A stretch of 45,276 nucleotides of DNA from a virus, in the IMG/VR virus record IMGVR_UViG_3300006162_000002, positions 1 through 45,276 of that record, one strand, 5' to 3'. Below, in pieces: positions 1 through 45,276 of this stretch. Each line of letters opens with the position of its first letter. Position 1 is the first letter of the stretch. The translations under genes were made by a program, and so were the position numbers. The notes beneath the pieces were generated by a model. It was not told the DNA's origin. It saw only the letters and a list, made by a program, of their open reading frames with translations, and made no database searches.

Positions 1-110
1 CACCCTCGATACGGCCGCTCCGATCAAGACCTTGCTCAACGACCTCCTCGACAAGATAGCGCTAGTCGAAGACGACAAGGGTCACGAGCACGGATCCGAC
101 GGGAAATTCG
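1..110. repeat. Terminal direct repeat, left copy (matches 45167-45276)
   Basis: The first 110 bases are identical to the last 110 bases of the window. The repeat lies inside the portal-kinase gene, and the reading frame continues through it without a break. The sequence is therefore a circular or terminally redundant genome opened within this gene. It could be an assembly overlap of a circular map or a genuine short packaging repeat; the sequence alone does not decide. Confidence 0.95.
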
Positions 111-1141
111 TTTCGAAAGGCGAAGGCGGCGAGGCTCAACAAAAGTCAGAGTCCCCTAAACAGAAAGCTGAAAACTCTAAACAGACAGGCACGACCGAGA
201 CCCAAGCGGACTATAAACCCGATGGAGTCCACGTCCGGCCCGGTGGGTTCCTCGAGCGGAACAAAGTCGGGGAGCCAGTGTCGAAACCGATCGGTTCGCT
301 TCATGCCGACTTCGACCGGCTCCCTCACCTTGACCAGGAGCACTATGACCGTCTCAACTCGCACTATAAGGCGGCGATGAAGGTCGACACGGCGCTCGAG
401 GTCAAGACGGGACCAGAGCAGAAGGGAGAAAAGCTCGAGCGGGTCACGGACGCGGACACTCCGGAGATCATGCGGCTCCGAAAAGCTCAAGCCCAGTTCC
501 GCGAGGATTTCAAGAAAGCGACCGGCCTCGATGACACGAGCCATGTCGCGACACCAGAACGCGAGGCGCTCCGGAACTCGATCGCTCGAGACTTGTTCGG
601 GAAAGGGGCCGCCAAGCAAGAAAAGAAGGCCTACCTCATCTCCGGCCCTCCCGGATCCGGGAAGTCGTCCGCGATCAAGTCGCTCGGCCTCCTCGACCCC
701 GAGAAGTTCGGAGGCATGGAGATCGACTCAGACTACGCGAAGTCGCTCCTCCCTGAGTTCAACGCCGGACGCTCGGCCGACCTGGTCCATGAGGAGGCGG
801 CCGACATCGCGGAGAGAGTGCTCCAACACGCGATCTCCGGAGGCCATAACATCGTCCATCCGATCGTCGGGAAGTCGGTCGAAGGCCTCGAGCGGAACAT
901 CAAGAAGCTCAAGGAGGCGGGCTACCAAGTCGTCGTCCATAACATCGAGATGGAGACGGAGAGGTCAGTCGAGTCAGTCGCCGCGCGGTTCCACCGAAAT
1001 GGCCGGTTCGTCCCGCCGGAGTACGCTCAAAGCGTCGACCACAAACCCTCGCGAGCTCACTCGATGGTAGCCGAGGCGATGAAAGACTATCCCGGGGTCT
1101 CCTTCACCCAGCAACACGCGGACGAGCTCCGAAAGAAGTAG
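1..1141 (+). CDS. Portal protein fused to zeta-toxin-like kinase (C-terminal part)
   Basis: This is the continuation, across the circular junction, of the gene that starts at 43575. The joined protein is about 910 residues. After the portal domain comes a charged, Gly/Lys/Gln-rich linker containing the string GHEHGSDGKF. A P-loop NTPase domain of the zeta-toxin/polynucleotide-kinase type follows, with Walker A GPPGSGKSS near residue 745 of the fusion and a hydrophobic strand KKAYLIS just before it. Zeta toxins phosphorylate UDP-GlcNAc or related substrates; such domains are known in phage and plasmid polyvalent proteins that may enter the host with DNA. No antitoxin-like gene lies next to it. 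The fusion is seen directly; delivery with the virion is inference. Confidence 0.8.
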   Translation, partial: TLDTAAPIKTLLNDLLDKIALVEDDKGHEHGSDGKFVSKGEGGEAQQKSESPKQKAENSKQTGTTETQADYKPDGVHVRPGGFLERNKVGEPVSKPIGSLHADFDRLPHLDQEHYDRLNSHYKAAMKVDTALEVKTGPEQKGEKLERVTDADTPEIMRLRKAQAQFREDFKKATGLDDTSHVATPEREALRNSIARDLFGKGAAKQEKKAYLISGPPGSGKSSAIKSLGLLDPEKFGGMEIDSDYAKSLLPEFNAGRSADLVHEEAADIAERVLQHAISGGHNIVHPIVGKSVEGLERNIKKLKEAGYQVVVHNIEMETERSVESVAARFHRNGRFVPPEYAQSVDHKPSRAHSMVAEAMKDYPGVSFTQQHADELRKK

Positions 1142-1152
1142 GTCAACAAAAG

Positions 1153-1180
1153 CGAGGCCTCCCCTTTCGGAGAGGCCTCG
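1153..1180 (-). terminator. Terminator hairpin ending the lysozyme-side minus transcript
   Basis: A 9-bp stem CGAGGCCTC/GAGGCCTCG encloses a short loop. Read on the minus strand it is followed by CTTTTGTTG, a U-rich tail. It separates two convergent genes, the portal-kinase fusion (plus) and the 53-residue gene (minus). There is no T-tract in the plus direction. Confidence 0.75.
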
Positions 1181-1199
1181 AAGCTCAGAGGTTCAAGGC

Positions 1200-1361
1200 T
1201 TAGTCGGTATAGACGTCGTCCGGCTCGATGAGTCCGACGGGATCCGTCTTCGCTTTCTCAAACGACTCTTTCATGTCATCCGGGATCGGTGGATCCTTCG
1301 GGTCGAGCGGAGGAGTCTTGATGAACCGATCGACATCTTCATTTTTTGGTTTGTCGCTCAA
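1200..1361 (-). CDS. Small acidic protein, unknown function (53 aa)
   Basis: An ORF with a TTG start and a strong upstream GGAGG (spacing about 8) on the minus strand. The product begins MSDKPKNEDVDRF and is rich in Asp, Glu, Lys and Pro, with no membrane segment or cysteine. It lies just downstream of the GH25 lysozyme gene and just before the terminator, so it is probably the last gene of the lysozyme transcript. No family is recognised. The ribosome-binding site and tight placement are the main support. Confidence 0.6.
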   Translation of the reverse strand: MSDKPKNEDVDRFIKTPPLDPKDPPIPDDMKESFEKAKTDPVGLIEPDDVYTD

Positions 1362-1413
1362 TTATCTGTCCTCCGTTTATATTGTTCCATCGTTGGGAGA
1401 TAAATCAAGGCCC

Positions 1414-2091
1414 TTAGTTCCCGAGGAGTCCAGTTCCGGCGAGGAGGACGGTCATATCGCAGTCTCCCGCGAACCCGTCGACCTGTCCCTTTTCGGAGTA
1501 TTGCCATCCCCAAGTCTGAGCGAACCCTCGCATTTGAACCGGGGCGACGTCCTTGAACACGTCGACCGAGAACTCCCTCGAGTCGTTGAACGGGTAGCGG
1601 GCCGCGATGCAACGGACGTTAGAGAGCGTGACGTCGAGGTTCGGGTCATAAGCGTTCTCGTTCCACCAAAGAGCCGGGGAATAGACGACGACGCTCGCAT
1701 AGCCGTAATCGTTGAGGTTCTCGATCGCGGCCCGGATCCTCGAGGCTCGGCCTTCCGGAGTGCGTTGAAGCCACAAGTCGGATCCACCGAGGAGCGTCGG
1801 CTCGATGTCGAGCATGACCCCGAGATCCGGGTCGATGTTGACAGATTGGATGACGTTGTGGAAAGCGTCGACTTGAGCGGCCGCCGGGATCGAGGCCTCG
1901 GGCCTGAGCCAATGGTAACACCCGATCTTGACCCCTGCTTTCGTCATCGCATCCGCGTTTTGAAGGACGAAGGATCCCCAAGTGGTTGTCCCTTCGGAAG
2001 CTTTCAGATATGCGCCGGTGATCCCTGCTCCGGCGACTTTCTCCCAATCGGGGAAACCGTCTTGATGGTAGAGGTCGATGATCGTGTTCAT
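1414..2091 (-). CDS. GH25 muramidase (endolysin)
   Basis: A 225-residue glycosyl hydrolase family 25 lysozyme, which cleaves the beta-1,4 bond between MurNAc and GlcNAc. The start MNTIIDLYHQDGF places the first conserved Asp at position 6. LKASEGTTTWGS and GCYHWLRPEA follow, then the catalytic DxE as MLDIEPT (Asp95, Glu97). It ends at about the catalytic-domain length, so no cell-wall-binding domain is present. There is no signal peptide. An upstream in-frame extension exists, but homology begins at 2091; the ribosome-binding site there is weak. It probably acts as the phage endolysin, although it lies in a small-gene minus block away from the late operon, and no holin adjoins it. Confidence 0.85.
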   Translation of the reverse strand: MNTIIDLYHQDGFPDWEKVAGAGITGAYLKASEGTTTWGSFVLQNADAMTKAGVKIGCYHWLRPEASIPAAAQVDAFHNVIQSVNIDPDLGVMLDIEPTLLGGSDLWLQRTPEGRASRIRAAIENLNDYGYASVVVYSPALWWNENAYDPNLDVTLSNVRCIAARYPFNDSREFSVDVFKDVAPVQMRGFAQTWGWQYSEKGQVDGFAGDCDMTVLLAGTGLLGN

Positions 2092-2128
2092 CAACCGCGG
2101 TTGTACCCTTTGGGATAGAATCGGCTCC

Positions 2129-2434
2129 ATGGCCTCACTCATCAAAGAACCCGCGACGATCGCCGCCTTGAGCGCTAGCACGGTCGCGACGGCCGCCGGA
2201 GTGCATGTCGACGCGGTCAACGGTTACCGGGCCGGGATCCCGTCTTGGAGGCTCGAGGAGCATGGAGTGATCGCTAGCCTCGCCTCATACCTCGGGGTCG
2301 ACGCTCAGATCATCCGCGCGAAAGTCCATCAAGCCAAAATACAGGCGACCCAAAACCGGGGTCACGGTACTGGGTCGCCTTTGGGTTCGCTCGGAGGGTC
2401 GAGGATCCCGTTCCGTCAGGTTACACGGTCTTAG
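2129..2434 (+). CDS. Possible small DNA-binding protein (HTH-like), uncertain
   Basis: A plus-strand ORF of 101 codons starting MASLIKEPATIAAL, divergent from the lysozyme gene. Residues 10-65 have the spacing of a Cro/XRE-like helical regulator (A-x-x-A-A-G-V, EEHGVIASLASYLGVD). Against it: no clear ribosome-binding site, and its last 30 codons run through a hairpin that is a good minus-strand terminator and into the opposite gene. If it is not coding, 2092-2342 is a roughly 250-bp intergenic region carrying the 12-bp palindrome CAACCGCGGTTG at 2092-2103. Confidence 0.35.
   Translation: MASLIKEPATIAALSASTVATAAGVHVDAVNGYRAGIPSWRLEEHGVIASLASYLGVDAQIIRAKVHQAKIQATQNRGHGTGSPLGSLGGSRIPFRQVTRS
2343..2380 (-). 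terminator. Terminator after the small HTH gene
   Basis: A 10-bp perfect stem AGGCGACCCA/TGGGTCGCCT, with an inner ACCG/CGGT pairing. On the minus strand it is followed by GTATTTTGG. It ends the transcript that includes the HTH gene at 2421-2624 and separates it from the lysozyme gene. Confidence 0.6.
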
Positions 2435-2624
2435 GTTTTCTCCCTCGTTTGTGCTCAGGGAGGACGACGACCGGGCTAGGGATGGCCCATCCTCCGGGGA
2501 GTTTGGTCGCTCCCTGGATCCGGTTGATGTCGCATAGTCGGCGAATTCTCCTCGCGCTCACGGGCCTACCGTTCTCGGTGAGCTCCTCGGCCGCGGCGAT
2601 CGGGTCGATGATCTTGGTGCTCAT
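2421..2624 (-). CDS. Small helix-turn-helix protein (67 aa)
   Basis: A basic 67-residue protein starting MSTKIIDPIAAAEEL. The ATG is 6 bases after a consensus AAGGAG. The order NGRPVSARRIRRLCDINRI followed by a Pro/Gly-rich wing and GGWAIP resembles excisionase/MerR-like winged HTH proteins (Xis, HTH_17), and it ends in the basic tail HKRGRKPKTV. It may regulate this block or act as a recombination factor, but no integrase is present, so a regulatory role is more likely. A degenerate copy of the block's promoter lies directly upstream. Confidence 0.7.
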   Translation of the reverse strand: MSTKIIDPIAAAEELTENGRPVSARRIRRLCDINRIQGATKLPGGWAIPSPVVVLPEHKRGRKPKTV

Positions 2625-2630
2625 GGTTCG

Positions 2631-2660
2631 CTCCTTTATACCATACTTGGCACGGTTTAG
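2631..2660 (-). promoter_or_regulatory. Degenerate copy of the block promoter
   Basis: On the minus strand CCAAGTATGGTATAAAGGAG resembles the downstream half of the repeated promoter of this block (CCGAGTGTGGTATATTATA). The -10-like TATAAA runs directly into the AAGGAG of the HTH gene. The -35 part is not recognisable. Confidence 0.4.
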
Positions 2661-3126
2661 GCGGCCTCAAACTTCGCTTTCGCGGTCAAGTCCTGAGATT
2701 GGTGCATCGCGTAGGAGTAGTAGCCTTTCCCGATGATCACGTGGTCGATGATCTCGATCCCCATCATGTGAGCGGAGGCGGCCAACCGGCGGGTCAAGAT
2801 CGTGTCGTCAGCGCTCGGGATCGTCGTCCCGCTCGGATGGTTGTGAGCGACGATCATGCGAGCGATCCCTTTCGCGACGGCCTCCTCAAGACCTGAGCGG
2901 GGTTCACGATGCAGGAGTCGACGTCTCCGCGGTGGACTAACTCCTGATAGACGACCTCGAGTTGAGTGTTCAGCCCGATCGCGACGAAGTTCTCGACGGG
3001 CTCATGGCTCATCCAATCCAAGTAAGATCGGACGGCATCGCCGGAGTTCAGGGACGGGGCCTTCTCGCGAACCATAGCGGGAGGATCCGTGGGGCGATAG
3101 TTGACGGGAGCAGTCTTCTTTCTCAT
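2657..3126 (-). pseudogene. RadC/JAB-domain protein, frameshifted
   Basis: The start MRKKTAPVNYRP follows AAGGAG at 4-bp spacing. The first frame (3126 to about 2890) carries the RadC-like strand order ending DSCIVNPAQV. The second frame carries IVAHNHPSG followed by PSADD, the JAMM metalloprotease signature HxH-x7-S-x2-D. The two halves join perfectly if one base is added in GTCTTGAGG near 2888-2894, where the expected reading is VLEEAVAKGIARM. No slippery heptamer is present, so this is a deletion (mutation or sequencing error) rather than programmed frameshifting. RadC-like JAB proteins are common in phages and mobile elements; their function is not settled. Confidence 0.75.
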
Positions 3127-3144
3127 CTTTCTCCTTACGACTAT

Positions 3145-3171
3145 AATATACCACACTCGGTACACAAAAAG
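3145..3171 (-). promoter_or_regulatory. Repeated block promoter, copy 1
   Basis: The minus strand reads CCGAGTGTGGTATATTATAG, identical to the other copies over the spacer and -10 (TATATT). The -35 region is diverged to a T-run because it is the U-tail of the hairpin at 3172-3201. It drives the RadC/JAB gene. Confidence 0.7.
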
Positions 3172-3201
3172 AATAGGCCCGGATCTCGATCCGGGCCTAT
3201 T
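3172..3201 (-). terminator. Terminator abutting promoter copy 1
   Basis: A perfect 14-bp inverted repeat AATAGGCCCGGATC/GATCCGGGCCTATT. On the minus strand it is followed by CTTTTTGTG. It terminates the 4065-3217 operon and is directly continuous with the next promoter. Confidence 0.85.
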
Positions 3202-3216
3202 GGGTGAGTCAGCTAC

Positions 3217-3435
3217 TTACCGGCGGTTTGTTTGTCGTCCGGAGTATCCGGGAGCGGAGACCCATGTCCCGGCGGCCTTCCGGTCGTCTTCCGTTCGCAG
3301 GTACACGGCCCAAGCGAGGACGTCCCGTTTCCGCGCGTCGGGTTCGTCCATCAACATCGATCCGAGGGTCTTAGCGTCGTGGCTTTCGGCTAACTTGGCG
3401 GCCGTCGAGCGTTCTCGAGCGTTGAGGTTAGTCAC
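3217..3435 (-). CDS. Unknown small protein (72 aa)
   Basis: A GTG start overlaps the end of the upstream gene by 8 bases and has an AGGG about 6 bases before it, so it is probably translationally coupled. The product MTNLNARERSTAAKLAESHD is charged and helical, with TEDDRKAAGTWVSAPGYSG near the C-terminus. It is the last gene of a three-gene operon that ends at the hairpin at 3172-3201. No family is recognised. Confidence 0.65.
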   Translation of the reverse strand: MTNLNARERSTAAKLAESHDAKTLGSMLMDEPDARKRDVLAWAVYLRTEDDRKAAGTWVSAPGYSGRQTNRR

Positions 3436-3793
3436 CGTCGTACCCTTGATCGATGAGATCTCTAGCGAACTTGACCGCGCTATCGCGATCTTGGTACCAA
3501 AAGGTGCTTACGGCTCCGTCCAAGTCGATTGCGATCACTTCATACCCTCCTTCGGGTCGACGTGACGGACACCAAGTACACCAGCGCTTAGGCGGGTCGG
3601 CGACGACTTCGAATCCCGCAACGGTCAGATCTCGAACGTACCTGACGTGGCCATAATACGGCCAACCGACCATTGGGTTCCCGTCGCGATCGGTCGTCAA
3701 CGTCAAGCGCAACGTTTTCGCGACGGCCTCGGCCTGATCTCCGCTGACTTCAAAGAAGTCGCCTTTTCTGATTGGTTGGATGGTGGTTTTCAC
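3428..3793 (-). CDS. Unknown protein (121 aa) with CxxC
   Basis: The GTG start lies 4 bases after AGGAGG and overlaps the upstream stop (GTGA). The product begins MKTTIQPIRKGDFFEVSGDQ. It contains the pair WCTWCPSRRPEGG near residue 75 and a segment AIDLDGAVSTFWYQDRDSAV resembling a small alpha/beta domain. There is no membrane segment. It is the middle gene of the 4065-3217 operon. No function can be assigned. Confidence 0.7.
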   Translation of the reverse strand: MKTTIQPIRKGDFFEVSGDQAEAVAKTLRLTLTTDRDGNPMVGWPYYGHVRYVRDLTVAGFEVVADPPKRWCTWCPSRRPEGGYEVIAIDLDGAVSTFWYQDRDSAVKFARDLIDQGYDGD

Positions 3794-4065
3794 TTTGCCT
3801 CCTGAGCGGTCAATCTGGTCAAGGGAGTCCCGCTTGGAGCGGTTCCGGGTTTGTCGCTGACGGAGCTCACGCAGACCATACCGATGAACTTGCCTCCCAA
3901 GGTTTCAACGTAACATTGGCCCATCGTGCCATTTTTGGGACATCCGTAGGGTTGAACGATCCGGACGACGGTCTCAGCCTCGAGACCCTTGGGGCCGTGG
4001 ATCAAGTCCATCAAACCCAACGGTCGGTAAACCCTGACGCTTCCGGTTCTCGGTGCTTTTCTCAT
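3790..4065 (-). CDS. Unknown small protein (91 aa)
   Basis: First gene of the operon under promoter copy 2. Start MRKAPRTGSVRVYRP; a GGAAGG lies upstream and a GTG two codons earlier is possible. The core LMDLIHGPKGLEAETVVRIVQP resembles the start of the 65-residue product at 4525-4722 (LMELLGWEKGN then KGLKAHAVVKI), suggesting the two are diverged paralogues within the same block. Two cysteines are present (YGCPKNG and MGQCYV). Function unknown. Confidence 0.7.
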   Translation of the reverse strand: MRKAPRTGSVRVYRPLGLMDLIHGPKGLEAETVVRIVQPYGCPKNGTMGQCYVETLGGKFIGMVCVSSVSDKPGTAPSGTPLTRLTAQEAK

Positions 4066-4096
4066 TTTCACTTTCCTTCCCTCTCGGGACATATAT

Positions 4097-4125
4097 AATG
4101 TACCACACTCGGTATAGAAAAGCAA
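4097..4125 (-). promoter_or_regulatory. Repeated block promoter, copy 2
   Basis: On the minus strand: -35 TTGCTT (4125-4120), 17-bp spacer, -10 TACATT (4102-4097). The spacer reads TTCTATACCGAGTGTGG, one base different from the other copies. The -35 overlaps the terminator tail at 4124-4154. Confidence 0.75.
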
Positions 4126-4154
4126 GAGGCCCGGGAAACTTTCCCGGGCCTCTT
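4124..4154 (-). terminator. Terminator abutting promoter copy 2
   Basis: A perfect 15-bp inverted repeat AAGAGGCCCGGGAAA/TTTCCCGGGCCTCTT with a single central base. On the minus strand it is followed by GCTTTTC. It ends the single-gene unit 4168-4434. Confidence 0.85.
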
Positions 4155-4167
4155 GGAATCGAATTGG

Positions 4168-4434
4168 TCAATCTGGGTCGGCTACTAGTCCCCGTCCTTG
4201 GTAGGTTAATTGTTGGTTGTATCCGGGATGGATATAGACCACTTGGGGATCGTGGTCGCCATAGTCCATGTCCATCACGAATTGAGAGACGAAGACATGA
4301 CCGTAGATCGCCGTGTACTCGACGCCGTGTCGTGGGTCGACCGTCCGAACAACGGCGGTCGGGGCTCCGTCGCTCGCCATTTTGTTTTCGATCGCTTCGG
4401 CGAGGGTTTTGTAGGTTTTCCGGTTTCGGATCAT
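4168..4434 (-). CDS. Unknown small protein (88 aa)
   Basis: Start MIRNRKTYKTLAEAIENKM, 10 bases after AAGGAG. It forms its own transcription unit between promoter copy 3 and the terminator at 4124-4154. The middle, PTAVVRTVDPRHGVEY, echoes the VVRIVQP segment of the 3790-4065 product, so common ancestry is possible. Acidic aromatic C-terminal half (MDMDYGDHDPQVVYIHPGY). No family recognised. Confidence 0.7.
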   Translation of the reverse strand: MIRNRKTYKTLAEAIENKMASDGAPTAVVRTVDPRHGVEYTAIYGHVFVSQFVMDMDYGDHDPQVVYIHPGYNQQLTYQGRGLVADPD

Positions 4435-4458
4435 CGTCTTGGTTCTCCTTACGTGCTT

Positions 4459-4487
4459 AATATACCACACTCGGAATAGAAAAGCAA
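4459..4487 (-). promoter_or_regulatory. Repeated block promoter, copy 3
   Basis: On the minus strand: -35 TTGCTT (4487-4482), 17-bp spacer TTCTATTCCGAGTGTGG, -10 TATATT (4464-4459). It drives the 4168-4434 gene. The -35 is part of the 3' arm of the hairpin at 4481-4517. Confidence 0.8.
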
Positions 4488-4517
4488 GGAGCAATAAAAA
4501 AGATTGCTCCTTGCTTT
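4481..4517 (-). terminator. Terminator whose 3' arm contains a -35 box
   Basis: A perfect 15-bp inverted repeat AAAGCAAGGAGCAAT/ATTGCTCCTTGCTTT with a 7-base loop. It ends the operon 5185-4525. Its minus-strand 3' arm includes TTGCTT, the -35 of promoter copy 3. Its stem differs in sequence from the neighbouring hairpins while the fusion to the promoter is the same. Confidence 0.85.
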
Positions 4518-4524
4518 CATGGTT

Positions 4525-4722
4525 TCAGCGTTCCCCAAGTACGTCGAGGCACTTGAGACACTTGGGCCAAGTCGGTTTGTATGTCAAATTGTCGTCACTG
4601 AGCACGACGAGCGCTTTCGGGTCGCGACACGCGGTTCTCCGCTTTCCGTTGATCTTGACGACGGCATGAGCCTTGAGGCCCTTGACCGAAGGGTTACCCT
4701 TTTCCCAACCGAGGAGCTCCAT
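4525..4722 (-). CDS. Unknown small protein (65 aa) with CxxC
   Basis: The ATG overlaps the upstream stop (TGATG), with GGGAGG just before it. The product MELLGWEKGNPSVKGL ends WPKCLKCLDVLGER, a CxxC pair that, with an earlier Cys (TACRDP), could bind zinc. It resembles the 3790-4065 product at its start. Third gene of the operon from promoter copy 4, ending at the hairpin at 4481-4517. Confidence 0.65.
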   Translation of the reverse strand: MELLGWEKGNPSVKGLKAHAVVKINGKRRTACRDPKALVVLSDDNLTYKPTWPKCLKCLDVLGER

Positions 4723-4964
4723 CAAACCCTCCCGTAGATCCGGTAAACCGATTGGTAGCGGGACACGAGACACGTCTTTTTCTCGACCACGTCGACCGAT
4801 TCGATGCACGTGACCTTGTCGCGGCCGAGTACTCGGTTGAGTGCCATGACCCAACGGCTAGCGGAGTCCCTCGAGACGCACGTGACGACGACTTGATGAC
4901 CGTAACACTCGATGCGCTTCTTGGGGATCGGGAGTTTCTTGAGCAGGGTTTCGAACTTTTCCAT
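4722..4964 (-). CDS. Unknown small protein (80 aa)
   Basis: Start MEKFETLLKKLPIPKKRIEC with AAGG about 6 bases upstream. Basic alternating segments such as GHQVVVTCVSRDSASRWV and KVTCIESVDVVEKKTCLVSR suggest a small alpha/beta fold with three or four cysteines. Middle gene of the three-gene operon and coupled by 1-base overlap to the next gene. No family recognised. Confidence 0.65.
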   Translation of the reverse strand: MEKFETLLKKLPIPKKRIECYGHQVVVTCVSRDSASRWVMALNRVLGRDKVTCIESVDVVEKKTCLVSRYQSVYRIYGRV

Positions 4965-4984
4965 AGCTTTTCCTTGGTGGTCGG

Positions 4985-5185
4985 TCAAACCATCTCTCCG
5001 TCTGGGATGAAGGTTTGAGGGAAAGGTCGGATCAGTCCCCTCTCGAGATCTGATCGGCTGATCATGTGCCAACCGTCGCTCCACTTCACACAATAGCCCG
5101 TCTCGGTGCCCTCGTGATAATGCAGGTTGTTCCTATCGAAAACGACCCTGAGAAGTTGGATCTCTTGGACTCGGCTCATCTTCAC
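4985..5185 (-). CDS. Unknown small protein (66 aa)
   Basis: The GTG start at 5185 is 8 bases from AAGGAG and is preferred; an ATG two codons later (5179) gives 14-base spacing. The product reads MKMSRVQEIQLLRVVFDRNN and then YCVKWSDGWHMISRSDLERG, a compact beta/alpha sequence with several aromatics. First gene after promoter copy 4. Function unknown. Confidence 0.65.
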   Translation of the reverse strand: MKMSRVQEIQLLRVVFDRNNLHYHEGTETGYCVKWSDGWHMISRSDLERGLIRPFPQTFIPDGEMV

Positions 5186-5217
5186 TTTGCTTTCTCCTTC
5201 CCTCTCGGGACAACTAT

Positions 5218-5246
5218 AATATACCACACTCGGAATAGAAAAGCAA
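5218..5246 (-). promoter_or_regulatory. Repeated block promoter, copy 4
   Basis: On the minus strand: -35 TTGCTT (5246-5241), 17-bp spacer TTCTATTCCGAGTGTGG, -10 TATATT (5223-5218). Drives the operon 5185-4525. The -35 and part of the spacer lie inside the long palindrome 5226-5294. Confidence 0.8.
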
Positions 5247-5294
5247 TAGGCCCGGGAAACTTTCCCGGGCCTATTGCTTTTCTATTCCGAGTGT
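5226..5294 (-). terminator. 69-bp perfect palindrome: terminator merged with promoter sequence
   Basis: Two 34-bp arms (5226-5259 and 5261-5294) are exact reverse complements around one central base. The inner part is the terminator stem also seen at 4124-4154 with one pair changed. The outer part is the promoter -35 and spacer, duplicated in inverted orientation without a -10. The outer end touches the stop codon of the 5294-5599 gene. Confidence 0.85.
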
Positions 5295-5599
5295 TAGGCG
5301 AACATGCCTATTCCTTCCAACTCGTAATCGCAGACCTCCTCGTATCCGCAATCAGCAGAACAGCCAATCACGTACCCGTAGGGGCCGTCTTCCAAGACTC
5401 TCATGGGAGTCGCGTCACCGTAATTCTCGGCGCAATCGGGGCAATAGCCCGCGTCGGCGATCTGGTCATAGAGCTCGGCGGAGATGTCATAGACCCTGTT
5501 CCCGGCCTTGGTTTCGATCCTAGGGGATCGCCGAACCTGATAGAGCAGACCTCCGCGACCCTTCATGATCTCAGTTTTCAGGTTCATTTTGCGTCTCAT
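5294..5599 (-). CDS. Putative zinc-binding small protein (101 aa)
   Basis: Start MRRKMNLKTEIMKGRGG, 9 bases after AAGGAG. The C-terminal half has paired cysteines CPDC near residue 54 and CSADC near residue 82, a four-cysteine zinc-ribbon arrangement, followed by the acidic end YEEVCDYELEGIGMFA. It forms a single-gene unit between promoter copy 5 and the 69-bp palindrome and is the first gene of the leftward block. Function unknown. Confidence 0.7.
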   Translation of the reverse strand: MRRKMNLKTEIMKGRGGLLYQVRRSPRIETKAGNRVYDISAELYDQIADAGYCPDCAENYGDATPMRVLEDGPYGYVIGCSADCGYEEVCDYELEGIGMFA

Positions 5600-5632
5600 T
5601 TTTTCTTTCTCCTTCCCTCTCGGGACAATTAT

Positions 5633-5661
5633 AATATACCACACTCGGAATAGAAAAGCAA
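5633..5661 (-). promoter_or_regulatory. Repeated block promoter, copy 5 (first of the block)
   Basis: On the minus strand: -35 TTGCTT (5661-5656), 17-bp spacer TTCTATTCCGAGTGTGG, -10 TATATT (5638-5633). Unlike copies 1-4 it has no terminator hairpin upstream, fitting the start of the leftward block. The 5662-5709 stretch lies between it and the rightward gene at 5710 and shows no strong plus-strand promoter. Confidence 0.75.
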
Positions 5662-5709
5662 GGTCAAGAAAAAAATGCGCTGAATTTTCTGAGGGTACGA
5701 TTCTCATCG

Positions 5710-6261
5710 ATGTCGTCAGCCCCAAAACAGAGTTTCGAATTGTCCATTTATGCGCCGGAAGGGTGCGGCGAGGTCGTCGTCGCATCGGCCTCGAGAGTCA
5801 AGTCCGGGATCGAGAGGATGAGGCAGGGAGCCAAGGACGCGCGAAAGAAAGCTAACGACCTCGGCCGAGCGAAACCGAAACCCGAAGACGTCAAAGCGGT
5901 CAAGGCTCAGATAGACGGGTACATTGCCGAGGCGGACTCCCTCGAGGCGGCCGCGGCGAGGCTCGAGGACGCGGACGTCAGGCTCAGGGAAAAGCTATCC
6001 GGAAAATTGACCACGGTCTCGATCCCCTTCCGTCCCTACACCGACGGAGAAAAGCAGGACGCGCGGGCCGAGGCGACTCAATACGTCGACGGAGCTCCTC
6101 GAATCGACATCGACACTTACCACCGGATCCTCACGGCCGCATGTACCGGGATCGGGATGGACGAGCTCCGGAACATGCCACCGGCCCGACGGGAGGCGAT
6201 CACCAGGGAAGTCATCGAGCGATCGGAGCCGGATCCCGCGAGGCTCGATTTTTTATCCTGA
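5710..6261 (+). CDS. Tail-assembly-chaperone-like protein, short form
   Basis: A 183-residue protein starting MSSAPKQSFELSIYAPEG, with a helical Ala/Glu/Arg-rich middle. The C-terminus YHRILTAACTGIGMDEL then EPDPARLDFLS resembles tail chaperones that bind the tape measure. The stop follows directly after the heptamer T TTT TTA. Such proteins (lambda gpG type) normally precede the tape measure; here the gene opens the rightward operon far from the tape measure at 19014. The start is supported mainly by reading-frame content; the upstream GAGGG is distant. The chaperone assignment rests on the C-terminal pattern and the slip site. Confidence 0.55.
   Translation: MSSAPKQSFELSIYAPEGCGEVVVASASRVKSGIERMRQGAKDARKKANDLGRAKPKPEDVKAVKAQIDGYIAEADSLEAAAARLEDADVRLREKLSGKLTTVSIPFRPYTDGEKQDARAEATQYVDGAPRIDIDTYHRILTAACTGIGMDELRNMPPARREAITREVIERSEPDPARLDFLS
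6249..6255 (+). promoter_or_regulatory. Slippery heptamer for -1 ribosomal frameshifting
   Basis: T TTT TTA lies exactly in the X XXY YYZ phase of the 5710 frame (GAT TTT TTA TCC TGA), six bases before the stop. The -1 frame stays open to 6461. This is the canonical arrangement for making a G/GT-type long form. Confidence 0.7.
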
Positions 6262-6461
6262 TCGCTTCTTTCTTGGGGCAAGGTAAGGCCGTCGACGGAG
6301 ACGCGATTCAGCCCGAGGTCGAGTTAATGCTCGATTTTCTGCAAGGGAGAAGTGCTATAAACTTCAGCGAGATGCCACACAAAAAGGCCGAGGCCCTCCG
6401 GAGGATGCTCTTTGAGTTTCAATCCGCTTTCAGCCAGCGGCCAATAGGTGAGGCGGAGTGA
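6255..6461 (+). CDS. -1 frameshift extension of the chaperone (GT-like)
   Basis: After slipping, translation would continue ILIASFLGQGKAVDG to a stop at 6459-6461, adding about 68 residues for a fusion of about 250. The extension is helical, with FLQGRSAINFSEMPHKKAEA and ending RPIGEAE. It has no good independent start or ribosome-binding site, which favours frameshifting over a separate gene. Confidence 0.6.
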   Translation: MLIASFLGQGKAVDGDAIQPEVELMLDFLQGRSAINFSEMPHKKAEALRRMLFEFQSAFSQRPIGEAE

Positions 6462-6465
6462 ACCC

Positions 6466-6612
6466 ATGGACAGCATCTTCGGACTCGTCGCCGCGCTCAT
6501 GATGATCGCCTTTATGTTGGTGATCGTCGGGGTAGGTCAAAACATCGCCACGGCCAACAAACACCCAAAACCACCGACGTCAAGCCAACCTCCGGACGTC
6601 AAGAAAAGCTAG
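6466..6612 (+). CDS. Small single-pass membrane protein (48 aa)
   Basis: ATG 7 bases after GGCGGAG. MDSIFGLVAALMMIAFMLVI is one transmembrane helix; the remainder is a short Pro/Lys-rich polar tail ending in VKKS. Its stop TAG is followed at once by the ATG of the next gene. It could be a holin-like or other inner-membrane protein; the sequence does not decide. Confidence 0.65.
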   Translation: MDSIFGLVAALMMIAFMLVIVGVGQNIATANKHPKPPTSSQPPDVKKS

Positions 6613-7674
6613 ATGAGGATAGCTCCCGCGTTTGCGGCCGACGCCCTAGCTCGAGACAAGTTCGGCCGAGTCGCCGTCGAGCTCCCTCGGTACGCGGACA
6701 TAGAAGATCGCTTCGCCGGTGAATCGAGGTCGATCGTCTCCGAGTTCATGAGAGGATCCCTTGACCGGCGGTCAGCCATGACGGCGATGAGGGAGAAGAT
6801 GCAAGCGGCCGAGACCGAGGCTTTCGTCGCCGGTCGACGCGCTCGAGGGAATAACTCTTGGGAGATCACCGAGGCGGAGGCGGCGATGCTCAACGGGAGG
6901 AACTCGAGGAACATGAAGTACTTCGGCCGGTTCCTCGACCAGATAGCCGACGGACACCTCGACAAACCTGGGTCGATGCCCGCGATGAAACGGGCCAAGC
7001 TTTATGCGAGCTCCCTATGGTCGATCTACAACCGCGGCGACGTCACCGATTGGGCCGAGCCTGAGAACCAAAACGCCCGGTACATGTGGGTTCTCGACGT
7101 CGAGGCCGAACACTGTCACTCACGGAACGGGATGGTCGGATGTCTCGAGCGGGCCCGTCAGTCTCGGGATCAAGACGGGTTCACTTGGGACGAGCTCATC
7201 GAGCTCGGTTTTCCCGGGGAAAACACCCCTTGTATGGTGAATTGCCGGTGTCACGTCCAAACGATCAAGGGGCCAAGGATGGTCGCGACCACTCAGACGG
7301 ATCCGGCGGAGACTCCGGAGAAGGGGCTCGAACAGTTCATCGAGGCGATGGGTTCAGGGATGAAGGCGAGGATCCCGGCCGCCGGAGTCCCGAGCGTCGG
7401 GGTCACGTCGACCAGGCTCCTCGAGGTCTTGCAAGACGCCGGGAGCTCGATGGACGAAGTCGCGCGTCGGCTCCCTCAGATACCCAACGTCCTCGCCTAT
7501 CCCGCGATCGTCTCCCAACCGACCGAAGACTCGAGGCTCTACATCGGCCAAGGGATGACGGTCAAAGTCGGACGGGATTCGAGAGGCCTTTGGGAGATCC
7601 TTTCCGTGCTCCTCGGTGTCCCTGACCTCACAAACCCGATGTTTGAGAGTGGGTTCAACCCTCGCATGTTCTAG
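6613..7674 (+). CDS. Minor head / morphogenesis protein (Mu F-like, SPP1 gp7 family)
   Basis: 353 residues. The region near residues 165-220 has the family pattern: VEAEHCHSRNGM, then GENTPCMVNCRCHVQ, the Pro/His-Cys-Arg-Cys type signature of phage Mu F-like head morphogenesis proteins. The N-terminal half is helical (ADIEDRFAGESRSIVSEFM). These proteins enter the prohead in small numbers next to the portal, and the gene lies downstream of the portal once the inserted minus-strand block is discounted. Start chosen at the ATG directly after the preceding stop. Confidence 0.75.
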   Translation: MRIAPAFAADALARDKFGRVAVELPRYADIEDRFAGESRSIVSEFMRGSLDRRSAMTAMREKMQAAETEAFVAGRRARGNNSWEITEAEAAMLNGRNSRNMKYFGRFLDQIADGHLDKPGSMPAMKRAKLYASSLWSIYNRGDVTDWAEPENQNARYMWVLDVEAEHCHSRNGMVGCLERARQSRDQDGFTWDELIELGFPGENTPCMVNCRCHVQTIKGPRMVATTQTDPAETPEKGLEQFIEAMGSGMKARIPAAGVPSVGVTSTRLLEVLQDAGSSMDEVARRLPQIPNVLAYPAIVSQPTEDSRLYIGQGMTVKVGRDSRGLWEILSVLLGVPDLTNPMFESGFNPRMF

Positions 7675-7688
7675 GTAAGGTTGCTCGC

Positions 7689-9401
7689 GTGGGTTCTTTT
7701 TCGCTAGTCGTTCCATGCGCCGGACTGTTCAGGCATAACGAGCGACTATGGCCTCAAATAAAGTCGGCGATGCTCGACCACGACGTTGAGCTCCTCATCA
7801 TCAACGATAAGCCGTTCGCTCCGCGATTGCTCGCGCTCCTCGCCTCCCTCGATCTCCACTTCAAAGCGGTCAAGGCCTCGAGTAACCGGATCGGAGAGAT
7901 GATGGCGGTCGGAGTGTCGGCCGCGAGCAAGGAGACTTGTGTTTGGATGCACGACGACGTCGAGGTCGACCTCGATCTCCTGTTTAAGCTTGGTTCCAAA
8001 ATGGCGGCCGTCCCGATCGTGAAGGGGTCTCACAACCGAGACCAAGCAAGCGGAGGAACCTGGACAACGAGGCCGGTCGACCGTTGCATGATGGTCTTTG
8101 ACACCGAGACGGTCAAGAAACAGGCCGGTCGACTTTGCGGGTTTGAGATCGACGGGTACCAAGTCGCGGCTCAACGGATCCTCGCCGAGGCCGGGGTCTT
8201 TCCCGAGATCCTTCCGCTCATCGCGAGCCATGAAGGCTCGGCTACCCTTTGCAACGTTTCCGACCGTGATTACCAGGACGCTTTCAAGAGGGACATGGAG
8301 GCGCTCGCTCGAGTTTGCGGAGTCCACATGGAGCATGGCCAACGTCCGGCGATCTCGAGGATCCTGCCCTTCCCTCGAAAGGACGTCCATATCCTGAGCG
8401 GAGAGGTCGACCCGCTCGATGAGATCAACCAAGTCGACGCGAAGTCTTTCGTCTGGAAACGGGAAGTCTACGGCCGCGTGACGATGGGGGACAGTTATTC
8501 GATCCCTCCGCTCATGGACACCTACGTCATGGCACTCCCTGACGGGACGGGGATCGGTGACGCGATCATGCACGGTTCGGCCGTCGACCACTTCAAACGG
8601 CTCTATCCTCACATCAAGACAATCTGTTACATCGTCAAAGGCGGCCCGTCGGTCGTTTGTCAAAGGATGCCGTGTTTTGATCAAGTGGTCGAGCTCTATC
8701 AGACTCAGGAGATCCCGTCAAACGCTCGGACATGGAACATCGCGAACGGAGTCGAGGGGACGGCCGATCACGGGTTCTTTGAGCTCGGAATCGACAACAT
8801 CCCGATACAAGAGAGGATGCTCCCGGTCATCAAACCAGGAGGCGAAGACACATCCGACGACCTTGGGGACTTCGCGGTCGGGATCCAACTTAACGGAGGT
8901 TGGATCCATAAACGTTACTCCCGCGCGGACGAGCTCGCCGACCTCCTCCATCGAGAGGGTTTCCAACCGGTTTTCTTTTGTACCGACGACGGGATCCGGA
9001 GCGACCCTCGTTTTCCTCGGTACGGGGACGGCCCGCTCGATCGGTTCATGCACCAGATCAAGCGGCTCCGTTGCTGGGTCGGGTTTGACTCGGGAGCGAG
9101 TTACATCGCGAACGCGGTCGGAACCCCGTCGGTGTGGCTCTATGCGACTCACAACCCGTCCGGGCTGATCGGTTCTTGTGGAGCTCGGACTCCTTACCGG
9201 ACTATCTGGAAAGACCAACCTCCCCTATGCGCGGCAAGGTACCGGATGTCTTGCCGTCCGTTCGAAGGATGCGCGGTCGACCGACCTGACCGATGCTTTC
9301 ACCGGAACGGAGGCCCGGGAGCGAACTGTCTCGATGAGATTGAACCGACCGAGATCTTGAAACATGTGACAGAATTGACCGGCCATGCGACAATCGCCTA
9401 G
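7689..9401 (+). CDS. Two-domain glycosyltransferase (GT2-like plus GT9/heptosyltransferase-like)
   Basis: 570 residues from a GTG start 8 bases after AAGG. The N-terminal half (about 1-240) resembles a GT-A nucleotide-sugar enzyme, with VELLIINDKPFAPR and MHDDVEVDLDLL as the acidic metal site. The C-terminal half (about 275-570) resembles GT-B heptosyltransferases, with DGTGIGDAIMHGSA and GFDSGASYIANAVGTPSVW. It ends in a Cys-rich tail. It lies between head genes and overlaps the next gene by 17 bases, so it is expressed with the virion. Likely role: attaching sugar to a virion protein or host surface; the substrate is unknown. Confidence 0.75.
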   Translation: MGSFSLVVPCAGLFRHNERLWPQIKSAMLDHDVELLIINDKPFAPRLLALLASLDLHFKAVKASSNRIGEMMAVGVSAASKETCVWMHDDVEVDLDLLFKLGSKMAAVPIVKGSHNRDQASGGTWTTRPVDRCMMVFDTETVKKQAGRLCGFEIDGYQVAAQRILAEAGVFPEILPLIASHEGSATLCNVSDRDYQDAFKRDMEALARVCGVHMEHGQRPAISRILPFPRKDVHILSGEVDPLDEINQVDAKSFVWKREVYGRVTMGDSYSIPPLMDTYVMALPDGTGIGDAIMHGSAVDHFKRLYPHIKTICYIVKGGPSVVCQRMPCFDQVVELYQTQEIPSNARTWNIANGVEGTADHGFFELGIDNIPIQERMLPVIKPGGEDTSDDLGDFAVGIQLNGGWIHKRYSRADELADLLHREGFQPVFFCTDDGIRSDPRFPRYGDGPLDRFMHQIKRLRCWVGFDSGASYIANAVGTPSVWLYATHNPSGLIGSCGARTPYRTIWKDQPPLCAARYRMSCRPFEGCAVDRPDRCFHRNGGPGANCLDEIEPTEILKHVTELTGHATIA

Positions 9402-9909
9402 GATCCAAGACGCGGCGAACGCGCTGACGGTTTTCCTCAACAACAACGCCGGGGAGATCAACACCAATTTAGCGAACGTGCTTTCACCGGGCAAGAGCGT
9501 TGCTCCCGTCACCGTCCTTCCCTACTACACCGACAACATCGATGAGGGGATGACCCCGCTTTTGATGATCGAGTTTGGTTCGATCTCGAGGGAGTGGGAA
9601 GCGCTCAACACGGGATCCGGGCCGGTGGGGAAAGCTTATCTCAGCCTCACCATCACGGGGATCATCCAAGGTGAGACGCCGGACGACACGGCCGCCCTCC
9701 TTTCCGAGCTCGAGGGGTCTACGGCTGACATCCTTAACCGACATGCGTCGGTATTCAACGCCGGAGCCTGGCAATACTATTTTGAGGAGACGATGCCGGT
9801 CAAGGAGTCGTCTTTTGGTCTCAGGTCGCTCAAGACCACTATGATGAGCGCTTTCCAATCGTCGGTAACGATCGCATCGATCAACAACATCTCTCAAGCC
9901 AAACAATGA
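9385..9909 (+). CDS. Unknown structural protein, possibly neck/tail completion (174 aa)
   Basis: Starts MRQSPRIQDAANALTVFLNN inside the end of the glycosyltransferase gene. A helical N-terminus is followed by beta-rich segments (GKAYLSLTITGIIQGET) and AGAWQYYFEETMPVKESSFG. The size and composition suit a tail terminator or head-tail connector, and it sits in the head operon, but no motif proves it. ATGA overlap with the following gene. Confidence 0.55.
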   Translation: MRQSPRIQDAANALTVFLNNNAGEINTNLANVLSPGKSVAPVTVLPYYTDNIDEGMTPLLMIEFGSISREWEALNTGSGPVGKAYLSLTITGIIQGETPDDTAALLSELEGSTADILNRHASVFNAGAWQYYFEETMPVKESSFGLRSLKTTMMSAFQSSVTIASINNISQAKQ

Positions 9910-10166
9910 AGGACTCAAAGACAAAAGTCGCCATCACACGGAAGGAAAAGGCTCTCCTCTACCTGATCCGCTCGACCAGAAACGGAGTCATCGAGAAGAT
10001 CGTCATCCGAGGCGGGGAACCCGAGAACATCACGGCGACGACCCAACGGATCGACCTTCTCAGGGAGGACGAGATCGAAAGGGTTCTAGGAGGAGGAGCC
10101 GTCGTCGTAGACATGGGTGACGAGTCCGCTAAGGCCCTTTATGAGCCCTCTAGCGACCCATCTTGA
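9906..10166 (+). CDS. Unknown small protein (86 aa)
   Basis: ATGA overlap with the previous stop. The product MKDSKTKVAITRKEKALLYL is basic at the start and acidic at the end (VVVDMGDESAKALYEPSS). There is no membrane segment or cysteine. The promoter for the following gene begins within its last codons, so it closes this transcription segment. No family recognised. Confidence 0.6.
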   Translation: MKDSKTKVAITRKEKALLYLIRSTRNGVIEKIVIRGGEPENITATTQRIDLLREDEIERVLGGGAVVVDMGDESAKALYEPSSDPS

Positions 10167-10190
10167 CTTTTTCGAAGTTTCGGCTATAAT
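10163..10190 (+). promoter_or_regulatory. Strong sigma70-type promoter for the capsid segment
   Basis: -35 TTGACT at 10163-10168, 16-bp spacer, -10 TATAAT at 10185-10190. It gives a leader of about 45 bases before the protease ATG at 10244, with CAGGGA upstream of the start. This is the best plus-strand consensus promoter seen in the structural operon. Confidence 0.75.
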
Positions 10191-10243
10191 AACGCAATCG
10201 CGGGCCGATCGCCGTAAGCGGACGCGGATACAGGGAAACCCCT

Positions 10244-10924
10244 ATGTCCGCTCCATCGAAATACGGCTACTTTAGAGACCCTCACGATCCTCGAGACTTT
10301 CTTGTCGACGGGATCCCTTATGGCGCGGCCGAGTTACCTCCGCGCGTTTCCCGGTCAGCCTCGACCGGCCCAGTCTTTGACCAAGGTGACTCCTCCGAGT
10401 GTGTAGCCTATTCGGTCGCGGGACTCAAGCGTTACCAAGCTTGGTCAAAGGACAAACAATGGCCTAGCCTCGACGTCGACGGGTTCTACCAGGCCTGTAA
10501 GGCGGTCGACGGATCCCCTGACACTCAAGGGACTTTTCCTCGAGCCGCGATGCAAGTCCTCCAACAAACGGGGATCAAGGCGGCTGACGGGACTGTCTAT
10601 AAAATCGCCTCCTACTCGAGATGCGCGAGCGTCTCGGACATCAAGGTTTCTCTCGCGACCGAGGGGCCGGTCGTCGTCGGCCTCCACATTTACGACGTCG
10701 ATTGGAACAACCTCACCCCGGGATCCGTCATCCCCGTTCAAGTCCCTCCCCAAGCCGAAGGCCACTGTATCCTTTTTGTCGGATACGACGACCTCCTCGA
10801 GGCTTTCCAAGTCCGGAACTCGTGGGGAGCGGATTGGGGTGAAGACGGCCACTGTTGGATCCCGTACAACTACCTGACCCAGGTCGACCCCGACTTTGAC
10901 GCATGGACGGGAGTGGCCGCGTGA
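10244..10924 (+). CDS. Papain-like cysteine protease (peptidase C1)
   Basis: 226 residues with all C1 landmarks: oxyanion-hole Gln47 and nucleophile Cys53 in VFDQGDSSECVAYS, catalytic His174 in AEGHCILFVGYDD, and Asn192 in RNSWGADWGEDGHCW. No signal peptide; it begins with a short YFRDPHDPRDF prodomain-like stretch common to the family. It is first behind the strong promoter and precedes a membrane protein and the capsid protease/scaffold. Papain-type enzymes are rare in phages. It could mature virion proteins, act on host proteins or help lysis; the sequence does not say which. Confidence 0.85.
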   Translation: MSAPSKYGYFRDPHDPRDFLVDGIPYGAAELPPRVSRSASTGPVFDQGDSSECVAYSVAGLKRYQAWSKDKQWPSLDVDGFYQACKAVDGSPDTQGTFPRAAMQVLQQTGIKAADGTVYKIASYSRCASVSDIKVSLATEGPVVVGLHIYDVDWNNLTPGSVIPVQVPPQAEGHCILFVGYDDLLEAFQVRNSWGADWGEDGHCWIPYNYLTQVDPDFDAWTGVAA

Positions 10925-11175
10925 ACCACGACCAACCACCTCTCACCGCATGGATCGGAGCCGCGGCCGCGTGGGTCGGAGTCGTGACCGGTTTGATCGT
11001 CTCGATCTTCCGTTGGGGACAGTGGACTCAATCGATCGGGATCCTCTCCAAGACGGTCGAAGATCACGAGCGACGTCTCCACGAGACGGAAACGAGGTAC
11101 GCGGCTAACGCCGACAAACTCGACAAGATCCTCGGGATCCTCACGGCTGACCACGAGCGAGGACATCGGTCGTGA
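10921..11175 (+). CDS. Single-pass membrane protein with coiled coil, holin- or spanin-like (84 aa)
   Basis: The GTG start overlaps the protease stop (GTGA) with GGAG 7 bases upstream. Residues 9-33 (TAWIGAAAAWVGVVTGLIVS) form one transmembrane helix. The rest is a charged helix (TVEDHERRLHETETRY) predicted to coil. Coupling to the protease gene suggests a shared function, perhaps membrane anchoring or lysis. Its stop overlaps the next start. Confidence 0.65.
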   Translation: MNHDQPPLTAWIGAAAAWVGVVTGLIVSIFRWGQWTQSIGILSKTVEDHERRLHETETRYAANADKLDKILGILTADHERGHRS

Positions 11176-12410
11176 ACAGAGGCCAAGTCTACTTTTTCGG
11201 GCCTTCGGCTCCGACGCTCCAAGGTAACGGACTTTGGAAACTCGACGTCCTCCGATGCGGGAAGTGGGATTATCCGGCCGCCGGAGGAGACAACGGTTTC
11301 GAGATCACCCCGACCGTCCTCCGCGAGATCAAGGCGAATTTCGACGCCGGGATCAAGGGGAACGAGATCCCGATCAACCTCGACCACAAAGAGGACTCGT
11401 CCCTCGAGGTCAAGGGGTGGGTCAAGGCCGTCGGGTTAGACGAAGGCGGCGAAAGGCTTTTCGTCATGTTCGAGCCGACCGACCCCGAGGTCAAGGAAAA
11501 GCTCGAAAACGGAACCCTCAAGTTCTCGAGCGGAGAGCTCGATTTCGACTATGTCTCCCCTGAGCTCTCCGCCAAGGGAGACGAGACTCCCCGGGCCGTG
11601 CTCGAGGCCGTCGCGCTGACCGCGAGACCCTACATCAAGGGTCTCCGTCCGGTCGAGCGTGTCCTTCTTTCCGACAAGTCGGTGAAGCTCATCGGCGCTA
11701 ACCAAGTCCACGTGAACAGCGACCAAACCAAGGTCATCGCTCCATCGAGCGAGGGAGAAGAGGACGAGGGAGTAGCGGAGGTTTACGCCTCCGAAGACGA
11801 TTTCGCGGACGATCGCGAAAAGGGAAAAAACATGCCCACACTCGAAGAGGCAACGGCCGAAAACGAAGCGCTGAAAAAGAAACTTTCAGACGCCGAGTCC
11901 AAGCTCAAAGCCGCAGAAGAAAAGACTTCGAACGGTGTGAGCCTGGCCGAGTTCAAGGAACTCAAAACCAAGCTCCGCCTTTCTGAGGTCGAGAACTTGA
12001 CCCGCGAAAAGAGGCTTCAACCGAAGCTTACACCCGCACTCCGGAAGAGGTTCCTACGGCTCGCCGAGCTCCTCGTCTTGGGTGGGTGTGACGTGGTCTC
12101 GCTCTCCTCGCCAACCAAGCCGGGCAAGCACCGGCTCGATGAGAAAGACGACAAGGCCATCGACAAACTCGACGTGATCGGGGAAGTCGCTGACATGCTC
12201 GCACAGTTGCCCGACGCGGTCGCTATGGACTCCGATGGATCCAAGGTCGACCTCGAGGACGACGACGCCCAGGACGGGAAAGCTGACGACGAGTCCGCGG
12301 TCATCAAAAAGGCCGACGAGCTCCAAGCCAACGATCCCAAGCTGACTGATCGAAAGGAAGCGATCAAGAAGGCCAGAAAGATGCTAACGGAGGGACGACA
12401 TGCCTCTTGA
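11172..12410 (+). CDS. Mu I-like capsid protease/scaffold protein
   Basis: 412 residues from a GTG start overlapping the previous stop. The N-terminal 180 residues match the Mu I protease group: ITPTVLREIKANFDAG, EIPINLDHKEDSS, KGWVKAV, then LKFSSGELDFDYVSPE and VLEAVALTARPYIKGL. The C-terminal half is a Lys/Glu/Ala-rich helical scaffold, with an internal ATG (MPTLEEATAENEAL) that could start a separate scaffold form as in Mu gpZ. It processes the prohead and shapes the shell; it directly precedes the decoration and major capsid genes. Confidence 0.8.
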   Translation: MNRGQVYFFGPSAPTLQGNGLWKLDVLRCGKWDYPAAGGDNGFEITPTVLREIKANFDAGIKGNEIPINLDHKEDSSLEVKGWVKAVGLDEGGERLFVMFEPTDPEVKEKLENGTLKFSSGELDFDYVSPELSAKGDETPRAVLEAVALTARPYIKGLRPVERVLLSDKSVKLIGANQVHVNSDQTKVIAPSSEGEEDEGVAEVYASEDDFADDREKGKNMPTLEEATAENEALKKKLSDAESKLKAAEEKTSNGVSLAEFKELKTKLRLSEVENLTREKRLQPKLTPALRKRFLRLAELLVLGGCDVVSLSSPTKPGKHRLDEKDDKAIDKLDVIGEVADMLAQLPDAVAMDSDGSKVDLEDDDAQDGKADDESAVIKKADELQANDPKLTDRKEAIKKARKMLTEGRHAS

Positions 12411-12945
12411 CACGCTCCATGAGTCTCAGGGTTTCTACTACTACGACAACATCGGGACGGCTAACGCTATCCCTCCCTTCACTCCGGTCTCGCTCGCGAC
12501 GGCCGCGGAAGTCGCGACGGCTAACGCCGCGGGAGTTCCAGGAGTCGTCGGCGACATCGTAGTACCGACCCCGACCGCGGCCGGTCTCGCGACCCGCCGT
12601 ATCGTCGGGGTCACCCGTGAGGCCGCGTTCCAAGGTCAAAACGTCGGAGTCCAGAAACGCGGAGTGATCCGGGTTTGGGCTAACGGCGCGATCACCACCG
12701 ACTCGATCGTCCAAGCGGCCGTCAACACGACCAAGCTCGGGTCTCAGTCCCCGCTGATCGACTCCCCTGAGTCGCTCCTCGCGGTCGACGTCAGACTCCC
12801 GATCACCTACAACCTCGTCCTCGCCGCGGCGACCGCGCTACCGGCCTCCGGGACGATCTTCTACCAGTTGGGCTACGCGATTCAACCCGCGGCCGCTCAA
12901 TACGACCTCATCCTTGTCGAACTCGACCCAGGAGTGAGGAGGTAA
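12400..12945 (+). CDS. Capsid decoration protein (DUF2190-like)
   Basis: 181 residues, start MPLDTLHESQGFYYYDNIG after GGAGGG, overlapping the protease/scaffold end by 11 bases. A beta-rich Ala/Val/Thr protein with TRRIVGVTREAAFQGQNVGV and KRGVIRVWANGAI, the pattern of small head-stabilising proteins encoded just before a major capsid gene. Binds the mature shell exterior in related phages. Confidence 0.65.
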   Translation: MPLDTLHESQGFYYYDNIGTANAIPPFTPVSLATAAEVATANAAGVPGVVGDIVVPTPTAAGLATRRIVGVTREAAFQGQNVGVQKRGVIRVWANGAITTDSIVQAAVNTTKLGSQSPLIDSPESLLAVDVRLPITYNLVLAAATALPASGTIFYQLGYAIQPAAAQYDLILVELDPGVRR

Positions 12946-12951
12946 CAAGCC

Positions 12952-13896
12952 ATGCCCGGAACTAACCAGCTCCACCTCAACGCCCTCTTGACCGACGTCT
13001 CGGTCAAGTACATCCCGCCGGACTTAGCGGCCGACAAGGTTCTACGTCCGATACGGGTCCAGCACCTCAGCGACGAGTTTCCTATCTGGGATCGAGTCCT
13101 CTTTGACCTCATGGACGACACCCGCGCGAACGGAGCCCCATCAAGGCAGACCGACGCCGGGTTCAAGCTGACCTCGTATCAGTGTGTCGAGCACTCGCTC
13201 CACGCCCTGATCACGGAGTCAGACCTGCGAAACGCCGACGATGTCCTCGACATCGAGATGGTCAAGACCGAAACAGTGAAACAGCAAGTCTTGAACAACT
13301 ACGAAAACTTGATCTTTGGGTCTGGTGGGTTTGCGACCAACACCGCAAACTTCATCAACTCAAGGGCATACGGCGGAAACGGTTCCGCCTTGTGCGACTT
13401 GTCGAACGCCTCGACCGGATCACCTCGAGCCCTCATCGACGCGATGAAGGAAGACGTCGAGGTCGCATCCGGAAGGACGCCTAACACGATCATCGGGGCT
13501 CCGGCTTCGTTCCGTGCGATCATGCGGACTGAGGAGTTCAGAAAAGAAGAGTACTACCAGTCTCCTTTGCAGGGGACAGCGAACGACGTCGAGGATCTCC
13601 CTCAGAAGTTCTACGGAATGGACGTCGTCCCGGTCAAGGCTCTCCTCAACTCGGCCAACAAGGGACAACCGAGGTCTCTCGCCCGTGTCGCGGGCAAGAA
13701 CTTCATCGTCGCCTACATCGCTCCCGGCGGACTGGGAAGGAACATGCTCACTTGGGCCGTGCGACTCTGGACAGAGGAGTACGTCAGCAAGTGGTATGAG
13801 CCCGACATCCGATCGTGGAAGATCGAGTACGGCCGATTCACTACGCCTAAGCTGATCGCCGCCGAGTGCGCTAGCCTCGCGACCCTCAACTACTAA
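12952..13896 (+). CDS. Major capsid protein
   Basis: 314 residues, start MPGTNQLHLNALLTDVSVKY after a perfect GGAGG. It follows the protease/scaffold and decoration genes, the usual Mu-like order. The internal segments YIPPDLAADKVLRPI, ITESDLRNADDVLDIE and GMDVVPVKALLNSA, and the basic-aromatic C-terminus SKWYEPDIRSWKIEYG, fit a Mu-T-like HK97-fold shell protein. No N-terminal delta domain is evident, consistent with a separate scaffold. Confidence 0.8.
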   Translation: MPGTNQLHLNALLTDVSVKYIPPDLAADKVLRPIRVQHLSDEFPIWDRVLFDLMDDTRANGAPSRQTDAGFKLTSYQCVEHSLHALITESDLRNADDVLDIEMVKTETVKQQVLNNYENLIFGSGGFATNTANFINSRAYGGNGSALCDLSNASTGSPRALIDAMKEDVEVASGRTPNTIIGAPASFRAIMRTEEFRKEEYYQSPLQGTANDVEDLPQKFYGMDVVPVKALLNSANKGQPRSLARVAGKNFIVAYIAPGGLGRNMLTWAVRLWTEEYVSKWYEPDIRSWKIEYGRFTTPKLIAAECASLATLNY

Positions 13897-13909
13897 GGCC
13901 AAGACTAGA

Positions 13910-13943
13910 GACCGGGGACGTTTCACGTGAAACGTCCCCGGTC
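13910..13943. promoter_or_regulatory. 34-bp perfect palindrome containing a parS-core sequence
   Basis: Arms 13910-13926 and 13927-13943 are exact reverse complements. The centre, 13920-13933, is GTTTCACGTGAAAC, the 14-bp core of the bacterial ParB-binding site parS (consensus TGTTTCACGTGAAACA). It lies between the capsid stop and the next start and lacks a T-tract on either strand, so a simple terminator is not the best reading. It may also act as an mRNA-end hairpin protecting or separating capsid mRNA. Confidence 0.6.
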
Positions 13944-13960
13944 GAAAACACTTTCGACTC

Positions 13961-14404
13961 ATGGCTTATTCCGATCTATCGTCAGTGACCGCCCTTTGCG
14001 TCAACGTCAAAGGCGGGATCAGCCCGGACGTCTATACGGTTCATGCCGCCCGCGCCGACCGGTTCATAAACGGCCGCCTCGGAGAGAATTTCTACTTTCC
14101 CGTTGACGAAAACGGAAACACGGTCACTCCACCGGACGAGATCGTATCGATCGCGAACGAGCTCACCGCGGGGTACATCGAACAGTCCAAATATGCCGCG
14201 AGCTCCCCGGAGCCGGGAACTTGGCCGTCTTACGCGAATTCTCTGATCAAGTCGGCGAAAGACGGGCTAGCCGACATCCTCGCCGGACGCATCGAGATCC
14301 CCGGCCTTCAAATGCTCAACCCTGTCCGGGCCGGGAACCACGCTCGCACGTTCCGGCCGATGACGACCCGCGGACGACGGTTCCGCTATGGTGGTGAATA
14401 CTAA
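13961..14404 (+). CDS. Head-tail connector protein (Mu gp36/DUF1320-like)
   Basis: 147 residues, MAYSDLSSVTALCVNVKGGI. Helical pattern with DEIVSIANELTAGYIEQSKYA and a Gly/Arg-rich end (RTFRPMTTRGRRFRYGGEY). Size and placement right after the major capsid match connector proteins that form a ring under the portal (Mu gp36, HK97 gp6 type). TAATG overlap with the next gene. Confidence 0.65.
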   Translation: MAYSDLSSVTALCVNVKGGISPDVYTVHAARADRFINGRLGENFYFPVDENGNTVTPPDEIVSIANELTAGYIEQSKYAASSPEPGTWPSYANSLIKSAKDGLADILAGRIEIPGLQMLNPVRAGNHARTFRPMTTRGRRFRYGGEY

Positions 14405-15210
14405 TGGCTTACGCCCTCCTCGTTTCTGAACTCAACTCACTCCTCGACGGGATCGCGAAAATCGCTTGGGGATATGAGGAGGGGCTCGCCGACCGCAACA
14501 CCGGCGCTACCGCTCTCGTGACCGCCAACCTTTCCGGACTCTCGAGTTTGAACACCGCGTCGACGCTTGGGAGCGCTAGCCTCTACATTCAAAGCGGAGT
14601 CGGGAACCAGCAAGTTTTCACGAGCCTTTTCTCGAATTGGTTCGCTCAACTCCAATACGTGATCAACGGGCTCATCGCTCAAGGCGGCTCGGGATACTCG
14701 AACCTCGAGACTTACCTCACGTGGCTCAACATCGGGGCCGGGGTCGTCGGAGGATCCTACTTCACGGCGCTCCAACACCCGGGAATCCAGTTGATCCAAA
14801 ACTACCTTGGAGCGAACCCTAACCCGCTTAACTACTACTACGTCCAACCCAACCTCGCGTCCTACACGACCGCGGGAGGGTACGTCGCCGGAACTCCCGT
14901 CAACCAGGCAAACTACGCCGGAGGGATCCCGACCATCGTCGTCTCAGCGAGCGGAGTCACTCCTCAGACGGTGACGGTCACGGGAACCGCGGCGGATCCT
15001 GTCTCGGGAACTTTCGTCACCGGGAAGACTTGGACGGCTACCTTTGCGGCGGCCGGGACTTACACTTTGGCTCCGGGAGGAGGAAACCCCGCGACGGCCG
15101 GTTCGCTGATCGCCGCGGTCTCCGGGATCACCGTCGCCGGTGGAACCCTCGCCAACTTCACCATCGGTTCGACCACGCCGGTCGGGAGGACGGTCATCTC
15201 ATGGCAATAG
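14404..15210 (+). CDS. Structural protein with C-terminal beta domain (268 aa)
   Basis: MAYALLVSELNSLLDGIAK starts at the overlap TAATG. The N-terminal 150 residues are helical; the C-terminal 110 are Thr/Val/Gly-rich (VTPQTVTVTGTAADPVSG, TYTLAPGGG), resembling an Ig-like or virion-surface domain. It lies between connector genes and overlaps the next gene by 10 bases. Probably a head or head-tail-interface protein with an exposed domain; no family recognised. Confidence 0.6.
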   Translation: MAYALLVSELNSLLDGIAKIAWGYEEGLADRNTGATALVTANLSGLSSLNTASTLGSASLYIQSGVGNQQVFTSLFSNWFAQLQYVINGLIAQGGSGYSNLETYLTWLNIGAGVVGGSYFTALQHPGIQLIQNYLGANPNPLNYYYVQPNLASYTTAGGYVAGTPVNQANYAGGIPTIVVSASGVTPQTVTVTGTAADPVSGTFVTGKTWTATFAAAGTYTLAPGGGNPATAGSLIAAVSGITVAGGTLANFTIGSTTPVGRTVISWQ

Positions 15211-15737
15211 AGGTACCGGCCGCGAGGATCCACGTCGACACGTCCCAAGTGGAGGCGATGCTCAAGGACGTCGCCTCCAAGGTCGACCTCAAGGGAGGAC
15301 TCGGACGAAAGATCGCGGACATCCTCCGGCTCGACGCGCTTCGCCAATTCCAGGTCGGAGGAGACCCCGCTTGGACTCCGCTTTCACCTTGGACGATCAA
15401 AGAGAAAGCAAGGCTCGGATACCCGCGGCTCAACCGGTTCGGGAAAGTTCCGCTCATGGCCACTCAAAACGGAGCCTTTGGGCCTCAGAACATCTTGATC
15501 CGGACGACCGCCCTTATGTCGTCTTGGACGAACGCGCTCGACCTTCACCACGTCGAGGAGATCACCGATACCTCGGTCTCCATCGGCTCCGACCTCAAAT
15601 ATGCCGGGACGATGCAAAAAGGCTCGGACAAAGGTTGGCATGGATCCAAGATCCCGGCCCGCCCGATCAACCTGACCGACATCGCTCAAACCAAGATCAA
15701 AGACCTCATCGAAACTGAACTCGCAAAAGGAAACTAA
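15201..15737 (+). CDS. Virion morphogenesis / tail completion protein (Mu G-like)
   Basis: 178 residues. The ATG at 15201 is chosen because homology starts there. Family pattern: QFQVGGDPAWTPLSPWTIKE, LMATQNGAFG, LIRTTALMSSW, SVSIGSDLKYAGTMQKGSDK and IPARPINL. This matches the Mu gpG/HK97 gp10 group that completes the head-tail joint. It lies between connector and tail-tube genes, as expected. Confidence 0.8.
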   Translation: MAIEVPAARIHVDTSQVEAMLKDVASKVDLKGGLGRKIADILRLDALRQFQVGGDPAWTPLSPWTIKEKARLGYPRLNRFGKVPLMATQNGAFGPQNILIRTTALMSSWTNALDLHHVEEITDTSVSIGSDLKYAGTMQKGSDKGWHGSKIPARPINLTDIAQTKIKDLIETELAKGN

Positions 15738-15740
15738 CCC

Positions 15741-16568
15741 ATGTCAATCATTCAAGGCCGTTTAGGCAAAATCTCGATCGGAGGAACCGCTTACCCGTGT
15801 TACTCCTGGTCGATGTCCGCTCCCCGAAACCTCCAACCCGGAGCACCGGTCGGTAACACTTTTGCGACGAACATCGCCGAAGGACTCCAATCGACTCGGG
15901 TCGACGTCCAATTCATGTTCCGGACGAAGTCGACCGAGCTCCTTTCGCTTGCTTTTTGGAACCTTTGGATGTCGAGGACGTTCGGATCCGGGTTTGACGA
16001 CACGGCCGCGAACACGATCATCGGGACGTCTGGTCAGTCGACTTACACCCTCGCGAACTGTAAGGCGGAGTCGTTCTCGGTCTCGATCCGAAAGGGTCAA
16101 GAGATCGGAGTGAGAGGCACATTCCTTGCTCCGGCGCTCCCGACAAAGGCGGCCGCGAACACCGCGACGTCCTACCTCAACACGGTCGACTCGAGCGGAA
16201 AGATGATGTTTGACCAAGCGACGATCTCCGGGTTCACCGGCTCGGTCTACGGGTTAGACTTCGCTTATTCGAACAACCACCTCCCTAACGCTCCCCTCGA
16301 CGGGACAAAGTTCGTCGGCTATTGGGAGGCCGGTCAAATGGTCGCGAGCGCGTCGGCTACCGTCGCGGAGATCCCTTACGGTACCGACCCATGCGCCGAC
16401 GGGACGAACGTGACCGTCGCTATCGCCGGGGCGCGGACTTTCTCGCTGACCAGCATGAACGCGAACAACGAGAGAGACCTCACCGTCACTCCCGGACAGA
16501 CGTTCCAACCGCTCAACTTCATCGTCCTGGGTAACAACACCCCGACCGCTCCTTTGGTGATCACCTAA
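15741..16568 (+). CDS. Major tail tube protein
   Basis: 275 residues, MSIIQGRLGKISIGGTAYPC, immediately after the morphogenesis gene. The sequence is beta-rich throughout (STRVDVQFMFRTKSTELLSL, AESFSVSIRKGQEIGVRGTF), the composition of siphovirus tail tube subunits, and its position upstream of the tape measure agrees. The C-terminal third (VTVAIAGARTFSLTSMN) could be a surface-exposed Ig-like decoration. Confidence 0.65.
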   Translation: MSIIQGRLGKISIGGTAYPCYSWSMSAPRNLQPGAPVGNTFATNIAEGLQSTRVDVQFMFRTKSTELLSLAFWNLWMSRTFGSGFDDTAANTIIGTSGQSTYTLANCKAESFSVSIRKGQEIGVRGTFLAPALPTKAAANTATSYLNTVDSSGKMMFDQATISGFTGSVYGLDFAYSNNHLPNAPLDGTKFVGYWEAGQMVASASATVAEIPYGTDPCADGTNVTVAIAGARTFSLTSMNANNERDLTVTPGQTFQPLNFIVLGNNTPTAPLVIT

Positions 16569-16969
16569 TGCCAACCAACCACTCTTTCGCGACCGTCGTC
16601 GTCGGCTCGACCCCGCCGATCGACGCCCTTTGCATGTACGCCGCGGCGGCCTCTGCTATGTGGGTCGAGCTCATCGACAAGAACGGGATTACCCAATGGG
16701 AGGGATCAGTCACCGGCCCGAACGCGGCGGCCGTCCCTTTCGCGACGTTGATCGCCAACACTATCGGCGGACTCGCGGCGGGCCCGGCGGCCGTTTTGAC
16801 CGCCGCATGGGCTAACTCATGCGGGATGAGGATCTCGGTCACGACCGGCCCGATTTACGTTAACGCGAGCGCTCCCGCGGGAGTGGCCAACGTCAACGCA
16901 TCTCCGTCCGCTAGCTCGCCGACCAAGCTCCTCCAAGGAGACGTCTATGCCTTCGGGGTGGCAGGCTAA
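16568..16969 (+). CDS. Unknown virion protein (133 aa)
   Basis: MPTNHSFATVVVGSTPPIDA starts in a TAATG overlap. Ala/Val/Thr/Gly-rich, beta-type sequence with the C-terminal NASAPAGVANVNASPSASS. No membrane segment. Probably a tail accessory or appendage subunit, given its place between tail tube and fibre-like genes. Confidence 0.6.
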   Translation: MPTNHSFATVVVGSTPPIDALCMYAAAASAMWVELIDKNGITQWEGSVTGPNAAAVPFATLIANTIGGLAAGPAAVLTAAWANSCGMRISVTTGPIYVNASAPAGVANVNASPSASSPTKLLQGDVYAFGVAG

Positions 16970-18075
16970 TGGCCCTCGACAACGAGAGAAACGTCCAAGA
17001 CGTCAATATCGTCTCTGGAACGATCTCAGTCGGAAACGTCGGGATCAACGCCGGATCCAACAGCATCGGATCCGTCAACCTCGGTACGACCGACTCGACC
17101 AACCTCGCGACCGTTTCGGGAGCCCAAGGGACGGACGGGACAGGGATCACCCAACCCACCGGAGGAGCCGGGATCCGCGGATGGCTTTCAGGGATCTATA
17201 ACGCCCTGATCGGCGCTCTCACGATCAAGGACGCTTACCTCGCTCCTAACACAACTAACTGGACTTCGGCGACGACCGTCGGGACGACCATCGCGGTCTC
17301 AAGCCTCCAAGCTTACGACGGGGTAGGGATCACGATCTCGATCCCGGCGACGATCACGGCCGGGCAAGGAGTGTTCGAAGTCTACGACGGGATCAACTGG
17401 GTCTCCGTCAAGGGAGGCCGCCTCGAGGCTTACACCGGCGACGTCCTGATCAACTTCGCGACCTATGCCGGAATCGTGAAGTCTTGGACTTTCTCGACCG
17501 CTCCCTACGCTCAATTCCGGATCCGGTTGACCGTCGCGATCGTCGGGACGGGGAACGTGGCCATTCAGACGATGGCGAGCTCGGCTCCGATCGATCCCGC
17601 CATCACGGTCGGAATCGACACCTCGACTCTCGGCCAACAAGTCTCGGCCTCGAGCCTTTCGACCGTCATCGCGTCCGACCAGTCGACTATCCCGGTCAAG
17701 GTCATCGGGGTAGCGACCGGCGGAGCGACCAAGTTCCGGATCGTTTCGGCCGCGACCACGAACGCGACGTCGACAAAGGCTACCGCGGGAGTGCTCAAGA
17801 TGCTCTCTCTCGGGAACGTCAACGCGGCCGCGCGGTTCCTCAAGGTCTACGACAAGGCCTCCGCTCCGACCGTAGGAACCGACGTCCCGGTTTGGACGAT
17901 CATGATCCCGGCCAACCCGACCGCGGCCCTTGGAGCGGGCCGTGAGATCCCGTTCCCTCCGGAAGGGATCGCCTTCTCGAACGGGATCGCCTTTGCGATC
18001 ACCGCAAACTACGCCGACTCGGATACAACGGCCGTCGCCGCCGGTGACGTCACTTTAGCAGGAGCCTATCTGTAA
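16969..18075 (+). CDS. Fibre-like virion protein (368 aa)
   Basis: TAATG start. The N-terminus carries short repeating beta motifs (VNIVSGTISVGNVGIN, SIGSVNLG) and mid-protein STLGQQVSASSLSTVIASDQ, both common in phage fibre and appendage proteins that expose V-x-V repeats. The C-terminal domain (about 255-368, KFRIVSAATTNATSTKATAG onward) is a compact beta domain. Probably part of a side fibre or head/tail appendage; Thr-rich and a plausible glycosylation substrate. Confidence 0.6.
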   Translation: MALDNERNVQDVNIVSGTISVGNVGINAGSNSIGSVNLGTTDSTNLATVSGAQGTDGTGITQPTGGAGIRGWLSGIYNALIGALTIKDAYLAPNTTNWTSATTVGTTIAVSSLQAYDGVGITISIPATITAGQGVFEVYDGINWVSVKGGRLEAYTGDVLINFATYAGIVKSWTFSTAPYAQFRIRLTVAIVGTGNVAIQTMASSAPIDPAITVGIDTSTLGQQVSASSLSTVIASDQSTIPVKVIGVATGGATKFRIVSAATTNATSTKATAGVLKMLSLGNVNAAARFLKVYDKASAPTVGTDVPVWTIMIPANPTAALGAGREIPFPPEGIAFSNGIAFAITANYADSDTTAVAAGDVTLAGAYL

Positions 18076-18269
18076 TGGTCTACTCAATCCTTTGGAACAA
18101 CGGGACGACGATGATGGTGAAGATCACTTTTGACGACGGGGTCGTCGCGAACCAAGAGATCCTCACGCCTACGGACGGTACCGACCTGGACACGTTCGCC
18201 AAAAACTACGCGACCAAGTACGACGCCGACCGAACCCTCGCCCTCGCTACTGACGGTGTAGTCAGCTAA
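18075..18269 (+). CDS. Unknown small protein (64 aa)
   Basis: TAATG overlap with the previous gene. MVYSILWNNGTTMMVKITFD with several Asp residues (DGTDLDTFAKNYATKYDADR). It lies between two fibre-like genes in the same frame-coupled run and could be a chaperone or small appendage component. No family recognised. Confidence 0.6.
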   Translation: MVYSILWNNGTTMMVKITFDDGVVANQEILTPTDGTDLDTFAKNYATKYDADRTLALATDGVVS

Positions 18270-18271
18270 CT

Positions 18272-19009
18272 ATGCCGACCGTCGTCACCCTGACGTCGGG
18301 AACCTCCTGGACTCCTCCGGCCGGATGCACTTCGCTTCAAGTGGAGTGCATCGGCGCAGGTCAGGGAGGCGGAGCCTATTCGGGAGGTAGTCCCGTCGTC
18401 GGTGGGGCGGGAGGCAAGTACGCCAAAAAGAACGCGCTCGCGTGTACTCCTGGTGTCGCGATCACTTACCAGATCGGAGCAGGGAGTGCGTCCTCAGCTA
18501 GCGCCGGAGGAGACACTTGGTTTGGAGCGGCCGCTACCGTCTGTGCTCCCGGAGGCGCTTCGGCGACGACCGCGGTCGGTGACGTCACTTATGCGGGAGG
18601 CTCAGGAGGAGCGGCGGGAGCAACAAACTCGGGAGGCTCAGGAGGAGGAGCCGCGGGCCCGAACGGAGCCGGAGCGAACGGACTCGCGGGAGCCTCGGGA
18701 GGTGTCGTCGGCGGGCAAGGCGACAACACCCATGGAGGCGCGGGAGGCGCGGCCGGAAACAACGTGAACGCGGGAGCCGGAGCGGCCGGGACGGAGTACG
18801 GGACGGTGGGATCCGGAGGAGGAGGCGGCGGAGCCTACACGGGCTCTCCTCCTTATGCAGGAGGAGCGGGAGGCGCTTACGGTGGAGGCGGCGGCGGATG
18901 CGCCGGGACGGCCTCTCCGGGAACAGGAGGAGGCGGCCTGATCGTGCTCACCTACACGGTCTCCGCTACTGTAAAGACCGGGGGATTGACCACCGTCGGG
19001 GTAGGTTAG
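18272..19009 (+). CDS. Glycine-rich tail fibre/adhesin-like protein (245 aa)
   Basis: After MPTVVTLTSGTSWTPPAGC the protein becomes a long run of GG-x motifs (GGSGGAAGATNSGGSGGG) from about residue 30 to 230. This is the pattern of the Gly_rich_2 domain, found in phage tail tips and bacterial surface proteins. Such polyglycine-type sandwiches can form receptor-binding tips. It directly precedes the tape measure gene. Confidence 0.65.
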   Translation: MPTVVTLTSGTSWTPPAGCTSLQVECIGAGQGGGAYSGGSPVVGGAGGKYAKKNALACTPGVAITYQIGAGSASSASAGGDTWFGAAATVCAPGGASATTAVGDVTYAGGSGGAAGATNSGGSGGGAAGPNGAGANGLAGASGGVVGGQGDNTHGGAGGAAGNNVNAGAGAAGTEYGTVGSGGGGGGAYTGSPPYAGGAGGAYGGGGGGCAGTASPGTGGGGLIVLTYTVSATVKTGGLTTVGVG

Positions 19010-19013
19010 CTCA

Positions 19014-22000
19014 ATGAGCGCTACCGCTAAGCTGACTTTCGAGCTCGAGAACGCGGCTCAAATCATGGAGGTCATCCGTGCCCTCAAGGAGGTCGCGGGC
19101 AATCAAGGCGGAACTCCCTCGATGTCGATGGGGCCGGGAATCTCTTCATCGAGCTCTCAAGGGACCGCGGGAGGCCCGGCTCCGGTCGTCCCGCCTCCTC
19201 CGACGTCGTCGTTCCACCAGAACGCGGGAGCCTCTCCCATGGCTCTCCCGCAAAATACGGCTCCTTACGCCTATGCGATGCAGAACGTGAGTCAGGGAGC
19301 CGTATGGACGCCTTCGGGGACGGTTCCCGTCGCTTTCGACCCGACCGTCGGACGATACTTCAACCCTCAAGACGGATCCTATTTTCTCGGCCCGGCCAAC
19401 GGTGGGGGAGCTCCTCCGAAACCGGCCGAGCCGAGCACGTGGGGAGCGATAGGGTCAGTCGCCGGAGTTTGGGGAGTTCATCAAATGGTCAGCCAGGCCG
19501 GGGCCGGGATGAACGCTTATTCGAGCTCCGTCGTCGGAGGGGAGCCGTTCTATCCTCAAAGGCTCATCCCAGGCGGTTTGACGGCCGGAGGAGGGGTCAT
19601 CGGCGCGGTCTTGGGAGGATTGATCGGATCCGTCGTCCCGGGAGCAGGGACGGCCGTAGGAGCGGGAATAGGTTTGGGCTTGGGATCCGCGATAGGTGGA
19701 GCGGCCGGGTCGGCCGTCTCGCCTTTCATCGAGCACGACATCTCGACGGCCAGGCTCAATATTATCGCTCAATCGAGGGGACTAGCTCCAACCTCGGATC
19801 CATCGTTCAATTTCGATTGGAGGAGATCTCTCGACGCCGCGATGATCGGGACGATGATAATGCCCGGGATCGGTTCGACCGCGGGCATCGCTGATGCGAT
19901 CGGTCAGTTCATGACCCGGAAGGTCACTCCGAACGACATCCTCGAGGAGAGGATGAGCCAAGACTTGTCGGGGATGATGCTCAGCGATTCGACCAATAGC
20001 TCGATCGCGAAGATCTTCCCGAACAGCCCTGAAAACCGGAAAGCCTTCACCGATGCCCTCAAACGGGCCGCCTACTCTCCGGGAGCGATCAAGGCTTATG
20101 GAGATCCCGCTAACGTCAACGGACACGCGGAGGAGATCCTCGAGAACTTCTCTTATGGGAACGAGGATGCGGCCGCCTCCGCCCTCGCGTCCCTCGGTAC
20201 CAAGTCGGCAAGGGACGCGGCGGCCGTGCTCCGCGCGAAGGGGTTCGCCCGCGTCAACGTCGAAGACGAGGTCGAGGCCGCGAGCTCCGCGGTCGGGGTA
20301 GCGAGTTACGGGTTCGAACGGGCCGGGAGGTACCAAGGATCCGCGGCGATGAGAGGCCAAGCGGGATCCATGCTTTCAGCCGTGTCGGCCGCGAGCTCCG
20401 CGATCAGAAGGGAGGCCGCCCTCCAAACGGATCCCGGGAAACGCGCGGCCATGCTCAACCAGGCCGCCCTTATGGACGCTCAGGCTAGCGACCAGGCCGT
20501 CGACGCTCCATGGAACCTCGCCGTTCAAGAGGCCGGAGCGTCGGGAGCTCTCGCGATCGGGAGGTCTAGCCGTGCTTTCGATGCGGCCCTTTACTCTGGT
20601 GCCTCCGCGAGTGCCCTTCCGTGGGGCCAGAAGACGGCCGCGATGATGTCCGAGGCTTCTGACCTGCGACGGCTCATGGCGGAGCGAGAAAGCCAAGGGA
20701 GGCTATCCCCGCTCGAGAAGGCTCAAATGACGGAGCAGATCGAGGGGCTCGAGTTCCAAGCGACGACCGGGGTCTCCAAGTCGCGTGAGGACATGGTCAA
20801 CCAAGAGAAGGTTTCGACCGCCGGACTCGAGATCGCCAAAAGAAGGTCGGCCGAGATGCCCGGGATCATCCAAGGTTCGGCTGTCACTCAAACCAGGGAG
20901 CTCGACCTCCAAGCCGAGGCGATGGCCAAGCAGAAAGCCGTCCTCGAGGACATCCTCAAGACGTCTCAATACCTCACTCACGAGCAACGCACTCAGCTTC
21001 AAACCCAGGTCGAGAACCTTAAAGTCAGCGAGAAACAGGCTGAACTAGCGGCCGGGAACGCGCGGGCCGCGGCGACTTATATGACGACGGAGACCCATGG
21101 AATCATATCCTCGGTAGGATCCTCGGTCGCGCTCATCTCCGGAGCGGGAGGCGCGGCCGGAGCGGCGGCCCAACTCAGCCTCTACGGGGTCAGCCAAACG
21201 AACGTCGCCGCCAAGCAAGCGGAGATCCAAGACTTTCTCGCGAGGGGCTATAGTCCGGACTCGAAAGAGGTTCAAGGCCTTCAACGTGAGCTCTCCTCGA
21301 TGCAGGTCGGACTAGCTCAACAGCAACGGGGACTCGCCGTCGCTCCAATGTCCGGAACGGATTCGGCGAGAAGGTCGAACCTTTCGGCCCTCATGTCGTT
21401 CTACCAAGCCGGTTACGGATCCTTCGGAGACATCCGCGGGACTCTGCTCGGACAGGTCAACATGGCGGAGAAACGGGTCAAGGAGCTCAGCGCCAACCGC
21501 GACAAACTCAGGGGTCAAGGCCTTTGGACGGAAGGGATGGAGGCCGACTTTACCGAGGCGAGAAACGCGGCCGCGGTCGAAGGGCTCCAAGCGGCCGAGG
21601 CTTATTCGAACGGTTGGGATCAAAGGTTGATCTCGGAAGTCCTCAACGTCCCTCAAAGCGGCCGCCTCTTTATGAGTCAGTTCACTCACCGGGAGTTTGC
21701 GGCGACGGGGCTCTTTCACCGCGCTTTCGGTGGAACGGAGGAGCAGACTCGAGGAGCTCGGTCTATGTACCCTCAGTTCGCGAGGATGCTCGGTTCGGGA
21801 GACCCTCGAAACTTCCGGGACGACGCCCTCGCCGGAGTGGAGCCTCGAGGAGGATCCCGGTTCTCAGGGTTTGGCGACATCGTCAACCCGAGCGGGTCGA
21901 CCTCAAGGTCTGAGGTCACGATCCGGGTCGTCGTCTCTGATTCGGACGGCCGCCAACTCAAGAGCAACGCGGTCATCGTCGCTCAAGGAAAGACCTCTCT

Positions 22001-22046
22001 CGACTTCGCAACGAACGGAGCCGCATCGAGGCGCTCGACCCCTTAA
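19014..22046 (+). CDS. Tape measure protein
   Basis: 1010 residues, the longest plus-strand gene. Order: short helix, Pro/Ser/Gly-rich low-complexity stretch (about 30-150), Gly/Ala hydrophobic segments (GAVLGGLIGSVVPGAGTAVG near 200-235), then long amphipathic helices with Gln/Glu/Lys coiled coil (about 520-680). Another hydrophobic stretch follows near 700 (VALISGAGGAAGAAAQ). At about 3 bases per residue-rise the tail would be on the order of 150 nm if all of it spans the tail. No peptidase motif is evident. Confidence 0.8.
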   Translation: MSATAKLTFELENAAQIMEVIRALKEVAGNQGGTPSMSMGPGISSSSSQGTAGGPAPVVPPPPTSSFHQNAGASPMALPQNTAPYAYAMQNVSQGAVWTPSGTVPVAFDPTVGRYFNPQDGSYFLGPANGGGAPPKPAEPSTWGAIGSVAGVWGVHQMVSQAGAGMNAYSSSVVGGEPFYPQRLIPGGLTAGGGVIGAVLGGLIGSVVPGAGTAVGAGIGLGLGSAIGGAAGSAVSPFIEHDISTARLNIIAQSRGLAPTSDPSFNFDWRRSLDAAMIGTMIMPGIGSTAGIADAIGQFMTRKVTPNDILEERMSQDLSGMMLSDSTNSSIAKIFPNSPENRKAFTDALKRAAYSPGAIKAYGDPANVNGHAEEILENFSYGNEDAAASALASLGTKSARDAAAVLRAKGFARVNVEDEVEAASSAVGVASYGFERAGRYQGSAAMRGQAGSMLSAVSAASSAIRREAALQTDPGKRAAMLNQAALMDAQASDQAVDAPWNLAVQEAGASGALAIGRSSRAFDAALYSGASASALPWGQKTAAMMSEASDLRRLMAERESQGRLSPLEKAQMTEQIEGLEFQATTGVSKSREDMVNQEKVSTAGLEIAKRRSAEMPGIIQGSAVTQTRELDLQAEAMAKQKAVLEDILKTSQYLTHEQRTQLQTQVENLKVSEKQAELAAGNARAAATYMTTETHGIISSVGSSVALISGAGGAAGAAAQLSLYGVSQTNVAAKQAEIQDFLARGYSPDSKEVQGLQRELSSMQVGLAQQQRGLAVAPMSGTDSARRSNLSALMSFYQAGYGSFGDIRGTLLGQVNMAEKRVKELSANRDKLRGQGLWTEGMEADFTEARNAAAVEGLQAAEAYSNGWDQRLISEVLNVPQSGRLFMSQFTHREFAATGLFHRAFGGTEEQTRGARSMYPQFARMLGSGDPRNFRDDALAGVEPRGGSRFSGFGDIVNPSGSTSRSEVTIRVVVSDSDGRQLKSNAVIVAQGKTSLDFATNGAASRRSTP

Positions 22047-22053
22047 CAAAAAG

Positions 22054-22085
22054 AACCCCGTAAGCTCGCTCGGGCTCACGGGGTT
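22054..22085 (-). terminator. Hairpin after the tape measure gene
   Basis: An 8-bp stem AACCCCGT/ACGGGGTT. Followed by CTTTTTGTT only when read on the minus strand, so it is a good terminator in that direction and weak in the plus direction. No minus-strand gene ends here; see the tRNA-like element at 22095-22170. Confidence 0.55.
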
Positions 22086-22202
22086 AAGTATGGTTGGGGG
22101 TTGAGGATCGAACCGCGCTTGTCGTATCTCAAGCGACGGACGGATGATACCACCGACCTGAGTAAAATGTCGACGCCTTCAAACGAAGGCAGGTTAACCC
22201 CA

Positions 22203-22637
22203 ATGACTCCGTTCATGAACTGGACTGACCCTCTCGGGTCAGAACTCTCGACCGTGATCTACACCGTAGGAGGGCACGTCCTTCTCCGCCGGATCCCCGT
22301 CGATGAAAAGTCAACCGTAGAATCTGAGGCGACCGCGTTCCGAAACGAACAGCCGGACGCCGACCATATTCAACTCCCCGCCGTCGTCGCTTGGCTCGAG
22401 GGACTCAAATGCGTCCCCTCTCCGGACGTCACCGCGAAAGTCGTCGCTTTCGATTGGCCTAAGCCTGAGCCTGAGCCGGTCGCCGAACCCACTCCGAGGC
22501 CTCATACTGGGAACCTCGCCGAACTGACCGACCCGGAGCTCTTTACCCTCGCGACCGAGCTCGGAGTCTCGACCACCGGACTCACTCACGACCAAGTCGT
22601 GTCGGAGCTCCAAAAGACCATCAACGGAGGATCATGA
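22203..22637 (+). CDS. Unknown tail-region protein (144 aa)
   Basis: The ATG at 22203 is chosen over upstream in-frame codons because AAGG precedes it and the upstream part is hairpin and tRNA-like sequence. MTPFMNWTDPLGSELSTVIY; a Pro-rich hinge (KPEPEPVAEPTPRPH) links an N-terminal beta/alpha domain to a small helical C-terminus (LTDPELFTLATELGVSTTGL), the latter like a HeH/SAP-type two-helix motif. Function unknown. Confidence 0.65.
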   Translation: MTPFMNWTDPLGSELSTVIYTVGGHVLLRRIPVDEKSTVESEATAFRNEQPDADHIQLPAVVAWLEGLKCVPSPDVTAKVVAFDWPKPEPEPVAEPTPRPHTGNLAELTDPELFTLATELGVSTTGLTHDQVVSELQKTINGGS

Positions 22638-23200
22638 AACCCTATCTCGGCCTAATCGTCTTAGTCTGCTTGACCATCGAGGAGGCTCAATCGATCGGCG
22701 GAAACGCTAAGGCGGGAGACCTCGCTCCGGCGATCGTCACGGCCGTCTTTAGTGACACGACGGTCAACCTCAAGGTCATCGGCGACGGGTACGGTAATCC
22801 CGTTTGGATGACTTCGGTCGCTCAAGGAACCGGCCCGCGTTCTTGGCAATACCCTCAGTCTGTGGCTCCGGCCGCCGATGCGGGCACTTCTCCGGACTCA
22901 GCCGAAGAGAAGACTTATGGAGCAGGTTTGACCCTCTCCTCAGTCCTCGGAGGCGGCCCGTTGGTCGGGCTCTTGCTCCCCGTGATCAAGAGCATCGCGG
23001 AGTCCCAAGAGGGAGCGATCGACACGGCTATCGTCCGTGCGATGACGATCCCTCCGGCTGACATCCAAAACGTCCTCGCGACGGCCAAAATCACTGACGC
23101 GGCGACGATCTCGAGCATCGAGACTACGGTAGCTACCATCGAGACGGCGATCCAAACGCTCGCCAAGACCCTCATCAACGCGGCGATCACAAACCTCTGA
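22634..23200 (+). CDS. Unknown exported or membrane-associated virion protein (188 aa)
   Basis: ATGA overlap with the previous gene and a GGAGG 3 bases upstream. MKPYLGLIVLVCLTIEEAQS looks like a signal peptide or N-terminal membrane helix. Then an Ala/Thr/Val-rich body and a C-terminal run of helices (ITDAATISSIETTVATIETA) likely to coil. It lies immediately upstream of the radical SAM gene (1-base overlap) and is a candidate partner or substrate by position only. Confidence 0.6.
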   Translation: MKPYLGLIVLVCLTIEEAQSIGGNAKAGDLAPAIVTAVFSDTTVNLKVIGDGYGNPVWMTSVAQGTGPRSWQYPQSVAPAADAGTSPDSAEEKTYGAGLTLSSVLGGGPLVGLLLPVIKSIAESQEGAIDTAIVRAMTIPPADIQNVLATAKITDAATISSIETTVATIETAIQTLAKTLINAAITNL

Positions 23201-24957
23201 TGAGGTACGTTTTCCGTCCCCGGTCGGTGCATGTCCGGATCGCCGCGGGATGCAACCTAGGTTGTTTCTTCTGCGAAAGGGAAGCACTAGCCGGGGGCGG
23301 AAACGAAGGCCGGAAAAAGCGAGGGACGGTCGTTTTCACGGACGGCCGCGACGAGCTCCCGGTCGCTGATGACATGAGCCCTGAAACTTGGGCTCATGTC
23401 AAAGAGAAAGTCTTTCCTCACGTCGACCACGTCGAGCTAGGCGGTCTAGGTGAGCCAACCCTTGGCGCTATGTTCTGCCAAGCCGCGAAAGACGTCATAG
23501 AGGCCGGGAAAAGCCTCTTTTTCTTTACCAACGGACACTACCTCGACCTCCCTCGAGTTCTCGAATCAGTCGGAGAATCCCCTCATGTCTCGGTGTCGAT
23601 CGATGCCGGTACTCCCGAAGGCTACTCAAGGATGAGAAAGGGGAACCTCGCTCACTTGGTCAAGTCCGTCAAAGCTTTCAAGGCCGCCAAACCTGGATCC
23701 AAAGTCGACTCTCAGTTCACCGCGATGGCGAGCAACATCGAGGAGCTCGCTCCGTGGGTTGAACTTTGCGCCGAGCTCGGGATCGGACGGAAGGAGCATG
23801 GGGAACAACTCCTCATGGTTCCGGCCGACCACCACGTCACCGACCGGGTCGAGGAGTCGCTCCGGTTCCTCCGTGACAAGACTCTCGAGAACGTTGCGAA
23901 GGCGAGGATCGCGGCCGATGCCGCCGGGCTCAACCTCGTCGTTCAAATGCCGGAATTCTCGACGGCCAACCCGAACGCGATCATCGACAACACCGACCCG
24001 CGAAAGATCCGGAGATGGGCCGACATCATGTTCTACGGACTGTCTCCATGCGGAGGGACGTCTCCGAGGGGAACCACGGGGACTACGGGGCCTCATTTGA
24101 CATCGATCACCGCGGCGAGAGCATTTTGGGACTGGGTTGTCACGGCCGAGACCACGGTCACGAACCCTCCTTACTTGACCGTCCCCGGCGGGACGACGAC
24201 GGTTTATCAGACCTTCACGACGACACCCGCAACTTACTTCCCGACGACCACAAACTACGGTGGGATATTGAACGGTACGGCCGTCGCGGGGTTTGCACTT
24301 TCCAACCCTCCCGGAAGCGTGGCAAGCACGACGGCGACGACCGCGTTAGACCACACCACGACCTACACCGCAACGGGAGTAAACACTTTAGGTTATACGA
24401 CGACCCTGGTAGGGATCACCACGATCCAGCAAAACCAGACCAACACGACTTTTAACTACCCTCCTCAACTCACAGTACCAAACTACACTCACGGGAACGA
24501 CATCCTCTATAAAGTAAACGAAGTGCAATTCGCGGTTGAACAATACAACGGCACACAGCTTAATTACATAACTAATGTTTTCGTCACGACCGCGCTCGGG
24601 ATAACGACCACGGTCACCGACAATGTTTTCGTAACTCAACTTGTGGCCGCACTTGTCGACGTCGCGTTCGTGGTAGGGGAGGTCGACGTGATCGGGTACT
24701 CGGCAAAAAGGGTGCCTCCTCCTCCCGACGTCTCGGACGAGCCTCCCGAGTTCAAAGAAGTCCCCAAAGAGATGTATGTCGATTACGACGGTACGGCCTG
24801 GTCTTGCCTCGCGCGGCTCAAGATCGGAGACTTCAACGTCGACCCATGGGCCAAAATCGTTGACGACAACGCTAGCTATCAGCTTTTCCTCGCTAATTTT
24901 TACTATGTAAAGAGCGGAGACAATTCGAATTGTCGCGCATGTCCACGGAGAGACTAA
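23200..24957 (+). CDS. Radical SAM/SPASM-like enzyme with a Thr-rich insertion
   Basis: 585 residues. CNLGCFFC (Cys18, Cys22, Cys25) is the CX3CX2C motif that binds the [4Fe-4S] cluster, and VELGGLGEPTLG resembles the GGE-type SAM motif; the barrel runs to about residue 280. A twitch/SPASM-type cysteine set follows but is split. SPC (Cys284) lies before, and DYDGTAWSC (Cys536) and NCRACPRRD (Cys578, Cys581) lie after, a roughly 230-residue insertion rich in Thr, Asn, Val and Tyr (TTATTALDHTTTYTATG). Such enzymes modify peptides, sugars or RNA. The enzyme class is clear; substrate and the role of the insertion are unknown. Confidence 0.8.
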   Translation: MRYVFRPRSVHVRIAAGCNLGCFFCEREALAGGGNEGRKKRGTVVFTDGRDELPVADDMSPETWAHVKEKVFPHVDHVELGGLGEPTLGAMFCQAAKDVIEAGKSLFFFTNGHYLDLPRVLESVGESPHVSVSIDAGTPEGYSRMRKGNLAHLVKSVKAFKAAKPGSKVDSQFTAMASNIEELAPWVELCAELGIGRKEHGEQLLMVPADHHVTDRVEESLRFLRDKTLENVAKARIAADAAGLNLVVQMPEFSTANPNAIIDNTDPRKIRRWADIMFYGLSPCGGTSPRGTTGTTGPHLTSITAARAFWDWVVTAETTVTNPPYLTVPGGTTTVYQTFTTTPATYFPTTTNYGGILNGTAVAGFALSNPPGSVASTTATTALDHTTTYTATGVNTLGYTTTLVGITTIQQNQTNTTFNYPPQLTVPNYTHGNDILYKVNEVQFAVEQYNGTQLNYITNVFVTTALGITTTVTDNVFVTQLVAALVDVAFVVGEVDVIGYSAKRVPPPPDVSDEPPEFKEVPKEMYVDYDGTAWSCLARLKIGDFNVDPWAKIVDDNASYQLFLANFYYVKSGDNSNCRACPRRD

Positions 24958-27101
24958 TGAATATCAGGATCGTCATCCCAACACTCGACAAACCTTTTCT
25001 CTTAACTCAAACTTTGATGTCGCTCCGCGCGGAGATGAAGGACGGGGATTCTATCGTCTTGGTCGACAACGGCTCCGAACCCGAGACGCTTGGGGCGATC
25101 CGGGCCGACATCGACAACCCGAAAGCCAAAACGAGGATGATCGTCAACTCAGACCGCGGGAACTATTGCAAGTCGGTCAACATTGGGGTGAGCCATCCCG
25201 GAAACTATGACGCGCTCCTCGTGGTCAATAACGACGTCGTTTTCTCTCCCGGATCCCTCTCGAGGCTCAGGGAGTCCCTTTCAGATCAATGCGGGTTGGT
25301 GATCCCTCTCTCGAGCCGTTGCGTCGGTTCGCTGGGTGTCTCTCCTCCGGCCCTTGGAGATCCCTCTCGGGTCGAGGACATCTATGCCAACTATGAGAAA
25401 GTTTGCAAGTGGTGGAGGATCGCGTCGGTTCAGTTCTCCGGGATCCTCCCCGTTTCGGATCCCTACGTCCCTCAAGGCGGATATTGTTTCCTCATAGATC
25501 GGCGGTTATGGGATCGGCTCGGAGGCTTCGACCAGGATTACCGGATCTTCGGCGAAGACTACGACCTTTTCGCTCGGGCCGCTCGGTACACCAAGCTCTT
25601 TCAAGTCAGGGACGCCTATGTCCACCACCTCGAGCACCAGACGGTCAAAGAGATGCCGAGGCGGTTTGAAGAGTGGTGCCGGGGCAGGTTCCTCCTCACT
25701 GAGAAACGAGAAGGGAAACCCGAGACGGTCTCCGTCGTCATCCCGACCTATAACCGTTCCGACCTCCTTTTCGAAGCGATCGACTCGGTCGTCCGTCAGT
25801 CTTTCCAGGATTGGCGGCTCTATGTCGTTGACGACGGATCCGGAGATTGGGAGGCGATCCGCCAAGCGGCTACCAACCGGTTCTTTGACTACCAGGATCG
25901 TATCTGGTACTTCAACCTCGCGGACAACCGCGGGCCCGCGGCCGCGCGAAACTACGGGGTCTCCCTCTCACGCGGGAAGTACGTCGCTTTCCTCGACTCC
26001 GACGACACTTGGAACCCTGACCATCTCGCCAAGCATGTCGCATTTCACGAGTCGCGTCCCGGCCTTCTCATGAGCTACTCGAGGACGTCGTTCGCGTGGA
26101 GATGGAAAGATCCCGAGACCGGACGTTTCAGGTACCGGCCCGACGAACATCCCGAGGCTCAACTCCGCGGAGACCTTACGTTTGACCGTGACCGCCTCGA
26201 GAGAGAGAATTTCATCAAGACGTCGGCCGTCGTCGTTTGGGGAGACGTCGCGAGGTCGACCGAGTTCCCCGTCGAGGACGATCATCGCCTCGCGGCCGAG
26301 GACTGGAAATACTTCCGGATTTTAGCCGGGTTAAATGGAACGGTCGAACACCTCTATTCGACCACGGCCCGAACCTATTGGTCGAAGCGGTCCGACGGAG
26401 ACGCCCACCATTCTTCCCGACTTATTCCTTGGGCCAATTTTGGGGACGTCCCTGAACACTGGGGAGGCAGGATCCTCGCGTCACCAGGGAAAGACGGAGC
26501 CCTCACCGTCGTCATACCGACCCGCGAGAGGCCTCTCGAGGCCCGTACTCTCATGTCTAACCTCCCGGACGACGTTCCGGTCGTCCTTGTCGCCGACGGC
26601 CGCAAAAGCGCCGGTTACGTCCTCGAGCTCAGCCAAGCGAGGGAAGGGGTCGGGGCGGTCGTCATCGAGAAACCGAGCGGTGCGAGTTTCGCTCGGAACC
26701 GGGGAGTAGACCAATCCCTCACGGAATGGGTGTGGTTCATCGATGACGACGACATCCCGCTCCCCGGAGCGGTCGAGGCCGTCTCCAAATACTTCGGCCA
26801 GGCTGACGCCGTGGTCTGCCCTCTTTTCACCCATGCGGGAGACGGCGGCCTTTGTTTCACCGACGGCGCTTTCACGAGCGGGGTCTTTGTGAGGGTCGAT
26901 TTTTTCACTCGAGTCCATGGGTTTGACGAAGGCCTCCATATCGCCGAGGAGCGCGAGCTCCTCCAACGGATGAAGGACTTCGGAGCTCGCGTGGTCGAGT
27001 GTCCGACCCCGGTCGCGGTCAAAACCTCCGGGTCGAGGCATGTCGGCCATTTTGAGGCTCCGAAAACGCCCGGACGTCCTTTCCATGGAGGTTCGCGATG
27101 A
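24957..27101 (+). CDS. Three-domain family 2 glycosyltransferase
   Basis: 714 residues. The ATG at 24957 overlaps the radical SAM stop (TAATG) with GGAG before it. Three GT-A-like units in tandem: 1-255 (MNIRIVIPTLDKPF, LLVVNNDVVF), 265-500 (VSVVIPTYNRSDLLFEAID, FLDSDDTWNPDH) and 515-700 (LTVVIPTRERPLEARTLMS, FIDDDDIPLPG). Each has the nucleotide-sugar strand and an acidic DxD-type metal site; the first reads NND. Possibly builds a short oligosaccharide on one acceptor. It is sandwiched between the radical SAM gene and the tail hub gene. Confidence 0.85.
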   Translation: MNIRIVIPTLDKPFLLTQTLMSLRAEMKDGDSIVLVDNGSEPETLGAIRADIDNPKAKTRMIVNSDRGNYCKSVNIGVSHPGNYDALLVVNNDVVFSPGSLSRLRESLSDQCGLVIPLSSRCVGSLGVSPPALGDPSRVEDIYANYEKVCKWWRIASVQFSGILPVSDPYVPQGGYCFLIDRRLWDRLGGFDQDYRIFGEDYDLFARAARYTKLFQVRDAYVHHLEHQTVKEMPRRFEEWCRGRFLLTEKREGKPETVSVVIPTYNRSDLLFEAIDSVVRQSFQDWRLYVVDDGSGDWEAIRQAATNRFFDYQDRIWYFNLADNRGPAAARNYGVSLSRGKYVAFLDSDDTWNPDHLAKHVAFHESRPGLLMSYSRTSFAWRWKDPETGRFRYRPDEHPEAQLRGDLTFDRDRLERENFIKTSAVVVWGDVARSTEFPVEDDHRLAAEDWKYFRILAGLNGTVEHLYSTTARTYWSKRSDGDAHHSSRLIPWANFGDVPEHWGGRILASPGKDGALTVVIPTRERPLEARTLMSNLPDDVPVVLVADGRKSAGYVLELSQAREGVGAVVIEKPSGASFARNRGVDQSLTEWVWFIDDDDIPLPGAVEAVSKYFGQADAVVCPLFTHAGDGGLCFTDGAFTSGVFVRVDFFTRVHGFDEGLHIAEERELLQRMKDFGARVVECPTPVAVKTSGSRHVGHFEAPKTPGRPFHGGSR

Positions 27102-29401
27102 GGATCCAAGATTACGCTCAAGTTCAACTCCAAGACCCTCAATCACGGTGGACTTACGTCAAGCTCCCGCGGTTCGAGTACTCCGACTTCCCTTGGAACA
27201 ACACGGCCGCCGTGTGGGGATCCAACGTCGACTTTATTGCCGACTACAACCTTCAAGCGATCTACCCTAAGCCGGTCATGGTCTATCACGACCAGGCCGT
27301 AGGCTACGGGCTCGGGAGCGACTCGTCCCCTAATGTCAAATGGGCCAACGTCGGGACGGTGCCTTTCACTTTCAGGCAGAACACTCCCCACAACTTCACC
27401 GAGTTCGACCTCCAACTTTCGCCGTCGACGGCCGAGTCGTACTATCTCGACGCGACCGCGACTATCTCGGCTCAAGGAGTGACGTTCCTTTGGTCTCGCC
27501 TGGACCAGCAAGACCGCGACGTCTCAGACGGCGACTATGTCAAGTACACGACGTTCCGCGTCGGGATCGGGACAGGGTCGAACGTCGTCCTCTACTCGCT
27601 CCACTATGACGGAGGCGGCTCGGTCGTGATCTCGAGGTCGACCGACAACGGGACGACCTGGAAAGACCTCGAAAGTTTCCGCGACCAAGGGGACACAAAC
27701 GCTAGTTTCGGGCAAGCGGACGACCAGTACGACACGAGCGGGGTCGTCGGCCATGCGCCAAAGAACCCGATGAACTACCTCGAGTTCCGCCTCCTTGCCG
27801 GACGCCTCCAAATATGGGTCGGGAACAACGATGTCCCCTATGTGTTCGAGGAGAACCGGGTCGACAACACCGGAGCCCCGATCACCTTGATCAACTCCCT
27901 CGAGGTTCGCGCGTTCCGGTTCATCGCGCTTTCGTTTTCGGCTCATCCGACCAAGTGGAACGTCTCGTGCTCTTACGACTCGCCTGAGTTCACGATCGGG
28001 GACACTTACCCGGCCGGACTCGGGAGCTACTCCTTCACCACGGCCGGAGCGGTTCCTACGGGATGGAGCGCGACGATCAACCCGAGTACCTCGAGCCTTT
28101 CGGGGCCCGTCTGCTACTACCATCTTGACCTCACGGGGCCGACCAACGGAACCTATCGGTCGACTCCTTTCGCTGATCAATGCGTCTGCCTTAGAGCGGT
28201 CGACCTCGTTTGGCAAGCGGTGACGATGAGGAACACCAACCTACCGGTCGCGGTCTCTCCGGAGGAGGTTCATCTCCGTTGGGAGTTCAATCCCGACGAG
28301 CTCATCGTGACGACGTCCGGATCCTTGCTTTTCAACAACAACCGGCAAAGGATACTCCCGACCGGAGCCCTCGGCTATTGGGGGAATTGGTCGGTCAACT
28401 CAGGCCAAAACGCGGCCCTCGTCACGCTTGGCCGGTCTATCCCCGGCGGCCTGGTCGCTTTTCAACAAGCGTTCTCAGGATATGGCCACACGACCGGCGA
28501 AGTGATCGCGACCACGAACGGCTCGATGTTCAAGATGGGCCTCCGCGACCGCTTCATCCAAATGCAAAACCCTCGCTACGCGCTCCCGTGGATGGACGGT
28601 TGGAACGTGTTCTACGCGGCCGCCTACCTCGCTTCGCTTGGCCACTTCGACATCGCGGACATGTACTTCTCCTCCTTCGTCCCGGACGCTCCGTTCGGGC
28701 TAGGAACCGACCTCGGGAGTCCGGAGTCGCCTCATGCGTACTATCTCCCGGTCGGAGACGCCGGATCCGTGCTCACACGCAACACGGGAGTCTCACCCCT
28801 TCAAATCCTCGCGAAGATCGCTTTTTCGATCGGTTACTTCATCGCGGTCGACATCAACGGGAGCCTACGGTTCCAGAAGTTCATGACCCCGACGACCATT
28901 AAGAGGACTTTTTGGGAGTCAGACGTCGCCGGTGTCGTAGGATCCGGAACCGACCTCAACGGATGCGAGATTATGCAAATGACCAAGGATCTCCAACAAG
29001 TCCGGAATACGTCCGCGGTCATCGGGGTCAACGCCTACTCGCCTAAGTCTGAACCTATCGTCTTCAAATACGACGACCTCGACTCGGTCTATAACGTCAA
29101 CGCCTTCAACTTTTTGGGCTACCAACAGCAAGCGGTTTGGATGGACTCCCAGTTCGCGAGTCCCTCTTTCGCTCAGCAAGCGGCCCAACAAATGTACGCA
29201 GTACTCCGGGTTCCCGGGCTCGACGTCCCGATCAAAACAAATTGGATCCAACCGGACATTTTCCCTCTCGATGCGATCACCGTCTATTCCCCGCGGTTGG
29301 GCCTCGACACGTCGACCCGCTTGGTCGTCATGTCGGTCGAGCATCACGTGACCAAGTCTCACGCTTGGACGGAGTTGACCGGTCGGTTTATCGGGTTCTA
29401 A
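27098..29401 (+). CDS. Tail tip / hub protein with lectin-like N-terminal region (767 aa)
   Basis: ATGA overlap with the glycosyltransferase. The N-terminal 300 residues are beta-rich and Trp/Tyr/Asn-rich (VTFLWSRLDQQDRDVSDGDY, GRLQIWVGNNDVPYVFEE), like a concanavalin-type domain. The C-terminal part (DLQQVRNTSAVIGVNAYSPK, LVVMSVEHHVTKSHAWTELT) resembles baseplate-hub proteins of the lambda-J/Mu-P type. Last tail gene before the large terminase; likely the host-contact tip. Confidence 0.65.
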   Translation: MRIQDYAQVQLQDPQSRWTYVKLPRFEYSDFPWNNTAAVWGSNVDFIADYNLQAIYPKPVMVYHDQAVGYGLGSDSSPNVKWANVGTVPFTFRQNTPHNFTEFDLQLSPSTAESYYLDATATISAQGVTFLWSRLDQQDRDVSDGDYVKYTTFRVGIGTGSNVVLYSLHYDGGGSVVISRSTDNGTTWKDLESFRDQGDTNASFGQADDQYDTSGVVGHAPKNPMNYLEFRLLAGRLQIWVGNNDVPYVFEENRVDNTGAPITLINSLEVRAFRFIALSFSAHPTKWNVSCSYDSPEFTIGDTYPAGLGSYSFTTAGAVPTGWSATINPSTSSLSGPVCYYHLDLTGPTNGTYRSTPFADQCVCLRAVDLVWQAVTMRNTNLPVAVSPEEVHLRWEFNPDELIVTTSGSLLFNNNRQRILPTGALGYWGNWSVNSGQNAALVTLGRSIPGGLVAFQQAFSGYGHTTGEVIATTNGSMFKMGLRDRFIQMQNPRYALPWMDGWNVFYAAAYLASLGHFDIADMYFSSFVPDAPFGLGTDLGSPESPHAYYLPVGDAGSVLTRNTGVSPLQILAKIAFSIGYFIAVDINGSLRFQKFMTPTTIKRTFWESDVAGVVGSGTDLNGCEIMQMTKDLQQVRNTSAVIGVNAYSPKSEPIVFKYDDLDSVYNVNAFNFLGYQQQAVWMDSQFASPSFAQQAAQQMYAVLRVPGLDVPIKTNWIQPDIFPLDAITVYSPRLGLDTSTRLVVMSVEHHVTKSHAWTELTGRFIGF

Positions 29402-30907
29402 ATGCTCAGGTCGAAGGAGCTCGCGTCGGTCAAACGGCCGTTTTACCAGGGGCTAATGCAATCGATCACAATCGAGGAAAAGCTCAAGCTATTCGAGGTC
29501 ATGGGCTACCGTCCTCACGCGGGACAAATGGAGTTCCACACGTCGCGGGCTAGGTTCAAGTCTCTCATTTGTGGCCGTCGTTGGGGAAAGAGCAAGGCGA
29601 TGGCGGCCGAGCACGTCGTTTGCGCGGCCCTTGGCGGTTGGTCTTGGTGCCTCGGCCCTAACTACGAGCTCGGCTCCGTCGTCTTCGAGGAGTGCGTCAA
29701 CCTCGTCACAGGGAACGCGATGGGATCCCTGCTCGCCGGTGAGCCAAGGATGGGATCCGGACGTCAAGTCGTCGCGTTCCGGTCAGGCGGAGCGATTTTC
29801 GGTAAATCGAGCCACAAACCTAGATCTCTCCTAGGTCGAGGATTGGATCAAGTCGGCTTTGACGAGGGAGCGACGGAGCCGAACGGGGAGATCTACTACC
29901 AATATATCCGGCCCGTCCTGATCGACCACGAGGGGAGTTTCGTCATCACGACCACTCCTCGAGGCGACAACTGGGTCAAAGACTTCTATGACCTTGGAGT
30001 CCAAAAGGAACCCGGATACGCCTCGTGGCAAATGCCGACCTCAAGCAATCCCTTGATCACCGCGGCGGAGATGGCCGACCTCGTCAAAGGTTATCCCGAA
30101 CACCTTCTCACTCAGGAGATCTACGCCGAGTTCCTCGACGCCGTCGGCGCGATCTTCCGCGGTTACCGTGAGGTCTCGGTGATCGACAACGAGGAGGCCG
30201 AGCGGCTTCGCGCGAGCGGATCCCAATTTTGCATCGGTGTCGACCTCGGCCGACACCAGGACTTCACCGTCGTTTCTGTCATCGACGCCTACACCGGCGA
30301 CGAGGTCTTTCTCGACCGGATCAACTCGATGGACTGGATCCTCATCGAGGATTGGATCGCGTCCCGGTGCAAGAGGTTTAGGGGAGCTCCCGTCTTGGTC
30401 GACTCGACCGGGGTTGGAGACCGGTCTTTCAGAGCGCTCGAGGAGTCGATCACCGACCAACCGCTCGACCCGTTCATCTTCAACAACCTCCGGAAGGTCA
30501 ACCTCATCAACCAACTCGCGATCGCGATCGCCAACCAAGACGTCCGGTTTGTCGGGAAAGACTACGAGAACTCGGACGGGTTTGCGATCGGAGCGGTCGG
30601 AATGGGAGAGCTGTCGTCCTACCAATACGAGAAAACGCCGGGAGGAAAGATCACCATGAACGCTCCTCCGGGGAAACATGACGACATCGTCATCGCGCGG
30701 GCCCTCGCTTTCGAGTGTGCCATGAGGTACGGCGGAAGGGTCTCGAGGAGCACGGCGATCGAACCGATAGGGAAAGCGACCGACCTGATCGTAGAAAAGC
30801 TCGGCCACCGTGAGCGTCCGGGCTCACCAGTGACCGAGCGAAAGGATCGGATCAAGCTAAAGGACTCTTTCGGAAGGATCGGCTGCCCTGGAAAGTTCAG
30901 GAGGTAA
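29402..30907 (+). CDS. terL: Terminase large subunit (TerL)
   Basis: 501 residues. ATPase: Walker A CGRRWGKSK (Gly58-Lys63), Walker B QVGFDEGA (Asp154, Glu155), coupling motif FVITTTPRG. Nuclease: GVDLGRHQDFTVV (Asp281), LVDSTGVGD (Asp334), GKHDDIVIARALA. All key residues are present. The start ATG directly follows the hub stop; an in-frame ATG at residue 19 is an alternative. Unusually it is separated from the small terminase by the whole tail and replication region on the circular map, and it converges with the methyltransferase gene with an 11-base overlap. Confidence 0.9.
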   Translation: MLRSKELASVKRPFYQGLMQSITIEEKLKLFEVMGYRPHAGQMEFHTSRARFKSLICGRRWGKSKAMAAEHVVCAALGGWSWCLGPNYELGSVVFEECVNLVTGNAMGSLLAGEPRMGSGRQVVAFRSGGAIFGKSSHKPRSLLGRGLDQVGFDEGATEPNGEIYYQYIRPVLIDHEGSFVITTTPRGDNWVKDFYDLGVQKEPGYASWQMPTSSNPLITAAEMADLVKGYPEHLLTQEIYAEFLDAVGAIFRGYREVSVIDNEEAERLRASGSQFCIGVDLGRHQDFTVVSVIDAYTGDEVFLDRINSMDWILIEDWIASRCKRFRGAPVLVDSTGVGDRSFRALEESITDQPLDPFIFNNLRKVNLINQLAIAIANQDVRFVGKDYENSDGFAIGAVGMGELSSYQYEKTPGGKITMNAPPGKHDDIVIARALAFECAMRYGGRVSRSTAIEPIGKATDLIVEKLGHRERPGSPVTERKDRIKLKDSFGRIGCPGKFRR

Positions 30908-31954
30908 ACAGGTTAAGGTTAGTCACCTTCATCCGGTTAACGCTCATGTTCCAATACTTTCGGCTAAGCTCAAACCCTATCCCATAACGTCCTAATTCGA
31001 CCGAAACCGCTACGGTCGTGCCGGATCCTGAAAACGGGTCTAGCACTTTACCTCCGAGAGGACACCCGGAAAGGATGCACCGCTTGACCAATTCCGAGGG
31101 ATAAGTGGCAAAATGCGCTTCACTACTACTTGAAACGGGAAGGCTCCAAACATCCCTAGCGTTTACCATATCAGTCAAACCGTCTATCCTCACGCTCGAT
31201 TTTTGAGGTTCGGTTTGAAGGTAAGACGGATCGTAGTAATACTTGCTTTTCTTAGTGAACAAGAACACTTGCTCATGAGCCCTTGTCGGTCTATCCTTGC
31301 AACTTTCAGGCATTGGATTGGATTTAGACCATATTATTTCGGATCTCAAGATCCATCCTTGGTCGTCCATCATAGCTAGCGCGACCCTCCAAGGAACTCC
31401 GACGAGGCTTTTTGACTTTACGGGAGCTCCGCCCGGCAATCGATTGGGTTGTATTGGCGGCCCTTGCAAGTCCCGGTCGAAGTTCCCGTCTTTGTTCTCT
31501 TTTCTGGGCCCTCCTCCTGTAAAATAAGAATCGCCAAGGTTGAGCCACATCGTTCCACTAGGTTTGAGTATCCGGTAAAGTTCCGACGTGACGAGCAAGA
31601 TGTTCTCTTGAAACATCTTTACGGTCGGCTCCAAACCTAATTGTCCCATCCATGCTCCGCATTTGTCGCATAGTTCCGAGTCATGAGGCATCCTAGTCGC
31701 TGACGATTGAGAAAGTGTGTCCCCTATCATCTTGGCGTTGACCGAACCGTTACCGGATTTTTTGACCATCTTAGACCATTGATGGTCGCATTTTAGAGAC
31801 CCTCCCCAAATCGTAGGTTGAAGACTATAGTCTCTCAATCCCCAATAGGGGGGCTTGTCACTATGCAATCTACGCTATTGCTTTGAAGCTTGGACAGTCC
31901 TTCTAAGACGTGGCAATTAGTTAGGCTGAATTGTTCAGTCGTTATCCTGTCCAT
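30897..31954 (-). pseudogene. DNA methyltransferase (N4-C or N6-A, beta type), frameshifted
   Basis: A start ATG at 31954 with GGAG 6 bases upstream gives MDRITTEQFSLTNCHVLEGL then SVDCIVTSPP. A run of six C (31853-31848 on the minus strand) then shifts the frame; with seven C the motif reads SPPYWGLRDY, the catalytic motif IV. The remaining frame carries a zinc-like CDKCGAW, WLNLGDSYF, TRAHEQVFLFTKK and motif I VLDPFSGSGTTVA. As written, the main frame can only start at MHSDKPPYWG, losing part of motif IV. The cause may be a homopolymer error, true decay or phase variation. Confidence 0.85.
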
Positions 31955-32276
31955 TTGTTTCTCCAAACTTTCTGAGTATTGATTGTCGAACCGCTTCGCG
32001 CATTTTGTCAGCGACTTCGGGAGACCTCGTTACAGAGTCAACCATAGCCCTCAACCTGTTTTCGATGGCGTTTTCGAGGATAAGGGGCAACTTGTCCCGG
32101 ACGATCTTCGCGACAAGTTGTTCGGGGTCGGTCTTGCTTATCGCCTCCTCGACCGCGTCCTCGATGGCCTTATGCTTCGTGCTCAAGGCTTTCAGAAGGG
32201 TCGTCCGGGACGCCTCGAGTTCCACCCGGAGGACATGGAACTCTCCGGGTCTGTCTCCTGGAACCTTAAACTCCAT
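31935..32276 (-). CDS. Helical protein, paralogue of its upstream neighbour (113 aa)
   Basis: MEFKVPGDRPGEFHVLRVEL with AGAGGG upstream; overlaps the upstream gene by 11 bases and the methyltransferase start by 20. The C-terminal 65 residues align without large gaps to the neighbour's: TDPEQLVAKIVRDKLPLILE here versus MDIEPIFKELVNAQAKDVLE there, and RSPEVADKMREAVRQSIL versus NSEEVQSFIKQKAINVL. Fully alpha-helical. No function recognised. Confidence 0.7.
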   Translation of the reverse strand: MEFKVPGDRPGEFHVLRVELEASRTTLLKALSTKHKAIEDAVEEAISKTDPEQLVAKIVRDKLPLILENAIENRLRAMVDSVTRSPEVADKMREAVRQSILRKFGETNGQDND

Positions 32277-32619
32277 GAGTGGCCCTCTTGACTTTGACCG
32301 TCGCGACACTCGAAAGGTCGATCCTGACTCCCGTCAGCACGTTGATGGCCTTTTGTTTGATGAACGATTGGACTTCCTCACTGTTCATCGCGTCGGATAA
32401 CGCCCTTCTGACGGCGACTTTCACGCAATCCTCGAGGACGTCCTTAGCTTGAGCGTTTACCAATTCCTTGAAAATTGGCTCGATGTCCATCGAAAGAACC
32501 ATCTCGACCGTTTGAGATTCGACAATGTCTTTGTTCTTTTCGATGACCGAAGTGACCGCCTTTCTGATCTCAGAGTGTGCGATCTTAGTAACTTCATACT
32601 TGTCGATGTTAGACCCCAC
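32266..32619 (-). CDS. Helical protein, paralogue of its downstream neighbour (117 aa)
   Basis: GTG start 7 bases after GGAGGGG, overlapping the end of the DUF3850 gene by 11 bases. MGSNIDKYEVTKIAHSEIRK with long amphipathic helices and no cysteine pairs or membrane segment. The downstream 113-residue protein shares its C-terminal helical repeat, so the pair arose by tandem duplication. Role unknown; possible heteromer. Confidence 0.7.
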   Translation of the reverse strand: MGSNIDKYEVTKIAHSEIRKAVTSVIEKNKDIVESQTVEMVLSMDIEPIFKELVNAQAKDVLEDCVKVAVRRALSDAMNSEEVQSFIKQKAINVLTGVRIDLSSVATVKVKRATHGV

Positions 32620-33277
32620 TGACTTTCCCCTCCACGTGTCGGTCGTTCGGAGCTACCTCGTAAGGAGGATCCGATTCGGGGACGTTGGGTTTTATGTGGT
32701 GATCCGGGTTCCCCTCGTCTCGAGGCTCGGCCCTCACGCTCCAAGTCCCGTTCGGGTTATGCTCGACGTAGGCCATCCCTCCGAGATCCATGAGGGTCGC
32801 CTCGGTCGGGCAATTCACGCCGAGAGCCTTACAGTTCTCGGCCCGTTGATCAGCTTGGCCGACTCCCCACCAAAGGCCGAAGGGGATACACACCATCGCG
32901 GCGATGAGAGCGGTCGCGATAATGGCCGTTTTGACCGGCTCCATGCCCAAAGGATGAGCCTTTTTGATGGGAAGGAGGGAAAACACGCACCATCCCTCCG
33001 CTATGCCGTATTTCGGGCCCTTGAGCACGGTTCCTACTTGGAACTTGATGGGCTCGGTGTCGTCGTCGTAGACCGTCGCGCATCCGTTGGCGCGATCGGA
33101 CATGGTGAAGGCCGGGAGGACGCTGACGAGCTCGACCGTGTCACCTTCCCGGTAGTCTCGGTCGTTGACCCTCGCCTCGAAAAGCTTTTGTCCGGAGGCG
33201 ACTTTGTCAAAGTGGGTGTCGAGAGTTTTGAGGGTGTGATGTTTAGGTTGCATGGGAGTGGTTTCACTGAGTTTCAT
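32609..33277 (-). CDS. DUF3850 domain fused to membrane-anchored domain (222 aa)
   Basis: Residues 13-105 match DUF3850, an ASCH/PUA-like RNA-binding-type fold: HTLKTLDTHFDKVASGQKLF, ARVNDRDYREGDTVELVSV, GIAEGWCVFSL. A transmembrane helix follows at 115-140 (KTAIIATALIAAMVCIPFGL), then about 80 polar residues with two Cys. An internal ATG at 32944 starts the membrane part but has no ribosome-binding site, so a true fusion is favoured. Start MKLSETTPMQ at 33277; a later ATG (residue 9) is possible. Confidence 0.7.
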   Translation of the reverse strand: MKLSETTPMQPKHHTLKTLDTHFDKVASGQKLFEARVNDRDYREGDTVELVSVLPAFTMSDRANGCATVYDDDTEPIKFQVGTVLKGPKYGIAEGWCVFSLLPIKKAHPLGMEPVKTAIIATALIAAMVCIPFGLWWGVGQADQRAENCKALGVNCPTEATLMDLGGMAYVEHNPNGTWSVRAEPRDEGNPDHHIKPNVPESDPPYEVAPNDRHVEGKVSGV

Positions 33278-33280
33278 GGT

Positions 33281-33493
33281 TTAGTCCTTTGATCTTCGGT
33301 AAGCGCTAAACATGAGGTTAATCAATGTGTTAGCCGCATAGAAAATAAGGAACGGAGGATGAGCGATGTTGCTTGGAGCGTTAGGAAAGAACCAAGGAAC
33401 GACGACTCCCCACAGTCCCCACATGGCGAGCGATACTAAAAGGCTGATTATTAAAATAACCGCGATCAATACCACGCATCCAAGAGGTTTCAT
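33281..33493 (-). CDS. Two-helix membrane protein, possible holin (70 aa)
   Basis: MKPLGCVVLIAVILIISLLV starts the first transmembrane helix (about 5-32); a second lies near 45-62 (PFLIFYAANTLINLMFS), and the C-terminus is basic (YRRSKD). ATGA overlap with the upstream gene and GAGG before the start. Size, two helices and charged end suit a class II holin, but the lysozyme is 31 kb away and a membrane anti-defence role is equally possible. Confidence 0.6.
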   Translation of the reverse strand: MKPLGCVVLIAVILIISLLVSLAMWGLWGVVVPWFFPNAPSNIAHPPFLIFYAANTLINLMFSAYRRSKD

Positions 33494-33705
33494 CGGATGA
33501 CCTCGGTTTCGGGATCCGATTGGTTCGCGCACTTCTCGGCCCATAGGCCGCAAAGTTCAAGGTTGGTCAAGGCGAGAGAACGGGCCCGGCTTTCGGGAAG
33601 TTCGTCGCATATTGTCTTATAGGCTGACGCGAGAGACGTCTTGATTCTCGCGTCAGCGGCCCGAGCCTTCGGGCCCGGGATTGTCAGGTCGAACGGTGTG
33701 TCCAT
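33490..33705 (-). CDS. Acb2/Tad1-hairpin-like protein, candidate cyclic-nucleotide sponge (71 aa)
   Basis: MDTPFDLTIPGPKARAADAR is followed by two helices joined by a short turn. The core DELPESRARSLALTNLELCG then LWAEKCANQ matches the LP-x-SRE-x-SLALT-x-LEEA-x-x-WA pattern of the Acb2/Tad1 hairpin family. Characterised members bind the cyclic nucleotides made by CBASS or Thoeris defences and so protect the phage. Small size is typical. Family match is by motif; sequestration activity is inference. No strong ribosome-binding site is seen. Confidence 0.6.
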   Translation of the reverse strand: MDTPFDLTIPGPKARAADARIKTSLASAYKTICDELPESRARSLALTNLELCGLWAEKCANQSDPETEVIR

Positions 33706-33787
33706 AGTGTTTGTATCGGTCGAGAAAATCGGAGGTAGGTAAGTCGAAAATGTGGCCGCCGGATCGTCCGGCTATCTGGTAGTGAAC

Positions 33788-33837
33788 CAACCCTCATGGA
33801 GGCCTCATGGACGACCACGAGGCCTCCATGAGGGTTG
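33788..33837. repeat. Long inverted repeat between the helicase and Acb2-like genes
   Basis: A perfect 19-bp stem (33788-33806 with 33819-33837) around a 12-base loop; each arm contains CCTCATGGAGGCCTC. No T-tract follows on either strand. Position suggests mRNA 3'-end or processing structure for the helicase transcript, or an operator for the following genes. The rest of 33706-33862 has a smaller GCCGGA/TCCGGC hairpin and no clear promoter. Confidence 0.75.
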
Positions 33838-33862
33838 ATCCATGAGGATCCGGGCTCCGGGA

Positions 33863-36571
33863 TCAGTCGAAAAGGCTCCCTACCTCCGCTCCCGCTTTTG
33901 GGGGTGTCACGGCGGGATCGCCTTTGAGGAACGACGGGATCCGGGGATGGACGACGATGTCGGCCGGGTTCAGCTTTCGGCGGAGGTAGAGCCCTTCGAC
34001 GGACTTCACGCGGCTCAAGGCGACATAGAGGAGGCCATGAGCGAAAGCCTTCTTTTCGAGCTCGAGGACGGCCGAATCAAGCGTCTGCCCTTGGCTCTTG
34101 TGGGTCGTGATGGCCCAAGCGAGTTTCAGTGGGGTCTGAGTAAAGGATCCTTTCTCGATCTCGGAGATGTCGTCCTTCTCGACGTTGTACGCATACTCGA
34201 TCTTTTTCCATTGGACGGGGCTGACCTTGACGACGCGGCCGTCGCTCAGTTTCACCGTCGGGACGTCGCCGAGCTCGATGACGGTACCGATCTCGCCGTT
34301 GCTGACGAACGTCTCAGGCTCGCCGCCGGTGTAATTGACCTCGCCCTCAGCGCACCAGTACATCCCGTTCTTGGTGAACATCACGCGGGCTCCGACGCCG
34401 AGCATGAGAGACGCCGGAGCCGGGTACTCGTCCTCTTTCCATTCTCCGTCGACCTGAGCGGCCGACATCCAACGTTCTTTAGACGGAAGGTTGGCGAGCC
34501 TGCTCGAGTTGACGGTGTCCGCTTTCCCGTTCGTCATCGTGATATAGACCGGCTCGACGTCACCGCGCGGGACGGGGAGTCCCGCGCGTTTGTTGAAGTA
34601 TTCGATGCCGCTCGGGTCTCCGACCCTTACGAGGTTGAGCGCCGAGATAAGCTCGGGATCGTTTTGCCTGAACACGTCCTCGAGCTCAAGCACTTCGACT
34701 TGGAGGTCGACGTCCTCCTCGTCAACGGTGAGGCCCGGGAGCCGGTTGTTCGGGTTCGTGAGACATAGAGCGTCGAACCAGAACGGAGACGGGTACCTCT
34801 TCTCAATGTAGTCTCGCTCGCTGACCCCTTCGGAGTTTGGTTTGTCGGTCACTACGGGCTCTAATTGCCACATGTCCCCGACCACGAGGACGACCTTCCC
34901 GCCGAACGGTTTCCGGTTCCCCATGGTTTTCCGCATCTTGACCTCGAGCGCGTCGAGGAGGTCGGCGCGAACCATCGAGATCTCATCGATGATCACGACG
35001 TCGGCCCTCCGGAGCACTTCCGCTTTCGGCCGGTCGAGGCTCCCTTGTTTTCGCGTCTGAGGCCCTCCTCGGAACCCAAAGAACCGGTGAACCGTCATCC
35101 CGCCGACATTGACCGCGGCGAGGCCGGTAGGAGCCAATACGACCGACCTGAACTTGTCGCGGATCTCGCGCGTCACGGTCGACTTTCCAGTCCCGGCCTT
35201 CCCGGTGAGAAAGAAGATCCCGCCCTCTCCCGCGCGGATCGCTTTCTTGACCCGCTCGATCGCGGATTTTTGTCCTGGTGAAAAGGTGATCACTTTGTCC
35301 TCCTGTATCGTCCCGGCCTCGGGAGCCTCCTCGATGACCGGTACGCTTTTCGGTTTGAACTCAGGTTTGTCGACCGAGAGCACGGCCCGCGTGTCGCACT
35401 CGCACTCGATCTCCCCGCGCGTAGGCTCGAACGGGTCGGGATACTTGCCTGTCCCTTGGCACTTGGGACAAACCTTAAAGAAACGCTCGCCCTTGCAAGC
35501 GTAACAGACGCCTCCCGTCGATCTCTCTCCGGATCCTTCACATGCGACGCACGGGATCCACTTGGACGGATCTCCTTCGGCTACCGGTTCGACCTCGAGC
35601 CGCGGTTGAACCTTGGCCCTCTCCCGGTCGACGCTCGGCGACGTCAGGAGTTTGTGGATCACCGAGAGGTCGGTCGACGTCGCTTTCTCAAACCAATCGA
35701 GGACGATGCAAGCGTGAGCCTTGCTCAGGTCGCGGAGAGAATTCGGAATCGAATCGATCTCGAATTCTCCTAGTTCCGGATCCCGGAGGATGACGTAGCT
35801 CGCCTCGTGCCTCGCTTTGTCCTTAAATCCCGCGTTAGAGAGAGCCGTGTTCAAGGCCTTCAACTGACCGGCGGTCTCGCATCCTGGATCTCCCTCTTCG
35901 GTCATCGGAAGTTTTAACCATCCTGAGTCCGGAAGGTCGACCTCGACGTTGATTACCGTCACCGTCCTCGAGGGAATCTTGACCTCGTCGTCCCCTAACA
36001 CCTGCTCGGCGCCAATAGGTTCGGATGCAAGCATGGCGCCGGGAGCCGAGATGAACCCCGAAGCGATCACGGCTCCGGACTCTTTCATCTCAAACGTCAC
36101 TGAGCCGTCCTTGTGAACCAAGTCCGACCAACCAGACTCGTCATGCTCCTCGTTTTCGCCGACGAGCTCGGACGGGTCGACTTTCACGGACGACACAAAG
36201 AAGTCGGAGACTTCTTTCGCTATCTCTTTGGCCGTCTCGATGTTCACGTTCCCGGACTCGTCAACGATCACGATTTTTTTCTCGTGTCCTGTCCAGTCAG
36301 CGGGAGTATCGGGAGAAACGGGAGGCGCGGGTTCGAAAGCGGACTCGTCGGGCTCGGCCGGGACGTTCTCGTACCTCACAGCGGCCATCTGGTTCCGGAT
36401 CCTCTCGCGGAGTTTGAAACCGACCACGTCGGCGACTCCCATCATCCGGTCGATGTCCTCTTCGGTCGCGTCCGTCGGGACGTGGCTGACCGTCGCGCAA
36501 AGCTCGACCCATTGGTAATTCCCGGTCGCGATCCGTTCCTCGACCCGGAAGGAGATCGAACCCTCTCTCAC
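33863..36571 (-). CDS. Zinc-finger / PIF1-like SF1 helicase fusion (902 aa)
   Basis: GTG start in a GTGA overlap. Residues 1-330 have no recognised fold. About 340-395 carries DnaJ-type CxxCxGxG repeats (CVACEGSGE, CYACKGER, CPKCQGTGKY). From about 435 comes a PIF1/RecD2-like helicase: Walker A GKAGTGKST, ALAPTGLAAVNVGG-type motif Ia, Walker B VVIIDEISMV, VVGDMWQLEPV, and the late motif WAITTHKSQGQTLDS with YVALSRVKS. All motor motifs appear intact. Likely 5'-3' DNA helicase for replication or recombination. Confidence 0.85.
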   Translation of the reverse strand: MREGSISFRVEERIATGNYQWVELCATVSHVPTDATEEDIDRMMGVADVVGFKLRERIRNQMAAVRYENVPAEPDESAFEPAPPVSPDTPADWTGHEKKIVIVDESGNVNIETAKEIAKEVSDFFVSSVKVDPSELVGENEEHDESGWSDLVHKDGSVTFEMKESGAVIASGFISAPGAMLASEPIGAEQVLGDDEVKIPSRTVTVINVEVDLPDSGWLKLPMTEEGDPGCETAGQLKALNTALSNAGFKDKARHEASYVILRDPELGEFEIDSIPNSLRDLSKAHACIVLDWFEKATSTDLSVIHKLLTSPSVDRERAKVQPRLEVEPVAEGDPSKWIPCVACEGSGERSTGGVCYACKGERFFKVCPKCQGTGKYPDPFEPTRGEIECECDTRAVLSVDKPEFKPKSVPVIEEAPEAGTIQEDKVITFSPGQKSAIERVKKAIRAGEGGIFFLTGKAGTGKSTVTREIRDKFRSVVLAPTGLAAVNVGGMTVHRFFGFRGGPQTRKQGSLDRPKAEVLRRADVVIIDEISMVRADLLDALEVKMRKTMGNRKPFGGKVVLVVGDMWQLEPVVTDKPNSEGVSERDYIEKRYPSPFWFDALCLTNPNNRLPGLTVDEEDVDLQVEVLELEDVFRQNDPELISALNLVRVGDPSGIEYFNKRAGLPVPRGDVEPVYITMTNGKADTVNSSRLANLPSKERWMSAAQVDGEWKEDEYPAPASLMLGVGARVMFTKNGMYWCAEGEVNYTGGEPETFVSNGEIGTVIELGDVPTVKLSDGRVVKVSPVQWKKIEYAYNVEKDDISEIEKGSFTQTPLKLAWAITTHKSQGQTLDSAVLELEKKAFAHGLLYVALSRVKSVEGLYLRRKLNPADIVVHPRIPSFLKGDPAVTPPKAGAEVGSLFD

Positions 36572-37089
36572 TGTTTGACCGCCTGGCTGACCCGAACCTC
36601 TTCGGCCATCTTATAGACCGTTTTCATGAGTTTGCAGAGGATGAGCTCCTCTTGCATCTGCTCGACCATCATCGCCATCTTCAAAGCTTGAGGCGAAAAC
36701 GCGGGGAAAAGGTCGGACATGTCCTTTTCGGTCGCGATCTTCGGGATCCCCTCGAGGACTTGGTTGAACGCGCGGCCTAACGTAGGAGCGACCCCGCGCA
36801 TCTCTTCCGGAGTGGCTCCGGCCATTTTCGCAGACCAGTCGTAGAGGCTCTTTCCGACGTAAACCGCTTGGACGACGAGGTCGAGCGCGGGCTCGGTGAG
36901 ACAAACCCCGTTGGATTTCGATTCGATGACCGCGACACGCGCGGCCTTGAGCCTGTCGGTGAACCGCTCCCGGAACGGGTTCAGGCGGATCGGGAAGTCT
37001 GGTTCAGGCCTCGAGCTCGTGATACGGATCGCGAGCTCGAGGTCGTGTCGGTCAATGTCGGCGAAAAGAAAGCACGGTTTATAGTCCAT
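36568..37089 (-). CDS. Unknown protein (173 aa), first gene of the leftward operon
   Basis: MDYKPCFLFADIDRHDLELA, about 13 bases downstream of the predicted transcription start with GAGG upstream. Mostly helical with Met-rich segments (QALKMAMMVEQMQEELILCK). Directly precedes and overlaps the helicase gene, suggesting a helicase partner or loader. No family recognised. Confidence 0.65.
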   Translation of the reverse strand: MDYKPCFLFADIDRHDLELAIRITSSRPEPDFPIRLNPFRERFTDRLKAARVAVIESKSNGVCLTEPALDLVVQAVYVGKSLYDWSAKMAGATPEEMRGVAPTLGRAFNQVLEGIPKIATEKDMSDLFPAFSPQALKMAMMVEQMQEELILCKLMKTVYKMAEEVRVSQAVKQ

Positions 37090-37106
37090 GGAGTGTCCTC
37101 GCCGGG

Positions 37107-37175
37107 ATTATTTAGCCTCAGACCAAGAAATGTCAATCCCTACCCTTGACATTTATTGGTCTGAGGCTAAATAAT
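37107..37175. promoter_or_regulatory. Mirror-image divergent promoters within one palindromic operator
   Basis: Arms of 30 bases (37107-37136 and 37146-37175) are reverse complements with one mismatch around a 9-base centre. Each arm holds a full promoter. Plus: TTGACA 37146-37151, 16-bp spacer, TAAATA 37168-37173. Minus: TTGACA 37136-37131, 16-bp spacer, TAAATA 37114-37109. The identical spacers TTGGTCTGAGGC suggest one regulator controls both directions equally. Confidence 0.85.
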
Positions 37176-37187
37176 GTCTCCAACCCG

Positions 37188-37361
37188 ATGCCGCGACCTA
37201 CTAAGCTTTCCAGGGAGAGAGAGAACCTCTTGATCCTTCGCGTGAAAACCTCGCGCGAGCCACTCGAGGACATTTGCGCCGAGTTTGGCGTGAGCGTGGA
37301 AACCTACCGTAACATCGTCAAGCGACGGGGAAACCAAAACGAGAAACGAAACGAGAACTAA
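37188..37361 (+). CDS. Small HTH regulator (57 aa)
   Basis: MPRPTKLSRERENLLILRVK then PLEDICAEFGVSVETYRNIV, a clear helix-turn-helix with a basic tail KRRGNQNEKRNEN. The ATG is about 8 bases after the predicted transcription start, with no ribosome-binding site, so translation may be leaderless-like. First gene right of the palindromic promoter pair; probable autoregulator of that operator. Confidence 0.7.
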   Translation: MPRPTKLSRERENLLILRVKTSREPLEDICAEFGVSVETYRNIVKRRGNQNEKRNEN

Positions 37362-37362
37362 G

Positions 37363-38211
37363 ATGAGTAACGAAACCATCAACCAAGACGAAACGATCCT
37401 AGGCGACGACGAGGTCAAAGTCCAGCGTCCCTTTAATCCGACATGGCGGTTCGACAAAGGTCAGATCGCGACCGGATCCGAAAAGAAGGGAGACCTCCGA
37501 GTCCGGCCAAGGATCGTCGGACGGCTCAAGAAGATCACGATCCGGACGTACCAACCCGACGACGCCTCAGAGAAGGCCTATCAACACTTGTCGGCCGACA
37601 TCCTCACCAAAGACGGCCTGATCACCGTCGAGGCTTGGCTTTCCGACATGGACGGGAAATTCGACTCCCCGAGCGGGACGACGATCTCCTTCGCGTGGGG
37701 ACTGCTTCAACTCAAGGAAGACGAACAATGCGTGATCGAGGCGAGCCAATCCAAAGAGGCTAACAAGTGGGGCAAGTACCCGACCTGGGTCAACTTTTTC
37801 CACGTCGACTCGCAGGGTAACGGGGTTCCCGTGGCCAAACGCGAGAAGTCGGAGAAGTCGATCGAGGAACTTTGGGACGATATGAAACCTAAGCTCAAGG
37901 CTCATCCTTGTTGGGTCGAGCCTCCCGCGGCTAACATGACCGTCAAGGCCGACACCCATCTCGCCAACTTGATCAAGTTGGCCGAGAGCAAGAATTGGCC
38001 GACGCCTCAAGACATGCCCGCCGAGTGGATCAAGATCGCTCAGACGGCCTATGCGAGCGAGCTCTTAGGCAAGACCTTGGCCGGGCTCCGCGACGTCGGC
38101 GACGATTATTGGGGCGGGATCATCCTCGCGCTCAAGGACAAACCGGCGGAGAGCGTCCCCAAGCTCTTGCAAAAGACGAGCGCTCCCGCGTCCGTCCCAG
38201 TGATAGACTAA
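37363..38211 (+). CDS. Probable single-stranded DNA-binding protein (282 aa)
   Basis: MSNETINQDETILGDDEVKV; the first 170 residues are beta-rich with aromatic and basic positions (RVRPRIVGRLKKITIRTYQP, LITVEAWLSDMDGKF) like an OB-type domain. A helical C-terminal part follows. It lies between the regulator and replication genes, is followed by a strong terminator and is likely highly expressed. Alternative: an unrelated early protein. No SSB acidic tip is seen at the end (SVPVID). Confidence 0.5.
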   Translation: MSNETINQDETILGDDEVKVQRPFNPTWRFDKGQIATGSEKKGDLRVRPRIVGRLKKITIRTYQPDDASEKAYQHLSADILTKDGLITVEAWLSDMDGKFDSPSGTTISFAWGLLQLKEDEQCVIEASQSKEANKWGKYPTWVNFFHVDSQGNGVPVAKREKSEKSIEELWDDMKPKLKAHPCWVEPPAANMTVKADTHLANLIKLAESKNWPTPQDMPAEWIKIAQTAYASELLGKTLAGLRDVGDDYWGGIILALKDKPAESVPKLLQKTSAPASVPVID

Positions 38212-38235
38212 GCGCCCTCATCGGGCAAAGACCAC

Positions 38236-38267
38236 GGCCCGGAAGCGATCGCTTTCGGGCCTTTTTA
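38236..38267 (+). terminator. Rho-independent terminator
   Basis: GGCCCGGAAGCG/CGCTTTCGGGCC stem with a 2-base tip, followed by TTTTTAT. It ends the HTH and SSB-like transcript, so genes from 38280 depend on read-through or another promoter. Confidence 0.9.
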
Positions 38268-38279
38268 TCTCAGGACACC

Positions 38280-38834
38280 ATGAATCAAGGACAGACTCCC
38301 TACGAATACTATGAGGCGCGAGGTTGGAAAGACGACGACGGCCTCCTCATCCCTCCCATCTTCCGCCATAAACCTGACCAGTGGCAAAGACAAACCTATG
38401 ATTGGAGGTCAGCCAGGACGGCCGAGCACGTCGCGGAAAACCTAGCCGCCGAGCTCAAGGCCATCAAGAAGGCCGTGCGGCCTCCACGGAGCCAAGGAAA
38501 GGCCTTCACGACCAAAGCGGCTAAGGCTTGGGTTCGCTCGAAAGGTTGGATCATCATCACGTCCGAGCGGCACTCGGTCACGTTCGTCAAGGGAAAGGTC
38601 GTCTCGAGGCGGGCCGACACGGAGTTGGCCTCGGATCTCGTTTGCATGGATCCTCAAAACCCGGGGCCGGTCTTTGTCCAAGCGGGAGGACTTTCTCAAC
38701 GCAAGCGCCATAGGGAAGCGTTCGAAGCGGAGGGAGGCGAAAGAGTATGTAGGGGCCTCGCGGGACGGTTTGTCTACATCGAGTTCGTCAGGGATCAAGC
38801 GGAGCCGGTTCTCGAGGAGTGGTGGGTGAAGTGA
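38280..38834 (+). CDS. Unknown protein, possible small nuclease (184 aa)
   Basis: MNQGQTPYEYYEARGWKDDD with AGGA upstream, just after the terminator. The middle, ASDLVCMDPQNPGPVFVQAG then SQRKRHREAF, has the D-x(n)-hydrophobic-Q pattern of restriction-endonuclease-fold phage resolvases. The glutamate usually between these positions is not obvious, so this is tentative. Basic helical N-terminal half. Followed by a zinc-ribbon gene in GTGA overlap. Confidence 0.5.
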   Translation: MNQGQTPYEYYEARGWKDDDGLLIPPIFRHKPDQWQRQTYDWRSARTAEHVAENLAAELKAIKKAVRPPRSQGKAFTTKAAKAWVRSKGWIIITSERHSVTFVKGKVVSRRADTELASDLVCMDPQNPGPVFVQAGGLSQRKRHREAFEAEGGERVCRGLAGRFVYIEFVRDQAEPVLEEWWVK

Positions 38835-39118
38835 CCGGACTGGATGAAGGCCTCGAGGCCGCTTGTTCGGATCCGGAATGTGCGTACCGGTTCATCATTT
38901 ACGCTCACCCGGGATATTTCAACTCCGTGACCTGCTCCCTTTGTGGCAAACCGGCCTATGTGAAAACTCGAGGGTTTGACGTCTCACGCACTGTTTTCAT
39001 CGACGTCGTCCCTGAACCTCCTCGAGGTTACAGGATCCCCGGTTACATCGCTCAAATGCACTTGTCCCGCGGGGTCGTCGTTGCTCCTTGGACACCGAGG
39101 TTTACAATCGATGCCTAA
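38831..39118 (+). CDS. Zinc-ribbon protein (95 aa)
   Basis: GTG at 38831 overlaps the previous stop; GTGs at 38819 and 38822 are alternatives. CSDPECAYRF and CSLCGKPAYV form a four-cysteine zinc ribbon near residues 11-40. The remaining residues are beta-rich. It overlaps the primase-helicase start by 8 bases and might supply the zinc-binding module that primases often carry as a fused domain. Confidence 0.65.
   Translation: MTGLDEGLEAACSDPECAYRFIIYAHPGYFNSVTCSLCGKPAYVKTRGFDVSRTVFIDVVPEPPRGYRIPGYIAQMHLSRGVVVAPWTPRFTIDA

Positions 39119-45276: not shown

Follow-up and report, generated by a model that had tools for sequence, protein, structure and literature searches.

The promoter early stem-loops (PeSLs) of T4-type phages such as RB49 and phi1 (Arbiol 2010; Comeau 2014; both as cited in PMC4503421) are the closest known kind of element to the array reported here, which is an analogue of them and not a member. 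Halovirus HF2 carries two classes of short intergenic repeats (58 and 29 bp), and all nine repeats that were cloned were promoter-active, according to the account in PMC8707807. In cluster K mycobacteriophages a short asymmetric repeat (SAS), nearly always in one orientation, precedes many small non-structural genes, and some copies have an inverted repeat upstream (ESAS; PMC3203893).

The window, the whole stretch of DNA that was analysed, comprises the 45,276 bases of a virus record. Its block at 2343-5661 is probably a leftward series of short transcription units, each ended and restarted at a shared joint of terminator and -35 region. Each unit would start at one copy of an extended -10 promoter (core CCGAGTGTGGTAYATTA) and be read through one to three small genes to an intrinsic terminator, whose closing stem bases and U-tract would also serve as the -35 region of the promoter that follows. 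At each joint one polymerase would be released and a new one loaded, such that every packet would have a promoter of its own, equal to the others, and be shielded from read-through out of the packet before it. The units are probably early and would use the host polymerase. A preliminary description had proposed that RNA polymerase is ended and restarted at each cassette; the anatomy fits this, with U-tailed covarying hairpins and with an extended -10, a Shine-Dalgarno leader and a start codon at each joint, and it is from this sequence anatomy that we infer promoter activity, terminator activity and equal expression of the packets.

The genome and its likely host

The first and last 110 bases of the record are identical.

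1-110 and 45167-45276: direct terminal repeat of 110 bp, recognised by the identical ends

A second contig spans the end-to-end joint at 99.98-100% identity, and the genome is therefore complete, at about 45,166 bp. It encodes tailed-phage proteins, including a terminase large subunit (TerL), major head protein, endolysin, DNA methyltransferase, Dda/PIF1-type helicase and a primase-like protein. No close relative was found in INPHARED; TerL is less than 60% identical to that of every phage compared, the best-covered matches being about 28% (Tunturiibacter and Thermus phages), and a 570-residue head-region protein has no match among the phages compared.

38976-41453, plus strand: primase-like protein, shared with elements in Fimbriimonadaceae-family genomes

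This protein is 35-55% identical to proteins in 12 of 85 genomes of one family, reached through a Fimbriimonadaceae MAG, and the helicase and one further gene occur in the same order in two of those 12. The matches and the shared gene order point to Fimbriimonadaceae, a little-studied lineage of Armatimonadota, as the likely host.

Around the end of the primase-like gene, at 41380-41700, AACCTCACCAAACCTCACC repeats in both orientations are iteron-like and mark a candidate replication origin. A near-perfect inverted repeat (30-nt arms, 9-nt loop) lies between divergent genes at 37107-37175, and another at 33783-33842. Glycosyltransferase domains of family 2 (three stretches) and family 9 are found within the structural gene region at 24930-27101 and 7689-9401 (plus strand), and a papain-family (C1) cysteine protease is encoded among the head-region genes at 10244-10924 (plus strand). 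A 369-residue protein with a zeta-toxin-like kinase domain (PF06414) is encoded slightly downstream of the cassette block, at 32-1141 (plus strand).

Small-gene cassettes

The genes of the block fall into cassettes behind the promoter copies, as had been described, with one, three, one, three, one and one gene per cassette.

5294-5599, minus strand: cassette 1, 101-residue Cys-rich protein with no family above cut-off
4985-5185, minus strand: cassette 2 gene a, 66 residues, without recognisable family
4722-4964, minus strand: cassette 2 gene b, 80 residues, without recognisable family
4525-4722, minus strand: cassette 2 gene c, 65 residues, without recognisable family; its start overlaps the stop of gene b
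4168-4434, minus strand: cassette 3, 88-residue protein without recognisable family
3790-4065, minus strand: cassette 4 gene a, 91 residues, without recognisable family
3428-3793, minus strand: cassette 4 gene b, 121 residues, MutS domain I match (PF01624, E 1.3e-7)
3217-3435, minus strand: cassette 4 gene c, 72 residues, without recognisable family
2657-3126, minus strand: cassette 5, radC-like gene in two ORFs (2854-3126 and 2657-2857) separated by a frameshift
2421-2624, minus strand: last gene, 67 residues, weak match to phage DNA-binding family phrog_22141 (E 6.5e-4)

Most of these genes have a ribosome-binding site, and some stop and start codons overlap within cassettes; downstream of the promoter copies, the ribosome-binding site and start codon follow at about 20-60 nt. 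Third-position GC is 0.63-0.78, near the 0.70-0.77 of sampled structural and replication genes of the phage, and the ORFs therefore look like real genes. The only recognisable products are the frameshifted RadC, the MutS domain-I-like protein and the weak DNA-binding match. The frameshift in the radC-like gene, near 2880-2890, is either a real lesion or an assembly error. The MutS domain I match covers the first half of the 121-residue protein, and MutS-type proteins of the host class are 31-43% identical to it; it is a free-standing mismatch-recognition-like domain and may be a mimic. A role of the cassette genes in host takeover is possible, as a guess.

Repeated promoter-like copies

Five near-identical promoters and one degenerate copy had been reported. 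All six are present, but the fifth, which has lost its -35, is not near-identical to the others.

5633-5661, minus strand: promoter copy 1, TTGCTT-17-TATATT, first in the series; A/T-rich tract upstream, no hairpin before it
5218-5246, minus strand: promoter copy 2, identical to copy 1
4459-4487, minus strand: promoter copy 3, identical to copy 1, with a different leader
4097-4125, minus strand: promoter copy 4, two mismatches, -10 TACATT
3145-3173, minus strand: promoter copy 5, keeps CCGAGTGTGGTATATTATA; five mismatches, all in the -35 and upstream half, -35 TTCTTT
2637-2650, minus strand: degenerate core copy CCAAGTATGGTATA, mismatched at 2 of 14 positions, directly before the next gene, no hairpin

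The 29-mer TTGCTT-TTCTATTCCGAGTGTGG-TATATT, with its 17-nt spacer, is exact at 5661, 5246 and 4487 on the minus strand and recurs at 4125 with the two mismatches; no occurrence is expected from dinucleotide shuffles. The copies are confined to 2637-5661, with none elsewhere in the whole genome. What stays constant is the extended -10 core CCGAGTGTGGTAYATTA, the TGn extension (TGG TATATT) being found at every copy, and the most constant stretch comprises the extended -10 and about ten bases upstream of it. The -10 agrees with the consensus at five of six positions, TTGCTT at three of six and the -35 of copy 5 at two of six; at the degenerate copy (2637-2650) there is no -35 at the right spacing, and a generic sigma-70 scan demanding 9 of 12 matches flagged none of the copies. 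TTGCTT is thus a weak -35 and is absent from copy 5, and an extended -10 promoter is the better description. The joint TTGCTTTTCTATT is the same where there is no hairpin (5661) and where the stem is unrelated (4487), which argues that it has been retained for promoter function.

The conserved 17-nt core may instead serve mainly to bind a phage regulator, a repressor or an activator, that switches the block as a regulon, with the promoter merely overlapping it. Between copies 5 and 1 the core is identical at 18 of 18 positions, compared with 8 of 13 in the -35 block and 15 of 30 in the leader, a degree of conservation that a sigma-70 spacer does not need, and the degenerate copy keeps the core before the gene with the weak DNA-binding match. 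Candidate DNA-binding proteins of the phage are encoded at 2421-2624 and 43025-43441. The core nevertheless lacks a palindromic operator, and recent duplication could yield the same identity; we regard a regulator site as possible but rather doubtful.

Candidate terminators at the joints

A whole-genome scan of both strands with folding energies, in which a hairpin below -20 kcal/mol with a T-rich tail counts as strong, identifies seven strong minus-strand terminators in the genome. Four of these precede copies 2-5 and end inside the -35 hexamer.

5244-5276, minus strand: terminator hairpin core before copy 2, its final 3 nt also opening the -35; U-tail CTTTTCT
4482-4516, minus strand: terminator hairpin before copy 3; stem sequence unrelated, 3' arm holding the whole -35
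4123-4155, minus strand: terminator hairpin before copy 4; a homologue of the one before copy 2, differing by a compensatory change and reaching 3 nt into the -35
3172-3201, minus strand: terminator hairpin before copy 5; third homologous stem, its inner part changed and still pairing
2343-2380, minus strand: terminator closing the whole series, the fifth of the seven strong hairpins
5226-5294, minus strand: perfect palindrome of 69 nt with 34-nt arms, running from the cassette 1 stop codon through the terminator into the spacer of copy 2

The hairpins 5276-5244, 4516-4482, 4155-4123 and 3201-3172 overlap the hexamer by 3, 6, 3 and 2 nt respectively, which bears out the report that the U-tail or 3' arm supplies or overlaps the -35, and in three of the four joints the final stem bases and the start of the CTTTTC tail together form TTGCTT. 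The preliminary description had the preceding terminator run into the promoter at copies 1-4; this is what we see at the copies starting at 5246, 4487, 4125 and 3173, but not at 5661, which has no terminator before it. These candidate intrinsic terminators all have a GC-rich stem, a short loop and a U-tract.

The chance of four such overlaps is about 7e-12 if the hairpins could be placed anywhere in the genome, and about 4e-3 when each is confined to its own gap between stop codon and promoter. The gaps from stop codon to -35 are only 37-47 nt; with the restricted chance at about 0.004, compaction accounts for some of the fusion but not for the whole.

The stems had been said to differ in sequence around a conserved joint. 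The joint is indeed unchanged at the unrelated stem of the 4487 copy, but the other three (copies 2, 4 and 5) are homologous to one another, and where they diverge both arms have changed together so that pairing is preserved: T-A to G-C in CAATAGG/CCTATTG versus CAAGAGG/CCTCTTG, and GGGAAA/TTTCCC versus GGATC/GATCC. Such compensatory changes argue for selection on the hairpins. The palindrome gives the copy 2 terminator symmetry, with a T-rich tail on the plus strand; a plausible origin is palindrome correction through template switching.

The same stems bear on whether the block is one leaky operon, in which terminators are partial, internal promoters only boost expression and most RNA is long and polycistronic. 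Its genes are all co-oriented and tightly packed, and overlap within cassettes, as such an operon would have it, but U-tailed stems of 13-18 pairs at -20 to -33 kcal/mol make it unlikely.

Leaders, copy history and relatives

There are two leader types. In copies 1, 2 and 4 the leader is TGTCCCGAGAGGGAAGGA, in which a small UCCC-GAGA-GGGA hairpin can fold ahead of the Shine-Dalgarno sequence; in copies 3 and 5 it is CGTAAGGAG. The pairing of terminator type with leader type varies from copy to copy, a mosaicism inside one genome, and over the 91-nt leader-promoter-terminator unit copies 2 and 4 show 89% identity. The array appears to have arisen by duplication of a terminator-promoter-leader unit, with terminator and leader types exchanged later.

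The preliminary description had pointed to related phages as the place to look for the promoter. Searches of IMG/VR, of INPHARED phages and of 113 genomes from the class to which the Fimbriimonadaceae genome belongs gave no true match beyond this genome. In IMG/VR the promoter 19-mer, core 17-mer and leader 18-mer were searched, and four matches to the core were rejected, three being one and the same unrelated sequence and the fourth an isolated site on a contig without detectable homology. Neither the DNA of the region nor the joined cassette proteins matched INPHARED; in the 113 genomes these proteins gave only MutS-type matches to the MutS-I-like protein, and the promoter did not occur with three or fewer mismatches. 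Likely hosts and distant viral contigs hold syntenic elements that have parts of the replication module in common with this phage, but the repeated cassettes were not found in them. No relative covering the cassette region was found in IMG/VR, INPHARED or likely hosts, and conservation is therefore seen only between the copies of one genome.

These results also weigh on the idea that the units are PeSL-type mobile cassettes, with the terminator-promoter joints acting as recombination sites that shuffle small genes between related phages. The stem families and two leader types stand in mosaic combinations around one promoter, and for T4-like phages PMC4503421 gives reports of shuffling mediated by PeSLs. 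Against it, no related phage with different cassettes came to light in IMG/VR, INPHARED or the likely hosts, and a comparison of the cassette proteins with one another showed no convincing paralogy (best E about 0.02); mobility of this kind seems quite improbable.

It is very improbable that the hairpins act in single-stranded DNA, either as promoters or as processing sites, while the DNA enters the cell or replicates. In favour are the z of -15 that the palindrome at copy 2 has as single-stranded DNA, and the presence in the genome of a PIF1/Dda-type helicase and of iteron-like repeats. Copy 1, however, lacks a hairpin, and the single-strand promoter idea was rejected because the -10 lies unpaired outside the palindrome and the other three of the four hairpins stop short of the spacer and exclude the -10.

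Comparison with known systems

Like PeSLs, the array combines a repeated promoter with a stem-loop in gaps of 60-100 nt between small, mostly uncharacterised genes, with a shared leader and ribosome-binding site. In the RB49 genome, read directly, the gaps have a stem-loop between -35 and -10, or the -10 within the loop, and no U-tract; that region also holds an ordinary terminator with a U-tail, separated by tens of bases from the promoter downstream of it. Here, in contrast, the hairpin lies upstream of the spacer, ends in the -35 and has a U-tail. PeSLs are carried by T4-like myoviruses, whereas this is a 45-kb genome of a different virus group. Since both geometry and virus group differ, the array is not classed as a PeSL.

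The HF2 repeats resemble the array as short intergenic repeats used as repeated start signals, but they are archaeal TATA/BRE promoters, and the account cited here (PMC8707807) reports no fused terminator among them. SAS and ESAS share the oriented repeat ahead of small genes, in some cases with an upstream inverted repeat (PMC3203893). SAS, however, sits 3-7 bp ahead of the start codon, where the ribosome-binding site is, whereas the core here is upstream of that site and ends some 20-35 nt short of the start codons, and the inverted repeats of SAS do not behave as RNA hairpins (PMC3203893), whereas the hairpins here covary.

A bolder and decidedly speculative proposal makes the array a phage regulon: a dedicated factor would recognise the 17-nt extended -10 core, and the promoters would incorporate terminator tails as their -35 regions, the end of one packet being obligatorily the start of the next. 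It would then be a modular gene-loading platform of an Armatimonadota-lineage virus, evolved independently of the PeSLs of T4. Fusion of a terminator to the next promoter is known from T4-like phages, and its presence in an unrelated small phage with another geometry suggests an independent origin. If confirmed, the joint would be a natural stop-start part of 60-100 bp, and it would mark a pocket of uncharacterised small phage genes, probably directed at an Armatimonadota host.

What the first reader, a model, noticed from the sequence alone, without database searches (positions are those of the whole stretch)
23200..24957. Radical SAM/SPASM enzyme interrupted by a Thr-rich insertion
The SAM-cluster motif CX3CX2C is intact, but the C-terminal cysteine set is split by about 230 residues of Thr/Asn/Val-rich sequence (about 24065-24770) that also looks more AT-rich than its surroundings toward its end. 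The insertion resembles fibre or surface sequence rather than enzyme. It could be a built-in substrate, a virion-binding domain or an inserted module. A radical SAM gene inside a tail operon, one base from a glycosyltransferase, has no standard role in phages.
Basis: partly seen in the sequence, partly recalled or inferred. Interest (0 to 1): 0.85.

Follow-up and report, generated by a model that had tools for sequence, protein, structure and literature searches.

The report
Phage radical-SAM enzyme with inserted loop
A virus of bacteria carries, among the genes for its particle and joined to a sugar-attaching enzyme gene, an iron-sulphur 'radical SAM' enzyme whose C-terminal metal-binding domain is split by about 230 threonine-rich residues of unknown origin; the enzyme looks intact, and what the extra piece does is open.

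Summary
23200-24957 is one open frame (585 aa) with a CX3CX2C radical-SAM motif and four C-terminal cysteines; two other assemblies are identical where they cover it. Four refinements. (1) The cysteines fit a Twitch domain (one auxiliary cluster), not a seven-cysteine SPASM domain. (2) The extra sequence lies between the first auxiliary cysteine (C284) and the hairpin with GX4C (G531-C536): CX246GX4C, against 10-13 residues in 17 of 17 aligned cellular relatives. (3) A sister phage (flanks 49% and 46% identical) has 79 residues there, without detectable similarity to this insert: a lineage-specific expansion point. (4) The flanks model as one radical-SAM/Twitch-like fold (SkfB, Z 20.6); the insert cannot be modelled. 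It has no cysteine and no relative found outside this virus. The gene overlaps its neighbours by one base (TGATG, TAATG) among structural genes and precedes a three-domain GT2 glycosyltransferase; the sister phage adds GT9-like and methyltransferase genes. Best reading: an intact Twitch-type enzyme in a sugar or virion-modification step, the insert being a docking loop (inferred) or a neutral expansion. New variant of a known kind.

The parts
23200..24957 (+). radical-SAM/Twitch-type protein, 585 aa; ATG overlaps the upstream stop by one base (TGATG)
23251..23274 (+). C18-X3-C22-X2-C25 radical SAM cluster motif
   Evidence: invariant in 19 rows
24049..24051 (+). C284, first auxiliary-cluster cysteine, immediately before the insert
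24058..24723 (+). Thr-rich, low-charge insert (about residues 287-508) between the first auxiliary cysteine and the Twitch hairpin; no cysteine in 287-505; exact ends uncertain by several residues
24790..24807 (+). G531-X4-C536, hairpin and second auxiliary cysteine
24931..24942 (+). C578-X2-C581, third and fourth auxiliary cysteines
24957..27101 (+). three GT2 glycosyltransferase domains in one polypeptide; start overlaps the radical SAM stop (TAATG); 47% identical in the sister phage
22634..23200 (+). 188-aa unknown protein (partial phrog_19300 match), overlapping the radical SAM gene by one base
27098..29401 (+). 767-aa protein (tail component by position only), conserved in the sister phage next to the same cluster

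Best explanation
The gene encodes an intact radical-SAM enzyme with a C-terminal Twitch-type domain (one SAM-cleaving [4Fe-4S] cluster plus one auxiliary cluster). About 230 residues have been added in the loop between the first auxiliary cysteine and the Twitch hairpin. Shown: the frame, the motifs, the exact insertion point, that the flanks model as one known fold, conservation of gene and neighbours in a sister phage, and overlapping gene ends within a run of structural genes. Inferred: it is made late, with the virion proteins, and works with the coupled triple GT2 glycosyltransferase (in the sister phage also a GT9-like protein and a methyltransferase) to make or modify a sugar, or a glycosylated residue, on a virion (tail) component. 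Inferred and weakest: the insert, next to the auxiliary cluster site, is a surface loop or small domain that positions the enzyme on its polymeric or virion substrate. My probabilities: anatomy about 0.9, sugar/virion-modification role about 0.4, docking role of the insert about 0.3.
For: The four auxiliary cysteines and GX4C are invariant in 19 rows and the extra length falls between C284 and G531. AlphaFold2 gives block-mean pLDDT 80-98 for residues 61-210 and 75-94 for residues 511-570, the latter with the hairpin strands and two helices expected of a Twitch domain. VIA-align puts residues 2-574 on SkfB (PDB 6EFN, Z 20.6, rmsd 3.7, 264 aligned; tied with SuiB, Z 19.8), 5-580 on BlsE (Z 19.6) and 4-584 on DesII (Z 18.9); Foldseek ranks BlsE first and SkfB ninth. 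SkfB is a Twitch enzyme in which the cysteine before the hairpin lies about 12 A from the cluster (PMC6231123, passages read), so this stretch can vary. The sister phage G003 keeps gene, neighbours and expansion point with 49% and 46% identity in the flanks. It adds a GT9-like gene (21.4 bits, just under the cut-off of 22) and a Methyltransf_24 gene, and both phages have a GT9-domain protein in the head region. DesII acts on a sugar nucleotide and BlsE on a sugar-bearing nucleoside (recalled). A distant cellular relative (L024) is followed by DegT aminotransferase and formyltransferase genes.
Against: No substrate, product or virion modification is known. The stretches that carry C22/C25 (21-55), C284 (273-311) and C578/C581 (571-585) have pLDDT under 50, so neither cluster site is well modelled, and no PAE was available. 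Viperins, which lack a Twitch domain (recalled), align over a similar range with Z up to 19.5, so the range alone does not prove Twitch and the fold does not tell the reaction. Of the neighbours scanned in the two closest-scoring cellular loci, L005 and L006, the only Pfam match at E<=1e-5 was a second SPASM protein (6 proteins): no sugar genes there. Nothing shows that the insert binds anything; alone it gives pLDDT 32.8. N-glycosylation sequons are not enriched (5, against 3.7 in shuffles). Two phage lineages are too few to show selection on the insert.
Confidence: 0.45

Rival explanations
1. The insert is a tolerated, functionally neutral low-complexity expansion of a surface loop in an otherwise ordinary radical-SAM/Twitch enzyme.
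For: Different length and no detectable similarity between the two phage inserts (spacing 79 against 246; Smith-Waterman 37 against 34 +/- 5 for shuffles, 291 of 1000 as high); block pLDDT 23-47 in the insert; Thr-rich make-up.
Against: About 220 codons without a stop and with normal third-position GC; by eye, residues about 430-505 are less simple in composition. Both phage lineages expand the same spot, which 17 of 17 cellular relatives keep at 10-13 residues.
Confidence: 0.27
2. The enzyme and glycosyltransferases modify the host's surface polysaccharide (receptor masking or superinfection exclusion), not the virion.
For: Glycosyltransferases and radical-SAM cassettes occur in the host-recognition region of pelagimyophages, and the authors read the glycosyltransferases that way (PMC7029224, passages); GT2 and GT9 are common in polysaccharide synthesis (recalled).
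Against: The genes lie in a run with 1- to 4-base overlaps from 22101 to 29401 that abuts TerL, with the radical SAM, GT2, 767-aa and TerL genes in the same order in the sister phage. No flippase or polymerase was found among the 14 window proteins scanned with Pfam; the rest were not scanned.
Confidence: 0.22
3. The insert is a built-in substrate: the enzyme, or the coupled glycosyltransferase, modifies its own Thr/Asn-rich segment in cis.
For: Thr 24%, low charge, attached beside the auxiliary-cluster site. Borosins, recalled to include enzyme-peptide fusions, are a known self-modifying kind (search listing only).
Against: No cysteine in the insert, so sactionine chemistry is unlikely; no shared motif between the two phage inserts beyond chance; no N-terminal leader-binding domain, since the SAM motif starts at residue 18.
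Confidence: 0.08
4. Artefact or intervening element: an assembly join, an intein or an intron.
For: Size of about 700 nt and abrupt change of composition.
Against: Gene without differences in two other assemblies wherever they cover it; no intein domain at E<=10; no Rfam hit at gathering thresholds; open frame and codon-like third-position GC; the sister phage also carries extra sequence at that point.
Confidence: 0.03

Closest known systems
SkfB (PDB 6EFN), sactipeptide maturase with Twitch domain
   Same: Radical-SAM barrel plus Twitch fold; top VIA-align match (Z 20.6, tied with SuiB) and only radical-SAM hit in the PDB profile search (E 1.5e-4)
   Different: SkfB has an N-terminal RRE (PMC6231123); here the SAM motif starts at residue 18 and about 230 residues are inserted. 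The exact spacing in SkfB was not measured here
BtrN-type Twitch enzymes
   Same: Four auxiliary cysteines: one before the hairpin, one after it, two after the following helix (pattern from PMC6231123, passages)
   Different: CX246GX4C instead of CX9-15GX4C; substrate unknown
W_rSAM_matur (TIGR04317)
   Same: Best NCBIfam hit (54.7 bits). 17 of the 25 cellular loci found are from Geobacter, Desulfuromonad or other 'Deltaproteobacteria' records; whether these belong to TIGR04317 was not tested
   Different: Far under the family cut-off of 380 bits; 11 of the 17 aligned cellular rows have 54 residues between the second and third cysteines, here 41
Sister phage protein in IMGVR_UViG_3300048599_000747 (L004:6001-7248)
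   Same: 49% and 46% identical flanks, same flanking genes, same expansion point
   Different: 79 residues at that point; GT9-like and methyltransferase genes lie between it and the GT2 gene

Membership tests
Radical SAM superfamily (PF04055) | CX3CX2C motif and family score over cut-off | tested here: met
   C18/C22/C25 invariant in 19 rows; 40.4 bits against 29.5
Radical SAM superfamily (PF04055) | Reductive cleavage of SAM by a [4Fe-4S] cluster | not testable with these tools
   needs purified protein
SPASM domain | Seven-cysteine motif CX9-15GX4C-gap-CX2CX5CX3C-gap-C | tested here: not met
   From C284 on only four cysteines (C284, C536, C578, C581); PF13186 19.8 bits, under 21.5; motif from PMC6231123
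Twitch domain | Cysteine before the hairpin, GX4C, then CX2C | tested here: met
   C284, G531-X4-C536, C578-X2-C581, invariant in 19 rows
Twitch domain | First spacing of 9-15 residues | tested here: not met
   246 residues (sister phage 79); 10-13 in 17 of 17 cellular rows and in 30 of 30 control loci, 30 of 58 SPASM matches (the profile match favours normal spacing)
Twitch domain | Hairpin then helices after the barrel, aligning with a solved Twitch enzyme | tested here: met
   Strands 517-527, 532-535, 541-544 and helices 550-555, 558-569 at block pLDDT 75-94; residues 2-574 on SkfB, Z 20.6. Cysteine-bearing ends low confidence; no PAE; viperins align almost as well
Twitch domain | Binds one auxiliary Fe-S cluster | not testable with these tools
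   needs EPR or Mossbauer
Twitch domain-containing radical SAM protein (NF033640) | Score over the family cut-off | tested here: not met
   41.1 bits against 170
Tungsten cofactor oxidoreductase radical SAM maturase (TIGR04317) | Score over the equivalog cut-off | tested here: not met
   54.7 bits against 380
Viperin (NF038283 / pVip) | Score over the family cut-off | tested here: not met
   NF038283 15.1 bits against 180; PADLOC pVip partial match, 24.3 bits, no cut-off given
Sactipeptide maturase | N-terminal RRE peptide-binding domain | tested here: not met
   SAM motif starts at residue 18, leaving no room for one
Intein-bearing protein | Hint/intein domain in the insert | tested here: not met
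   no Pfam match to the insert at E<=10

The most novel reading that the evidence does not exclude
The Thr-rich insert is a working module: a substrate or virion-anchoring segment built into a radical-SAM/Twitch enzyme beside its auxiliary cluster, modified in cis by the enzyme or by the translationally coupled glycosyltransferase, so that the modified enzyme itself becomes part of, or docks on, the phage tail.
Probability: 0.08. Interest if true: 0.85.

Novelty: new variant of a known kind. Interest (0 to 1): 0.45.

Why it matters
Radical-SAM proteins are found in many phage sequences, but to my knowledge (recalled) their substrates there are mostly unknown. Here one is held, in two diverged phages, among the structural genes and beside glycosyltransferases, which points to a testable role in modifying the particle. 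The expansion between the first auxiliary cysteine and the hairpin, a spacing of 10-13 residues in all 17 cellular relatives aligned, suggests that the Twitch scaffold tolerates a large module next to its auxiliary cluster. Removing the insert would test what it does.

Tried and rejected
Assembly join: rejected (gene unchanged in two further assemblies wherever they cover it; these may come from related samples, which I could not check). Intein, intron or known RNA: nothing found. Hypervariable DGR-type repeat: no repeat of 35 nt or more touches the insert and no tandem repeats; within the gene only 12-15-nt pairs. Fibre homologue elsewhere in this or the sister phage: none above threshold (ORFs crossing the borders of the three sister pieces were not seen). 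Insert in phage records: none; in viral contigs only the two same-virus contigs. The trimeric-autotransporter hit (E 0.023; 0.085 with the whole protein) I take as composition bias. The insert alone, folded without an alignment, gave a meaningless model, so I searched no library with it; its fold is unknown, not shown to be new. More relatives: 8 viral scans found only two lineages; their first step uses a few short peptide patterns and can miss diverged ones. The sister protein found only weak hits in phage records (4 records, best E 7e-3), the window protein none at E<=0.001. A prophage search with the 767-aa protein in 294 genomes of one phylum found nothing and had no positive control. A tree of 19 rows joins the two phages (99/99), but several cellular branches are very long, so no donor is named. 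Viperin and tungsten-cofactor maturase assignments: NCBIfam scores far under cut-off; PADLOC's pVip match is partial.

Full report
What is there. The window is a phage record of 45,276 bases with a perfect 110-base terminal repeat. The named gene, 23200-24957, is a single frame of 585 aa. Its ATG overlaps the preceding stop by one base (TGATG), and its own stop overlaps the ATG of a glycosyltransferase with three GT2 domains (TAATG at 24957). By ORF coordinates the run of genes from 22101 to 29401 has 1- to 4-base overlaps and abuts the large terminase gene at 29402. The radical-SAM domain scores 40.4 bits over a cut-off of 29.5; the SPASM profile scores 19.8 bits and is matched only from its sixth position.

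Where the insert sits. I aligned the protein with the sister phage protein (L004) and 17 cellular relatives, 17 of the 25 that one genome scan returned. Invariant columns include C18, C22, C25, G84-E85-P86, C284, G531, C536, C578 and C581. Between C284 and G531 there are 246 residues here, 79 in the sister phage and 10-13 in all 17 cellular rows; the later spacings (4, 41, 2) are the same in the two phages. As a control, 30 of 58 SPASM matches in ten genomes were given loci; all 30 have 10-13 residues, with the caveat that a profile match favours normal spacing. Published work defines SPASM by seven cysteines beginning CX9-15GX4C, and Twitch as a truncated form with one auxiliary cluster; in BtrN four cysteines bind it (PMC6231123, passages read). 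The protein therefore meets the Twitch cysteine order, fails its first spacing, and fails SPASM.

Is it real sequence? There is no stop in frame, against 13 and 5 stops in the other forward frames. Third-position GC is 0.67, near that of the flanks (0.70 and 0.61), while first-position GC falls to 0.47. The 99.97% and 99.99% identical contigs 3300027898_000036 and 3300006052_000331 show no difference in the gene where they cover it. They may stem from related samples.

Does the enzyme still fold? AlphaFold2 on the 19-row alignment gave block means of 80-98 for residues 61-210 and 75-94 for residues 511-570, but 23-47 across the insert; residues 21-55, 273-311 and 571-585, which carry five of the seven motif cysteines (C22, C25, C284, C578, C581), are under 50. 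VIA-align placed the model on SkfB (residues 2-574, Z 20.6, tied with SuiB at 19.8), BlsE, DesII, PqqE, anSME and also viperins (Z about 18-20); Foldseek put BlsE first and SkfB ninth. So the flanks fit one barrel-plus-Twitch-like fold, but the cluster sites are not modelled in detail, no PAE was at hand, and the viperin matches show that the range alone is not proof of Twitch. The insert alone, single sequence, gave pLDDT 32.8.

What the insert is. Residues 287-505 are 24% Thr with no cysteine and 15 residues of K, R, D or E in 219. There is no Pfam match at E<=10, no phage-record match at E<=1, and no similarity to another ORF of this phage or the sister above phmmer's inclusion threshold. 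The two phage inserts do not resemble each other beyond chance (score 37 against 34 +/- 5 shuffled, 291 of 1000 as high). N-glycosylation sequons are not enriched (5 against 3.7). I read the site as an expansion point in this phage group; the origin of the insert is unknown.

Surroundings. In the sister phage (IMGVR_UViG_3300048599_000747) 19 forward ORFs between 5710 and 30907 of this window find a collinear relative, while the ORFs at 16568, 16969, 18272 and 22634 do not. The radical SAM N-terminal flank (49%) and the GT2 protein (47%) are at the top of the identities of these forward ORFs, with the C-terminal flank (46%) level with the best of the rest. Both phages share a papain-like protease and, in the head region, a GT9-domain protein whose GT2-like start is seen only in the sister and under its cut-off. 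Between the radical SAM and GT2 genes the sister phage has a GT9-like gene (21.4 bits, just under its cut-off of 22) and a Methyltransf_24 gene that this window lacks at that place. This favours a sugar-related pathway carried within the structural genes. Against it, the neighbours scanned in the two closest-scoring cellular loci (6 proteins of L005 and L006) gave no sugar genes, only a second SPASM protein; L024, a distant relative, does sit beside sugar-type genes; neighbours of the Geobacter-type loci were not examined. Virion glycosylation is described for mycobacteriophages (Freeman et al. 2023, seen only as a reference in PMC11256854).

Literature. Seven paper searches listed no title that describes a radical-SAM enzyme with such an insert; the list was cut (15 of 16, 10 of 14, 8 of 13). 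Apart from passages of PMC6231123, PMC7029224, PMC5332604 and PMC11256854 I saw only listings, and most subscription papers are not in the library, so this is weak evidence of absence.

Mechanism. Shown: sequence, motif order, insertion point, fold of the flanks as modelled, conserved context. Inferred: late co-expression and a joint role with the glycosyltransferase in modifying a virion component. Speculative: the insert as docking loop or cis substrate. The strongest fact against every functional reading of the insert is that the two phage inserts differ in length and sequence.

Verdict. A true and unusual variant of a Twitch-type radical-SAM enzyme. The enzyme class is known, its presence in phages is not rare, and the insert's function is open.

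Noticed in passing
1-110 and 45167-45276: Perfect 110-base terminal direct repeat, suggesting that the record is a complete genome.
   Followed up: partly
3113-5691: Four to five diverged repeats sharing a TAATATACCACACTCGG-like core, some followed by G+C-rich hairpins; perhaps repeated promoter/terminator units.
   Followed up: no
7689-9401: 570-aa protein with a GT9 domain placed among head genes; its relative in the sister phage (35% identical) also has a weak GT2 match at its start.
   Followed up: partly
10244-10924: Papain-family (C1) cysteine protease between head genes, 45% identical in the sister phage; possibly a prohead-type protease.
   Followed up: no
1414-2220: GH25 lysozyme on the minus strand.
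   Followed up: no
L004:7248-8554: GT9-like and methyltransferase genes between the radical SAM and GT2 genes in the sister phage, absent at that place in the window.
   Followed up: partly
41380-41415 and 41631-41666: Inverted repeat of 36 bases, 86% complementary, 215 bases apart.
   Followed up: no
L074:2540-6942: Vibrio phage K566 carries three annotated radical SAM genes within about 4.4 kb.
   Followed up: no
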